A stretch of 51,454 bases of DNA from a virus: the IMG/VR virus record IMGVR_UViG_3300032299_001135, positions 1 through 51,454 of that record; one strand, written 5' to 3'. Positions within the stretch are counted from its first letter, which is position 1; the number at the start of each line of letters is the position of its first letter. Both the position numbers and the translations under genes were made by a program. This document shows positions 1 through 51,454 of this stretch, piece after piece. The notes under the pieces are model-generated. The model saw nothing but the letters and a program-made list of their open reading frames with translations. It did no database searches and was not told the origin of the DNA.

Positions 1-1655
1 TACAACAATGTATGAGACCTGGCGATACCATCCCTACTGTTAGTGAATCATTAAAAGGTGAAGTTGAACTACTTTTTAATGACGTGACAAACAGCGTATT
101 TGGTTCACCACCTATTTGTGTATTAAGGATTGGAGACTTTTTCCACACAAAAATTGCAATCGATTCGCTTACATTTAAATATGATGATGGAAAATTCGAT
201 TTAAATCCCGAAGGTATAGGTGTGCAACCCATGATAGCTGACGTATCAATTGGTTTTAACTTTATAGGTGCACATGGTTTAGCGGGACCTGTCTCTAAAT
301 TACAAAACGCCCTATCTTTTAATTACTACGCTAATACAGAAATGTACGATGATAGAGCTGACGATACTGCTAAAAACGAAACCCTTGATACCTATGACAA
401 ATTAATTGAAGAGGAAGCTTTAAATAGATTTGGAGTTGTTGCTAACCCAAGTAATAGGGGCACTCAAAATGACGGAGGGGTTCCAATTGGTACGATGGGG
501 GAACAAAAACTTGATATTCAAACAAGTATTGTAACAGGAAATATCAGATATCAGAATGTAATGCAAAGTTTAGTTGATAAGAGTAAAGAATACTTTGAAG
601 TTGTAGAACAAACACTTTCTAAAGTTAATGATGAATTATTCATAGGTGGATTACAATTATTAACAAAAGAAAGAGAATATACTTCAGGAAGTTTTAACGC
701 TTTAGGTAGTCCACAATCGTGTACAATTTATGGTAAATCAATAAATATTGAAACAAGAGTTAACAACCTAAAAACTAAAGCAAAAGAAGATGTTGATAAC
801 AACGATTGTCCAATACTCGCATTAGTTGATAACTCCAATTTTAGTGATATACAAATAAGAAAAGTGAAAAGAAGAATACAAGATTTGATAGATGCTAAAG
901 CTGGTCAAATTTTAGGAGTATTAGAGGTTAACAATAGTACGATTACCGCAAAAGAATTAGAATGGATAGGTATTGTTGACAAATTAAATTATATTATGAA
1001 CGGTAATGATGGTTACATAACAAAACAAGGTAATGCTTATGTTTATAATATATCAGGAACCACTCAAATTACCGCACCATATCCACAAGGAGTTACAAAT
1101 ACTTTACAAGAATTAACTCAAGAATCTTATTTAGTGAAAAATGACATTAACGATTTTATACAACAACTAAGCACTTTTAATGTAATACCATCAGGTAGTT
1201 ATGAGTACAACGATTCATTTTCTTTTGATACTTATATTCCAAATTATACTCCGGCTAAAAATAGATTTTTTATACTTTTTGGTACTGACATTTTGAAAAA
1301 ACCTCAAGATTTTATAAATAGTATTATAAATGTGGCAATACCAAATGCGGGTCAGGCCGATAAAGATGATTGGGACACCTATTTCACAAATATAATTACA
1401 ACACCACAAACAGGTTTAGGCGCTGATTATTTGACTTCCAAAAATACTCAAGATGCAAATTTGAAAAAATTTAGAGACGATTATTATTCAAACAAATATA
1501 CAAACTATAGACCTTATGATGTTTCTAAAGAAAGACTTTGTGCGTTAGTAACTAAATTACCACCATTAGCCCCTTCAGATTCTAATATGAAAGACTTATA
1601 CTCACAAGTTAACTCCGGAGGTAATAAATTCAATTTGAAAAAATCTTTCCCATAA
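1..1655 (+). CDS. Baseplate tube-initiator/adaptor-like protein, 5' partial
   Basis: The frame is open to the left edge of the window (from base 3), so the gene probably begins outside it; the first in-window ATG is at 12. The N-terminal part carries PPICVLRIGD and then a segment with DLNPEGIGVQPMIADVSIGF. This resembles the domain with a PP..l..G motif that precedes the LysM in contractile-tail adaptor proteins (XkdP/Afp7 class; T4 gp48/gp54 act at the same place). A second conserved stretch reads LQNALSFNYYANTE. The remainder is mixed alpha/beta with no recognised domain. The next gene is a LysM-like baseplate protein, followed by the hub, the order seen in simple contractile tails, so a role at the tube-baseplate junction is inferred. 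A virion structural protein is likely; the exact T4 equivalent is uncertain. Confidence 0.55.
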   Translation, partial: QQCMRPGDTIPTVSESLKGEVELLFNDVTNSVFGSPPICVLRIGDFFHTKIAIDSLTFKYDDGKFDLNPEGIGVQPMIADVSIGFNFIGAHGLAGPVSKLQNALSFNYYANTEMYDDRADDTAKNETLDTYDKLIEEEALNRFGVVANPSNRGTQNDGGVPIGTMGEQKLDIQTSIVTGNIRYQNVMQSLVDKSKEYFEVVEQTLSKVNDELFIGGLQLLTKEREYTSGSFNALGSPQSCTIYGKSINIETRVNNLKTKAKEDVDNNDCPILALVDNSNFSDIQIRKVKRRIQDLIDAKAGQILGVLEVNNSTITAKELEWIGIVDKLNYIMNGNDGYITKQGNAYVYNISGTTQITAPYPQGVTNTLQELTQESYLVKNDINDFIQQLSTFNVIPSGSYEYNDSFSFDTYIPNYTPAKNRFFILFGTDILKKPQDFINSIINVAIPNAGQADKDDWDTYFTNIITTPQTGLGADYLTSKNTQDANLKKFRDDYYSNKYTNYRPYDVSKERLCALVTKLPPLAPSDSNMKDLYSQVNSGGNKFNLKKSFP

Positions 1656-1972
1656 TGGATTACTACAATAGATATAAAGACTTTATAATCAACGGGCAAC
1701 AAACGGTAGTTCCTTATGTAAATTTACCAATTAGACCTACTGACCAACAATACCTTTATTTAGTTGGTAAATCCCGTCTTGATAAAATTAGTTTTGAAAA
1801 ATACAGTACCCCATATTTCGGTTGGTTAATTTTAACCGCCAACCCTCAATACGGTGGTTTAGAATCAAATATTCCTGATGGTGCTATTTTACGTATACCA
1901 TTTCCATTAGTTAGTGCATTACAAGACTACAAATCCGCAGTAGATACACATATATTTTATTATGGCCGCTAG
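1655..1972 (+). CDS. LysM-like baseplate protein (gp53 / tail protein X type)
   Basis: This 105-residue protein has the short LysM-like fold pattern of P2 gpX, T4 gp53 and the XkdP C-terminus. An N-terminal strand region (VPYVNLPIRPTDQQYLYLVG) is followed by a C-terminal segment with ILTANPQYGGLESNIPDGAILR and IPFPL, the usual NP....IPxGxxLRIP signature. In contractile tails this protein ties wedges to the central hub. The start shares an A with the upstream stop (TAATG), which supports translational coupling, and its last 11 bases overlap the start of the hub gene. No signal peptide or membrane segment is visible. The family call is good; calling it gp53 specifically is an inference from position. 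Confidence 0.7.
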   Translation: MDYYNRYKDFIINGQQTVVPYVNLPIRPTDQQYLYLVGKSRLDKISFEKYSTPYFGWLILTANPQYGGLESNIPDGAILRIPFPLVSALQDYKSAVDTHIFYYGR

Positions 1973-4900
1973 ATTAAAACAAAATAAAAAAATATTCATA
2001 GAAACTGAGTATGACAACATCGTAGTTGTTAATCCTAATGAAGTATATGATAGTGTAGGTAAAAGGGAACCAAGATTTGTAGACCAAGAAGATTTGGTTT
2101 ACTATGCTAATTTGGAAACATTCATAATTCCAAGAACAAAGTTGGCGGTTGGTGAGTCTTTTGACGTACAAAGCACCGCCATTGCAACTTTATTTGAAGG
2201 AGAAGACGATTTGAAAATTAACTTTTTAAAACCAAAAGGTAAAACCGCATTTGATTCAAGTTGGACGGACCAAATAACGGGTAAAGATTCAAGAGACTTT
2301 CGAGGAGTAAATCGAAATATTCAAAGAGTTGTTAAAACAGAAAAGGTACAAAGATTTGAAAAGTCTGTTGGTGGTTATGAAGACACCCAACTATTAGGAA
2401 TAAATAGAATTAGTGTCACAGTAAAAGGAACAGGTGTACCTGAAGTGTCAATATCGATGACAGACATACAAGGAAGGTCTTTATTTGAGCAGGGTGAAAA
2501 TTCATTATATTCGGCTTTTTTTAATTTTCCATACCCTTTGTTCTATTTGACTTTAAAAGGTTACTATGGAAAGGCCATAAGATATAGACTATCACTCACA
2601 TCTTTTAACGCTAAGTTTAATGCTGAAAATGGAAACTATGAGATAGATTTAAAATTAATTGGTAAGTTTACAGCACTACTATTTGATACGCCACTATCAT
2701 ACTGCTCAACTTCACCGTATATGTATAATAGTGTCATTACTATTACTGACCCGGTTACAAACACCAAAAAAACTCTTAACACATATAAAGGAAGACAAAA
2801 ACTTGAAGAAGTTTACAACACATATAAAAGGAAGGGATTAATTCCTGATAATTTTCCTGTTTTATCATTAACGGAGTTAATTAATAGAATAGACAACTTT
2901 GACGCTAACTCACAGGCCGAATTAGAAAAAAAAGGTGATTTTACAAAACTTAATGACATTCAAGATTACTCTACAAACCTAATAAATTTAAATAAAGATG
3001 TTTTTGAATACGCACTTAGTACCGCTCTTGATGATAGTAATTTTATTGTTATAGACAATAATATATATTATCCATACAAAAAAGAGTTGGGTATTGGTGA
3101 AGAAGTAAAAGTAAAAACAAAAATAGATGAAAGAATTAAAGGATATGTTAATTTTCTATCCATTAATCAAACTTTTGGAACAAAACCACCGAAAAAAAGA
3201 GAAAAAAAAGACGAAAAATTTGAAATACCTATTACAATCAAAGATGTAAATGATATTATAAAAAAAGTCGATGTAGAAAGTTTCAAAAAAAACAATCAAG
3301 CATTACAAGAAACTTTTTTCTTTAGAACAGGTAAACAAGTAAATATTAGTGACCCAAACACAAATGCGGAGTTTGAAAAATTTGTATTAGATATAAATGC
3401 AAGTCTTAGTACAACCCAAAAAGTTTTAGATGCTAATAATAACATAATCGACGTACAACCCGATTATTATTTTTTTGGTAACAAAGTTGTTGCGGATGGT
3501 TCTTATATACCTAACTCTTACTTGGATAAGTTAGATAAAATGACAAAAACGCTAGAAGCGTTTCAAAAACAAATAGAGGATGAATTGACTGAATTTTACG
3601 CACAAACAGTTATATCACCAGAAGGTGGTTTAGGATTTAAACCAACAATTAGAAACATATTTGCCGTATTGTTAGCAGGTGCGGACACTTTTTACAGACT
3701 TATGGAGGATGTTCATGAAAAGGCATGGGAAGTAAGAGCGGACAAAGATAGACTTATGGCCGTAATTCCTCCTGAGAGTATTTCACCCGATGCGTTCAAA
3801 TCAATACAGACATCTAGCGGTAGTTTGAATAATGATAATGTGGTTTATCCATGGCCGCTGTATTTTACAAAAGAAAAACAAAGTAACCAAAGTGAGTTAT
3901 ATGTAATTCAATATCCTGGTGACCCTAAAATAATAAAACAAACAAAGGCGTTTAATTACAATATATGGCCTGAAATTGGATTTACAGAAACTTTTTTAAA
4001 GGCTCAAACACAAACGGCCGCACCTACAGAAAACTATACATATAATAATATCAAAGATGTTTCAGAATACATATCGTCAAATGCAATAGAATTTCCATTT
4101 AAAACAACCCCTTATCAAAATTTAGATGCAAAAAAATTGTATTACGAAATCTTTGAAAGGGCATATGTTTCAACCTACTACGGAAACTTATTATCCGATT
4201 TAGCATCACAAAAACAAGTTGATAAATTTTATGGTGATATTGAAAGTAAAAATTTAAGTTTAGTTGCCCCTCAAGATATTGCAATTAACCAAGATTTAAA
4301 AAATTTTAAATTCAACTTACAAAAATTATTGGACTACATGAAAAAAGTGTCTAATAATGGGCAAGGAGAATTATGGAACTTTTATTTAAAAAATAATTAT
4401 GTAACTCCGTATATTGAAACACTTACTAAAAATCCAAACGAAATATACGGCATAGATACTTTATCTAATAGAACCGTTGAGGTCTCAAGTAAAATAGATT
4501 TAGCAAAAAATCTTACAGACTATTTGACAAGTAGTGACTCATCTAAAAAAAATACTTTAGATACATATCCGTTTACTAATTTAGATTGGTTAAAGAAAAA
4601 TTTATCAAACGGGGACTCAATTCAAGACTTCAAAGATTATAACGATACGACAAAAACTTTTTTATATCTTGATGATAAAAAAACAATCGCAAGAATAAAT
4701 CAAACCGACAAGTATTCTAATATTAAACTTTTTACCACACCTTATGGTTTTAATAACGGTAATCAAACATATTTAACAGACCAATCAAATAATGTTCAAA
4801 TATCAACAAGAGACACTCTTAAGAATTTTTATATCAATAGAAAAAATGAAAAAACATTTTTTACTGAGTCATTTATAAACTATGGAAACTCATATAGTGG

Positions 4901-7900
4901 TAATGTGGGAACATCAATTCAAACAACTTCTTTATTGAATACGCCATATTTTATAAACTCAATTGTCGAAGGTGTAAAAAAACAAAAATCAGGAGATACT
5001 CAATCTTATGTTCAATTAGGTTACTTATTTTTAAATTCGTTACCTTTAATCACAACAAAAGAAAAACTTATAAATGTTGATAATAATACAATTACTGACT
5101 TAGAATATTTAGCGGCAACATTTAAAAAATACTCGGCCGTACATCAAGTTCCTTACGCTTGGGTATTAAAATATGGTTCTATATGGCATAGATACAAAAC
5201 GTTTGTTAACTCTAACGTTGACATACTTGACGATGTTTGGAAAGACTTTGATTATGTTAAAAGTTATGACCCCACAACATCAGATATTACAAAACAATAT
5301 CAAATATTTGACTATACAGGAACAACAACACAGACAATTAGTTTACAAGGTTCAAATTTAATAGTTGCCAATATATATGATACTCAAAACGTTGGGTTTT
5401 ATCCAAAATTAATTGATGATGTAAATTATTATTTGTTTGGTAAAGATTTATTTACCGGTTATACAAGTGCCGCCTTTCAAAATGCCGTAACTGTTGATAA
5501 TTTTAATATTGGAAAAAATAACACATCATCAACAATATTAAATGTAGGCTTTGATACATCGTCACTTAATAGAACCCTGACTAAAAGAAACTACTACCAA
5601 TATAGAACTTTTGCCGGAACGTCAAATAGTCCTAGTGATGGTAATAGAATTGTATTATATCCATCGATGGGGGGTATACCAATTGACCAATCAATATATG
5701 AGTGTATAAACTCAAACAATCAAAAAACAATTGAACCATTTTTTAACAAAGCGTTGTATAATGGTTCTGTAAGGTCAGTTTGGGGGGCATCTAACTTTGG
5801 ATATTTTGATAATAGTTTACTAACAAAACCAAAACCTACGGAATATTTAAAAGTTATAAAAACAAACACTAACAGACAAAATGATTTCGATTTAGTTTCA
5901 AACGAATTAAAGTACAGTTCTATAGACGAAATATTCAGTGTTTTCCCAAAAGAATTATTAGATAAATTTGAAGAAAAGTTTTTAGGTTTTTGTAAATACA
6001 ATTTTGAAATTAAAGATTTACAACTTAACGATGAAGTTACTACGGCAACATATACAAATAGTAATGGTGTTCCGAATGTTGAACAAAAACTTCTAAAAAA
6101 TCAAATTAGTAATTTGTTTGTTTTTTCAAATGCTGGTTTTATAAAAACAAATGAAGACGTAGACGGAAAAAAATTAGCAGAATTACAAATTTCTAATTTA
6201 ACAGAATCAATAAAAAACTTTTTGAACTTTGATTGTGTTATTAAATTGAGTAACCCGTATGATTTTGAAAGAAAATTATTTAACTCTTTTTCTAATCTTA
6301 ATGAGTTTGTACCTGAAGATAAATATAGATTTGGTTCATATCTTAAAGGCAAATTACCTGGAGACGGAACTAACATTTCATTATTACTAAGTCTTGCTCA
6401 AAACCCTACGGCATGGGCGGCAGTTAGAAACTATGTTGGATTTAGTGAAATACCATCAGTTGATTACCAAAATCAAGTACAACCACAATTTCCTTCAGTA
6501 CCTATTACAAATCAAAATACACCAACACAATATGTCCAACCATCAAACACATCAACTTTTAGAACTTTTCAAGATTTATGTACCGGTCAGTACTTTAATA
6601 TCACTGACCCAAATAATTACTCAGAATCGTCTTTAAACTATACTAATGGGCATATAATTTATTTAGAAACAATTGATAACTCATCGCAACCTAAAAACTT
6701 TTGCGCCAGAAAAGTTCCTAATAGTGCACAAACAACAACATATAATTTATTAGTGGATGACAATGCGCCACAAACAGACGCTGTTGGAGTAACACCCGAA
6801 AGTTACTGTCTTTCTTTTTTTAATTCACTAATAAATTGTACACAATCAAATAATCCAAATGTTAGTATTGTATTCATTGGGCATTCATCAACCATATTAC
6901 CCACTTCAAATTTAGGGGTTGAAAGTAATAGGTATTTTAATTTAGAAAAACCAAATGGAGGATATTCGGTATATAAAATAGAAGGGGACCCTAATTTCAT
7001 AGCAACTAATGTTGGTAGTAAACGTTTTTATAATATTAATTCAAATATTAATGACCCTAACAATTTCCCTTTACCAAGCTCAGGAACATTAGGGGCGAAC
7101 ACAAACTTTTCAAATTTAATACAAGTCAATAATAACATTGCTGGAAATTATATAATGGTTATTGATTATTTAACACCAAACGGTAGTATCACAAAATTAA
7201 CAACCACCATCACAACATTACCTGGCGGAAGTAACACTTCACCACAACAAACAAACAATCCACAAAACAATACCCAACCATTACAAGGAACACAAAAATC
7301 ATTTGTAAGTGAATTTTTTATTGATAACGACATTGAATTTACTGCTCAAAATGTCACTTTACTATCACCTTTAATAAAGTTATACGTGACTCAAAAAATT
7401 GATGACCCATCATATAATAAAACAAAGTTCACGTCTTTCATTAATTCATATCTACAAGATAGACAATCCCTATTAAATAAAGTTGTTAATGAAACTTTTT
7501 CTAATCTTAACAGAACACTAAAAGATATACAAGTTGAAGAACAAACCACCAATACTGCGGTAAATGGAGATATTAACAAACTTAGTACTTATAACACATT
7601 AAAAGGTTTCAACGATAAATGGATTGCGGGTTCTGATTTAAAAAACACGACACTATTTGAAGATTTTTTATTTATGGACAGGTCTAATAGTGATTTGGGT
7701 AATGATTTTACATTAGATTTAAAAATGGTAAAAAGAATTTTAAACCCAAAAACTAATCCTTCTAGCAGTTTAATGTCCATTATAAGTCAAATATTAGATG
7801 AAAATAAATTTATGTTTATGGCCATGCCTGCTTATATTAACTTTTATGGGTTACAAGAGGCTTTGAAAAATGGAGTTCCATTAGAAGATAGTGAAATTGG

Positions 7901-9233
7901 TAATTCATTGTTTGGAACATATTTAGAAGTAGACTATACAAAATCTAGCCCAAAATTTTTGTGTATTTATATGGGAAATCCTTCTGAATATCCAAAACCT
8001 AAAGAAAATTCTTTCATAAGATTTGGTGACGATAGTTTTGACTTAGGAACACCTGGAAACTGCCTACAAGTTTCAGACCCAAATAGGAATTATTCTCAAA
8101 CCAATAGAGTGGTTGGGTTTAGTGTTGATTTTGGAATCCAAAACCAAAGTGTCTTTAAAGGATTAGATTTAGATATGTCAGAAATGAAAAATACTTCTGA
8201 AACTTTTAAAATTAACGCTGATTTAGGGAGTTCCGTAGCAGGAGACCAAGTTGCCCAACAATCAGTTTCTTTGTATAGTCTATATAAAAGTCGTTCATAT
8301 TCTTGTACTGTGGAGTCTATGGGTAATGTTATGATACAACCAACAATGTATTTTATACTAAGACACGTACCGATGTTTTATGGACCATACTGGATTTTCG
8401 AGGTTAGTCATGAAGTCTCAACTAGAGGTTTTAATACTAGCTTCAAAGGTTCGAGAATACCAAAATACTCTTTACCGCAAGTTAATAATTTATTGACAAA
8501 CGTTAATAAAAAAATATTAGAGACATACAAAAAACAAGCGGCAGACAAAAATCCAAAAAAAGACGAAAATAGAATTGCCACAGAAACATCTTTAAAAGAA
8601 AATCCTAAATTGAATTTTTATGCGGCACCACAAGACCAATGTACAACCAAACTTAATTCTGTTTTTACATCAACCCCATTTGTTGATATCGTAGAAACAC
8701 CATTTACCGTACAAGAATTATCAGAAGTAATTAAACAAGTCGTTACAGATAAAACGATGAGAACAGTATTGATGGGCATTGCTGCAACAACATATATATC
8801 CAAAAGTGCTGGTGTTGGCGTTTGGGATAACGTGAACTATAATCCTTATGAAATATCGACAGCAAATAATTTTGGAGCTTTAAATTCTTTAATTACATCT
8901 CAATCTTGTGTTAAGTTGGGAGGTAAACCAGTTCCAATTGCAAAGTTCAATACATTTGTTGAATCAACAACATTTATTAGTAAAATATTGAATCCACTTT
9001 TACCTATGTTAAATGAACTAGTAAATAAAAGTACTGAAACCAACATTAATAAAAAACACGGAAAAGCAGCATTTCAATTTGCCTTTGCAACGTGGATAAC
9101 ACCTTTAGCCTATGGCCCACCCCCTTTGACCGCTCAACAAATTATTGATTTTATTGATAACGAATTTAAAAATAAAACAAATCTTTATGAACTAGTCATC
9201 AAGACATATACTGATTTTTACGAGATATTTTAA
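1962..9233 (+). CDS. Giant baseplate hub protein (gp27/gpD-like ends, 2423 aa)
   Basis: Residues about 140-260 carry a tube-like hub domain (VSISMTDIQGRSLFEQGEN, then FPYPLFYLTLKGYYGKAIRY). Residues about 2100-2170 carry the second hub signature (YWIFEVSHEVSTRGFNTSF, then GSRIP), typical of the gp27/gpD/late-control fold. At 2423 residues it is several times longer than T4 gp27 (391). Between the two hub halves lies a long helical and mixed region. A module at about 1536-1753 is bounded on both sides by Pro/Gln/Asn/Thr linkers (about 1501-1536 and 1753-1776). The last 180 residues (after about 2240) look like a separate globular domain; NFGA followed by FNTFVES weakly recalls a peptidoglycan hydrolase, which is unproven. 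Likely role: central hub joining tail tube, spike and wedges. Confidence 0.65.
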   Translation: MAARLKQNKKIFIETEYDNIVVVNPNEVYDSVGKREPRFVDQEDLVYYANLETFIIPRTKLAVGESFDVQSTAIATLFEGEDDLKINFLKPKGKTAFDSSWTDQITGKDSRDFRGVNRNIQRVVKTEKVQRFEKSVGGYEDTQLLGINRISVTVKGTGVPEVSISMTDIQGRSLFEQGENSLYSAFFNFPYPLFYLTLKGYYGKAIRYRLSLTSFNAKFNAENGNYEIDLKLIGKFTALLFDTPLSYCSTSPYMYNSVITITDPVTNTKKTLNTYKGRQKLEEVYNTYKRKGLIPDNFPVLSLTELINRIDNFDANSQAELEKKGDFTKLNDIQDYSTNLINLNKDVFEYALSTALDDSNFIVIDNNIYYPYKKELGIGEEVKVKTKIDERIKGYVNFLSINQTFGTKPPKKREKKDEKFEIPITIKDVNDIIKKVDVESFKKNNQALQETFFFRTGKQVNISDPNTNAEFEKFVLDINASLSTTQKVLDANNNIIDVQPDYYFFGNKVVADGSYIPNSYLDKLDKMTKTLEAFQKQIEDELTEFYAQTVISPEGGLGFKPTIRNIFAVLLAGADTFYRLMEDVHEKAWEVRADKDRLMAVIPPESISPDAFKSIQTSSGSLNNDNVVYPWPLYFTKEKQSNQSELYVIQYPGDPKIIKQTKAFNYNIWPEIGFTETFLKAQTQTAAPTENYTYNNIKDVSEYISSNAIEFPFKTTPYQNLDAKKLYYEIFERAYVSTYYGNLLSDLASQKQVDKFYGDIESKNLSLVAPQDIAINQDLKNFKFNLQKLLDYMKKVSNNGQGELWNFYLKNNYVTPYIETLTKNPNEIYGIDTLSNRTVEVSSKIDLAKNLTDYLTSSDSSKKNTLDTYPFTNLDWLKKNLSNGDSIQDFKDYNDTTKTFLYLDDKKTIARINQTDKYSNIKLFTTPYGFNNGNQTYLTDQSNNVQISTRDTLKNFYINRKNEKTFFTESFINYGNSYSGNVGTSIQTTSLLNTPYFINSIVEGVKKQKSGDTQSYVQLGYLFLNSLPLITTKEKLINVDNNTITDLEYLAATFKKYSAVHQVPYAWVLKYGSIWHRYKTFVNSNVDILDDVWKDFDYVKSYDPTTSDITKQYQIFDYTGTTTQTISLQGSNLIVANIYDTQNVGFYPKLIDDVNYYLFGKDLFTGYTSAAFQNAVTVDNFNIGKNNTSSTILNVGFDTSSLNRTLTKRNYYQYRTFAGTSNSPSDGNRIVLYPSMGGIPIDQSIYECINSNNQKTIEPFFNKALYNGSVRSVWGASNFGYFDNSLLTKPKPTEYLKVIKTNTNRQNDFDLVSNELKYSSIDEIFSVFPKELLDKFEEKFLGFCKYNFEIKDLQLNDEVTTATYTNSNGVPNVEQKLLKNQISNLFVFSNAGFIKTNEDVDGKKLAELQISNLTESIKNFLNFDCVIKLSNPYDFERKLFNSFSNLNEFVPEDKYRFGSYLKGKLPGDGTNISLLLSLAQNPTAWAAVRNYVGFSEIPSVDYQNQVQPQFPSVPITNQNTPTQYVQPSNTSTFRTFQDLCTGQYFNITDPNNYSESSLNYTNGHIIYLETIDNSSQPKNFCARKVPNSAQTTTYNLLVDDNAPQTDAVGVTPESYCLSFFNSLINCTQSNNPNVSIVFIGHSSTILPTSNLGVESNRYFNLEKPNGGYSVYKIEGDPNFIATNVGSKRFYNINSNINDPNNFPLPSSGTLGANTNFSNLIQVNNNIAGNYIMVIDYLTPNGSITKLTTTITTLPGGSNTSPQQTNNPQNNTQPLQGTQKSFVSEFFIDNDIEFTAQNVTLLSPLIKLYVTQKIDDPSYNKTKFTSFINSYLQDRQSLLNKVVNETFSNLNRTLKDIQVEEQTTNTAVNGDINKLSTYNTLKGFNDKWIAGSDLKNTTLFEDFLFMDRSNSDLGNDFTLDLKMVKRILNPKTNPSSSLMSIISQILDENKFMFMAMPAYINFYGLQEALKNGVPLEDSEIGNSLFGTYLEVDYTKSSPKFLCIYMGNPSEYPKPKENSFIRFGDDSFDLGTPGNCLQVSDPNRNYSQTNRVVGFSVDFGIQNQSVFKGLDLDMSEMKNTSETFKINADLGSSVAGDQVAQQSVSLYSLYKSRSYSCTVESMGNVMIQPTMYFILRHVPMFYGPYWIFEVSHEVSTRGFNTSFKGSRIPKYSLPQVNNLLTNVNKKILETYKKQAADKNPKKDENRIATETSLKENPKLNFYAAPQDQCTTKLNSVFTSTPFVDIVETPFTVQELSEVIKQVVTDKTMRTVLMGIAATTYISKSAGVGVWDNVNYNPYEISTANNFGALNSLITSQSCVKLGGKPVPIAKFNTFVESTTFISKILNPLLPMLNELVNKSTETNINKKHGKAAFQFAFATWITPLAYGPPPLTAQQIIDFIDNEFKNKTNLYELVIKTYTDFYEIF

Positions 9234-9252
9234 CAAATACGTAATAAACATA

Positions 9253-9260
9253 TATTTATA
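9253..9260 (+). promoter_or_regulatory. TATTTATA element, candidate phage promoter
   Basis: TATTTATA lies 12 bases upstream of the ATG of the 74-residue gene, in the short spacer after the hub gene. It is one of a series of TATTTAT(T/A) octamers found before non-overlapping genes in this window. Promoter function is inferred from recurrence and position only. Confidence 0.35.
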
Positions 9261-9272
9261 TAAAAAAAAGAC

Positions 9273-9497
9273 ATGGACATCAAATTATTATTAGACAACT
9301 ATTTGAAAAAAAATACTAAAATTACCACAAAAGAAGATGGTAATGGGTACCAACAAGTTTGTGACTTGGACACTGGTGATTGTTATACAATTAGAATGAA
9401 AGACGGTTTAATTGAAAGAGTTGACAATACTATGAAAACAAATAAAACTTTAAAAGTTGAAACACCAACAGGAGTCAAGACATTATTAAACGGATAA
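9273..9497 (+). CDS. Small conserved-looking hypothetical protein (74 aa)
   Basis: I do not recognise this protein. It is a small, lysine-rich, soluble sequence with two Cys (QVCDLDTGDC) and a beta-rich look, ending in TPTGVKTLLNG. A TATTTATA element and an A-rich leader precede the ATG, and the next gene follows after 10 bases, so the two are probably co-transcribed. It lies between the tail hub and the replication block; neither its stage of expression nor its function can be read from the sequence. The real-gene call rests on strand, tight spacing, the upstream element and codon use matching its neighbours. Confidence 0.6.
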   Translation: MDIKLLLDNYLKKNTKITTKEDGNGYQQVCDLDTGDCYTIRMKDGLIERVDNTMKTNKTLKVETPTGVKTLLNG

Positions 9498-9507
9498 ATT
9501 TTTAAAA

Positions 9508-10188
9508 ATGAGTTTAGATAGAAAAATCTTAGAAGAATTAAAAAGATTCAATCAAATTAATTCTTATATTCTTAGAGAACAAGATGTTCCTCCTCCACCA
9601 CCGGCAGACCCGGCAGCCGACCCAGCAGCCGCTGACCCTACAGCTGTCGACCCAGCGGCGGGAGGTGCACCGGACCCTGCAGCTGCAGGAGCGGCAGACC
9701 CCGCGGCTGCAGGAGCAACCGAAGTTCCTGAACCTGTAGATGTTGAAAATGACCCTGATGTTGAAGAATTGACACCTGAAGATGACGGCGAAGAAGAAAC
9801 TGAGGAAATTGATATCACAGATTTAGTAACTACCCAACAAGAAATTCAAGCAAAACAAGATGAGTTTATGGATGGAATTTTCACAAAATTAGATGACTTA
9901 GAGTCGAAACTATCTAATATGGATGAAATAATGAATAAAATTAATAACCTTGAAACTAAGTTAGAAAAGTATAGACAAAAAAGTCCTGAAGAAAAATTAG
10001 AATTACGTTCATTAGATTCTTATCCATACAATCAAAAACTTACAGACTTTTTTGACGTTAAAAAAGATGAAATGGAAAAAAGTGGAAAGAACGAATATAT
10101 TTTAACTTCTGATGAAGTTGAAAACTATTCACCAAATGAAGTTAAAAAAACTTTTAACCTATACGATACTGAAGAAGATTCTGAATAA
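9508..10188 (+). CDS. Ala/Asp/Pro-rich linker and coiled-coil protein (226 aa)
   Basis: The protein is modular. Residues 1-25 look like an amphipathic helix (KILEELKRFNQINSYILRE). Residues 27-71 are a low-complexity Pro/Ala/Asp linker with repeated ADPAA units. Residues 72-105 are strongly acidic (DDGEEETEEID). Residues about 108-158 form a likely coiled coil (QAKQDEFMDGIFTKLDDLE). The C-terminus is charged. There is no signal peptide or membrane segment. An LRE|Q sequence at 22-25 matches the [LI]xE cut consensus of T4-type prohead proteases, so a packaged or scaffold-like role is possible but speculative. A strong terminator follows directly, making this the last gene of its unit. Confidence 0.6.
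   Translation: MSLDRKILEELKRFNQINSYILREQDVPPPPPADPAADPAAADPTAVDPAAGGAPDPAAAGAADPAAAGATEVPEPVDVENDPDVEELTPEDDGEEETEEIDITDLVTTQQEIQAKQDEFMDGIFTKLDDLESKLSNMDEIMNKINNLETKLEKYRQKSPEEKLELRSLDSYPYNQKLTDFFDVKKDEMEKSGKNEYILTSDEVENYSPNEVKKTFNLYDTEEDSE
9591..9720 (+). repeat. GC-rich imperfect repeat encoding the Ala/Asp/Pro linker
   Basis: About 130 bases are visibly GC-rich (GCAGCC, GACCC, GCTGCAGGAGC units) inside an otherwise AT-rich genome. They encode repeated ADPAA / PDPAAAG units. The repeats are imperfect at the DNA level and stay in frame. Confidence 0.75.
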
Positions 10189-10213
10189 AAATCAAACTTT
10201 TACAATAAAATTG

Positions 10214-10238
10214 AGGGAAGAATTATCTTCCCTTTTTT
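10214..10238 (+). terminator. Rho-independent terminator after the coiled-coil gene
   Basis: An 8-bp stem (AGGGAAGA / TCTTCCCT) with an ATTA loop is followed by a T run. It separates the upstream unit from the SSB unit; a promoter-like element begins 3 bases further on. Confidence 0.85.
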
Positions 10239-10240
10239 AT

Positions 10241-10270
10241 TTGACAAACTTTAATTTTCACTTATATTTT
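10241..10270 (+). promoter_or_regulatory. Promoter for the SSB/replication unit
   Basis: TTGACA (10241-10246) and TATATT (10263-10268) are 16 bases apart. The same bases also fit the Bacteroidota pattern: TTTG at 10240-10243, then TATATTTT 19 bases later. It lies directly after a terminator and 36 bases before the SSB start. It closely matches the element at 47826 ahead of the primase: TTGACAA, 15 bases, TAT(A/C)TTTT. Host RNA polymerase use early in infection is inferred. Confidence 0.6.
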
Positions 10271-10305
10271 TCATAGATAAAAGAGTAATAATTAAAAATT
10301 TATTT

Positions 10306-11160
10306 ATGGCAAATTCAGTATTAGATTCAGTACTTGCGCAGTACGAAAAGAACTCAACATCATCGAGTTCACAAAAAACAAATATTTCTCAAGAAGACAG
10401 ATTGAAGAAGTATTTTTCTGCAATTCTTCAGAAGAATGAAAAATCCGCATCACGGAGAATCCGTATCTTACCTACAAAAGATGGTTCATCACCATTTGTT
10501 GAAGTTTGGTATCATGAAATCCAAGTAAACGGACAGTGGGTTAAGTTGTATGACCCCGAGAAAAACGACAATGACCGTTCACCATTAAGTGAAGTTTATA
10601 ACGAATTGATTTCGACAGGTAAAAAAGAAGACAAAGAATTGGCATCACAATACCGTTCACGTTTATTTTACATTGTAAAAGTTATTGACCGAGATAATGA
10701 ACAAGACGGGGTTAAGTTTTGGAGATTCAAACACAACTACAAACAAGAAGGTGTTTTAGATAAAATTTTACCTATTTGGAAAGCTAAAGGCGATGTAACC
10801 AATGCCGAAAAAGGTCGTGATTTAATTATTGAACTTACAAGGGCAAAAACACCACAAGGAAAAGAGTACACAGTAATTCAAACTATTATGTATGATGACC
10901 CACAACCACTACATGAGGATAAGGCAATCATGGAAGGATGGATTCAAGATGAACTTACATGGAATGATGTATATTCTAAAAAACCTGTAGAATATTTAGA
11001 GGCAGTTGCTGTTGGAGAAACTCCAATTTGGTCATCTGAACTAAAAAAATATGTTTACGGAGAAGAGTCTGAGACTTCACTTGGAGGTTCAAAACAAGAA
11101 ACCGCTCCTGTTGTTGACCCACAAGCAAACGAAGAACCATCAGAAGATTTACCATTCTAA
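10306..11160 (+). CDS. 32: Single-stranded DNA-binding protein, gp32-like
   Basis: This protein is expected to coat ssDNA during phage replication and recombination. The core (RRIRILPTKDG, VEVWYHEIQVNGQWVKLYDP, LFYIVKVIDRD, VKFWRFKHNY) matches the OB-fold region of T4 gp32 relatives; length 284 against about 301 in T4. Two things are odd. The zinc-ribbon cysteines expected after the KLYDP region are absent: the segment LYDPEKNDNDRSPLSEV has Asp and Ser where relatives have Cys. The C-terminus is acidic and ends SEDLPF, like the protein-docking tip of bacterial and especially Bacteroidota SSBs. It has its own promoter, and strong terminators lie on both sides, so it is probably a separately and highly expressed unit. 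Confidence 0.88.
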   Translation: MANSVLDSVLAQYEKNSTSSSSQKTNISQEDRLKKYFSAILQKNEKSASRRIRILPTKDGSSPFVEVWYHEIQVNGQWVKLYDPEKNDNDRSPLSEVYNELISTGKKEDKELASQYRSRLFYIVKVIDRDNEQDGVKFWRFKHNYKQEGVLDKILPIWKAKGDVTNAEKGRDLIIELTRAKTPQGKEYTVIQTIMYDDPQPLHEDKAIMEGWIQDELTWNDVYSKKPVEYLEAVAVGETPIWSSELKKYVYGEESETSLGGSKQETAPVVDPQANEEPSEDLPF

Positions 11161-11173
11161 ATCAAACAAACAT

Positions 11174-11204
11174 AATCGGGCTTTCTACCTAAGCCCGATT
11201 TTTA
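11174..11204 (+). terminator. Rho-independent terminator after the SSB gene
   Basis: A perfect 10-bp stem (AATCGGGCTT / AAGCCCGATT) with a 7-base loop is followed by TTTTATT. This is the strongest hairpin seen in the window and closes the monocistronic SSB unit. Confidence 0.9.
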
Positions 11205-11226
11205 TTAACTTTAAAAAATTAAAAAA

Positions 11227-11448
11227 ATGAACACATTTTTAGCAGAAAAATTAAAAGATGCTCTTGTAAAAAAATACGAGTCTGAAATTGCAGATGCAGA
11301 AGCAAGATTATATGTATATTTTACAAACCCTGTAGGTATTGGTGAGCACCCACAACATACCGAAGAAATGGATAATTTGGTTGAACAACTAACTAATGCA
11401 AACGACAAGTTGGGAACTATTAAAAACTTTAAAATTTACGAACAATAA
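11227..11448 (+). CDS. Small conserved phage protein (73 aa, GIGEHP motif)
   Basis: The protein is predicted to be mostly helical (LAEKLKDALVKKYESEIADA), followed by VYFTNPVGIGEHPQHTEEMD and a second helix. Small proteins with a similar GIGEHP motif occur in T4-like and marine myoviruses as I recall, but I know of no function. Its stop overlaps the UvsX start (TAATG), so it is translationally coupled to the recombinase and may act with it or in replication. That link is contextual only. There is no zinc site and no membrane segment. Confidence 0.7.
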   Translation: MNTFLAEKLKDALVKKYESEIADAEARLYVYFTNPVGIGEHPQHTEEMDNLVEQLTNANDKLGTIKNFKIYEQ

Positions 11449-12455
11449 TGGCTATTAAAAAGAACGACTTTGGGTCTTTGAAAAAAAAGTTTTCTACCTC
11501 TGCAAAATATAAACCACAAAGGTTTTTTGACCTTGGAGCTCCGTTTTTGGATGCGGTTGGTTTACCTGGCCCTGCTATGGGACACATCAATATGTTCTTA
11601 GGACATTCAGATACGGGTAAAACTACTGCATTAGTTAAGACTGCGGTTGATGCTCAGAAGAAAGGTATTTTACCTGTATTCATCATCACTGAACAAAAAT
11701 GGTCGTTTGACCACGCTAAGTTGATGGGGTTTGAATGTGAGGAAGTTGTAGATACAGAAACAGGAGAATTAGAGTGGGATGGTTTTTATATATTCAATAA
11801 TAACTTTGATTATATTGAACAAATCACAGATTACATTAATGATTTATTAGACGCTCAAGAAAAGGGTGATTTAGATTATTCATTGTGTATTATGTGGGAC
11901 TCAGTTGGTTCTGTTCCTTGTAAAATGACTTACGAAGGTAAAGGAGGTAAACAACACAACGCAAGTGTTTTGGCCGACAAGATTGGTATGGGTATTAACC
12001 AACGTATTTCAGGTTCACGTAAAGCGGACTCTAAATACGAAAATACCTTAATCATTGTCAATCAACCTTGGGTTGAACTACCTGATAATCCATTTGGACA
12101 ACCTAAAATTAAAGCAAAAGGTGGTGAGGCTATTTGGTTAAACTCTTCATTAGTATTCTTATTTGGAAATCAAAAAGGAGCCGGTACTACAAAAATTACA
12201 GCAACTAAAGATAAGAGAACTGTGAAGTTTGCATCTAGAACAAAAGTGTCTGTTATGAAAAACCACATCAACGGACTTGGTTTCGAAGATGGAAAGATTA
12301 TCGTAACACCACACGGGTTCTTACCAGGAAAAGAAGCTTCCGAAGAAAAGGCATCAATCGAACAATACAAAAAAGATTATGCTGAATATTGGAAGGAAAT
12401 AATCGGAGTTGATGGTGACTTTGATTTGAAAGCAGAAAAAGAAGAAGTAGAGTAG
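11448..12455 (+). CDS. uvsX: UvsX / RecA-like recombinase
   Basis: This is an ATP-dependent strand-exchange protein for recombination-dependent replication. The Walker A motif GHSDTGKT spans residues 52-59 (K58, T59), preceded by PGPAMGHINMFLG as in UvsX. Further RecA-core segments are IFIITEQKWSFDHAK, the Walker B-like strand YSLCIMWDSVGSV, the L1/L2-region stretch with GINQRISGSRK, and TLIIVNQPW. Length is 335 against about 391 for T4 UvsX. The C-terminus is acidic (LKAEKEEVE). It is coupled by TAATG to the 73-residue gene and followed within 22 bases by a 5' nuclease, a typical T4-like replication neighbourhood. Confidence 0.92.
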   Translation: MAIKKNDFGSLKKKFSTSAKYKPQRFFDLGAPFLDAVGLPGPAMGHINMFLGHSDTGKTTALVKTAVDAQKKGILPVFIITEQKWSFDHAKLMGFECEEVVDTETGELEWDGFYIFNNNFDYIEQITDYINDLLDAQEKGDLDYSLCIMWDSVGSVPCKMTYEGKGGKQHNASVLADKIGMGINQRISGSRKADSKYENTLIIVNQPWVELPDNPFGQPKIKAKGGEAIWLNSSLVFLFGNQKGAGTTKITATKDKRTVKFASRTKVSVMKNHINGLGFEDGKIIVTPHGFLPGKEASEEKASIEQYKKDYAEYWKEIIGVDGDFDLKAEKEEVE

Positions 12456-12476
12456 TAACAATTAAAAACAAAAAAA

Positions 12477-13484
12477 GTGACAAAAACCTTATTGGTTGAT
12501 GGAAACAATTTGATGAAAATTGGTTTTCATGGTGTGAAAGATTATTTCCACAAAGGAAAACATATTGGAGCTATTTGGCACTTTTTAAATACTTTAAGAA
12601 AGTTTTTAGAGGAGAACAACTATAATAAAGTTGTAGTATTTTGGGATAGCGATACAAACTCTTCACAGAGAAGATTGATATACCCCAAGTATAAATTAAA
12701 CCGTAGAGACCTTTCTAATGAGATTAAACAAGATTCTTATGAAGAACAAAAACAACGAGTCAAACAATATCTTGAAGAGATGTTTGTTAGACAACTTGAA
12801 GTTGAAAATTCAGAAGCGGATGATTTAATTGCGTATTACTGTCAAATTTCTGAAGACGAGAATAAAACAATTTTCTCAAGCGATAGAGACCTTACACAAC
12901 TTATTTCTGAAAAGGTTTCTATCTATTCACCATCCACAAAAAGATATTATAATATGGGGGACACTATCAAAATGAGTGATTTTGAAGTTCCCCATTATAA
13001 TGTCAAAACGATTAAAATCCTTACAGGTGATTCATCCGATAATATCGACGGTATTTTTTATTTAGGCGAAAAGACTTTAATTAAGTTTTTTCCTGAGCTA
13101 CTTGAAAAAGAAGTAGAATTATCCGATATTTTATCGAAAGGGGAAGAACTCCTTAAAGAAAATAAAGACAACAAATCATTACAAAATCTTTTGTCTGGTA
13201 AAACAAAAGAGGGTGTATTTGGTGATGAGTACTATGTGATTAATAAAAAACTAATTGATTTAAATGAGCCACTAATAAATCAAGAAGGTAAAGATTTAGT
13301 TGAGGCATATTATTCAGAATCATTGGACCCTGATGGTAGAGGATACAAAAACCTAATACGTATGATGATGGAAGACGGGTTATTTAAGTATCTACCAAAA
13401 ACAGATGATAATTGGATTTATTTTTTAAAACCATTTTTAAAGTTAACAAGAAAAGAAAAAACAAAATTTAAAATAAAAAATTAA
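12477..13484 (+). CDS. rnh: RNase H / FEN1-type 5'-3' exonuclease
   Basis: The likely role is removal of RNA primers and flap DNA during lagging-strand synthesis, as T4 RNase H does. Metal-binding acidic residues of the PIN/FEN fold are visible in order: D8 (LLVDGNN), D57 and D59 (VFWDSDTN), E113/D115/D116 (SEADDLIA), D136 and D138 (FSSDRDLT), and D185/D188/D191 (LTGDSSDNIDGI). The H3TH-like region follows the last group. Length is 335 (T4: 305). It starts at GTG (12477); no ATG lies closer to the conserved LLVDGNN start. It is the fourth gene of the replication block. Confidence 0.88.
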   Translation: MTKTLLVDGNNLMKIGFHGVKDYFHKGKHIGAIWHFLNTLRKFLEENNYNKVVVFWDSDTNSSQRRLIYPKYKLNRRDLSNEIKQDSYEEQKQRVKQYLEEMFVRQLEVENSEADDLIAYYCQISEDENKTIFSSDRDLTQLISEKVSIYSPSTKRYYNMGDTIKMSDFEVPHYNVKTIKILTGDSSDNIDGIFYLGEKTLIKFFPELLEKEVELSDILSKGEELLKENKDNKSLQNLLSGKTKEGVFGDEYYVINKKLIDLNEPLINQEGKDLVEAYYSESLDPDGRGYKNLIRMMMEDGLFKYLPKTDDNWIYFLKPFLKLTRKEKTKFKIKN

Positions 13485-13491
13485 AAAAATT

Positions 13492-13944
13492 ATGAAAGAT
13501 TCAAATGACATAACTAAAGTTGAGTTTTTAATTACTTTGAACAATAATTTCGTAGTACAAAGGTTTTTTAATGTAAAAGGATTTAACACAAACGCTAAAG
13601 GTAGTGTTGAGTTAATGAATTACATTAAAAGTTTAAGAACAGAATTAGAAACCAAACTTAGAAACAAGTCAGTATTCTATATGTTGGAAAATAGATACCA
13701 AATAGAAGAAGACCAAACAGTTTTAAACACTTCAAATACCGATGGGCCTGAAATATTTAACATTATTTTAAAGGTTGGAAATGAGACAATTTGTCATAGT
13801 ATTATAGATGCTAAATTGTACCCACCAAAGGTAAGATATACCCTAGACGTTAGGCCATCCATAAAAACAATACTAAAGGAGTTGACTGACATTTTTTCAT
13901 CAAAAAAATTATCTCATAACTACCTAAATTATTCCTTAGTCTAA
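13492..13944 (+). CDS. Unrecognised protein in the replication block (150 aa)
   Basis: I do not recognise this protein. It is mixed alpha/beta with a possible antiparallel beta start (KVEFLITLNNNFVVQRFFNV), a helix (MNYIKSLRTELETKL), and a C-terminal part with YPPKVRYTLDVRPSIK and a final helix. There are two Cys, no metal site and no membrane segment. It lies 7 bases after the 5' nuclease and is followed, after a 35-base gap holding a TATTTATT element, by the helicase. The helicase-loader position (T4 gp59) is a possibility by context only; no sequence evidence supports that. Confidence 0.6.
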   Translation: MKDSNDITKVEFLITLNNNFVVQRFFNVKGFNTNAKGSVELMNYIKSLRTELETKLRNKSVFYMLENRYQIEEDQTVLNTSNTDGPEIFNIILKVGNETICHSIIDAKLYPPKVRYTLDVRPSIKTILKELTDIFSSKKLSHNYLNYSLV

Positions 13945-13947
13945 TAG

Positions 13948-13955
13948 TATTTATT
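13948..13955 (+). promoter_or_regulatory. TATTTATT element before the helicase gene
   Basis: TATTTATT sits 24 bases before the helicase ATG and continues as TATTTATTGAAAAATCAC. This closely matches the element at 18796, which reads TATTTATTGAAAATATCAC. A promoter role is inferred from that recurrence. Confidence 0.4.
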
Positions 13956-13979
13956 GAAAAATCACATAAATTAAATCAC

Positions 13980-15359
13980 ATGTCAGACAAAAAAAACTTT
14001 GGATATCTCGGTAATACATTTCAAATTCAACTACTTAATAATATCATTCTTTATAAAGATTTTTCTAATTCAATATTAGAAGTAATCGACCCTCATTATT
14101 TCGATAATCAGTATTTTCGAATCATTTGCCAAATGGTAAAAGAGTACTATTCAAAATATGAGCACACACCAACTTTTGATACGTTGGAACAACTTACAAA
14201 ATCAGAAATTTCTTCACCGATGGCTCAAAAAAGTATTTTAGATACTATTGAACAAGTAAAAAATGTTTCTGATGAAGGTTCTTCTTTTGTTCAAGAAAAA
14301 TCATTAAAATTCTGTAAACAACAAGAATTACAGAAGGTTATGACTAAAGCTCAATCAATTATTGATAAGGGTGATTTTGAAAGTTATGACCACTTAGAGG
14401 AAATGGTTAGAGGGGCATTACAAGTTGGTGAGGTTGATAAAGGAACGACCGATGTATTTTTTAACTTAGACGAAGTTTTAAACGACGATTACAGACACCC
14501 AATTCCAATTGGAGTGGCTGGTATTGACAACCTATTGAAAGGTGGTTTAGCCAAGGGTGAGATTGGTGTTATCTTAGCACCCACAGGTGTAGGTAAGTCA
14601 ACTTTTACTACTAAAATTGCAAACCACGCATTCAACTTGGGATATAATGTTCTTCAAATATTTTTCGAAGACAACCCAAAAATTATCCAAAGAAAACATT
14701 ATACACTTTGGACGGGAATCCACCCTGATGACATGTCTGAAAATAAAGATGAAGTTATGGCAAAGGTAAAACACATTAAAGAAACTATGAAAAATAAGTT
14801 GATTATAAAAAAGCTTCCATCCGACACCGTAACTATGAATCAAATCAAAAATCAAGTTAGAAAGATGATGGCTGAAGGAATTAGAATTGATATGATTATT
14901 TTAGATTATATTGACTGTGTTGTTCCTGACAAAATGATGGGTGATGAATGGAAAAGTGAGGGTTCAGTAATGAGAGGGTTTGAATCAATGTGTCATGAGT
15001 TGGACATCGCAGGTTGGACAGCAACACAAGGAAATCGTAATTCGATTTCGTCAGAAGTGGTTACAACAGACCAAATGGGTGGGTCAATTAAAAAGGCTCA
15101 AGTTGGTCACGTAATCATTACGGTAGCTAAGAGTCTACAACAGAAAGAAATGAATTTGGCAACAATCGCCATTACCAAATCAAGAATTGGTAAAGACGGA
15201 GTTGTTTTTGAAAACTGTAAATTTGACAACGGAATGTTAGAAATAGACACAGAACAAAGTATGACTTTCTTAGGTTTGGAAGAACAAAAAGAAGAAAGAA
15301 ATAAAAATAGAATCAAAGAGCTTTTAGAAAAGAAAAAGCAAAAAGAACAACAATCTTAA
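13980..15359 (+). CDS. 41: Replicative DNA helicase, DnaB/gp41-like
   Basis: This is a ring helicase for the replication fork. The N-terminal helical domain (about 1-160) is followed by a RecA-type motor. Walker A is APTGVGKST at residues 200-208 (K206, S207), preceded by the DnaB-type [17 protein letters not shown]. Other motor segments include [12 protein letters not shown], the Walker B strand [10 protein letters not shown], and ATQGNRNS followed by [20 protein letters not shown]. Length is 459 (T4 gp41: 475). The C-terminal tail is a charged helix rich in Lys/Glu/Gln. It is followed 13 bases later by nrdB. Partner primase lies far away, at 47860, under its own promoter. Confidence 0.92.
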
Positions 15360-15372
15360 ATTAATTAAAATT

Positions 15373-16320
15373 ATGGAAAAATTATTAACAGAAAATTCTG
15401 GTAGGTTTGTCATCTTCCCAATCGAACATAACGACATTTGGGAATACTACAAACAACACCAAGCTGCGTTTTGGACCGCAGAAGAAGTCGATTTAACCAA
15501 CGATATCAGAGATTGGGAAAATTTAACAGATAATGAAAAATTCTTTATCAAGAATGTTTTGTCGTTTTTCGCGGCTTCAGATGGTATTGTGAATGAAAAC
15601 TTGGCTGAAAACTTTTATCGTGAAGTTCAATATCCTGAGGCTAAATTTTTCTATGGGTTTCAATTGGCTATGGAAAACATTCACTCATTAATGTATTCAT
15701 TATTGATTGATACGTATATCTCAAATGCTAAAGAAAAGGACGAATGTTTCAATGCAATTGATAGATTACCGGCCGTTCAAAAGAAAGCTAAATGGGCGTT
15801 AGAATGGATTGAAAAGGCATCATTTGCAGAAAGATTAGTTGCGTTTGCTGCCGTTGAAGGTATTTTCTTTTCAGGTTCTTTTTGTTCTATTTTTTGGATG
15901 AAATCGAGAGGAATTATGCAAGGATTATGTAATGCTAATTCACTTATCTTTAAAGATGAAAACTTACATTGTGATTTTGCAATTCATTTATTAAATAACC
16001 ACTTAGAAGAAAGACCATCAGAAAAAAGAATTAAAGAAATTCTACTTTCAGCGTTAGAAATTGAAAAAGAATTTATCACTGAATCACTTCCAGTATCATT
16101 AATTGGTATGAACTCAAATTTAATGAAACAATACTTAGAGTTTGTTGTTGATGGTTTGTTAGTGAAAATGGGTTGTAGTAAAGAATTTAATGTTGAACAA
16201 CCATTCAAGTTTATGGAACAAATTGCAGTTGAAACAAAAGGAAATTTCTTTGAATCAAGAACAATGGAATACCAAAAAGCGAAATTAAACGAAACTATAA
16301 CATTCACAGAAGATTTCTAA
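15373..16320 (+). CDS. nrdB: Ribonucleotide reductase class Ia beta subunit
   Basis: The beta subunit provides the di-iron/tyrosyl radical for dNTP synthesis. Metal ligands are visible: D40 (AEEVD), E101 and H104 (ENIHS), the Glu in VEGIFF, and the Glu/His pair in KDENLHCD. Tyr108 sits four residues after H104, as does the radical Tyr122 after His118 in E. coli, so a canonical tyrosyl-radical enzyme is expected. Length is 315, shorter than E. coli (376) or T4 (388); the start precedes the metal core by only 39 residues. The C-terminus ends TFTEDF, an acidic, aromatic tail of the kind that docks the alpha subunit. nrdA follows after 10 bases, the reverse of the usual nrdA-nrdB order. Confidence 0.93.
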
Positions 16321-16330
16321 ATTATAAATT

Positions 16331-18751
16331 ATGTCATTAAAAATTATTAAAAGAGGTGATGAGAATGCCGCCTTTAATCCACAAAAAATTTATCAAAGAG
16401 TTAAAAGAGCTGCGAAAGGTCTAAACGTAAATTCAGATGAAATTTTCATCAAAGTTATTACTTCAGTTCCGACTGAGGGGGAAGTAACAACAAAAGAATT
16501 GGATAAGTTAATCTATGAAATAGCTGCCGCATACACAGGTAGTCACCATGATTATTCTAGATTGGCGTCGTCAGTGGCCATATCATCATATCACAAAGAA
16601 ACGCTTGATAGTTTTTCACAAACTATGAAAGAATTATATTCAGACGGTATAATCCACGAATGTTTAATTGAAAAAATTGATAGGTATGGTGAAAATTTAA
16701 TAGATGCGGTAATCAATCACGATAACGATTACAATTTTGATTATTTTGCTTGGAGGTCACTACAAGAAATGTATTTGTTAAAAAAACCAAACGGTAAAGT
16801 AATTGAAAGACCACAACACATGTATATGAGAGTTGCGCTTTGGGTTACAGAGACTTTCGAGGATGCGGTCGAATACTACAAGTCACTATCCAGTCAATTA
16901 ATTTCAAAGGCAACACCTATAATGATTAATTCAGGAACAAAAGTTCCTCAATTGGCATCTTGTGTTTTACACTACAATGATTCCGATTCAAAACAAGGTT
17001 TGTTGGGGACTTTAAATGATATATCTACTTTTTCTTCTGATGCTGCTGGAATTGGTTTATCGATGTCTAACATTAGAAGTAAAGAAAGTAGAATTTCAAC
17101 TTCAGGTGGATTTGCTGGTGGATTATTAAAATATCTTAAAATTGTTAATGAGTCATTAAGATTTTTTAATCAACAAGGAAGAAGACCCGGTTCTGCTGCG
17201 ATTTATTTGGAACCATGGCACAAAGATATTTTTGATTTACTTGATATCAAAAAGAATACAGGTGCAGAAGAATTGAGAGCTCGTGATTTATTTACTGCTC
17301 TTTGGATACCTGATAATTTTATGAGGGCAGTCAAAAATAATGATGATTGGTATTTGTTTTGTCCTAACGACATCAAAAGAGCAGGTTTAAAACCATTACA
17401 AGAATGTTATGGTGATGAGTACGAAGAGGTCTATAAAAACGCAGTTCAGTTAGGTTTAGGTAAAAAAGTTTCAGCTCAAAGTATTTGGACTAAAATTATA
17501 GAGTCTCAAATAGAAACAGGAGTACCTTACTTGTGTTCAAAGGACAGTGCAAATAAAAAAACTAATCATCAAAATATTGGAGTTATTAAACAATCAAACC
17601 TTTGTAATGAAATCTATCAATATACAGATGAAAACACAACGGCTATTTGTACATTATCGTCAATGGTTTTAAAAAACTTTGTTAATGGAAATAAATTTGA
17701 TTTTGAAAAATTATTTAACGAGGTAAAAAAAGTTGTTAGAGCTTTAAATAAAGTTGTAGATGTTAACAACTACTCAACCAAAAAAGGGTTGAAAGGAGGT
17801 CTTGAACAAAGAGCGATTGCAATTGGCACTCAAGGATTAGCGGATGTATTTTATTTAATGGATTATATCTTCACATCAGAAGAAGCAAAAAAATTAAACA
17901 AAGAAATTTTTGAAACAATTTATTACGCTGCAATTTATGAAAGTAACCAACTTTGTATTGAGGGTAAATACAAACCGTATGAATTTTTTAATGGGTCTCC
18001 AATGTCAAAAGGAGTATTTCAATACGACATGTGGGGGTTCAAAGAAGATAATTTATCAGGAATGTGGGATTGGAAAACATTGAAAGAAAATGTAGGAAAG
18101 TACGGAGTATGTAATTCTTTATTTACCGCTCAAATGCCTGTTGCGTCTTCTGCTAAAATTACAGGTTCATTTGAAATGACTGAACCCGCACATTCCGCAC
18201 TATTTAATAGAAGGGTTGTTGGTGGTGAGATTATGATTGTAAACAAGTATCTTATAAACGACTTTGAAAAAATCGGTATTTGGTCAGAAGATTTAAAAAA
18301 TGAAATTATAATGAATGAAGGTTCTATTCAAAATATTAATTTCAATAATTATTTGGATACCGAGGATAAAAATTACAATAAGAAAGTTAAACGAATTGAA
18401 CACTTAATACCTAAGTACAAAACAATTTGGGAAATTTCACAAAAACAACTTATTGATATGGCGGCGGAACGAGCACCATTTATCGACCAATCACAGTCTA
18501 TGAATATTTACATGTCAAACCCAACGTTGTCTAAAATTACTTCATCACATTTCCATGGTTGGGAAAGCGGTCTCAAAACGTTGTGTTACTATGTTAGAAC
18601 AAAGGCAATATCAACAGGAGCAAAACATTTGGCATTAGATATGACAAAAAAACAAACTCCACCTCCACCACCTGACAGAATATTAAAAGAAGGTGTTTTA
18701 CCAACAAGACCCGCGGACTCTGAGTTTGAGTGTTTTGGATGTTCATCTTAA
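16331..18751 (+). CDS. nrdA: Ribonucleotide reductase class Ia alpha subunit
   Basis: The catalytic subunit reduces NDPs to dNDPs. An ATP-cone occupies about residues 1-95 (LKIIKRGDENAAFNPQKIYQ), so dATP/ATP activity control may be retained. Active-site residues are visible: C211 (ASCVLH), C425 with N423 and E427 (SNLCNEI), and C440 (AICTLSS); these correspond to E. coli C225, N437/C439/E441 and C462. The C-terminal tail ends ECFGCSS, providing the shuttle Cys pair for thioredoxin or glutaredoxin. A Pro run (QTPPPPPD) precedes the tail. Length is 806 (T4: 754). It is the last gene of the replication and nucleotide block and is followed by a terminator. Confidence 0.95.
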   Translation: MSLKIIKRGDENAAFNPQKIYQRVKRAAKGLNVNSDEIFIKVITSVPTEGEVTTKELDKLIYEIAAAYTGSHHDYSRLASSVAISSYHKETLDSFSQTMKELYSDGIIHECLIEKIDRYGENLIDAVINHDNDYNFDYFAWRSLQEMYLLKKPNGKVIERPQHMYMRVALWVTETFEDAVEYYKSLSSQLISKATPIMINSGTKVPQLASCVLHYNDSDSKQGLLGTLNDISTFSSDAAGIGLSMSNIRSKESRISTSGGFAGGLLKYLKIVNESLRFFNQQGRRPGSAAIYLEPWHKDIFDLLDIKKNTGAEELRARDLFTALWIPDNFMRAVKNNDDWYLFCPNDIKRAGLKPLQECYGDEYEEVYKNAVQLGLGKKVSAQSIWTKIIESQIETGVPYLCSKDSANKKTNHQNIGVIKQSNLCNEIYQYTDENTTAICTLSSMVLKNFVNGNKFDFEKLFNEVKKVVRALNKVVDVNNYSTKKGLKGGLEQRAIAIGTQGLADVFYLMDYIFTSEEAKKLNKEIFETIYYAAIYESNQLCIEGKYKPYEFFNGSPMSKGVFQYDMWGFKEDNLSGMWDWKTLKENVGKYGVCNSLFTAQMPVASSAKITGSFEMTEPAHSALFNRRVVGGEIMIVNKYLINDFEKIGIWSEDLKNEIIMNEGSIQNINFNNYLDTEDKNYNKKVKRIEHLIPKYKTIWEISQKQLIDMAAERAPFIDQSQSMNIYMSNPTLSKITSSHFHGWESGLKTLCYYVRTKAISTGAKHLALDMTKKQTPPPPPDRILKEGVLPTRPADSEFECFGCSS

Positions 18752-18758
18752 ATCTAAT

Positions 18759-18787
18759 AATCCCAACATAACGTTGGGATTTTTTAT
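18759..18787 (+). terminator. Rho-independent terminator after nrdA
   Basis: A 9-bp stem (AATCCCAAC / GTTGGGATT) with a 5-base loop is followed by a T-rich tract. It separates nucleotide metabolism from the baseplate wedge genes. Confidence 0.88.
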
Positions 18788-18795
18788 TTAATAAC

Positions 18796-18803
18796 TATTT
18801 ATT
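18796..18803 (+). promoter_or_regulatory. TATTTATT element before the gp25 gene
   Basis: TATTTATT follows the nrdA terminator by 8 bases and lies 30 bases before the gp25 ATG. Its extended form, TATTTATTGAAAATATCAC, matches the one before the helicase. A second copy, TATTTATG, is at 18822-18829, only 4 bases from the start codon and so less likely to be a promoter. This is a good candidate start of the wedge operon. Confidence 0.45.
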
Positions 18804-18833
18804 GAAAATATCACGACACTATATTTATGTAAT

Positions 18834-19376
18834 ATGGCAAACGGAATTACATATGGTTTACATTTTCCTTTTTTAAAAAGTCCTGTCGGTAGTTATGTAA
18901 GGGCAACAGAAAATACTGACGACGAAATAAAAAGTAACTTACTACATTTATTGTTGACAAGAAGAGGAACAAGATATTATTTACCGGATTTTGGAACAAG
19001 ACTATATGAATTTATTTTTGAACCATTGGACGCTCAAACGTTTAATGCGATGAAAGATGAAATTTACGAACAAGTAAGAATTTACATACCAAATCTTACC
19101 ATTACTAATATATCAATAATACCATACACTGAAGTAACTGACGCTCAAGAACCTAGACCAAGACTTGCTTATAATCCTAAAGATTTTGTTAGTACAGGTG
19201 AGTTTTTTGAACTACTTGAGAAGGGTGAAACACTTACAGATAAAGAAAGTGCTCAATATGATATAATTAGAATACCTGGCCCAAATACTGCAGATTATAC
19301 TGCAAAAATAAAAATAGAATACATAGATGAGTCATCTGCATTTGGAAGTAGAAACTTTGTAATAATTAATATATAA
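18834..19376 (+). CDS. 25: Baseplate wedge protein gp25
   Basis: This is the sheath-initiating wedge subunit found in nearly all contractile tails. The gp25/lysozyme-like family core is clear: LLLTRRGTRYYLPDFGTRLY then EFIFEPLD, with the Glu-Pro of the EPR-type core motif. Length is 180 (T4: 132). The extra residues fall mainly after position 95 (DAQEPRPRLAYNPKDF through LEKGETLTDKES), before the final strand pair ending FVIINI. The gp6-like gene follows after one base, the conserved gp25-gp6 order. It is the first gene after a terminator and a TATTTATT element. Confidence 0.88.
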   Translation: MANGITYGLHFPFLKSPVGSYVRATENTDDEIKSNLLHLLLTRRGTRYYLPDFGTRLYEFIFEPLDAQTFNAMKDEIYEQVRIYIPNLTITNISIIPYTEVTDAQEPRPRLAYNPKDFVSTGEFFELLEKGETLTDKESAQYDIIRIPGPNTADYTAKIKIEYIDESSAFGSRNFVIINI

Positions 19377-19377
19377 C

Positions 19378-21216
19378 ATGGCTAATAATAAAATAAATTA
19401 CACTTCTAGAGATTTTGAATCGATTAGACAGGGATTAATTGATTATACAAAACAATATTACCCCGATTTAGTACAAAACTTTAATGATGCCTCGATATTT
19501 TCAGTTTTAATGGATTTGAACGCTGCCGTTGCGGACAACTTACATTTTCATATGGATAGAAGTATTCAAGAAACAGTATTACAATATGCACAACAACGGT
19601 CTTCAATTTTTAATATTGCAAGAACTTATGGATTAAAAATACCTGGATTTAGACCATCTGTTGCTGTAGTTGATTTTTCTATTACTGTCCCACCACTTGG
19701 AGATAGTGAAGACTATAGGTATTTAGGTATTTTAAGGGCAGGTTCGCAGTTCAATGGAGGAGGAACCACATTTGAAACTGTATATGATATTGATTTCTCA
19801 ACACAATATAATCAGGAAGGTTTTGTTAATAGAACTAAAATACCAACATTTGACGCTAATAATAAAATTATAAACTACATTATTACAAAAAGAGAAGTAG
19901 TTGTTAATGGAACAACTAAAGTATTTAAAAGGGTAATAAATCCCACCGATGTTGTACCGTTTTTTAACTTTTTTCTACCCGAAAGAAATGTCTTAGGTGT
20001 TTCTGCAGTTATTCAAAAAGATGGTACAAGTTATCCTAACGTGCCTGGTTACCAAGACTTTGTCACTTCAACAAATAAGTGGTATGAGGTTGACGCATTA
20101 GCAGAAGACACCGTATTCATAGAAGACACAACCAAACCTACAGACAACGCAGGGGTTAAAGTTGGTACGTATATTAAAACTGACAATAGATTTGTAACTG
20201 AATACACACCCGAAGGTTTTATGAAGCTGCAATTTGGGGGAGGAACCACGACACCTAACCAACAACTTGAAAAATTTGCAAGAGATGGTATTAGGCTTGA
20301 TTTGGCAAATTATCAAAACAATATTGGTTTAGGATTAACTGTACAACCAAACACAACAATTTTTGTACAATATAGAATAGGTGGTGGACTTGCTTCAAAC
20401 GTAGGGGTTGGTGTAATAAATCAAGTGGGTACTATAGATTTTGCGGTAAACGGACCATCGGCAACAATTAATGCTAATGTGGTTAATTCATTAAAAAGTA
20501 ATAATGTTACTGCTGCAATTGGAGGTTCAAATCCACCGTCAACTGAAGAAGTTAGAAACATGGTAAGTTTCAATTTTGCTGCACAAAAAAGAGCCGTAAC
20601 TATTAATGATTATAAATCAATTATTGATACGATGCCAGGTAGGTTTGGTGCACCTGCAAAAGTTGCAATCACAGAAAACAATAACAAAATAACAATCCAA
20701 ATACTATCTTACGACGATAGTGGTAAATTAACACAAGTTGTATCTAATAATCTAAAAAGTAATTTGGCAACTTACTTGTCAAAATACAGAATGATTAATG
20801 ACTATATTTCTATTGATGTAGCAAAAGTAATTGATTTGGAGTTTGATATATTTGTTGTTTTAGAGTCTGATAGAAGCCAAGGTCAAGTTATCACTCAAAT
20901 TATAAATGAAGTTTCAAACTATATGTCTCCTGAGAATAGAGAGTTAGGTCAAAATGTTAATATTTCAGACGTAAGAAGATTAATTCAAAATACTGCTGGG
21001 GTTACAACTTTATCCGATTTAAAAGTATACAATAAGGTAGGAGGTTTATATTCGACATCTGAAACTTCACAAAGATACGTTGATACAGCAACAAAAGAAA
21101 TACAATTAATTGATGACACAATATTCGCGGAACCAACGCAAATCTATCAAATCAGATTTAATAATAAAGACATAAAAGTTCGAGTTAAGAACTTAAAAAC
21201 AGTAGACTTCATCTAA
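19378..21216 (+). CDS. 6: Baseplate wedge protein gp6 (gpJ-like)
   Basis: This is the wedge-ring protein that links neighbouring wedges. The family N-terminus is recognisable: INYTSRDFESIRQGLIDY, then the NDASIFSVLMDLNAAVADNL helix and RTYGLKIPGFRPS. The centre is beta-rich with G/T loops. Near residues 385-425 lies the conserved RAVTINDYKSIIDTMPGRFG segment of gpJ/gp6 proteins, and the C-terminal half has SDVRRLIQNTAGV. Length is 612 (T4: 660). It directly follows gp25. The 72-base gap after it holds two TATTTATT elements. Confidence 0.88.
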   Translation: MANNKINYTSRDFESIRQGLIDYTKQYYPDLVQNFNDASIFSVLMDLNAAVADNLHFHMDRSIQETVLQYAQQRSSIFNIARTYGLKIPGFRPSVAVVDFSITVPPLGDSEDYRYLGILRAGSQFNGGGTTFETVYDIDFSTQYNQEGFVNRTKIPTFDANNKIINYIITKREVVVNGTTKVFKRVINPTDVVPFFNFFLPERNVLGVSAVIQKDGTSYPNVPGYQDFVTSTNKWYEVDALAEDTVFIEDTTKPTDNAGVKVGTYIKTDNRFVTEYTPEGFMKLQFGGGTTTPNQQLEKFARDGIRLDLANYQNNIGLGLTVQPNTTIFVQYRIGGGLASNVGVGVINQVGTIDFAVNGPSATINANVVNSLKSNNVTAAIGGSNPPSTEEVRNMVSFNFAAQKRAVTINDYKSIIDTMPGRFGAPAKVAITENNNKITIQILSYDDSGKLTQVVSNNLKSNLATYLSKYRMINDYISIDVAKVIDLEFDIFVVLESDRSQGQVITQIINEVSNYMSPENRELGQNVNISDVRRLIQNTAGVTTLSDLKVYNKVGGLYSTSETSQRYVDTATKEIQLIDDTIFAEPTQIYQIRFNNKDIKVRVKNLKTVDFI

Positions 21217-21268
21217 CTTTATTTATTTTTAGTTGAACTGTGTTAATATAGAAAATAAGTAACATAAC

Positions 21269-21276
21269 TATTTATT
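21269..21276 (+). promoter_or_regulatory. TATTTATT element before the 1677-residue structural gene
   Basis: TATTTATT ends 12 bases before the ATG; another copy is at 21220-21227 in the same gap. AAAGGTAG between element and start is one of the few Shine-Dalgarno-like stretches in the window. Confidence 0.4.
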
Positions 21277-21288
21277 TTCAAAAGGTAG

Positions 21289-24200
21289 ATGAGCAAAAGC
21301 TATAGAATAAGAACCTCCATAGGAACAGACCGAAACGTCAGAGTCGACATAAACCAAGATTTTGATTTTTTAGAAATTTTGTCTTTAAAACTAAGACAAG
21401 AAGATGTATATACACGTTTTTGTGCCGACTATGGTGTAGTTGCCGGCCGAGTTATTGTCAACGGAGGGTACGGAGTTCCGAACGCTAATGTTTCAATATT
21501 TGTACCTTTAGATGAAATAGATGAAAATGACCCCGTAATTTCAACCCTATATCCTTATAAAAACGTAGATGAAAAAAACGAAGACGGTTATAGATACAAT
21601 CTTCTTCCCTATAGAAAAGAATACGATGGACATGTACCCACAGGAACTTTTCCTGATAGAGAAGATGTACTTAAAAGAACTGAAGTATTGGAAGTTTATG
21701 AAAAATACTTCAAGTTTACAGTAAAAACAAATGAAAGCGGTGACTTTATGATTGTAGGAGCACCTCTCGGTATACAAACATTAGTTTTAGACGTTGATTT
21801 ATCTAACATTGGGTGTTTCTCACTCAGACCATCAGATTTCATAAGGGCAGGACTTGCAGGTCCCGAACAATTTAATGGGGACCAATTTAAATCGTCAACA
21901 GATTTGGGGTCTTTACCGCAGTTAGTAAATATTAAAAATAATATAGATGTTACTTCATTTTGGGGTGAAACTGATTTATGTAACATCGGTATAACAAGAG
22001 CAGATTTTGATTTAAGAGATTTTGGTATAGATATTAAACCTCATGCAATATTTATGGGGTCAATATTTTCAACAGCTGAAGAAGATTTTCTTAAAACAAA
22101 TTGTAAACCAAAAAAAGATTCAGGAAATCTTTGTGACTTAGTAACTGCCGGAGGAACAATATTGGCACTTAGACAAACAATTAATTATGATGTTAACGGT
22201 AGACCAATATTAGAACAATTTTCACTTCCTGAAGGAGGTAAAGTAATTGATGATAATGGTACATGGTTGGTGGAAGTGCCAATGAATTTAGATTTTGTTA
22301 CCACTAATGAATTTGGAGAACAAATTTTGTCAAATGACCCTGCGGTTGGTATTCCAACAAAGGGTAAATATAGATTTAGAATACAGTACCAAAATGAAAA
22401 TGGTTTAAATAATGATATTTTAAGGGCTGACTATTTAGTTCCCAACATAAAAGAGTGGGGGTGGACAGGTATAAATCCACCGACAGGGTCAGCAGCGCAA
22501 CTTAAATCATATGCGTTCAGTTTGGATTGGGATGATTATGGTGATTCTACAACATCAATAGGTCAACAGATGATACAAGAGGCGATTAATTGTGAAGACC
22601 GTTTTTATGAAATGAATTATAATAAAGTTTATACAATTGCAAACTTTATAGACAGATGGAAGTGGGGGTTTAATAGAAGTAGACATTTAGGCATAAAAGA
22701 AATAACAGATAGAAGATGTACCACAACCACAAACAGATTTCCGGTTAACGATGGTGTTAGAAATTTCGATTTTATATTTTTCTTATTTAATTTACTTGTT
22801 ACAATTTTTAGTCCAATATTTGTTGCGCTTATACCTGTTCTTCACTTATTATCACTTGTTTGGCCAATATTAAAATGGGTTATAGCTATAGTTTTCCCTG
22901 GTTTGTTATTATACTTTGCGATTCAATATGGTATTGCGGCGGCAGTGGCATTCCCGGCTGTTGGTCTAATAGTATTATACGCCGCAGTCGCATTAATTTT
23001 TGCGGCCGCAGCTGTGTTATTTGCAATTAAAGTATCACCGATGTTAACCAAGTTTAACTTTAAAGGTTTGACTTTACCTATGATGTCATATCCAGACTGT
23101 GAAGCTTGTCCTTGTGATATGCCTGACATTGAGACAGAAGAAATACAAGGTGGTATATTTGGTGGTGGCGGAACCCAAAGTACTAAAATTGGTAAATATA
23201 CCGTAAATTCAAGAAGTAGTGGCTCACAATTGGCCGACATCAATACCAATGATTTTTATGGAAATGCGGTAAATGTGAATAATTGTAATTACGACAATAA
23301 TGGAGACCAAATAGAACAAGGCGGATATACTAATCCCGCACCTGTTGGACCAACATATTTTTGTTTTTTAAATCCTGAAGATTACAGTGGTAATGAACAA
23401 AAAAGGAATCAAAAATATCAAGCAGATAGTTTTGGTATAAGATATGGCATAGCCGGATACCCAACCGCCCCTGAAATAGGGATGCCGATAGTAAATGTTT
23501 ATTCTAGTAATAGATTCAAAGTTCAAAGAGATGTCCCTTATTCACAATCCTTGAATTTGGCTAACTTAAAAGAAAGATACTTTGATTCAACTGCCCCTAA
23601 TATAATTCAAACAACAATTAATGGAAGTGCCCCTATTTTTGATAACATGTTAATTTTGTTGGTTGACCAAGGAGTGTCGTCACAATTATCATCTGGGTCA
23701 ATAGTAACATTTAATGACCCAACTAATATTATAGATATCAATATTTCAGGTTTGACCAACTCAAATCAGTTCGGGTCCAACTCAATTACTGGAACTAGTA
23801 CAACCGCACTTACACAAACAAATATAACTTTTGCGAATCCAACTAATGGAAACATCCAAACAGTTTCGGTGGCATTATCAGGTACAAACTCAGAAAAGCA
23901 GTACGAATTTAAAACAGGTATGGAGTACTTTCAAGTTATTACAGGTATGACTACTTATCAGGCGGATTTACTGGCGTTAGGTACTAAAATATCACAAGTC
24001 CCAAATCCTGCAAACCACGGAGATACTTCAAGTTTATTAAGAAAATATTTTTTAAATAAACGCCAATTAATTTATTATGAAGACGCTAACAATAACGGTA
24101 CTAATAGAACAGAACTAATAAACCCATTAACACTAATTGGTGAAACTTGGAAAAATTTAGAAATTATATTTTTAGTAAGAGGTGTTGATATGTATAGTGA

Positions 24201-26322
24201 CCCACAGAATATTACATACGATTTATCCAAACTTTTTGGTCACCCATCATTTAACGGTTCAATAAAAGTAAACGGTAATTTTAACTTGAATGTGCCGGTC
24301 CAACCTAACTCAAATAACCCAACTTTTGTTACTAATGCAAAGTCACCAGAGTCACATATGGTTTCATATAGTACGTCTAAACTTTATCACCAACCTTACA
24401 ATTTTCAAGTTGATAACTCACTATTTAGTGCGGTAACGTCAACGACGATAAGGCTTTATTCGTCCATGGATAAATCGAGAGGTATTGGATATACTTCAGC
24501 GGGCGGTTTAGGTATTGGGCAATATACTAATGGCGGTGTTGTAAATGATAATGGAGACAGTACACAAACACTAAGATTTTATGGTACAACATATCAAGGC
24601 AATGTTGAAGGTGGTTCTCTTATGGCTCAAAGTTTACAACCAAATATTAATGTAAATTCATTAAGTAGTTACAACGGTAGAAATTACTCACCAGCTTATC
24701 ACGTAACAAACTCATCATTATCGGTATCTATCTCAGGGCCAAACCCTAAATTAGTAATGAGGTCAGATAGATTACCAACTTCTGATAAAACACAGGCATT
24801 TGGAGGTATATCGCACCTATTACATCAAAACGATAATTTTGGTATTTACGTACTGAATACATCAGGACCTCTTTCTACTTTTGCGATGCAACCTACCGAT
24901 ACCACAAATAATGCTCAAGATTTAAGTCCTGATGGACCCCCAACACAATCGAGTAGTGTATTGTCAACATTTGATTGTGCAGGTATGGTACCTTTAAAAT
25001 GTTATGAAGTAGACCCTGTAACAAATAGTTTTACTGTTGAAACACCTTGTCCTGATAATGAAAATCCTGTTAGAGTAAAATCAGGTTGTTATCAGTTTAT
25101 ACAAAAACCTTATTTAGTTTCTATTGGAAAAGATTTACAAAATTTTTCAGAATGGAAATCAAGATTTAGAATGATGTTTGGAGCTTGTAGAGGAATTTTT
25201 TCTCATGTATTTCAAAACAATTGGGTTAATGGTTCGTTGTACATGTTCTCATTTAAAAAACAAACTACCTTTTCTATAATAGGACAACCAAAAAAATATA
25301 AGTTTTGTGGTACATACGATTCAACCACAAGACCAGGTCAAGGACCTATATTTTACACATCAGGTTCAACAAATTCATTTTTTTACAGAGCAACCCCTTA
25401 CAACGGAACCGATTTTGTTGGTCAAATACCACAACAAGGAACGTTTACAAATCCAACAATACAACCTGTTAATTTTGATGCGGTTAATGATAGAAATATT
25501 ATGTTCCCAACTACAATAATGGACTTAGGTCCCCGTGACGAGTTTACCCAACAAATTTGTGCAAACCCACAGTTTCAAGGATATATTATTGATTTAATTA
25601 AATCCACATCTTATCAAGACACATCGGACTTACTTCAGTTATTTATTATATCAAGATTAATAAATACAAATTTTTTAAGTCAGTTAGTTGGATTAGGAGA
25701 CGCATCAATAAATAAAATGTTTTCAAGAACTGGTGACAGGTTAGACGGAGATATAACACAACTTTTCAGTATAAACTCTGAATTTGGAGTTGCAGGGTTT
25801 AGTGAAGATGAGTACGATGGGACTGGTGATGTATACATATCAACATCAGGTCCCGCAACTTTAGGTGTATTTTTTACATCATCAACAGAAAATAGAATAG
25901 TTGTTAGTCCTGGTATTACAACATTTACACCACAACTAACTAATTTTTATGGGTTTCCAAAAACCCAAGAAGTACCATTTTATCAATGGCAACTAAACCA
26001 ACAACAAGTCCCTACAATTTTTGGTTCAGATACTAATAATTGGAATACTAATCTAATCGGAACTGGTTTTTATAAACAAAAATACCAAGCACTAAGTTTC
26101 AGTCAGGCACCATTCTCACAATATTTTAATAATTTAAATACAGGTAAAAGAGGTTACATTTATAATTCAACACCCGCAGGCGCGACTGATGAAGCGTTTC
26201 CACAAGGACAGTCCATATCATTCTTAGTTGGAACCCCTTATCATTTTTATTTTGGATTAAATGTCGGCAAAACTTCAATAAACACTTATATCAAAAAATA
26301 TATTTTGAACCAAGATGTCTAA
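21289..26322 (+). CDS. Very large baseplate/tail structural protein with hydrophobic core segment
   Basis: This 1677-residue protein sits where gp7 lies in T4 (after gp6), so a peripheral baseplate role is likely. Residues about 45-180 look like a carboxypeptidase-regulatory-type Ig fold with a large loop: GVVAGRVIVNGGYGVPNANV, later FTVKTNESGDFMIVGAPLG. Residues about 492-581 are almost uninterrupted hydrophobic sequence able to form three or four membrane helices (IFFLFNLLVTIFSPIFVALI; AIVFPGLLLYFAIQYGIAAA). Just after them is a Cys cluster (C604, C607, C609; DCEACPCD). The remainder is beta-rich, Asn/Thr/Ser-rich virion-like sequence. The hydrophobic block is unexpected in a tail protein. 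It overlaps the next gene by 8 bases. Structural role confidence is fair; molecular role unknown. Confidence 0.6.
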   Translation: MSKSYRIRTSIGTDRNVRVDINQDFDFLEILSLKLRQEDVYTRFCADYGVVAGRVIVNGGYGVPNANVSIFVPLDEIDENDPVISTLYPYKNVDEKNEDGYRYNLLPYRKEYDGHVPTGTFPDREDVLKRTEVLEVYEKYFKFTVKTNESGDFMIVGAPLGIQTLVLDVDLSNIGCFSLRPSDFIRAGLAGPEQFNGDQFKSSTDLGSLPQLVNIKNNIDVTSFWGETDLCNIGITRADFDLRDFGIDIKPHAIFMGSIFSTAEEDFLKTNCKPKKDSGNLCDLVTAGGTILALRQTINYDVNGRPILEQFSLPEGGKVIDDNGTWLVEVPMNLDFVTTNEFGEQILSNDPAVGIPTKGKYRFRIQYQNENGLNNDILRADYLVPNIKEWGWTGINPPTGSAAQLKSYAFSLDWDDYGDSTTSIGQQMIQEAINCEDRFYEMNYNKVYTIANFIDRWKWGFNRSRHLGIKEITDRRCTTTTNRFPVNDGVRNFDFIFFLFNLLVTIFSPIFVALIPVLHLLSLVWPILKWVIAIVFPGLLLYFAIQYGIAAAVAFPAVGLIVLYAAVALIFAAAAVLFAIKVSPMLTKFNFKGLTLPMMSYPDCEACPCDMPDIETEEIQGGIFGGGGTQSTKIGKYTVNSRSSGSQLADINTNDFYGNAVNVNNCNYDNNGDQIEQGGYTNPAPVGPTYFCFLNPEDYSGNEQKRNQKYQADSFGIRYGIAGYPTAPEIGMPIVNVYSSNRFKVQRDVPYSQSLNLANLKERYFDSTAPNIIQTTINGSAPIFDNMLILLVDQGVSSQLSSGSIVTFNDPTNIIDINISGLTNSNQFGSNSITGTSTTALTQTNITFANPTNGNIQTVSVALSGTNSEKQYEFKTGMEYFQVITGMTTYQADLLALGTKISQVPNPANHGDTSSLLRKYFLNKRQLIYYEDANNNGTNRTELINPLTLIGETWKNLEIIFLVRGVDMYSDPQNITYDLSKLFGHPSFNGSIKVNGNFNLNVPVQPNSNNPTFVTNAKSPESHMVSYSTSKLYHQPYNFQVDNSLFSAVTSTTIRLYSSMDKSRGIGYTSAGGLGIGQYTNGGVVNDNGDSTQTLRFYGTTYQGNVEGGSLMAQSLQPNINVNSLSSYNGRNYSPAYHVTNSSLSVSISGPNPKLVMRSDRLPTSDKTQAFGGISHLLHQNDNFGIYVLNTSGPLSTFAMQPTDTTNNAQDLSPDGPPTQSSSVLSTFDCAGMVPLKCYEVDPVTNSFTVETPCPDNENPVRVKSGCYQFIQKPYLVSIGKDLQNFSEWKSRFRMMFGACRGIFSHVFQNNWVNGSLYMFSFKKQTTFSIIGQPKKYKFCGTYDSTTRPGQGPIFYTSGSTNSFFYRATPYNGTDFVGQIPQQGTFTNPTIQPVNFDAVNDRNIMFPTTIMDLGPRDEFTQQICANPQFQGYIIDLIKSTSYQDTSDLLQLFIISRLINTNFLSQLVGLGDASINKMFSRTGDRLDGDITQLFSINSEFGVAGFSEDEYDGTGDVYISTSGPATLGVFFTSSTENRIVVSPGITTFTPQLTNFYGFPKTQEVPFYQWQLNQQQVPTIFGSDTNNWNTNLIGTGFYKQKYQALSFSQAPFSQYFNNLNTGKRGYIYNSTPAGATDEAFPQGQSISFLVGTPYHFYFGLNVGKTSINTYIKKYILNQDV

Positions 26323-28066
26323 TAGTGATGAAATATTAATTGTTTTAGGCTCTAAAAGGTTTGCATCTAACACGGACAAAGACGTTTGGATTCAAGCTCC
26401 TTTAATCGGAGACAGAAGAACTATGGTTGAGGGTGACAGAACAAGAACTATCAACTTAGAAGAACAATTCAACCAAGAAAGACAAAATAGTGATGTTTTT
26501 AGAATTTCAGGTAAAATTACAAATATATTTCAAAATTCTGTAAGTGGTAAAACGACTTATGTTCCATACAGAAATTCACTATATTACACAAATGCAATTG
26601 CAAACGCGACTTCAAATATACCACCAAACCCTAATGTTGCTTGGGAAGGTTACCCACAGTTTGATGAATTTATAGTTTTGAGAACTTCAGGTATAACAGG
26701 CCATGTACCATTTGTACCAAAAAGTTCAACAACATATAACTGGTCTTGTTATGTGTCTTACCCTTTCAGTAGTGATACACAACAATTGATGTCATCTACA
26801 AATGAAACATACAATGTAACTAACAATTTCATAGCGGGTGACGGTATACCATTTGTTATTGACACAAATTCTTTTAATGGGAAAAACTTGGTATATTTTT
26901 ATTGTGGAACAATTCACAATCTGAGTGTTGGTGATTACGTAGAATTAAATATCCCATCAAACCCAACAGGACTTGGAGGTAAAACAATTTTTCAAGTTTA
27001 TCTTTTGGGTGATGGAAATTATGGAACAGAAGATAATGTTTTTGCAATTTATGATTTGAAGTTTCCATCGGCGCAGACAACAACAGGTACTATGGGTACT
27101 TTCAAAAGAATTGTTAATATAAGTAATGTTTCGGAATCAAAATCATTGTACTACATTAGACTACACAAAATCATAACTAATATATCTGATTGTAACATAT
27201 CACAAGCTGGTTTTGAAAACAATCCATTTAGCACCAAAACAAAATTAGAATATTCTGCACTTACACCAAATAAAGTTCAAAGAGTGTCGATGAAAGAAGG
27301 CTCTAAAACTTTTTCATACACAATCAATAAAGATATATCAATATCAGGGTTTAAAGATAATAACGGTAAACCAATAACTGAATTGTTTTTTACAATGATA
27401 CAAAGAGGTTATATGGGTTGGTTTAATCCACCAGCAATAAATCAATTTAACCAACAAACCGCAATCGATATCGGATGGGGGTTCAACTTTTTAGAAAATT
27501 CTATTGATACATGGTGGGACCATTCTTCTACTAACAACAAAGACTCCATACCTTTGGGTAACTATGAATTTCCATCGGGTAGTGGACAATTTTTTTACTT
27601 TAATGACTTTTTAAAAGATGGTGATATAATAAAGGGTGACTTTTGCGAATACAACAATATTGAACAACAGGAATATGTTATTTCTAAAATGTATCACAAA
27701 TATTCATTTAACAATTCATACTTTTATGATACAGCGACTCCAAATTATCCAAGTGGATATGTATATGAACCACACCACTCTATAAAAATTAGAGTGTTTA
27801 GTGATTATTTAGAGTTTGGTAATCCCGAAGACGTGGATAATATCCCAAACTACGCTTGGTTTTCAACATATGAAAATACATTTTTTTGGAAAGACCTATA
27901 CACTTATGGATATATTGATGGTGACGGATTAGGGTTGGACTACCCATTTATAAATGGTGCTCACTACCCATTCCAAGATATATTATTACTTCAAAAACCA
28001 ATTCAAAGAACAACAAAAGTTAATACTACTTTGATAAACAATTTAACAAACGATAACTGTGAGTAA
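26315..28066 (+). CDS. Baseplate/tail structural protein (583 aa), gp8 position
   Basis: I do not recognise a named domain. The sequence is beta-rich, Asn/Tyr/Phe-rich and lacks membrane segments. Its C-terminal part has the stretch PHHSIKIRVFSDYLEFGNPE and LDYPFINGAHYPFQDILLL, which I recall only as typical of uncharacterised virion proteins. It overlaps the upstream gene by 8 bases and the downstream one by 8 bases (GTG inside the stop region), so it belongs to a coupled baseplate operon. T4 gp8 occupies this position after gp7, but equivalence is positional only. Confidence 0.55.
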   Translation: MSNSDEILIVLGSKRFASNTDKDVWIQAPLIGDRRTMVEGDRTRTINLEEQFNQERQNSDVFRISGKITNIFQNSVSGKTTYVPYRNSLYYTNAIANATSNIPPNPNVAWEGYPQFDEFIVLRTSGITGHVPFVPKSSTTYNWSCYVSYPFSSDTQQLMSSTNETYNVTNNFIAGDGIPFVIDTNSFNGKNLVYFYCGTIHNLSVGDYVELNIPSNPTGLGGKTIFQVYLLGDGNYGTEDNVFAIYDLKFPSAQTTTGTMGTFKRIVNISNVSESKSLYYIRLHKIITNISDCNISQAGFENNPFSTKTKLEYSALTPNKVQRVSMKEGSKTFSYTINKDISISGFKDNNGKPITELFFTMIQRGYMGWFNPPAINQFNQQTAIDIGWGFNFLENSIDTWWDHSSTNNKDSIPLGNYEFPSGSGQFFYFNDFLKDGDIIKGDFCEYNNIEQQEYVISKMYHKYSFNNSYFYDTATPNYPSGYVYEPHHSIKIRVFSDYLEFGNPEDVDNIPNYAWFSTYENTFFWKDLYTYGYIDGDGLGLDYPFINGAHYPFQDILLLQKPIQRTTKVNTTLINNLTNDNCE

Positions 28067-28901
28067 CCATTATAGATTTACTTTGAATGTTAATGACCAA
28101 GAAATCAATATTCCTATTGAAATCAAATTCGACATGGAAGGTAGAGACCAAGGGGTTGAAAGTTTTGAAAATGAAATTATACAAGATATAATTAATGGAG
28201 TTGATGATTTTGAAATCACAAGATTTGCTCACGCACCTTGGGACAATAATCCCGATAAAACAGAAATTTATTACCAGTTTAATTTTTTTAATCCACAATC
28301 ACCAACAGATTTTATTACAAACCCACCAAGCTCAACTGATTGGTTGGACGACTATGAATACGCAACATTTACAAATTCTGAAATATATTATTTTTCTAAT
28401 TCTTTTAAAGGTTCATTTTTCAAATTGGATTTTTATGATACAAAAATTAATGAAAATCAAAAAATTCTTTTTAGTGTAATATTACCAACTCAACAAGGAT
28501 TAAAAGAACCTGGAACAATTGGACCGGCACTTAACCCAACAACAGTGCAAGTTAAAAAACCTAAATACGTTTTAGACTATGTGGGAGCAGATAAAGAAGG
28601 TTTCTTTTATTATTGGTTAAAGAATACTAGTTATATAAATCAGACTACTTTTTACATGACCTGTAAGTTTTTTAATGCAAAAAAAGGTCAGTTTGTAAGA
28701 ATGATGAATGAACCTCAATCAAGTTTTGTTGGTGGAGGTGCGTACAATTTTGATAAAGAGTTGTTTTTTTATTACAAAGTAGATTTTGATTATAACAATT
28801 ACGAATATAAAGTTTATAAAGAAAGTCCTGCACTTACAAGAAAAGGGGAAGGACCTTTGGCCACTGAAGCCATAATGTGGTATGAATATGTTAATCCATA
28901 A
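28059..28901 (+). CDS. Tail/baseplate structural protein (280 aa)
   Basis: No family is recognised. The start is GTG at 28059, overlapping the upstream stop; no in-frame ATG precedes the conserved-looking N-terminus (HYRFTLNVNDQEINIPIEIK). The protein is rich in aromatic residues and beta strands, with a Pro-rich stretch (SPTDFITNPPSSTDW) and no Cys cluster apart from CKFF. Its stop shares an A with the next ATG (TAATG). Its place inside a chain of coupled virion genes is the only functional evidence. Confidence 0.55.
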   Translation: MSNHYRFTLNVNDQEINIPIEIKFDMEGRDQGVESFENEIIQDIINGVDDFEITRFAHAPWDNNPDKTEIYYQFNFFNPQSPTDFITNPPSSTDWLDDYEYATFTNSEIYYFSNSFKGSFFKLDFYDTKINENQKILFSVILPTQQGLKEPGTIGPALNPTTVQVKKPKYVLDYVGADKEGFFYYWLKNTSYINQTTFYMTCKFFNAKKGQFVRMMNEPQSSFVGGGAYNFDKELFFYYKVDFDYNNYEYKVYKESPALTRKGEGPLATEAIMWYEYVNP

Positions 28902-30043
28902 TGGAAGCTGAAAAATATAGTATAGTTGTTTCTCCTGAAAATCTGTCATCAGATTTGTTAACTACCGTATATACGGCAAGTACAATTTACGCTTTAGGTG
29001 AAAACGAATGTATTACACCAAGCACACCATATACTGCAAATACACAAACAGTAATAACATACTCTGGTCTATCTTACATTTTAAGTGGTGGTACAAATGG
29101 CTCATCTCTATTAACAGGTCTTACAATACCAATATTATTTAATCAAACTTATAATGACATTGGGTTTTATTCTGAGTTTGATGGGTTGATGTATCAAAAA
29201 GATATTGTTACAAACTTTTTGTTTTCTGGAACAAACATTAACAATACTAACTTAATTACATTATATAACACTTCAGGTGACTTTACAGTAAGTTATTTAG
29301 ATTTCACAACATACAGTGTAGATTGGGGAGATGGTTCACCAATTGATAGTTTAACTTCTACGACTATAAATCATAATTACATTAATACTGGAAACTTTAC
29401 GATAACTCTTTCGGGGTCAAATCCTTGGGGAGTTACAGTAATTCAAAAACCCGTTACAATACCTTACCAATTGGCAAATGTACCAAATCCAAGTGGGAAT
29501 ATTGTTTTTACACCACAACAAGGTAGTTGGGCCAATACTCCATTATCCTATAATTACATTTATGATTTAGATTCAGACATAAGTGTACAATACCAACAGT
29601 CAAGCAATTGGACTACGGTACCTTTTGTTGTTTCAGGGTATACCACATCAAGATTGTTAGACCTTAAAAGATATGGGCCAAACCCTTATACTGTTGGATA
29701 TGTTTTTTCAAAAAACAATCAGGTTTTTGGTCAAATAAATACAATCACTCCTGACTTCACAGGGTACACAATAAATAATATTGACTATTACGATTTATCT
29801 AATGGAAAAACTTTCTATGTTGTTAATAGTAGTGGTATTACCGCAAACGACATAGTTGCGTCAGCAATTACAAAAAATGAATACCTTTTGGATTTTGTAA
29901 TGGCACCTGAAGTACAGTCAGATGTTTTTATAGAAAGGGGAAAATACACGGCGTTTGAACAACTTCAAAGACTTGGGGAGGTAGATAACATTGGGGATAT
30001 GGAGAGGTACGGTTACGGTTTCTTCAAAATTAATAGAGCATAA
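28901..30043 (+). CDS. Virion protein with a PKD (Ig-like) domain
   Basis: Residues about 125-190 form a PKD-type Ig domain: YSVDWGDGSPIDSLTS carries the WGDG signature (D141-W142-G143-D144-G145), followed by INHNY-like and GNFTITLSG strands. The N-terminal part is Thr/Ser-rich and beta-rich. The C-terminal part has SDVFIERGKYTAFEQLQRLG followed by EVDNIGDMERYGYGFF, which looks like a conserved assembly motif. PKD domains mediate protein or sugar contacts and occur as accessory domains on tail proteins. It is TAATG-coupled to the upstream gene and is the last gene before a TATTTATA element. Confidence 0.6.
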   Translation: MEAEKYSIVVSPENLSSDLLTTVYTASTIYALGENECITPSTPYTANTQTVITYSGLSYILSGGTNGSSLLTGLTIPILFNQTYNDIGFYSEFDGLMYQKDIVTNFLFSGTNINNTNLITLYNTSGDFTVSYLDFTTYSVDWGDGSPIDSLTSTTINHNYINTGNFTITLSGSNPWGVTVIQKPVTIPYQLANVPNPSGNIVFTPQQGSWANTPLSYNYIYDLDSDISVQYQQSSNWTTVPFVVSGYTTSRLLDLKRYGPNPYTVGYVFSKNNQVFGQINTITPDFTGYTINNIDYYDLSNGKTFYVVNSSGITANDIVASAITKNEYLLDFVMAPEVQSDVFIERGKYTAFEQLQRLGEVDNIGDMERYGYGFFKINRA

Positions 30044-30057
30044 AAAACTAAATAAAC

Positions 30058-30065
30058 TATTTATA
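30058..30065 (+). promoter_or_regulatory. TATTTATA element before the 302-residue structural gene
   Basis: TATTTATA ends 10 bases before the ATG, in an all-A/T leader. It is preceded by AAC as at 18796 and 21269 (AACTATTTAT). Confidence 0.38.
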
Positions 30066-30075
30066 AAATAAAAAA

Positions 30076-30984
30076 ATGGCACTTGGCACATATGGAATTG
30101 TAAGACCCGCTGATGTATCTCCTGACGATGTTGATATTATTTTACATTACACCGCATCGAGAGACGTGACAGATAATTTTTTATTAAAAAAATTAAACTC
30201 ACAAAGTATTCTTACACCTTACTTCCACAATTCAGATACCGGTGGTAATGCAAACGTTGAACTATTAGGGGGGTTATATAACCTCAAGTTACCGGCAACT
30301 GAATTTAATAAAAAAGGAATATATACTGTTTATATAAGACCCGCGGAAATAAGAACCACAATTTCAGACTGTGGAGTTTTATCTGCTTTACCAAATGTTA
30401 AGGGAATTATAATAGATATAAATCAAGTTCCCGCACAATTTAGAAGTAGATTTACAAATCAAGGATTGGTTGGGTATAGAGTTGAATACTTAAATCAAGA
30501 CGGAACTAAAATACCTAATTTTTATAGAATAATTACATCTTCATTTTTCTGTGAACCCGTAGTTACAGAACAGGTTAATTCATCTCAAAAAAATATAAGA
30601 TATAGATATGTTGACGGTGGTGCTGACTTAATATTTTGTACATTATCACCTTCATCTTCACCAACAAACAAACCATCATCAACACCGTTTATTGGTCAAC
30701 CAAACCAAAGTATAATTATAACAAATACTTTTTTTAACCCAATCACAATAGACATTCAAATGGCTGACTACGACTTGGATACTATTGCAATTGCTCTTTA
30801 TGGAAATCAAACTAAAAGTATTGAGGATGGTATCTATACTTTATATGATAGTGCAGGTAACATTTATAAACAATACAATCTATTTGAGGTTAGAGACAAC
30901 TTTAATGAACTTCTTTATGAAGTACGACAAGATAGAGGTAATAATATAGACTTTAGTAAAAACTTTACAAACATTATAACTTAA
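30076..30984 (+). CDS. Virion structural protein (302 aa, YGIVRPADVSPDDV start)
   Basis: The N-terminus (MALGTYGIVRPADVSPDDVD) resembles a conserved start I associate with uncharacterised structural proteins of large marine and T4-like myoviruses. The middle has ILTPYFHNSDTGG and YTVYIRPAEIRTTISDCGVL. There is a Ser/Pro/Thr linker at about 193-215 (PSSSPTNKPSSTPF), then a beta-rich C-terminal domain. There are no membrane segments. It is coupled by TAATG to the next, gpI/gp7-like gene, consistent with a baseplate periphery or fibre-attachment role, which is inferred. Confidence 0.6.
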   Translation: MALGTYGIVRPADVSPDDVDIILHYTASRDVTDNFLLKKLNSQSILTPYFHNSDTGGNANVELLGGLYNLKLPATEFNKKGIYTVYIRPAEIRTTISDCGVLSALPNVKGIIIDINQVPAQFRSRFTNQGLVGYRVEYLNQDGTKIPNFYRIITSSFFCEPVVTEQVNSSQKNIRYRYVDGGADLIFCTLSPSSSPTNKPSSTPFIGQPNQSIIITNTFFNPITIDIQMADYDLDTIAIALYGNQTKSIEDGIYTLYDSAGNIYKQYNLFEVRDNFNELLYEVRQDRGNNIDFSKNFTNIIT

Positions 30985-33920
30985 TGGCTAATAAGATTTT
31001 TTTTCCTCCTGGTGGCGTTAAAACCTTTTCAGATAACTTAGTTGGCTTTCAGATAGTTGACGGTGGAGGACTTACGCAAGGTAATTTTCAATTTACAACA
31101 GCAATATACGAAAAGGATAATAGAACTTTCGATACTGGAATTTTCTCGGACGCATACACCTTAGAAAATTTAAAAATCGATGATATACAACAGGCAAAAA
31201 AAATTGTAGAGAAAAATTTCAAAGTATATCCAAATTTTGACTTGTCTGAAATCACAAGTTTTTCGCTGTATGGTTCATTAGCAAAAAGAATGTCAGCTTC
31301 CGCAATTAGAATACTCAACAACTTTCCTGCGGGTATAGAAATATACAACACACCTGTTTCGAATTTATATTCAGGACCAACTGCGTTCAATATTTCATAT
31401 GATGCAAAAAATGACGAGACAAGTATGACGTTAGACTGTGTCTTATTTAGAAACCCATTTCAAATTGACTATACCGTAAACGCTAAAAGAAATATTGAAG
31501 TACAACCATTTCCAATAAGTCGATATCGTGCACTTATTGAATATTATGAAAAATATTCTTTGTATTTTGAAGACCTACAAGTTGAATATCTTTTAACAGA
31601 CTTTGTCGCGGCATCTTCATTAAGTGCAAAAACAATTGATATTGTTGTACAGGGTAATCCATTTAGTGGTCAAACTTTTTATGGAGGACCTTTAATATTA
31701 AAACCATCGAACGAATTAACACAACAAATATTTGACGAAGAGTTAGATGAGGTAGAAAAGTTTTTATTGAATAGAAATACCACCCCAAAATACATGTCAA
31801 CTTTTGTATATCCTGATTATGGGTCTAATGGTAAAAAAACAATTTATACTGAAAAAATAGTTTGGCCACTTTCAGGTTTTTGGAATTTAGAAATAAATGG
31901 ACAAACATTTGACAAATATCTAAATGATTTACAGAGAATATCCGCAATTTTAGATGAGTATAAAACTAACCTGATAAGTAGATTTTTAGTAACGGGCTCG
32001 ATTAAAGAATTTGATACCCCCGACCAAAAAATTGAAAAAGTATTACAAATTTACGGTAGAGAATTTGATGAAGTTAAAAAGTTTATAGACGCATTGGCTC
32101 ACATGAACTCTGTAAATTATCAAGTTGGAAATGATATACCTTCACAACTATTATCTAATTTAGCTCAAACATTAGGTATTAATCCCAACATCTCACCTAT
32201 TACTACAGAAAATTTTATCGATTCAGTTTTCAATCCAAATCCCCAACAAATATATGCTGGTCAATCAGAAACACCAACACCAACAGAACTTAACTATCAA
32301 TACTACAGAAATGTAATTTTAAATTCGGCGTATATGTTTAAAACAAAGGGGACTAGAAAATCTTTAGAATATATAATGAGATTTATTGGTGCTCCTGATG
32401 CACTTTTAGAATTTAATGAAGTAATATATTTGGCAGACACAAAAATCAACACTACAAAGTTTGATGAACAGTTCGCTTCTATTTCTGGTGGAACAACTTT
32501 CATTCAAGAACCCACTTTAGATGCGACTAACACTTTTAGTATACAAGGAGTAACATACACAGGATACACAACATCAGGATTAATTAAATTAACCCCTAAA
32601 ACATTAGGTGATTATGGTATCGACTCAGATGGATATCCTAAAAATCCCACACCAACAGAAACTGACTTTTTTCAAAAAGGTGCGGGTTGGTTTGAAAAAT
32701 CTCCACAACATAGGTCTCCAGAAGTGGCAGACACCGCAAACTCATCATTTGACCCTAGCAACCCTTTTTTAGTTTCTACTTTAAAACCATTCTCATTTGG
32801 ACAAGAGTATATGAATAATTTTAGAAAATTCCCTGACATGAGAGTTGGTTATACTTTAACAAGAATTGCCGATAATCAAAAATCATGGGCGGTTGACCAA
32901 ACAGGAAATAGAAAAGACAACTCTAATTTTAATGGTGTTAATTATAAAGTTAATGATGATAAATTGGTTATTAATTCTAAAAATATTGAATTGTATGTAA
33001 ATGTTGGCCAAGGAATAACTTATGACATTTGGGATATGTCAGTAAAATATAATTACCCTATCCCAAATAGTGGATTAACATCACCATATCCATATCCTGG
33101 AAATGTTGATTGGACCTTCATAAATCCAAAACCAAAAGAAAAAACTTTTTTTGAGTTTGCTCAAGATTTTTATAATAATTTTATAAACGTTAGAAATAGA
33201 CAAACGATATTCGATGGTAAGACTGGAGGATACCCAACCTTACAATCTGTATTTTGGAATTACCTTCAATCTGAAGAAACGGTTGGATTACCGTCCAACA
33301 AGTTTACTTACCAAAAAATGATTGATTTTACTTTAGGTTTGGGTGACCATTGGCAACGATTGTTAGAACAAGTTGTACCCGGAACTACATTATGGTTGAC
33401 AGGACAAAAAATGGAAAACACAATTTTTCATAGACAAAAATTTGTTTGGAGAAGACAAAGAGGGTGTAGTTTTATACCTGTTGAATGTATACCATGTCGA
33501 TATAATGGACAACCATTCAGTTATGACTGTATTGACCAAACATTGACTTGTCAATTATCGGGTAATGGTCCTGATATCCTACAACAAACTTTAGCAGCAT
33601 TATTAAAAAATAGTGGGTATACTCAAAATCAGTGTGATTTGAATAGTTTGGTAACTAATTGGTTTATTGATTGTAGATTAGATAATCAAATACTAGTACA
33701 GTCCAACTTTTACACAGGTTACGGTTTGAACGATTACCCATCACAAACACAAATAATTAATTCGATAAATAGTGAGTTACAAGTATTGTATCAGTACGGG
33801 TTAAACTACTACTTGGCGGGTAATGAACTGATAGTTAGTAACTCTACTTGTTACGATAACTTTACAAATAGTTCTTTTAGATTAAATATAGGTATAAACA
33901 TTAGTATAAATTGTAATTAA
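30984..33920 (+). CDS. Large baseplate wedge protein with gpI/gp7-like region (978 aa)
   Basis: Residues about 332-480 resemble the helical core of phage tail protein I and T4 gp7 wedge arms: KFIDALAHMNSVNYQVGNDI, LAQTLGI, and then YRNVILNSAYMFKTKGTRKS followed by LEYIMRFIGAPDALLEF. The KGTRKSLEYIMRFIGAP pattern is the best evidence. The C-terminal third holds a paired Cys region (GCSFIPVECIPCRYNGQPF). The N-terminal 320 residues are beta-rich and carry a short repeat-like start (MANKIFFPPGGV). Length is close to T4 gp7 (1032). It is TAATG-coupled on both sides, directly ahead of the SprB-repeat adhesin, suggesting it may help mount the fibres. Confidence 0.58.
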   Translation: MANKIFFPPGGVKTFSDNLVGFQIVDGGGLTQGNFQFTTAIYEKDNRTFDTGIFSDAYTLENLKIDDIQQAKKIVEKNFKVYPNFDLSEITSFSLYGSLAKRMSASAIRILNNFPAGIEIYNTPVSNLYSGPTAFNISYDAKNDETSMTLDCVLFRNPFQIDYTVNAKRNIEVQPFPISRYRALIEYYEKYSLYFEDLQVEYLLTDFVAASSLSAKTIDIVVQGNPFSGQTFYGGPLILKPSNELTQQIFDEELDEVEKFLLNRNTTPKYMSTFVYPDYGSNGKKTIYTEKIVWPLSGFWNLEINGQTFDKYLNDLQRISAILDEYKTNLISRFLVTGSIKEFDTPDQKIEKVLQIYGREFDEVKKFIDALAHMNSVNYQVGNDIPSQLLSNLAQTLGINPNISPITTENFIDSVFNPNPQQIYAGQSETPTPTELNYQYYRNVILNSAYMFKTKGTRKSLEYIMRFIGAPDALLEFNEVIYLADTKINTTKFDEQFASISGGTTFIQEPTLDATNTFSIQGVTYTGYTTSGLIKLTPKTLGDYGIDSDGYPKNPTPTETDFFQKGAGWFEKSPQHRSPEVADTANSSFDPSNPFLVSTLKPFSFGQEYMNNFRKFPDMRVGYTLTRIADNQKSWAVDQTGNRKDNSNFNGVNYKVNDDKLVINSKNIELYVNVGQGITYDIWDMSVKYNYPIPNSGLTSPYPYPGNVDWTFINPKPKEKTFFEFAQDFYNNFINVRNRQTIFDGKTGGYPTLQSVFWNYLQSEETVGLPSNKFTYQKMIDFTLGLGDHWQRLLEQVVPGTTLWLTGQKMENTIFHRQKFVWRRQRGCSFIPVECIPCRYNGQPFSYDCIDQTLTCQLSGNGPDILQQTLAALLKNSGYTQNQCDLNSLVTNWFIDCRLDNQILVQSNFYTGYGLNDYPSQTQIINSINSELQVLYQYGLNYYLAGNELIVSNSTCYDNFTNSSFRLNIGINISINCN

Positions 33921-36211
33921 TGGCGTGTGTTTCAGGTTTAACTAACGGATATTTTTACTACGTAGATTGTTGCGGAGTTACAAGAACAGGAGCATCACTT
34001 GGTCAAAGTGTTTGTATTGATAGTGCTCTATCAGGAACTTCATTTGGTATTGTCATTGCGACAGGTCAAACCTGTTCACAAAACTGTATACAAGGGGCTT
34101 TAGATTACACATTTCAAGTAACGGGAGTATGTAGTACAGCGACAGGTAGTGTTACATTTAATCCATTTGGAGGTGCTGCTCCTTACACAATAGATAATAT
34201 CATACCCGGAACCATCACCGCTCAGACAAGTTACAATCCAATAACATTTACAGGATTAACCGAAGGTGTATATGTATTTAGATTAAATGATACCCTTGGA
34301 TTACAAAATAATGAACTCTATATAAATGTCGCAGTCACTGAATGTTTTGAGGCACGTATATTTGCTTCAGGTACTACTTGTGGGTTAGATAATGGTTCAC
34401 TACAAGTAAGTGCATCAACAACAGGGTCACCTTATACTATTATATTATACCAAAATGGTTCTGTATATGATGTTGAAACTACAAGTGTATTACCATATAC
34501 ATTTACAGGATTACAAGATGGTATTTACTACGCCACGGTTGTTGATTACGGTGCGACAACAGCAAACACAGAAAACGGAGTTATAAGTGCAAGTACTGCT
34601 GTGAATTTTGGTTTTTGGAAAGTTGATACTTCTAATTGTGTAACTAATTGGGGTAAATTGGCGGTCACGGGAATTACAGGTACTGGACCATATACATATT
34701 TGTGGAGCAATGGGCAAACAAGTCAAGTTATTACGGGTTTAACTCAAGGGGTATATACATGTACAGTAACAGATAGTCTTGGATGTCAAACTACTTTATC
34801 TGAAACTGTTGGGGCTGCAACCCCCATGAGTTTGGCATTACTAACCGCAAATAGCCCAACTTGTTTTTCTTCAGATGGTTCATTAACATTTACAATAAGT
34901 GGAGGTAGCGGTCCTTATTATTATTCTGCCAATACATCACAAGTTGGATACACATTATCCGACACTTTTACAATAACAGGACTTACAAGTGGTAATTATC
35001 AAGTATTAGTTACAGATGCAAGTTTATGTAATATATTGTTGAACGGAAATCTAAGTTCACCAAATGGTTTTAGTGTTGCGTCTGTAAATGTAACAGGGTC
35101 TAATTGTAATGTGAGTAATGGTCAAATAGATGTAACTATACAAGGGGTTAGTGGTTTTTATAGTTACACTCTTTCAGGACAAAATACAAATACACTATCA
35201 ACCACCACAACACAAAACTTAACTGAAAGTTTTACAAATCTACCTAACGATACTTATTATTTAACAATTTCAGCGAGTGGAACCAACTGTGTATATACAA
35301 ACACCTACACCGTTTCATCTATTCCTAAATTTTCAATAAGTTTACAAACAACAGGTGCAACTTGTAGTCAAACTAATGGTATTGCTATTGTTAATGTTTC
35401 AACGGGGTATACATCACCTTTAGATTATGTTTTAAGTAATGGTAACACAATTATTGACACACCATTAAGTTCTATAACTTATAATAATTTAACTTCAGGT
35501 TCTTATACAATTACAGTTACAGACACGGATGGATGTGCGGTTTCTTCAGGTTTTACAATTAACACGGGTGGTGGTATTACAGCTTCGGTAGCAACCACTA
35601 ATTGTACGGGGTTAAATGATGGTACTGCAACTGTTGTGATAAACGCAGGAACACCACCATTTTCATACCTATGGTCAAATAGTCAAACAGGTTCCTCTAT
35701 TTCTAATTTGGCAGCCGGACAATATAGTGTTGATATTACAGATAGTACGGGTTGCACTTTAACACAATATTTTAATATAACTTGTTTAGGAACAAACGTT
35801 GCAAACTATGAAATATTTAATGTTTGTTCAAATACGTTTATAACATCAACAGGCAACCAAAGAGGTTTGGCCGAAATGTTAAATGAAGGTTATTTGGATT
35901 TAATTTCAGGTTATACAAATTGTGTTTTTAATAGTGCTGAATTGGTTTGTGAAATAATTGTAAGCGGAGTTACATATTCACAACCATTTTACACCGCCAC
36001 AACACTTAATGATGTGCCTCAAGATTCATTATGGCAATCAACAATCGAACAAATATTAGACACTATACCACAAATCTCAAGTTACAATATTGATTTGTTA
36101 AATAACACATTAACTGTTATTTCAACGTGTAGTGGTGATGACGACCCATTGGCCGATGAAGATTTTACTTTAGGGTTAGAAATAACTTATGACATTGTTT
36201 GTGGTATATAG
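33920..36211 (+). CDS. SprB-repeat adhesin / receptor-binding protein (763 aa)
   Basis: The protein contains about seven SprB-type repeats of 60-90 residues, each starting near a Cys (C....NGS), with a GG..PY.Y.W core and ending in GxYxVxVTDxxGC. The clearest are at about 237-297 (TGPYTYLWSNGQTSQVITGL, GVYTCTVTDSLGC) and 565-625 (NDGTATVVINAGTPPFSYLW). SprB repeats are typical of gliding-motility adhesins of Flavobacteriia. The N-terminus has GYFYYVDCCG, a Cys motif also echoed in the other adhesins here. The last 130 residues are a different, non-repeated domain ending in an acidic stretch. A fibre or receptor-binding role is inferred from repeat type and location just after baseplate genes. 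Confidence 0.72.
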   Translation: MACVSGLTNGYFYYVDCCGVTRTGASLGQSVCIDSALSGTSFGIVIATGQTCSQNCIQGALDYTFQVTGVCSTATGSVTFNPFGGAAPYTIDNIIPGTITAQTSYNPITFTGLTEGVYVFRLNDTLGLQNNELYINVAVTECFEARIFASGTTCGLDNGSLQVSASTTGSPYTIILYQNGSVYDVETTSVLPYTFTGLQDGIYYATVVDYGATTANTENGVISASTAVNFGFWKVDTSNCVTNWGKLAVTGITGTGPYTYLWSNGQTSQVITGLTQGVYTCTVTDSLGCQTTLSETVGAATPMSLALLTANSPTCFSSDGSLTFTISGGSGPYYYSANTSQVGYTLSDTFTITGLTSGNYQVLVTDASLCNILLNGNLSSPNGFSVASVNVTGSNCNVSNGQIDVTIQGVSGFYSYTLSGQNTNTLSTTTTQNLTESFTNLPNDTYYLTISASGTNCVYTNTYTVSSIPKFSISLQTTGATCSQTNGIAIVNVSTGYTSPLDYVLSNGNTIIDTPLSSITYNNLTSGSYTITVTDTDGCAVSSGFTINTGGGITASVATTNCTGLNDGTATVVINAGTPPFSYLWSNSQTGSSISNLAAGQYSVDITDSTGCTLTQYFNITCLGTNVANYEIFNVCSNTFITSTGNQRGLAEMLNEGYLDLISGYTNCVFNSAELVCEIIVSGVTYSQPFYTATTLNDVPQDSLWQSTIEQILDTIPQISSYNIDLLNNTLTVISTCSGDDDPLADEDFTLGLEITYDIVCGI

Positions 36212-36490
36212 ATGGCGTATGACGTAACAATATCAGGAATTACAGGAGGAACTCCACCATACACTTTATATGTTTGTGATGAATATGGTAATAATTGTCA
36301 ATTACTAGGCTCAACAGGAGGAACATTTGTACTATCATCACTATTTCAAACTGCAGATACTTTGATGTTTAAAATAGTAGATTCTACTTTATGTGAATAT
36401 TTCGAAATAGTAAGTTGTCCTCTTGGGTATTTATTACAAGAGAACGGATTTTACATATTACAAGAAGACGGTTTTAGAATATATTTATAA
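36212..36490 (+). CDS. Small Ig-like fibre module, paralogue 1 (92 aa)
   Basis: The protein is a single SprB-like half module: ISGITGGTPPYTLYVCDEYG, then FKIVDSTLCEYF. It ends in two tandem octads, YLLQENGF-YILQEDGF. It is clearly related to the N-terminal 70 residues of the 171-residue protein at 36615 and to the 95-residue protein at 40864. It starts directly after the stop of the SprB-repeat gene. A virion role as a fibre tip or decoration subunit is inferred from context. Confidence 0.6.
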   Translation: MAYDVTISGITGGTPPYTLYVCDEYGNNCQLLGSTGGTFVLSSLFQTADTLMFKIVDSTLCEYFEIVSCPLGYLLQENGFYILQEDGFRIYL

Positions 36491-36492
36491 CT

Positions 36493-36615
36493 ATGGATAT
36501 ATGGTTAGCAATAAATGAAAATAATGTTAGATTAGGGATTAATTATCGGGGTACAGAATCTAGTCCGAACAGACCTGCAATTCCATCAGTAATAGTAACG
36601 TTAACACAAGTATAA
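36493..36615 (+). CDS. Very small fibre-locus ORF (40 aa)
   Basis: The ATG at 36493 opens a 40-codon frame ending TAA at 36613-36615, whose last A is the first base of the next ATG (TAATG). The product starts MDIWLAINENNVRLGINYRG and ends IPSVIVTLTQV. Two things support translation: the gap would otherwise be an unusual 124 bases in a tightly packed locus, and the TAATG coupling is the same as at other gene pairs here. No homology is recognised; it could be a remnant of a larger fibre protein. Confidence 0.45.
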   Translation: MDIWLAINENNVRLGINYRGTESSPNRPAIPSVIVTLTQV

Positions 36616-37130
36616 TGATAATTCAAATAACCGGAGTTACAAGTGGTACAAGTCCATATGATATATTTTTATGTACATGGGATTTGAATAATTGTTTTTT
36701 TGTATCGGGCAGTGTTTCAATACCACCAACTGTTCAAATAGATTCTGATAATTTTTTTCCAAATGAGGACTTACTTCAATTAAAAATTATAGATGGAAAC
36801 GGATGTATATTTACAGAACCATTACCATGTACCGCAACACCAACTCCCACACCTACCCCTACTCCAACACCTACACCATCACCAACACCAACAAACACAC
36901 CAATACCAACACCTGAACCAACTCCAACACCAGTACCATGTCTACAGTATACTGTTTATAATCCTAATACTAATATGTTAGAATTGAATTTTGAACCATG
37001 TTGTGGTGAGGTTAATGTTTCACCATATGGTTTAGTGGGAAAAACAACTTTGAGTTTTTGTTCAACATCATACCCAACAACAAGTACATCCTCTACAATT
37101 ACTCTTTTAGGAAATTGTCCTTCTTGTTAA
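36615..37130 (+). CDS. Fibre module with Pro-Thr linker and CxxC-capped domain (171 aa)
   Basis: Three parts are visible. Residues 1-70 are a small Ig-like module (ITGVTSGTSPYDIFLC, then LKIIDGNGCIF) paralogous to 36212 and 40864. Residues 73-108 are a mucin-like Pro-Thr linker with a few Ser, Asn, Ile and Glu substitutions. Residues 109-171 are a Cys-rich beta module (CLQYTVYNPN, EPCCGEV) ending in CPSC, the same type of ending as in the adhesins at 39264 and 42755. The glycosyltransferase gene follows 44 bases later. Likely a virion adhesin whose linker could be an O-glycosylation target (inference). Confidence 0.6.
   Translation: MIIQITGVTSGTSPYDIFLCTWDLNNCFFVSGSVSIPPTVQIDSDNFFPNEDLLQLKIIDGNGCIFTEPLPCTATPTPTPTPTPTPTPSPTPTNTPIPTPEPTPTPVPCLQYTVYNPNTNMLELNFEPCCGEVNVSPYGLVGKTTLSFCSTSYPTTSTSSTITLLGNCPSC
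36831..36939 (+). repeat. Pro-Thr linker repeat, tract 1
   Basis: Imperfect ACNCCN hexamers encode residues 73-108 of the 171-residue protein. Codons for Pro and Thr are mixed, so the repeat is stronger in protein than in DNA. Confidence 0.85.
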
Positions 37131-37145
37131 TTTATTATTGTTTTT

Positions 37146-37153
37146 TATTTATT
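37146..37153 (+). promoter_or_regulatory. TATTTATT element before the GT60-like gene
   Basis: TATTTATT lies 21 bases upstream of the glycosyltransferase ATG, in an A/T-only leader. It suggests that the two glycosyltransferases form their own transcription unit. Confidence 0.38.
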
Positions 37154-37174
37154 TGAAATTATAATTTTTATATT

Positions 37175-38422
37175 ATGAAAATTTTTATTCAAATTGCATC
37201 CTATCGGGACCCCGAACTCGAACCAACAATAAAAAATTGTTTAGAAAACGCTAAATACCCTGAAAATTTAGTTTTTGGTATTTGTAGACAATACCACCCT
37301 GAAGATAAGTTTGACGAACTTCAAGAATTTCGTGAAGATAATAGATTTAAATTTGTAGATGTTTTATACAACGAAACAAAAGGTGCCTGTTGGGCAAGAA
37401 ACCAAATACAACAACTATACAACGAGGAAGAATATACCTTACAGTTAGACTCACACATGAGATTTGAAAAAAATTGGGACGAAACACTTGTTGATATGTA
37501 CGAACAACTAAAAAGTAAAGGTGTAGAAAAACCACTTCTCACTACGTATGTACCATCCTATGACCCAAAAAATGACCCACAAGGAAGAGTAAATGTTCCG
37601 TGGAGAATGGCATTTGATAAATTTATTCCTGAAGGTGCTGTTTTTTTCTTACCTGAGACTATACCTGATTGGAAAGAGATACAAGAACCAGTACCTGCAA
37701 GATTTTATTCGGCACATTTTTGTTTTACTTCAGGAGATTTTGCAAAAAATGTCCAACACAATCCTGATTTTTATTTTCATGGAGAAGAAATATCTATTGC
37801 CGTAAGAGCATTTACTCACGGTTACGATTTGTTTCACCCACATAAAGTTGTGATTTGGCATGAATACACAAGAAATGGAAGAACAAAACATTGGGACGAC
37901 GATAAAGAATGGTGGAAACTTAATGAAAATGCACACCAACTAAATAGAAAGTTGTTCGGAATGGATAATAACCAACAAGAAGGTCATAATGGAAAGTATG
38001 GATTTGGTAATAAAAGAACTCTTAGAGATTATGAAAAATATTCAGGTTTACTTTTTGAAAAAAGGTCAGCACAACAATATACTTTAGAAAAAAAATACCC
38101 ACCAAACCCATATAATTATAACACCGAAGAAGAGTGGATTGATAGTTTTACAAAATTAATGAACTTCACAATTAGAGTTGAAAAAAACAAATTTGACAAA
38201 ACGGATTATGACTTTTGGGCTGTAATTTTCACAGATGACATAGGATATGAAATATCAAGAAAAGATTGTAATCAGGGTGAAATTAGAACTTTATTAAATG
38301 ACAGTATTGATTTTGTTCATATACAAAGAGAATTTAATACTGCAATAAACCCCACAAAGTGGGTTGTTTGGCCACATTCAACAACTGAAGGTTGGTTAGA
38401 AAGATTAGAAGGAAATTTATGA
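37175..38422 (+). CDS. GT60-type (GlcNAc) glycosyltransferase
   Basis: This is a predicted cytoplasmic GT-A sugar transferase. It matches the GlcNAc family (GT60): IQIASYRDPELEPTIKNCLE at the N-terminus, then NETKGACWARNQIQQLY and the metal-binding LQLDSHMRF (D92-S93-H94), then FHGEEISIAVRAFTHGYDLF (H202, E204, E205) and IWHEYTR. Family members elsewhere add GlcNAc to hydroxyproline (Skp1) or Thr (mucins) of proteins. The C-terminal 100 residues (from about 310) look like an added beta domain (DFWAVIFTDDIGYEISRKD). It overlaps the next putative glycosyltransferase by ATGA. Neighbours on both sides encode Pro-Thr-rich virion proteins, the obvious candidate acceptors; host glycans remain an alternative. 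Codon use is like its neighbours. Confidence 0.78.
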   Translation: MKIFIQIASYRDPELEPTIKNCLENAKYPENLVFGICRQYHPEDKFDELQEFREDNRFKFVDVLYNETKGACWARNQIQQLYNEEEYTLQLDSHMRFEKNWDETLVDMYEQLKSKGVEKPLLTTYVPSYDPKNDPQGRVNVPWRMAFDKFIPEGAVFFLPETIPDWKEIQEPVPARFYSAHFCFTSGDFAKNVQHNPDFYFHGEEISIAVRAFTHGYDLFHPHKVVIWHEYTRNGRTKHWDDDKEWWKLNENAHQLNRKLFGMDNNQQEGHNGKYGFGNKRTLRDYEKYSGLLFEKRSAQQYTLEKKYPPNPYNYNTEEEWIDSFTKLMNFTIRVEKNKFDKTDYDFWAVIFTDDIGYEISRKDCNQGEIRTLLNDSIDFVHIQREFNTAINPTKWVVWPHSTTEGWLERLEGNL

Positions 38423-39210
38423 TACAAAATCCAACAATAGTCACAGCACTCTTTAACATTGGAAGAGATAAATGGGACAACTACCAACAAGGATATGATA
38501 CTTACTTAAATTGGATGACAAGTCTTTTAATGTATGAAACCAATATGGTTATTTATACCGATGATAGTTTATATGAAACTATTTTAAATAAAAGAAAAGA
38601 CTGTGACCCAAACTTAGAAAAGACAATTATTGTTTTAAAAAAAATTGAAGAATTAGAATCACATAAACTTTTTTTCACAGAAGTGGAAAATTTGATGATG
38701 TCTGAAGAATTTAAAAAAAGAGTCATCTTTCAAGTTCCTGAAATGACAAAACCTTTATATAACATAGTTATTTTTAATAAGTTATTTTACATATTAGAGT
38801 CAATTAAAAAAAATCACTTCAACTCTGACTTTTTTATATGGTTAGATGCAGGTGTACTTAGAAATTATTCACAAGAAAAAATAACAGGTTGGCCAAATTT
38901 GAATAAAATAAATGATGGTTATACCGATAAGATTACTTTTTTTAATCATCAAGAAAAAACACCATACATTGACCCATATTTACACATCATGTCACAATAT
39001 AGATTTATTCATGGAGGGTCTATATTTGTACCAAACAACAACTCAATAGATAAATTACTTGATACTTTTTTAAACTTAATAAGACATTATTTAAATGAGG
39101 GTTATGTTGGTAGTGAAGAAAAATATTTAGACCTGTGTTATCTAAAAAATCCCGAAGACTATAATGTCATAAAATGTGATTGGAGACAATATTTTGAAAT
39201 ATTTGACTGA
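38419..39210 (+). CDS. HtrL/YibB-like putative glycosyltransferase
   Basis: The protein (263 residues from the ATG at 38419) resembles the HtrL/YibB family, found near LPS and capsule genes: PTIVTALFNIGRDKWDNYQQ at the start, an IYTDDS strand, PEMTKPLYNIVIFNKLFYI, and SDFFIWLDAGVLRN, which carries the likely GT-A metal motif. IHGGSIFVPNNN follows. I chose 38419 because it gives an ATGA overlap with the GT60-like gene and begins just before the conserved PTIVTALF; an upstream in-frame ATG at 38392 lies inside the previous gene and adds only basic residues. It probably extends or branches the sugar begun by its partner, or acts on a host glycan. Family call fair, acceptor unknown. Confidence 0.65.
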   Translation: MIQNPTIVTALFNIGRDKWDNYQQGYDTYLNWMTSLLMYETNMVIYTDDSLYETILNKRKDCDPNLEKTIIVLKKIEELESHKLFFTEVENLMMSEEFKKRVIFQVPEMTKPLYNIVIFNKLFYILESIKKNHFNSDFFIWLDAGVLRNYSQEKITGWPNLNKINDGYTDKITFFNHQEKTPYIDPYLHIMSQYRFIHGGSIFVPNNNSIDKLLDTFLNLIRHYLNEGYVGSEEKYLDLCYLKNPEDYNVIKCDWRQYFEIFD

Positions 39211-39236
39211 TTTAATTAATAAATCAAAAATATTGT

Positions 39237-39244
39237 TATTTATA
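39237..39244 (+). promoter_or_regulatory. TATTTATA element before the Pro-Thr-rich adhesin gene
   Basis: TATTTATA lies 19 bases upstream of the ATG at 39264, in the 53-base gap after the glycosyltransferase pair. Confidence 0.38.
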
Positions 39245-39263
39245 TAATAAAGTTAAATTCTAA

Positions 39264-40862
39264 ATGGCAAATGTAATTTTTAGTAGTTGTTGTTATAACC
39301 TTGTGTATAGTGCAACAAGTTTTTTTGGTATTACTGCTGTTGGTACTGTTCACAGCGTTAGTGGTCAGACAAACATGCCTAATGGATGTTATACGATTGT
39401 TTCTGGCGTTACCGGAACATCAATAACTTTTGAAGGGACTTCTACGGTCGTTACAGGTTGTACCAGTCCACAATGTTTAAGTTGTTGTCCTCAAAATTTA
39501 TGTTTAAATATTCAAAATAGTACTTATTCGGGTTATAGTGGAACGTACAGTATTAAAGGTGGTTACAACAGTCGACCTTATTGGACTGGAGGTACTGGAT
39601 TATTAGGATACATTTATTATAATAATATAAATTGGTGTTTAAGTAATAGTTTAGGTGGTACTTGTTATTTCTTTGGGTCTAATCCAAATACCGCAATATG
39701 TCCTGATTTAGATGAGTCAATTATGTATTTTGGAACTTGCGTACCCTCACCTACACCAAATGACCCATGTAGTGATTTAGATTTTGATGTAGTTTTAAAC
39801 TGCGATTTTCCAACTCCAACACCAACACCCACTCCTACCCCAACGCCAACACCCACTCCAACACCAACTCCAACTGTTGATGTTTGTAGAGATTTTGTAG
39901 CTAATATAACTTTATCTTACCCAACACCAACACCGTCACCTACACCATCACCCACACCTACACCAACACCTACCGTTATACCATCTGCGGATACTGTTAC
40001 ATTTGTTGTTGATAGTGGTTATTTTGAGTGCGCAACAGTTAAGGAACTTGTTGACTGTACTAATAATAACAAATATTATGTTAGTGGACCTCTTCTACTT
40101 ACAGGTTCTACAGCGACTACAATAACATTAACAGGTACAACGATACAGGCAATTATTAACGGAGATTTTGTTTGTGCGACATACACACAAAACATTATGG
40201 GAAGTGCGAATGCATTTGTACAATATGTTATAACTGCATATACGGACTGTGCGATTTGTGTTTCAGCACTACCGACACCAACACCTACACCAACGGCAAC
40301 TCCAACACCTACACCAACGGCAACACCAACACCTACACCGACACTCGCACCTGGAACTACCTTTGTATTTACTTCATGTACAACTAATAGTATGATATTA
40401 CAAACGGCGTATCCACCTACAGGATTATCGGTTGGTCAAATTTTGAAAACAACATCAGGAGACTGTTACTCATACGTTGGAAATTATATAAACTATGTTG
40501 CTCCGTCAGGTTACATCGTTGCAACTGTAAATCAATTTACAGCAACAACTGCGACAACATACACTACATGTTTAGAATGTTTAACCGTGACAACACCAGT
40601 AAACACATATACCGAATGGACAGGTAAAGGAGGATATTCTTTGAATTGTCCTGTATGTCAAATTACAGATTATGGAAAACCATTAACATTCTATACAACA
40701 AATGTAGTTACAACATTATCAACAGGAGATTGTATCTTCCAAGATAGTTCACTTACAACACCAATAAGTGAAGACTTTATTCAGTATGGAAATTATATAT
40801 ATAGTGTGGATAAAAACGGATTTATAACACAATATTGTAGATTAAACGGAAATTGTAAGTAA
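39264..40862 (+). CDS. Cys-rich, Pro-Thr-linked modular adhesin (532 aa)
   Basis: The protein is a string of small modules and mucin-like linkers. Residues about 7-76: Cys-rich beta module ending CLSCC. About 78-170: a domain with [15 protein letters not shown] and [13 protein letters not shown]. 183-204: eleven uninterrupted Pro-Thr pairs. About 207-219: a short Cys-containing segment. 220-237: Pro-Thr/Ser linker. About 241-335: Cys module ending CAIC. 336-362: Pro-Thr/Ala linker. About 365-440: Cys module ending CLEC. The rest is a C-terminal domain with further Cys (CPVCQ). There is no signal peptide or membrane helix, as expected for a virion protein. Its position right after two putative glycosyltransferases makes the Thr-rich linkers likely acceptors (inference). 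No named family recognised. Confidence 0.65.
39810..39875 (+). repeat. Pro-Thr linker repeat, tract 2 (11 perfect PT pairs)
   Basis: Twenty-two codons encode eleven consecutive Pro-Thr pairs. Three Pro codons and all four Thr codons are used, so the DNA itself is not a perfect tandem repeat. Confidence 0.9.
39921..39975 (+). repeat. Pro-Thr/Ser linker repeat, tract 3
   Basis: Hexamer-like CCNACN/TCN units encode residues about 220-237, with Ser replacing some Thr. Confidence 0.85.
40270..40350 (+). repeat. Pro-Thr/Ala linker repeat, tract 4
   Basis: The unit CCTACACCAACGGCAAC occurs twice, 24 bases apart, and gives a PTPTPTAT period. It is the most DNA-regular of the four tracts and thus the likeliest to change length. 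Confidence 0.85.
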
Positions 40863-40863
40863 G

Positions 40864-41151
40864 ATGCCAATATTAGTAACAATTAATACAATCACTTCAG
40901 GAGCGTCCCCATATGACGTTTGGGTTTGTGATGATTGTACAACTGCAGGTACTTGTCAATATATAAACACAATAACAACAGTACCGTATAGTTTTACATT
41001 ACCTACTATTTTTGAAACATACCCAACTTATGTTATAAAAATAATAGATAATAACGGTTGTATTTATTGTAGCGACCAATGTTTTTCAAAACAGTTTCAA
41101 AATGGAGATTGTATGGAATTTATGGACGGAGTATATTATGATTTTCAATAA
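40864..41151 (+). CDS. Small Ig-like fibre module, paralogue 3 (95 aa)
   Basis: The protein is related to the products at 36212 and 36615: INTITSGASPYDVWVCDDC, then YVIKIIDNNGCIYCSDQC. Six Cys (CDDC, C, CIYC, C) plus one near the end are more than in the paralogues, suggesting disulfides or metal binding. It ends MEFMDGVYYDFQ. It starts two bases after the Pro-Thr-rich adhesin stop and is followed after 24 bases by the YadA-head-like fibre, so it is part of the adhesin set. Confidence 0.6.
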   Translation: MPILVTINTITSGASPYDVWVCDDCTTAGTCQYINTITTVPYSFTLPTIFETYPTYVIKIIDNNGCIYCSDQCFSKQFQNGDCMEFMDGVYYDFQ

Positions 41152-41175
41152 AATAAAAAATGTTTTAAATAAGAA

Positions 41176-42753
41176 ATGGCAAAATTAACATCAAGGACAT
41201 TAGCAACAGGAGCAACGTTGAATGACCTTATACACATTGTAATAACAGGAGATACGTCTCAAAGTATTGATGGTTCATCATATAAAGCGACATTAAGACA
41301 ATTAGTACCTTTATTCGGAGGTTCACCTGATGTATTTGTAACAGGGGGAACATCTAATTCTTCAGGAGGAACTATAACTTTTAGAAATACAACGGGAGGT
41401 ACTTTTACGGTATCAGGACTAACTACACCATTTACAGGTGGTCCAAGTAATTGTATTACAAGTTTTTATACAAATAATATTCACGCATGTTTAAATGAAA
41501 TAACAGTACACAATAGAGTTCAATCTACAGGGTCTGACGCTCAAAATACATTGAGTTTTGCTTTTGGAAATAATGTACAAGCATTAAGTAATTATAGTCA
41601 TGCTGAAGGTGTAGATACAATCGCTTCGGGAACCACATCACATGCCGAAGGGTCTAACACAAAGTCTTTTGGTGAATTTTCACACTCCGAAGGGACTAAT
41701 ACAAGAGCAGGGACAAATAATGCGTATTTAGCAACAGGATTAACATCGGGAGTACTTTATTTAAGTGGTGTATATGGAAACGTAACAGCAAATTACACTA
41801 ATAATGAATTTATTTGGATTCATGATTCACCTTTTGGTGGTTCTTTGACAGATGATTTCAAAAAAGTTTCAGGAACAACATTTAGTGGAGGTAGGACTAT
41901 TGTATACCTTTATGATAATACACTTTCAGCAACTAACAATCTATATGTTGGTGATACGAATACACCTGACTTTTGGGGAGGTAATCAAACCGCAGGAGGT
42001 AAAAGTGCATCTGTAAAAGGTTTCGCGTCTGGAGCAATTGGGACCAACTCATTTGCGGGAGGACAAGGAAGTTATTCTTTTGGTTGGAACACATTTACAA
42101 CAAATAAAGGTAATAAAGTTTTTGGAAACTCGTCTTCAGCATTTGGAACTACAAATAAAGTTTATGGAACTAGTTCATCGTCATTTGGAGATAGTAATAA
42201 AATAGAAGCAAATATCGGGTTTTCTATAGGTAATGTTAATGAAATATACGGAGATAGAAGTTTTCTTGGTGGTAATAGTTGTATTTCAAACGGAGATACG
42301 AGTTTTGGATTTGGTCAACAAAATACAATAAACGGTGAATTAGGAGCAATTTTGGGAGGTGCTTTGAACACTATCCAATCAGGTACAACTGAAAACTCTG
42401 TAATATTAGGTGGAGAACTTAATAAAATATCAGGAACAACACCATCAGACCCATGCTATAATTCATCTATATTAGGTGGTTCAGGAAACGATGTTAAATA
42501 TTTTAATTCAGCAATAGTTGGCAGTGAAAATTCAACATTAGTAGCAGACCATTCAGTAATTTTGGGAGGTATTTCAATTTCAGGAACTCAGTCTGAAACG
42601 GCATATGTTCCTAAATTTGTAATTAAAACAAGTTTTACACCATCAGGAACAACAGACCCAACTGGTGAAGTGGGTCAAATAACATACGACGCAACATACC
42701 TTTATTTCAGAGGGACTGGTGGTTGGAAAAGATTAAGCGGGGCAACTTGGTAA
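41176..42753 (+). CDS. YadA-head-like repeat tail fibre (525 aa)
   Basis: The N-terminus (LTSRTLATGATLNDLIHIVI) looks like a fibre attachment segment. Residues about 131-182 carry left-handed beta-roll repeats of the YadA/Hep_Hag head type (NYSHAEGVDTIASGTTSHAEG split over two turns, then FSHSEGTNTRAG). Residues about 275-465 continue with degenerate turns of SxxxGxxNxIxG form (SAFGTTNKVYGTSSSSFGDS; NSVILGGELNKISG). A globular insertion lies at about 183-270. The last 30 residues (GQITYDATYLYFRGTGGWKR) resemble a conserved fibre C-terminal tip. A trimeric fibre is expected from the repeat type. Receptor binding is inferred. Confidence 0.7.
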   Translation: MAKLTSRTLATGATLNDLIHIVITGDTSQSIDGSSYKATLRQLVPLFGGSPDVFVTGGTSNSSGGTITFRNTTGGTFTVSGLTTPFTGGPSNCITSFYTNNIHACLNEITVHNRVQSTGSDAQNTLSFAFGNNVQALSNYSHAEGVDTIASGTTSHAEGSNTKSFGEFSHSEGTNTRAGTNNAYLATGLTSGVLYLSGVYGNVTANYTNNEFIWIHDSPFGGSLTDDFKKVSGTTFSGGRTIVYLYDNTLSATNNLYVGDTNTPDFWGGNQTAGGKSASVKGFASGAIGTNSFAGGQGSYSFGWNTFTTNKGNKVFGNSSSAFGTTNKVYGTSSSSFGDSNKIEANIGFSIGNVNEIYGDRSFLGGNSCISNGDTSFGFGQQNTINGELGAILGGALNTIQSGTTENSVILGGELNKISGTTPSDPCYNSSILGGSGNDVKYFNSAIVGSENSTLVADHSVILGGISISGTQSETAYVPKFVIKTSFTPSGTTDPTGEVGQITYDATYLYFRGTGGWKRLSGATW

Positions 42754-42754
42754 G

Positions 42755-44341
42755 ATGGGATTATTAAGTGGAAATAGTTGTAATATAATAACATTATTCC
42801 CTTTGGGAGTTGAATGTAATGCAATAAATTCTTCGACACCTGAATCATCAAATGGTGTTGTAACTTTATTTGTTACCGGAGGAACACCACCATATAATAT
42901 TACTTGGAATAATGGTGGTCAAGGAAATCTTTTAACAAATCTTAGACCTGGCGAATATACCGCAACTGTGGTTGATTATTATGGTGATTTTAGTGCAACT
43001 ACAACTTGCGAAGTTGGATATGATAGTTTTTATTTGGAACAATTTGAAAGTTGTACAACACCTGGTTCGTATCTTTATTATATTGCGGACATGATGAAAC
43101 CTTTCACGGCTGGTACAATTTATACACTTTCTTCACAAGTTGGTTGTTGGACAAGTAGTGGTCAAACACTTTATACGGGACAAACATATATCACAACAAT
43201 TGCAACGTCCTCCGCGGGTCCTTTCACGGGGTGTACACAGTGTTTACCAACACCAACACCTGTACCTGTTTACCCGAGTAATTTGTGTTTACAACAAACT
43301 CAAAACAATACAACAACACAATACAATTTTGCGTCAGGTAATACTATAAACGGGTACCCTTCTTGGACAAGTGTAACACCAAGTTATACTATGTATTATA
43401 ATACAGGAACTACACAATGGACGGTAAGTGGTTGGACAAATGGTACTATATATAATCAGACTAACAACATCCCACCAACAGGAGGTTGGGTTATAACTGG
43501 ACCAAACGCCTTTAACACTAGTATAAATGTTGTTACAGGAACATGTCCAAATCCACCACTCATAATACAAGTACAGCCAACGGGACCGAGTTGCTCAACT
43601 AATAATAATGGTAGTGCGACAATAGTTGGGTACGGTGGAGTACCGTCATACACATATTCATTGGATGGGGTTAATTATCAAATTTCAAGTGTCTTTTTAA
43701 ATTTAGCTGTTGGTTCATATACCGCATACATCAAAGATTCTTTAGGGACGGTTACAAGTCAAAGTTTCACAATAACCGCACAAGTGAATTTCCAAAACTA
43801 TAATGTTAGTTTAACCTTAACTCCTGGTAACCCAACAGTTGTTGGAAACGCACTAACAAAAACTTCACAGTGGTCAATTACACTTTCACCGACACCATTA
43901 CCTGCTGGTGTAACGGTCAATATGAATCTTACATTTAACATCAACTCAACAGGGTACACATCATACTTTGATGTTCCTGTAATAACAAACACTATAACAA
44001 CAAGTACAAACCCTAATGCTACTGTAACATTAATCTCTACGGGTACAACTTCAGGTTCTTCTTCTGTAAGACCTAATTGTTTAAGTAGTTTTATAAATGT
44101 GAGTGCGAGAACACAATCTTACACAGTACAATTAAACACTAATGGTTTCGCATCAGGAACGATAGTCCAATATATAAGCACACCTTGTCACGAATTACCT
44201 AATTGTCCAATATATGGAAATTTAGTAGATACAATTATATTATCTAACATTACTATTACACCAGCACAATGTAGGTCTATTAGTCAAAATGTGCAACCTA
44301 AACAAGTTTCTCTAACAAAAACAGGATTAAGTTGTTTATAA
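42755..44341 (+). CDS. Adhesin with SprB-like repeats and a CxxC-capped module (528 aa)
   Basis: Two SprB-like repeats are visible: residues about 27-90 (SNGVVTLFVTGGTPPYNITW, GEYTATVVDYYGD) and about 272-345 (GSATIVGYGGVPSYTYSLDG, GSYTAYIKDSLG). Between them is a Cys module ending CTQC at about 160-163, a short Pro-Thr spacer (LPTPTPVPVYP), and a domain with NLCLQQTQNN and GYPSWTSVTPSYTMYY. The last of these is the same type as in the 39264 protein. The C-terminal 180 residues are another beta domain with few repeats. It thus shares modules with both other large adhesins, suggesting shuffling. Receptor-binding role inferred. Confidence 0.65.
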   Translation: MGLLSGNSCNIITLFPLGVECNAINSSTPESSNGVVTLFVTGGTPPYNITWNNGGQGNLLTNLRPGEYTATVVDYYGDFSATTTCEVGYDSFYLEQFESCTTPGSYLYYIADMMKPFTAGTIYTLSSQVGCWTSSGQTLYTGQTYITTIATSSAGPFTGCTQCLPTPTPVPVYPSNLCLQQTQNNTTTQYNFASGNTINGYPSWTSVTPSYTMYYNTGTTQWTVSGWTNGTIYNQTNNIPPTGGWVITGPNAFNTSINVVTGTCPNPPLIIQVQPTGPSCSTNNNGSATIVGYGGVPSYTYSLDGVNYQISSVFLNLAVGSYTAYIKDSLGTVTSQSFTITAQVNFQNYNVSLTLTPGNPTVVGNALTKTSQWSITLSPTPLPAGVTVNMNLTFNINSTGYTSYFDVPVITNTITTSTNPNATVTLISTGTTSGSSSVRPNCLSSFINVSARTQSYTVQLNTNGFASGTIVQYISTPCHELPNCPIYGNLVDTIILSNITITPAQCRSISQNVQPKQVSLTKTGLSCL

Positions 44342-44356
44342 AAAAGTAAAAAAGAA

Positions 44357-44364
44357 TATTTATT
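44357..44364 (+). promoter_or_regulatory. TATTTATT element before the fibre/collar-like gene
   Basis: TATTTATT ends 4 bases before the ATG at 44369. If it is a -10-like element the transcript would begin inside the gene, so here it may be fortuitous or the start may be downstream. Confidence 0.25.
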
Positions 44365-44368
44365 TTAT

Positions 44369-46579
44369 ATGTCATACATACTGAAAAATACCGCAGCATT
44401 AATTAACACACTAACCACTGACGCTGCGAGAAAGAAAATTTCTCAAGGTAAATTCGATATATCATATTTTCAAATAGGTGATAGTGAAGTTTGTTATAAT
44501 TGTATTAGTGGTTTGGACCCTGTACAATACAATGTCTTGATGCCACAATTCAATACACAAAACTTAGCACCTGTTCCACAAAAAAACAGATTAGAAGTAA
44601 AGTACCCAATCTTTTTGGACTCAACTTCAGGAAGTACTTACGGTATCCCTTTTGACGCATCATATATAGATAGCGTTTATAATACGGCAGCACCAAGAGG
44701 TTTCTTTACTGGTACCACAGGAACTCCTGCGGTATACAGTGCTTATACAACAACAGCATTAACTATAAACCCTAATTTTGTAATAAATAATACAGGTATA
44801 ACTTCAGGTACCGTATTTACATTAACCGCAAATACAATTAACGCATCAACATCAGGTACTGTTACACCGGGTATGTTTATGATGGTTTTCACTAATGGAA
44901 GTGTCACACCATTCTCAGGTGCGGGTCCAATGTTTACTTATTTAGTTGTTGGTGTAACAGGAAACACTTCAACTGCAACTACAGTCTCAGTACGAGTTGA
45001 TAGACAAATACCAAATTTTGGTTCGATGGGGTTAAGTGGTAATTCACGTGTTATGTTTTATCCAAGTGGAATGACTGCTCTTTACGACACATTTACACCA
45101 GCACCTTTTTGGGCAAACGATGTCATTAACTTTGAAACTAATTGTGACGTAGCACAAAGAGATGTATATGTTTGGAACATGAACATACCATGGACAGAAT
45201 CACCGGCAGGTTTATTCAGTAATACCTTTGAAGATTTTAATAAATTCAAATCCACAGGATACACAGGCTCAAAAGAATATTTTGGATACAAAAGTAGTGC
45301 AGCTCAATTAGATACGGACTCAGTATATTATTATAATTCTTTTGCTGAAAAAATAACAGTAACACCTGAAGAACAAAAAGCAATTGCAATTATTCATTAT
45401 ACAAATCAATCTATTGATAATTTCTATGGTGAAAAATTCGCACAAGAGGATTATGACGCAACTAATCCTGGTGGTACAGGACAAGCTCGAAACTTCAAAC
45501 TGTCTATTCCGTGGTTAATGTGGCATAAGAACTCAAGTAAAGTTATGGGTGAAGAATTTTTTACAGACCCATCAGGCTTTACAAACTTAAATCTATTTGA
45601 ACCCCACTATATTGAGTCTAAAAGAGACCCTGAATTTAACGAACCTGGTATGAGATATTACCACCTTTGGGACAGACATGCTAATAGTAATGGATACCCT
45701 AATAGAGTTGGTAAAGTTTTTCCTGATTATAAAATGATTATTTTTGATGATGAGGAGTTGGTTGCGGCACTTAATTATAAATCCAACAGGTCATGGACAT
45801 TACCAGCACCTAAATTAGGTTTAGTAACTCCAAACACATTTGGAGGAGTTTTAGGTGGAACGGTAGGATTATTATCAGGTAATACCGAAACACTTTATTT
45901 AACGTATGTATTTTCTAACACCGCATTTACAAACTCATTACATTGTAATTATTACACAACAATTTCAGGAAATGACCAAAGTTTGTTACCGGGAGCTTCG
46001 GACATTTTAGTTAGATTTGGAAATGAGTTTCCTTTTTTACAATCAAGTTTTACAACTCCAAGTGGATTTACAGCAAATCAAGTAAGGTTAATTGCACAAA
46101 AAGTGTCAAGTGGAACAACAAGACCAATCGCCACAGCATGGAAAGAAATTAATATTATGTCACAATTGTCGGCAACTACTGTTGGAGGATTTTTGACTCA
46201 AACAGGAATGACAGGAACCACAATTCAATTGACTAAAAATATGTATGATACCGCAGGTACTTATAATTTAAATAACTATATAAATTTAGTTCCTATTGGT
46301 GCGACAGGTCTGACTTTAAATTTTGGGGGTGAGTATTTCTTTTTTGGTAATATTCAAACAGATATTCAAGCCACAATTTATGTGATGAACTTTTTATGTA
46401 ACTTAGGACAAACACAGTTTTTTGATTCATCTAACCCAACATGGGACGGTACAACACCACCTTACGTTACAGAGGTTGCTCTTTACAACGCAGACAAAGA
46501 ACTTATGGTTATATCGAAGATACAGTCACCTGAAAAAAGACAAGGAATACAACAGTATCCGATTAAGTTAGATTTTTAG
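44369..46579 (+). CDS. Tail fibre / baseplate-associated structural protein (736 aa)
   Basis: The N-terminus (LTTDAARKKISQGKFDISYF, then QIGDSE) resembles the attachment domain of phage tail-fibre and collar proteins (LT..GR..I..G...I..F.LGD). The C-terminus (YVTEVALYNADKELMVISKI then QSPEKRQGIQQYPIKLDF) is a conserved ending I associate with structural proteins of large myoviruses. The middle is beta-rich, with a Gly/Thr-rich stretch at about 115-220 that could be a shaft or inserted domain. A run of PWTESPAGLFSN, FGYKSS and ISIPWLMWHK-like segments suggests a compact core. It closes the adhesin locus; the next gene is a nuclease. Confidence 0.6.
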   Translation: MSYILKNTAALINTLTTDAARKKISQGKFDISYFQIGDSEVCYNCISGLDPVQYNVLMPQFNTQNLAPVPQKNRLEVKYPIFLDSTSGSTYGIPFDASYIDSVYNTAAPRGFFTGTTGTPAVYSAYTTTALTINPNFVINNTGITSGTVFTLTANTINASTSGTVTPGMFMMVFTNGSVTPFSGAGPMFTYLVVGVTGNTSTATTVSVRVDRQIPNFGSMGLSGNSRVMFYPSGMTALYDTFTPAPFWANDVINFETNCDVAQRDVYVWNMNIPWTESPAGLFSNTFEDFNKFKSTGYTGSKEYFGYKSSAAQLDTDSVYYYNSFAEKITVTPEEQKAIAIIHYTNQSIDNFYGEKFAQEDYDATNPGGTGQARNFKLSIPWLMWHKNSSKVMGEEFFTDPSGFTNLNLFEPHYIESKRDPEFNEPGMRYYHLWDRHANSNGYPNRVGKVFPDYKMIIFDDEELVAALNYKSNRSWTLPAPKLGLVTPNTFGGVLGGTVGLLSGNTETLYLTYVFSNTAFTNSLHCNYYTTISGNDQSLLPGASDILVRFGNEFPFLQSSFTTPSGFTANQVRLIAQKVSSGTTRPIATAWKEINIMSQLSATTVGGFLTQTGMTGTTIQLTKNMYDTAGTYNLNNYINLVPIGATGLTLNFGGEYFFFGNIQTDIQATIYVMNFLCNLGQTQFFDSSNPTWDGTTPPYVTEVALYNADKELMVISKIQSPEKRQGIQQYPIKLDF

Positions 46580-46584
46580 TCCTT

Positions 46585-47190
46585 ATGAGTCAAAAACATG
46601 ATTTAAAAAATTCTCCAAAAGTTCTTGGATTAGATATTTCCACAAAAACAATTGGGTGGAGTTTGTTTGATATACAAACAAAAGAGTTATTGGAACTTAC
46701 ACATTTCTCACCTGTAATTAAACCAAAACAAGAAAATAAAATTCAAGAATTACTAATGAAAGTAGTGGCTTTTGAGGAAAAGTTAAATGGATACAAAAAT
46801 TTAGGGATAACAAAAGTTGTAATTGAAGAACCATTATTAAATTCAAACAATGTATGGACTGTCGGAACACTTCTTAGATACAATTCGATGATTACAAAAT
46901 CAATTTACGACATTTTGGGAATAGTTCCCGATTATATTTCAACTTACAACTCAAGAAAATTTGCTTGGCCTGATTTAATTCAAAAAAATGATAAAAACAA
47001 ATTTGTATTGTTTGGTGGATTACCAAAAGATGTGGATAAAAAAGAATTGATTTGGAAAAAAGTCTCAGATAAAGAACCACAAATTAGATGGTTATATACA
47101 AAAAACAATACTTTGAAAAAAGAATGTTTTGATATGGCAGATTCATACACTTGTGTTTTGGGTCACATGAAAGAAACAAAAATTTGGTAA
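46585..47190 (+). CDS. RuvC-like Holliday junction resolvase
   Basis: This RNase H-fold endonuclease is predicted to cut recombination or replication junctions before packaging. Acidic active-site residues are in the expected order: D17 (KVLGLDISTKTIGWS), E81 or E82 (VVIEEPLLN), and D183/D186 (CFDMADSYTCVLG). Length is 201, a little longer than bacterial RuvC (about 170). T4 itself uses the unrelated endonuclease VII (gp49), so this is a non-orthologous replacement. It follows the fibre gene by 5 bases and precedes a 46-base gap with a TATTTATA element. Confidence 0.8.
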   Translation: MSQKHDLKNSPKVLGLDISTKTIGWSLFDIQTKELLELTHFSPVIKPKQENKIQELLMKVVAFEEKLNGYKNLGITKVVIEEPLLNSNNVWTVGTLLRYNSMITKSIYDILGIVPDYISTYNSRKFAWPDLIQKNDKNKFVLFGGLPKDVDKKELIWKKVSDKEPQIRWLYTKNNTLKKECFDMADSYTCVLGHMKETKIW

Positions 47191-47216
47191 GTTATTTTTT
47201 TTTTTGATTAATAATA

Positions 47217-47224
47217 TATTTATA
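47217..47224 (+). promoter_or_regulatory. TATTTATA element overlapping a TATAAATA box
   Basis: TATTTATAAATA at 47217-47228 contains both the window's recurrent TATTTATA and, on the same strand, TATAAATA, the T4 late promoter consensus. It lies 12 bases before the ATG at 47237. Confidence 0.42.
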
Positions 47225-47236
47225 AATAAAAAACCT

Positions 47237-47776
47237 ATGAAAAAAATAGTAAGACTAACCGAATCTGATTTAGCAAGGATTGTTAAAAGGGTTATTAATG
47301 AATCTGAAACATCTATGAGGATGCAAGTTGGAAAGTCAACAGGAAAAAAATTTGTAATAAAAGACCCAAAGTGTGGTATGGACATCATGAATGTAAGAAT
47401 GGGAAAACAAGGTTGCGAATCACAAACCCGTGATGGTTTAGGTTGTAATACCGTATTTTTAGTAACCGAATTTAGTAGTTTTCCTGAATATTTTGAAAAT
47501 GGACCATCTGAAGGATGTGATATGAGGTTGTATCGTTTTTTAACAGGAAATAGGGAAGGTAGAAAAACACCTTTCAAAGAAAAAAAGACACCCTTCGTAG
47601 ACTCGGGGACTGAACTTAAAGCAACCGAACTTGAATTATACTTTGATTGTTCTAAGGGACAATTATATTTGAGAGGAAAAGAAAGAGGGATTGGAACAGG
47701 ACAAAAATCATTCATGATTGATTCTGAAGGATTAGAATCACATTGTCTTGATAATTGTGATTCATCTGATAATTAA
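47237..47776 (+). CDS. Cys-containing protein with LTESDLARIV N-terminal peptide (179 aa)
   Basis: I chose the ATG at 47237 because it starts the charged helix MKKIVRLTESDLARIVKRVI directly; a TTG at 47204 would add only residues from the A/T-rich leader. The short N-terminal amphipathic helix followed by INE|S at 20-23 looks like a T4-type capsid-targeting peptide with an [LI]xE prohead-protease site. The remaining 155 residues hold at least six Cys (CGMDI, GCESQ, GCNT, GCDM, FDCS, HCLDNC) and look like a small globular domain of unknown function. It sits alone between a TATTTATA element and a strong terminator, so it may be a late monocistronic gene, possibly an internal virion protein. Confidence 0.6.
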   Translation: MKKIVRLTESDLARIVKRVINESETSMRMQVGKSTGKKFVIKDPKCGMDIMNVRMGKQGCESQTRDGLGCNTVFLVTEFSSFPEYFENGPSEGCDMRLYRFLTGNREGRKTPFKEKKTPFVDSGTELKATELELYFDCSKGQLYLRGKERGIGTGQKSFMIDSEGLESHCLDNCDSSDN

Positions 47777-47793
47777 TAACGGACATAAAGTTT

Positions 47794-47822
47794 AACCCAC
47801 CCCAAAAAGGTGGGTTTTTTGT
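47794..47822 (+). terminator. Rho-independent terminator before the primase unit
   Basis: An 8-bp stem (AACCCACC / GGTGGGTT) with a CCAAAAA loop is followed by a T run. A promoter-like TTGACA follows within a few bases. Confidence 0.9.
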
Positions 47823-47825
47823 TAA

Positions 47826-47855
47826 TTGACAATCCATATAAAATTCTTATCTTTT
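47826..47855 (+). promoter_or_regulatory. Promoter for the primase unit
   Basis: TTGACA (47826-47831) and TATCTT (47848-47853) are 16 bases apart. TATCTTTT also fits the Bacteroidota -7 pattern. It shares TTGACAA-N15-TAT(A/C)TTTT with the SSB promoter at 10241. The expected transcript start falls at or next to the GTG codon at 47860, so the mRNA may be leaderless. Confidence 0.6.
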
Positions 47856-47859
47856 ATAT

Positions 47860-48777
47860 GTGAACGCAGAAGAGTTAATCATAGACCTTATTGGTAATAT
47901 TTTTGGGGAACCAAAATCAGTAAATGAACTGAGAGGTCAAATCTCGGTTGATTGCCCTGTGTGTTCATATACAATTAAAGGTCTTGATAAGTTAGACGGG
48001 AAAGGAAACCTTGAGATTAATTACCAACAACACGTTTACAAATGTTGGGCTTGTGCTGAAACACATGCAACTCACGGACACTTAGGAAAACTTATAGATA
48101 AGTTTGGTTCAAAAAAAGATAAAAAAATCTATAAGTTAATTAGACCCGATGAGTTTGAAAAAAAGGAAAAGGTTTACAAGAAACTTGAATTACCAAAAGA
48201 ATATAAAAAGTTTGACGAGATACACCCACTTCATATTCCAAGAAAAGAAGCTTCTAATTATTTGAAAAAAAGAGGAATCACCGATGAGATTATTGAGAAG
48301 TATCAGATTGGTTTATGTTTAGAGGGTGAATATGCGGGTAGAATTATTGTCCCGTCTTTTGATAAAAAAGGAGAACTAAACTTTTTTGTATCAAGGTCAT
48401 GGAACCCACGAAGTAAATTAAAATATAAAAACCCTGAAGCATCAAAAGACTTTTTAATTTTTAATGAGAGTTTAATTGATTGGAAAAAAGACATATACCT
48501 TGTTGAAGGAGTTTTTGATAGTTTCTTTTTGGACAATTCAATTTGTTTATTAGGGAAGTTTTTAACAGACAACCTTTGGGAAAAACTATACTCAAGGGCA
48601 AAGAAAAATATTATAGTTTGTTTAGATGGTGACGCATATACCGACGCTAAAAACCTATATGACAAACTAAACGGAGGAGCTTTATATAACAGAGTTAAGT
48701 TAGTAAAGTTACCAAAAGATAAAGACGTATGTGACCTCAAAGGTGACATCGAAAAATATTATGTAGAATTTAAATGA
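47860..48777 (+). CDS. 61: DNA primase, gp61/DnaG-like
   Basis: The primase makes RNA primers with the gp41-like helicase. A zinc ribbon is formed by C32, C35, C62 and C65 (DCPVC ... KCWAC). The centre has IPRKEASNYLKKRGITDEII and YQIGLCLEGEYAGRIIVPSF, typical of the DnaG RNA-polymerase domain. TOPRIM motifs follow: YLVEGVFDSFFL (catalytic Glu) and IVCLDGDAYTDA (DxD-like). Length is 305 (T4 gp61: 342). The start is GTG at 47860; an ATG two bases upstream is out of frame and stops at once, and no in-frame ATG lies before the zinc ribbon. It overlaps the next gene by ATGA. Confidence 0.88.
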   Translation: MNAEELIIDLIGNIFGEPKSVNELRGQISVDCPVCSYTIKGLDKLDGKGNLEINYQQHVYKCWACAETHATHGHLGKLIDKFGSKKDKKIYKLIRPDEFEKKEKVYKKLELPKEYKKFDEIHPLHIPRKEASNYLKKRGITDEIIEKYQIGLCLEGEYAGRIIVPSFDKKGELNFFVSRSWNPRSKLKYKNPEASKDFLIFNESLIDWKKDIYLVEGVFDSFFLDNSICLLGKFLTDNLWEKLYSRAKKNIIVCLDGDAYTDAKNLYDKLNGGALYNRVKLVKLPKDKDVCDLKGDIEKYYVEFK

Positions 48778-49634
48778 TAGATTTAAAAGAAGTAGCAAAA
48801 GAAATACGAGAGATTATTTCTGAAAAACAAAAAGAGTTTCAATTAACTTTTGAGGAAGATAAACACAAGTACACAATGTTAGATGTGAGTGGTGTTGTTA
48901 GAGATGATTTTCCATCTGTATCAAAAGTGATGAAGTTATTTTATGATGAATTTCCAGCTGAGGACGTTGCAAGAAAATTGGCGAAAGGTAGTCCATATGT
49001 GATGCACACTTATTTAGAAGAGTGGAAACAATCAGGTATACTTTCAACAAATATGGGTAGTAGAGTTCACTATGAACTTGAATTAGAAACGATTAACAAA
49101 TTCAAAATTGATAAAGAGGTTCGACAACCGTTATTCGAATGTGATTTGGACCTTATAATGAAAGGTGACAGAATGATAAAGGCTGGTAAAAAGTTTTTGT
49201 CATTAATGGAAGAACGAGGTGCGGTACTATTAGACACGGAGATTGTTTTGGGTCATCCTGAATTAGGATATACTGGTCAGCCCGATAAAGTTTGGTTAAT
49301 GTTAAATAAACAAAAAACCGGATTTGGTATTGTAATAACCGATTGGAAAACCAACAAGGAAAAAAACATGGAAGTAAATGACTATACAAAACCCATGAAA
49401 AAACCTTTTGAAAAACTACCAAATAATGCTCTTGGTCACTACAACACACAATTACCTTTTTATGGTAAATTATTATTAAAGATGTTGGAAGGGACTAAAT
49501 ATGAAAATATTCCACTAATGGGTGGTGTAATTGTTCATTTAACAGAAAACGTAGAGTTCAAAGAATATCGAATACCAAGAGATGTGGTCGACACTATTTT
49601 GAAAATGGATATGTCCGAATATTTGACTAAATAA
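48774..49634 (+). CDS. PD-(D/E)XK exonuclease, RecB-like
   Basis: The protein carries the RecB-type nuclease core: an early Glu in YELELET, then GYTGQPDKVWL (catalytic Asp), VITDWKTNK (D-x-K pair), and NALGHYNTQLPFYGKLL, which matches the Q-x-x-x-Y helix of RecB/Cas4 nucleases. Length is 286. I see no four-Cys arrangement, so a Cas4/AddB-type iron-sulfur cluster is unlikely. It is ATGA-coupled to the primase and lies in the recombination block with the gp47-like protein, suggesting DNA end processing or host DNA degradation. The exact substrate is not readable. Confidence 0.78.
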   Translation: MIDLKEVAKEIREIISEKQKEFQLTFEEDKHKYTMLDVSGVVRDDFPSVSKVMKLFYDEFPAEDVARKLAKGSPYVMHTYLEEWKQSGILSTNMGSRVHYELELETINKFKIDKEVRQPLFECDLDLIMKGDRMIKAGKKFLSLMEERGAVLLDTEIVLGHPELGYTGQPDKVWLMLNKQKTGFGIVITDWKTNKEKNMEVNDYTKPMKKPFEKLPNNALGHYNTQLPFYGKLLLKMLEGTKYENIPLMGGVIVHLTENVEFKEYRIPRDVVDTILKMDMSEYLTK

Positions 49635-49656
49635 AACTAATAAATTACATTTTACT

Positions 49657-49746
49657 ATGGAAAACATTATAACACCTATTTGGTATACCAATACAAGTTG
49701 GGACCATTTAACTATTAAAATAAACATAAATTATATTATAAAATGA
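49657..49746 (+). CDS. Possible 29-residue ORF overlapping the zinc-ribbon gene
   Basis: The ATG at 49657 opens a short frame (MENIITPIWYTNTSWDHLTI...) whose TGA at 49744-49746 overlaps the next ATG as ATGA. The overlap style matches real pairs nearby, but the length and A/T bias mean chance cannot be excluded. The region may instead simply be the leader of the next gene. Confidence 0.25.
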   Translation: MENIITPIWYTNTSWDHLTIKININYIIK

Positions 49747-49961
49747 GCGAAGACCTTATACAACCAAGAATTAACTTGAAAGAACAACCAACAATCGTAT
49801 GTGATGATTGCGGAGGTATGTTTTTTAAAGAAGTAACACTTTTAAAAAAAGTATCAAAAATATTAACAGGTGCACCTGAAGATACAATTGTGCCTTTTCC
49901 AACTTATATGTGTAATAAGTGTGGATTTGTAAACGAAGAATTTCAATTATTCGATAAATAA
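49743..49961 (+). CDS. Small zinc-ribbon protein (72 aa)
   Basis: Two Cys pairs, C20/C23 (VCDDCGG) and C57/C60 (CNKCGFVNEEF), form a clear zinc ribbon. Between them lie FFKEVTLLKKVSKILTGAPE and an IVPFPTYM strand. Similar small proteins (FKEV..LKKVSK...G, C..CG.VNEEF) occur in T4-like and marine myoviruses with no assigned role, as I recall. Its stop and the next start share an A (TAATG). A nucleic-acid or transcription-linked role is plausible but not shown. Confidence 0.72.
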   Translation: MSEDLIQPRINLKEQPTIVCDDCGGMFFKEVTLLKKVSKILTGAPEDTIVPFPTYMCNKCGFVNEEFQLFDK

Positions 49962-50107
49962 TGGAAACAAGAAAAATGACTATTACTGAAGCGTATCCAC
50001 ATTTAAAAAGTGTTGCGAACCTTTATGGTTTAAAGCTTAATAGAGCAAAAGAATTTAAATTGGCAAGGGCTATTTTAATTAACCTTTATTGTAGAGAATT
50101 AGTATGA
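49961..50107 (+). CDS. Small hypothetical protein (48 aa) in a coupled chain
   Basis: The frame starts with TAATG overlap on the zinc-ribbon gene and ends with ATGA overlap on the next gene, so both ends are translationally coupled. The product is MTITEAYPHLKSVANLYGLK-like after a five-residue start (METRK) and is basic and helical (RAKEFKLARAILINLY). No family recognised. The double coupling makes it a real gene despite its size. Confidence 0.65.
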   Translation: METRKMTITEAYPHLKSVANLYGLKLNRAKEFKLARAILINLYCRELV

Positions 50108-50343
50108 CACATAAAGAATTTTACATTTGGTTGGAAGGTTACCTATATGGTAAACTTGAAAATAAACATATTGACATCACGCCAATAGTTGAAAAAATGG
50201 ATTTGGTTAAAGAAGATAATAAAATTGGTATTTCTGAACCATTTAGAGTTCCAATACCGGTTAATCCTTTCCCAATCCAAGACAATCCATATAAACCACC
50301 ATTTGAGGTGTATTGTAATGATAAACAACAATTAAACGATTAA
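50104..50343 (+). CDS. Hypothetical protein with Pro-rich C-terminus (79 aa)
   Basis: The N-terminal half is a helix (THKEFYIWLEGYLYGKLENK) with a HIDITPIVEKMD segment; the C-terminal half is Pro-rich and probably extended (PFRVPIPVNPFPIQDNPYKP). It is ATGA-coupled to the 48-residue gene. Function not recognised; Pro-rich tails like this often contact partner proteins, which is speculation here. Confidence 0.6.
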   Translation: MTHKEFYIWLEGYLYGKLENKHIDITPIVEKMDLVKEDNKIGISEPFRVPIPVNPFPIQDNPYKPPFEVYCNDKQQLND

Positions 50344-50347
50344 AATT

Positions 50348-50542
50348 ATGAAAACAGAAATTAATGAGATGGCAATTACTCAACAAGTAAAAATTGCATT
50401 AGAAAACTCCAACTTAGATGTTGTTGTTACACCGATTATGTTTGACCCCGACGCATTTAATCCTGTGTTAGGTGTATTAGTAAAAAACGAGGATTCAAGT
50501 TATACTAGAAAATATACAATAACGGTTAAACCGAACAATTAA
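50348..50542 (+). CDS. Hypothetical protein (64 aa)
   Basis: The small protein has a helix (ITQQVKIALENSNLDVV) followed by beta strands (VTPIMFDPDAFNPVLGVLV, TRKYTITVKP). No family recognised, no Cys, no membrane segment. It lies 4 bases after the previous gene, and its stop directly abuts the ATG of the gp47-like gene, so it is part of the same operon. Confidence 0.55.
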   Translation: MKTEINEMAITQQVKIALENSNLDVVVTPIMFDPDAFNPVLGVLVKNEDSSYTRKYTITVKPNN

Positions 50543-51322
50543 ATGATTAAAAAGTTAATACACTTTTCTGACCTACACATCCGTCTTTTTAAAGACCATG
50601 ATTTGTATAAATCAATTTTGGAAACTGCCATTGAACAATGGAGAGAGTTAAATCCAGATAGGATTGTATTTACTGGCGACTTAGTTCATTCTAAAAACCA
50701 AATGACACCTGAACTTATTGAGATGGTTAGATGGTTATTGACCGAATGTTCAAATATTTCAAAAACAATTATTATACCTGGAAACCACGACTTCTTGGTA
50801 AATAACACCGAAAGATTGGATGCACTATCACCTATTATTAGTTCACTTAATAGTAATAATATTTCCTACTACAAAGATAGAGGTGTCTATGAAGATGAAA
50901 ATATCAGTTGGTGTGTGTATTCACAATATCAAGGAAATATTCCACCTGACATTACAGAATCAAAAGGTAAAAGAATTGGATTATTTCATGGGCCAATACA
51001 AGGAATGAAAACAGACCTTGGTTTTGACTTTGGTGAAGAGGCTTATGATGTTGAAAAATTTGATGGACTTGAAACCGTATTATGTGGGGATATTCACAAA
51101 CGACAAGAGTTTAAATTCAAAACAGGTAAAGGTTATATGATTGGAAGTCCAATTCAACAAAACATCGGTGAAAGTATTGGACGACATGGTTATGGAATCT
51201 ATGATGTTGAAAGTAAGGACTATACTTATGTTGATTTAGATAATCCAAAACCATTTTTGAAGTTTTCCATAAAATCATTTGAAGATATTGAAAATGGAAC
51301 AGAAAGACTTCAAAATATTTAG
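50543..51322 (+). CDS. 47: Recombination nuclease subunit gp47 (SbcD/Mre11-like)
   Basis: This calcineurin-type phosphoesterase is expected to pair with a gp46/SbcC ATPase outside the window and process DNA ends. Metal-binding motifs are complete: D10/H12 (HFSDLHIR), D46 (FTGDLVHS), N81/H82 (PGNHDF), H149 (GLFHGP) and D183/H185 (CGDIHKR). Length is 259, shorter than T4 gp47 (339); the shortening is at the C-terminus, where the capping and gp46-binding region would be. It starts at the ATG right after the previous stop. A small frame overlaps its last 29 bases. Confidence 0.88.
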   Translation: MIKKLIHFSDLHIRLFKDHDLYKSILETAIEQWRELNPDRIVFTGDLVHSKNQMTPELIEMVRWLLTECSNISKTIIIPGNHDFLVNNTERLDALSPIISSLNSNNISYYKDRGVYEDENISWCVYSQYQGNIPPDITESKGKRIGLFHGPIQGMKTDLGFDFGEEAYDVEKFDGLETVLCGDIHKRQEFKFKTGKGYMIGSPIQQNIGESIGRHGYGIYDVESKDYTYVDLDNPKPFLKFSIKSFEDIENGTERLQNI

Positions 51323-51454
51323 TAAAGAAATAATGCAGGCGGTGTCTGCATTTTGTGAATCACAAGAAATTAAGGATATTGATAATTTCATATATCTATG
51401 TTTCAAACAGGGATTTGATATAAAGAAGTATGGTCTTTTGGGAAAAACACTTAA
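51294..51454 (+). CDS. Hypothetical protein, 3' partial at the window edge
   Basis: An ATG at 51294, inside the end of the gp47-like gene in another frame, opens a frame that runs off the window after 53 codons. The product begins EQKDFKIFSKEIMQAVSAFC and continues with FIYLCFKQGFDIKKYGLLGK, a helical, ordered-looking sequence. Since gp46 usually follows gp47, this could be a small gene between them. The start is uncertain; an ATG at 51333 would also be in frame. Confidence 0.5.
   Translation, partial: MEQKDFKIFSKEIMQAVSAFCESQEIKDIDNFIYLCFKQGFDIKKYGLLGKTL

Follow-up and report, generated by a model that had tools for sequence, protein, structure and literature searches.

The question raised by this locus is why a tailed phage would place two glycosyltransferase genes between genes for adhesin-like proteins with mucin-like tracts of alternating proline and threonine (PT), and what these enzymes would act on. 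The window, i.e. the whole stretch of DNA analysed, is the 51,454-base IMG/VR virus record IMGVR_UViG_3300032299_001135. It belongs to an aquatic T4-like tailed phage with genes for a gp6-type baseplate wedge, UvsX, gp32, a DnaB-type helicase and ribonucleotide reductase, and SprB repeats in its adhesins suggest a Bacteroidota host. No close DNA match was present among named phages, nor did the PT adhesin encoded at 39264 or a 978-aa structural protein give a tblastn match there. A scan of genome contigs with exact peptide patterns, by which only close relatives are detectable, found no bacterial relatives.

Open reading frames were called naively from ATG starts, and small genes or genes starting with GTG or TTG may be missed. 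Positions 33920-46579 are one tight plus-strand series, its adhesin-like genes never more than 124 nt apart. Promoter and terminator scans gave signals at shuffle level only. The features of the locus are the following.

33920-36211, plus strand: SprB-repeat adhesin-like virion protein of 763 aa (PF13573 SprB, 2.6e-17), upstream in the same run and conserved upstream in relatives
36212-36490, plus strand: small adhesin-like protein of 92 aa, syntenic in relatives
36615-37130, plus strand: adhesin-like protein of 171 aa with a PT tract (ORF call, relatives, tract scan)
36831-36938, plus strand: interrupted PT tract of 36 residues in the 36615 product (tract scan)
37175-38422, plus strand: GT60-type glycosyltransferase of 415 aa, proposed polypeptide HexNAc-transferase and glycan initiator (family, fold, motifs)
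38419-39210, plus strand: HtrL/YibB-like GT-A enzyme of 263 aa, proposed to extend the glycan (PF09612, predicted fold)
39264-40862, plus strand: adhesin-like protein of 532 aa carrying three PT tracts, the main candidate acceptor (PT tracts and an upstream glycosyltransferase cassette in 42 of 42 homologues)
39810-39878, plus strand: PT tract starting with eleven perfect PT pairs, in the 39264 product (same position in homologues)
39921-39989, plus strand: PT tract in the 39264 product (tract scan, homologues)
40272-40343, plus strand: PT tract in the 39264 product (tract scan, homologues)
40864-41151, plus strand: small adhesin-like protein of 95 aa following the PT adhesin, syntenic in relatives

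The four consecutive ORFs from 36615 to 40862 and the one that follows at 40864 are separated by 44, -4, 53 and 1 nt, the negative value being an ATGA shared by the stop of the GT60 gene and the start of the HtrL gene (38419-38422). The original prediction had described these ORFs, their motifs and the ATGA overlap, four PT tracts (one of them with eleven perfect pairs) in the genes on either side, and a pair of enzymes embedded among PT adhesins. All of this was confirmed: one tract lies in the 36615 product and three in the 39264 product, and these two genes, which flank the enzymes, are the only ones with PT tracts among the 38 called in the window.

Runs of 6 and 11 consecutive PT pairs were observed, against at most 3 in residue shuffles (5,000 per protein). 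Simple DNA-repeat slippage was rejected as the origin of the tracts, since proline and threonine codons are mixed in every one of them. PT linkers can serve as stiff spacers even without sugar.

The 37175-38422 product belongs to PF11397 (5.2e-68; 230.5 bits, cut-off 21), which bears out its predicted GT60-like identity, and to PHROG 24687 (phrog_24687, 1.5e-164), a family already annotated as glycosyltransferase. It contains QIASYRDPE, LDSHMRF and FHGEE, and residues D92, S93, H94, G203, E205, H229 and E230, among others, are invariant across 63 phage homologues. The D-x-H, the GEE and the later histidine are presumably its catalytic and metal motifs, judging from GT27 and GT60 enzymes. By sequence the protein had no match in the PDB. 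In a fold search of the PDB with its AlphaFold2 model (pLDDT 92.4), the best 41 matches are polypeptide GalNAc-transferases of family GT27, the initiators of mucin-type glycans; E-values reach 6.5e-11, and many of these structures were crystallised with mucin peptides. With TM-scores of about 0.5 this is a fold in common and not close kinship; identity is about 12%, the Pfam family matched is different, and the absence of a ricin-like domain, which distinguishes GT60 from GT27, is a hallmark of the former (PMC8724618). The modelled fold supports an enzyme of the protein-acceptor type.

Characterised GT60 enzymes are polypeptide alpha-GlcNAc-transferases which initiate mucin-type glycans in protists and the glycan of Skp1, the soluble ones that start the Skp1 glycan being cytosolic (PMC8724618; PMC6939170). 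With the protist enzymes (Gnt1 of Dictyostelium and Toxoplasma, and the mucin-type enzymes of Trypanosoma cruzi and Dictyostelium) the phage protein shares PF11397, DSH and GEE-type motifs, a soluble GT-A fold by prediction, and a Pro/Thr-rich candidate acceptor; the predicted role of extension enzymes after the initiator recalls the Skp1 pathway. In contrast to them it is phage-encoded, has about 100 extra C-terminal residues beyond the best Pfam match (53-295), is tied to an adhesin locus and to exchangeable cassettes, and has no dedicated prolyl hydroxylase that we could find. PF13640 prolyl hydroxylases, the one P4H-like family covered, occur in only 2 of 27 GT60 records. Because of this rarity threonine is preferred over hydroxyproline, and a Skp1-type hydroxyproline acceptor was rejected as the main reading.

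The 38419-39210 product matches HtrL_YibB (PF09612; 5.4e-28, 98.8 bits against a cut-off of 24.1), also as predicted. PDB searches by sequence returned chance-level matches only, whereas its AlphaFold2 model (pLDDT 93.2) has a GT-A fold, with XXYLT1, LARGE1 and GT6 enzymes among the fold matches. In view of this fold the protein is probably a glycosyltransferase, despite the "unknown function" label of its family.

Loci in related phages were collected by way of the 978-aa and 736-aa structural neighbours, a bait that does not select for a glycosyltransferase; 36 of the 42 distinct loci came from this structural bait and 6 from a glycosyltransferase bait. For each homologue of the PT adhesin, the upstream genes were listed as far as the next labelled adhesin anchor. 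All 42 adhesins have PT tracts, and in all 42 loci a glycosyltransferase cassette lies directly upstream. The slot holds GT60 in 38 loci and a sialyltransferase-like GT29 in 4. Where GT60 is present it is found alone, with HtrL, with GT34, or with DUF3431, two unassigned proteins and HtrL; in a further type a roughly 40%-identical GT60 accompanies a protein of 265-274 aa that has a D-x-D-like motif but matches nothing in Pfam. HtrL is frequently missing or substituted. The GT29 gene is on the opposite strand and fills the whole slot; those fragments lack GT60 and keep the PT tracts. The L171 and L175 adhesins are 93% identical and adjoin different cassettes, which means that cassettes are swapped next to an adhesin that is retained.

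Among more distant relatives without a nearby GT60, glycan enzymes again precede the PT adhesin in three loci: a methyltransferase-GT34 fusion (L223), a GT4 with methyltransferases and a hexapeptide acyltransferase (L226), and GT1, DXD sugar-binding and FkbM domains (L235). In others, such as L228, no obvious glycan enzyme is found upstream of the PT adhesin. Some slots also hold collagen-like GTSGTNGTS proteins (L097, L167).

A glycosyltransferase slot beside mucin-like PT adhesins, filled by an enzyme resembling mucin initiators, indicates that the phage probably sugar-coats its own host-binding proteins. There is good support for glycosylation of the virion by an exchangeable cassette, usually one that GT60 initiates, and threonine within the PT tracts is a plausible candidate acceptor. 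From the gene layout, the enzyme families with their predicted folds, the conserved slot, the exchange of cassettes and the co-occurrence with PT tracts, all of them observed, we infer the acceptor residue, the sugar, the order of steps and the benefit to the phage as follows. In the host cytoplasm the soluble GT60 enzyme would transfer HexNAc, probably GlcNAc from UDP-GlcNAc, to threonine or serine of the phage adhesins, the Pro-Thr linkers of the 36615 and 39264 proteins being the most likely sites. A further sugar would then come from the HtrL/YibB-type GT-A enzyme, and the resulting stalks would be stiff, protease-resistant and sugar-coated, holding the adhesin domains apart; exchange of the second and later enzymes would alter the outer sugar. 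This reading as a whole, with an exchangeable cassette, HexNAc on adhesin threonine or serine mostly in PT linkers, and extension by HtrL, appears to us somewhat more probable than its competitors taken together.

The original prediction was narrower, in that a pair of enzymes, with a GT60 dedicated to the mucin-like tracts, would decorate the threonines of the phage's own stalks. Of this, glycosylation of the virion by the cassette has good support, with the stalk threonines as its conjectured acceptor. The pair, however, is not fixed, HtrL being often absent or replaced. As GT29 can take the place of GT60 in four relatives with the PT tracts kept, strict dedication does not hold, and this replacement is the sharpest counter-evidence to it. 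It is more apt to speak of an exchangeable cassette for virion glycosylation than of a GT60-HtrL pair that is fixed and dedicated to PT tracts, and the earlier interpretation as a whole is partly supported.

The same replacement speaks for a different acceptor on the virion. The cassette may act mainly outside the PT tracts, on serine and threonine in adhesin domains or on collagen-like Gly-Thr-Ser tracts such as those present in slots L097 and L167, with the PT tracts as unmodified spacers. It also fits that the stretch fetched contains no PT gene at 11 of the 36 GT60 loci that lie outside the lineage. We consider this unlikely, since PT adhesins adjoin a glycosyltransferase cassette in 42 of 42 loci of the lineage and since GT60 enzymes and their GT27 cousins, recognised here by the fold match, act on mucin-type domains (PMC8724618).

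These 36 loci are part of a set of 53 non-redundant GT60 loci; at the remaining 25 of the 36 the stretch fetched does include a PT gene. The gene immediately upstream of GT60 is a PT gene in 15 of 52 loci, against a proportion of 0-6% seven or eight genes away. In other loci the genes downstream of GT60 encode GT25, GT10, GT34, GT1 or PLOD-type glycosyltransferases, FkbM and other methyltransferases or a carbamoyltransferase, and the series often ends in a protein of roughly 550-790 aa that contains HtrL. A constant first enzyme with variable later ones would be expected from an initiator and its extension enzymes.

Of 27 GT60 records longer than 100 kb, 26 contain DNA coding for PTPTPT, those of the phages XacN1 and RAS14 among them; the reversed-pattern control had one match each in four records. 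In the ten long contigs that were listed in full, PT tracts are closer to GT60 than to random positions (combined p = 0.0015), although two of these contigs have their nearest tract some 90 kb from GT60. Among contigs of at least 30 kb with a five-pair PT tract 10 of 41 carry GT60, against 0 of 28 reversed-pattern contigs (p = 0.004); the other 31 PT-bearing viral contigs have none on the recovered fragment. Co-occurrence of a glycosyltransferase with PT tracts, proposed originally as a check, is seen in the filled slots of all 42 loci and in the large records, and is weakened by the GT29 loci and by these 31 contigs. All co-occurrence numbers are confounded by relatedness of lineages and by fragmentation, and they back an association rather than the identity of the acceptor.

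The main rival from outside the virion has the enzymes acting on surface sugars of the host, LPS core or capsule, so that competing phages are kept out, a role proposed for glycosyltransferase clusters of cyanophages and jumbo phages. The variability of the cassettes would also fit masking of receptors, a role of variable glycosyltransferase clusters in modifying capsular polysaccharide was proposed by Iyer et al. 2021 (PMC7824862), and HtrL-type genes receive a mention for bacterial LOS outer-core loci (PMC4172580). The glycosyltransferase genes are, however, inside the cluster of virion adhesin genes and linked to structural genes in 42 of 42 loci, and GT60 has a polypeptide-transferase fold. 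GtrABC-type seroconversion, with a GtrA flippase beside the glycosyltransferase, finds no counterpart here, as GtrA (PF04138) is in 0 of 25 GT60 records and in 7 of 14 control genomes. Together with the glycoproteins reported in XacN1 this makes host surface modification quite unlikely. Glycosylation of phage DNA bases in the manner of the T4 glucosyltransferases, a known function of phage enzymes, is very unlikely: thymidylate-synthase-type genes, whose family includes dCMP hydroxymethylases, are in 8 of 25 GT60 records and missing from 17, many of which are fragments, and the enzyme family, the fold and the location among adhesins point to protein acceptors.

Glycosylation of phage proteins has precedents. 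That no described phage had a GT60 enzyme of this kind was not quite right: ORF334 of Xanthomonas phage XacN1 is a GT60 47.7% identical to that of the window over 99%. XacN1 also encodes an HtrL fusion (ORF330) and a huge protein with a long PT/ST-rich region (ORF350). At least two XacN1 glycoproteins were reported by proteomics, with phage glycosyltransferases suggested as their makers; the main text names neither the glycosylated proteins nor the enzyme responsible (PMC5852040). In XacN1 and the Stenotrophomonas phages RAS14 and CM1, the GT60 proteins are 44-48% identical to that of the window over 98-99%, an HtrL-like gene lies within about 6 kb of GT60, and PT-coding tracts are present in XacN1 and RAS14. 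Unlike the window phage these are jumbo phages of Proteobacteria with HtrL fused to a second domain, and their GT60 gene does not adjoin a PT gene, which in XacN1 is about 12 kb off.

Mycobacteriophage glycosyltransferases (Che8 gp110, Corndog gp38, Myrna) are established as modifying the phages' own virion proteins (PMC12363180, PMC12619734, citing Freeman et al. 2023), as is predicted for the window phage; their targets are the C-termini of capsid and tail-tube proteins, against the PT adhesins proposed here. For large aquatic phages, mostly with predicted Bacteroidota hosts, a 2025 survey lists four putative core glycosyltransferases with no target assigned (PMC12619734). Glycopeptide data on PT tracts were not found in the literature for any phage.

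Virion glycosylation has been documented so far for few phages, and this locus represents a widespread candidate system for which the family of the initiator, a possible acceptor and a slot for exchangeable cassettes can all be named; XacN1 is a cultured phage in which it can be tested. A broader proposal, to which we give tentative credence falling somewhat short of even, is that aquatic phages have a mucin-type O-glycosylation of their own, in which GT60 would place HexNAc on PT-stalk threonines and recombining later enzymes would give lineage-specific coats on near-identical adhesins. If the candidate system is as read here, phages would have mucin-like stalks, the diversity of virion glycans would be predictable from sequence, and the loci would be a source of soluble polypeptide glycosyltransferases functional in bacterial cytoplasm, with a bearing on the origin of the GT60 enzymes which protists use on mucins and Skp1.

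As to the smaller adhesin-like proteins of the locus, many relatives retain just the N-terminal part of the 36615 product, about 95 aa long and without the PT tract. A shared motif suggests that the 92-aa protein encoded at 36212 is paralogous to the N-termini of the 36615 and 40864 products.

The glycosyltransferase slot of one related phage adhesin locus, L133, is occupied by a GT29 sialyltransferase-like gene on the opposite strand, and a gene of this type is likewise found in the slot of L165, L166 and L176.

L133:16018-16608, minus strand, GT29 sialyltransferase-like gene (PF00777, 1.3e-17)

GT60 cassettes recurrently end in an HtrL fusion, such as the two listed below. Here another portion of about 290-500 aa comes after the HtrL domain; the one fusion scanned has no further Pfam match. 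The contig of L122 carries two GT60 genes; the closest strict PT tract is about 11 kb away, and the nearby adhesins have very long stretches rich in ITPTPS/VTPT (L122:12967-20695).

L020:13535-15214, HtrL fusion
L001:20306-21946, HtrL fusion, ORF330 of Xanthomonas phage XacN1
G025:C1:6137-8300, GT60 genes in tandem

Other repeat proteins include collagen-like ones near the GT60 gene of some relatives, which may be alternative, Thr/Ser-rich acceptors, and adhesin-like ones composed of near-identical units.

L097:15512-16303 and L167:1977-2756, collagen-like GTSGTNGTS tract proteins
L133:20082-22064 and L146:17152-18870, adhesin-like proteins built of LTGNLDLTPLSGLGG-type repeats

Two genes of the window itself lacked database matches, the first in PHROG and the second in Pfam.

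1962-9233, 2,423-aa ORF
46585-47190, 201-aa protein carrying PKVLGLDISTKTIGWSLFD close to the N-terminus

By motif the 201-aa protein looks like a RuvC/RNase H-fold nuclease; its position directly after the 736-aa adhesin is kept even in distant relatives.
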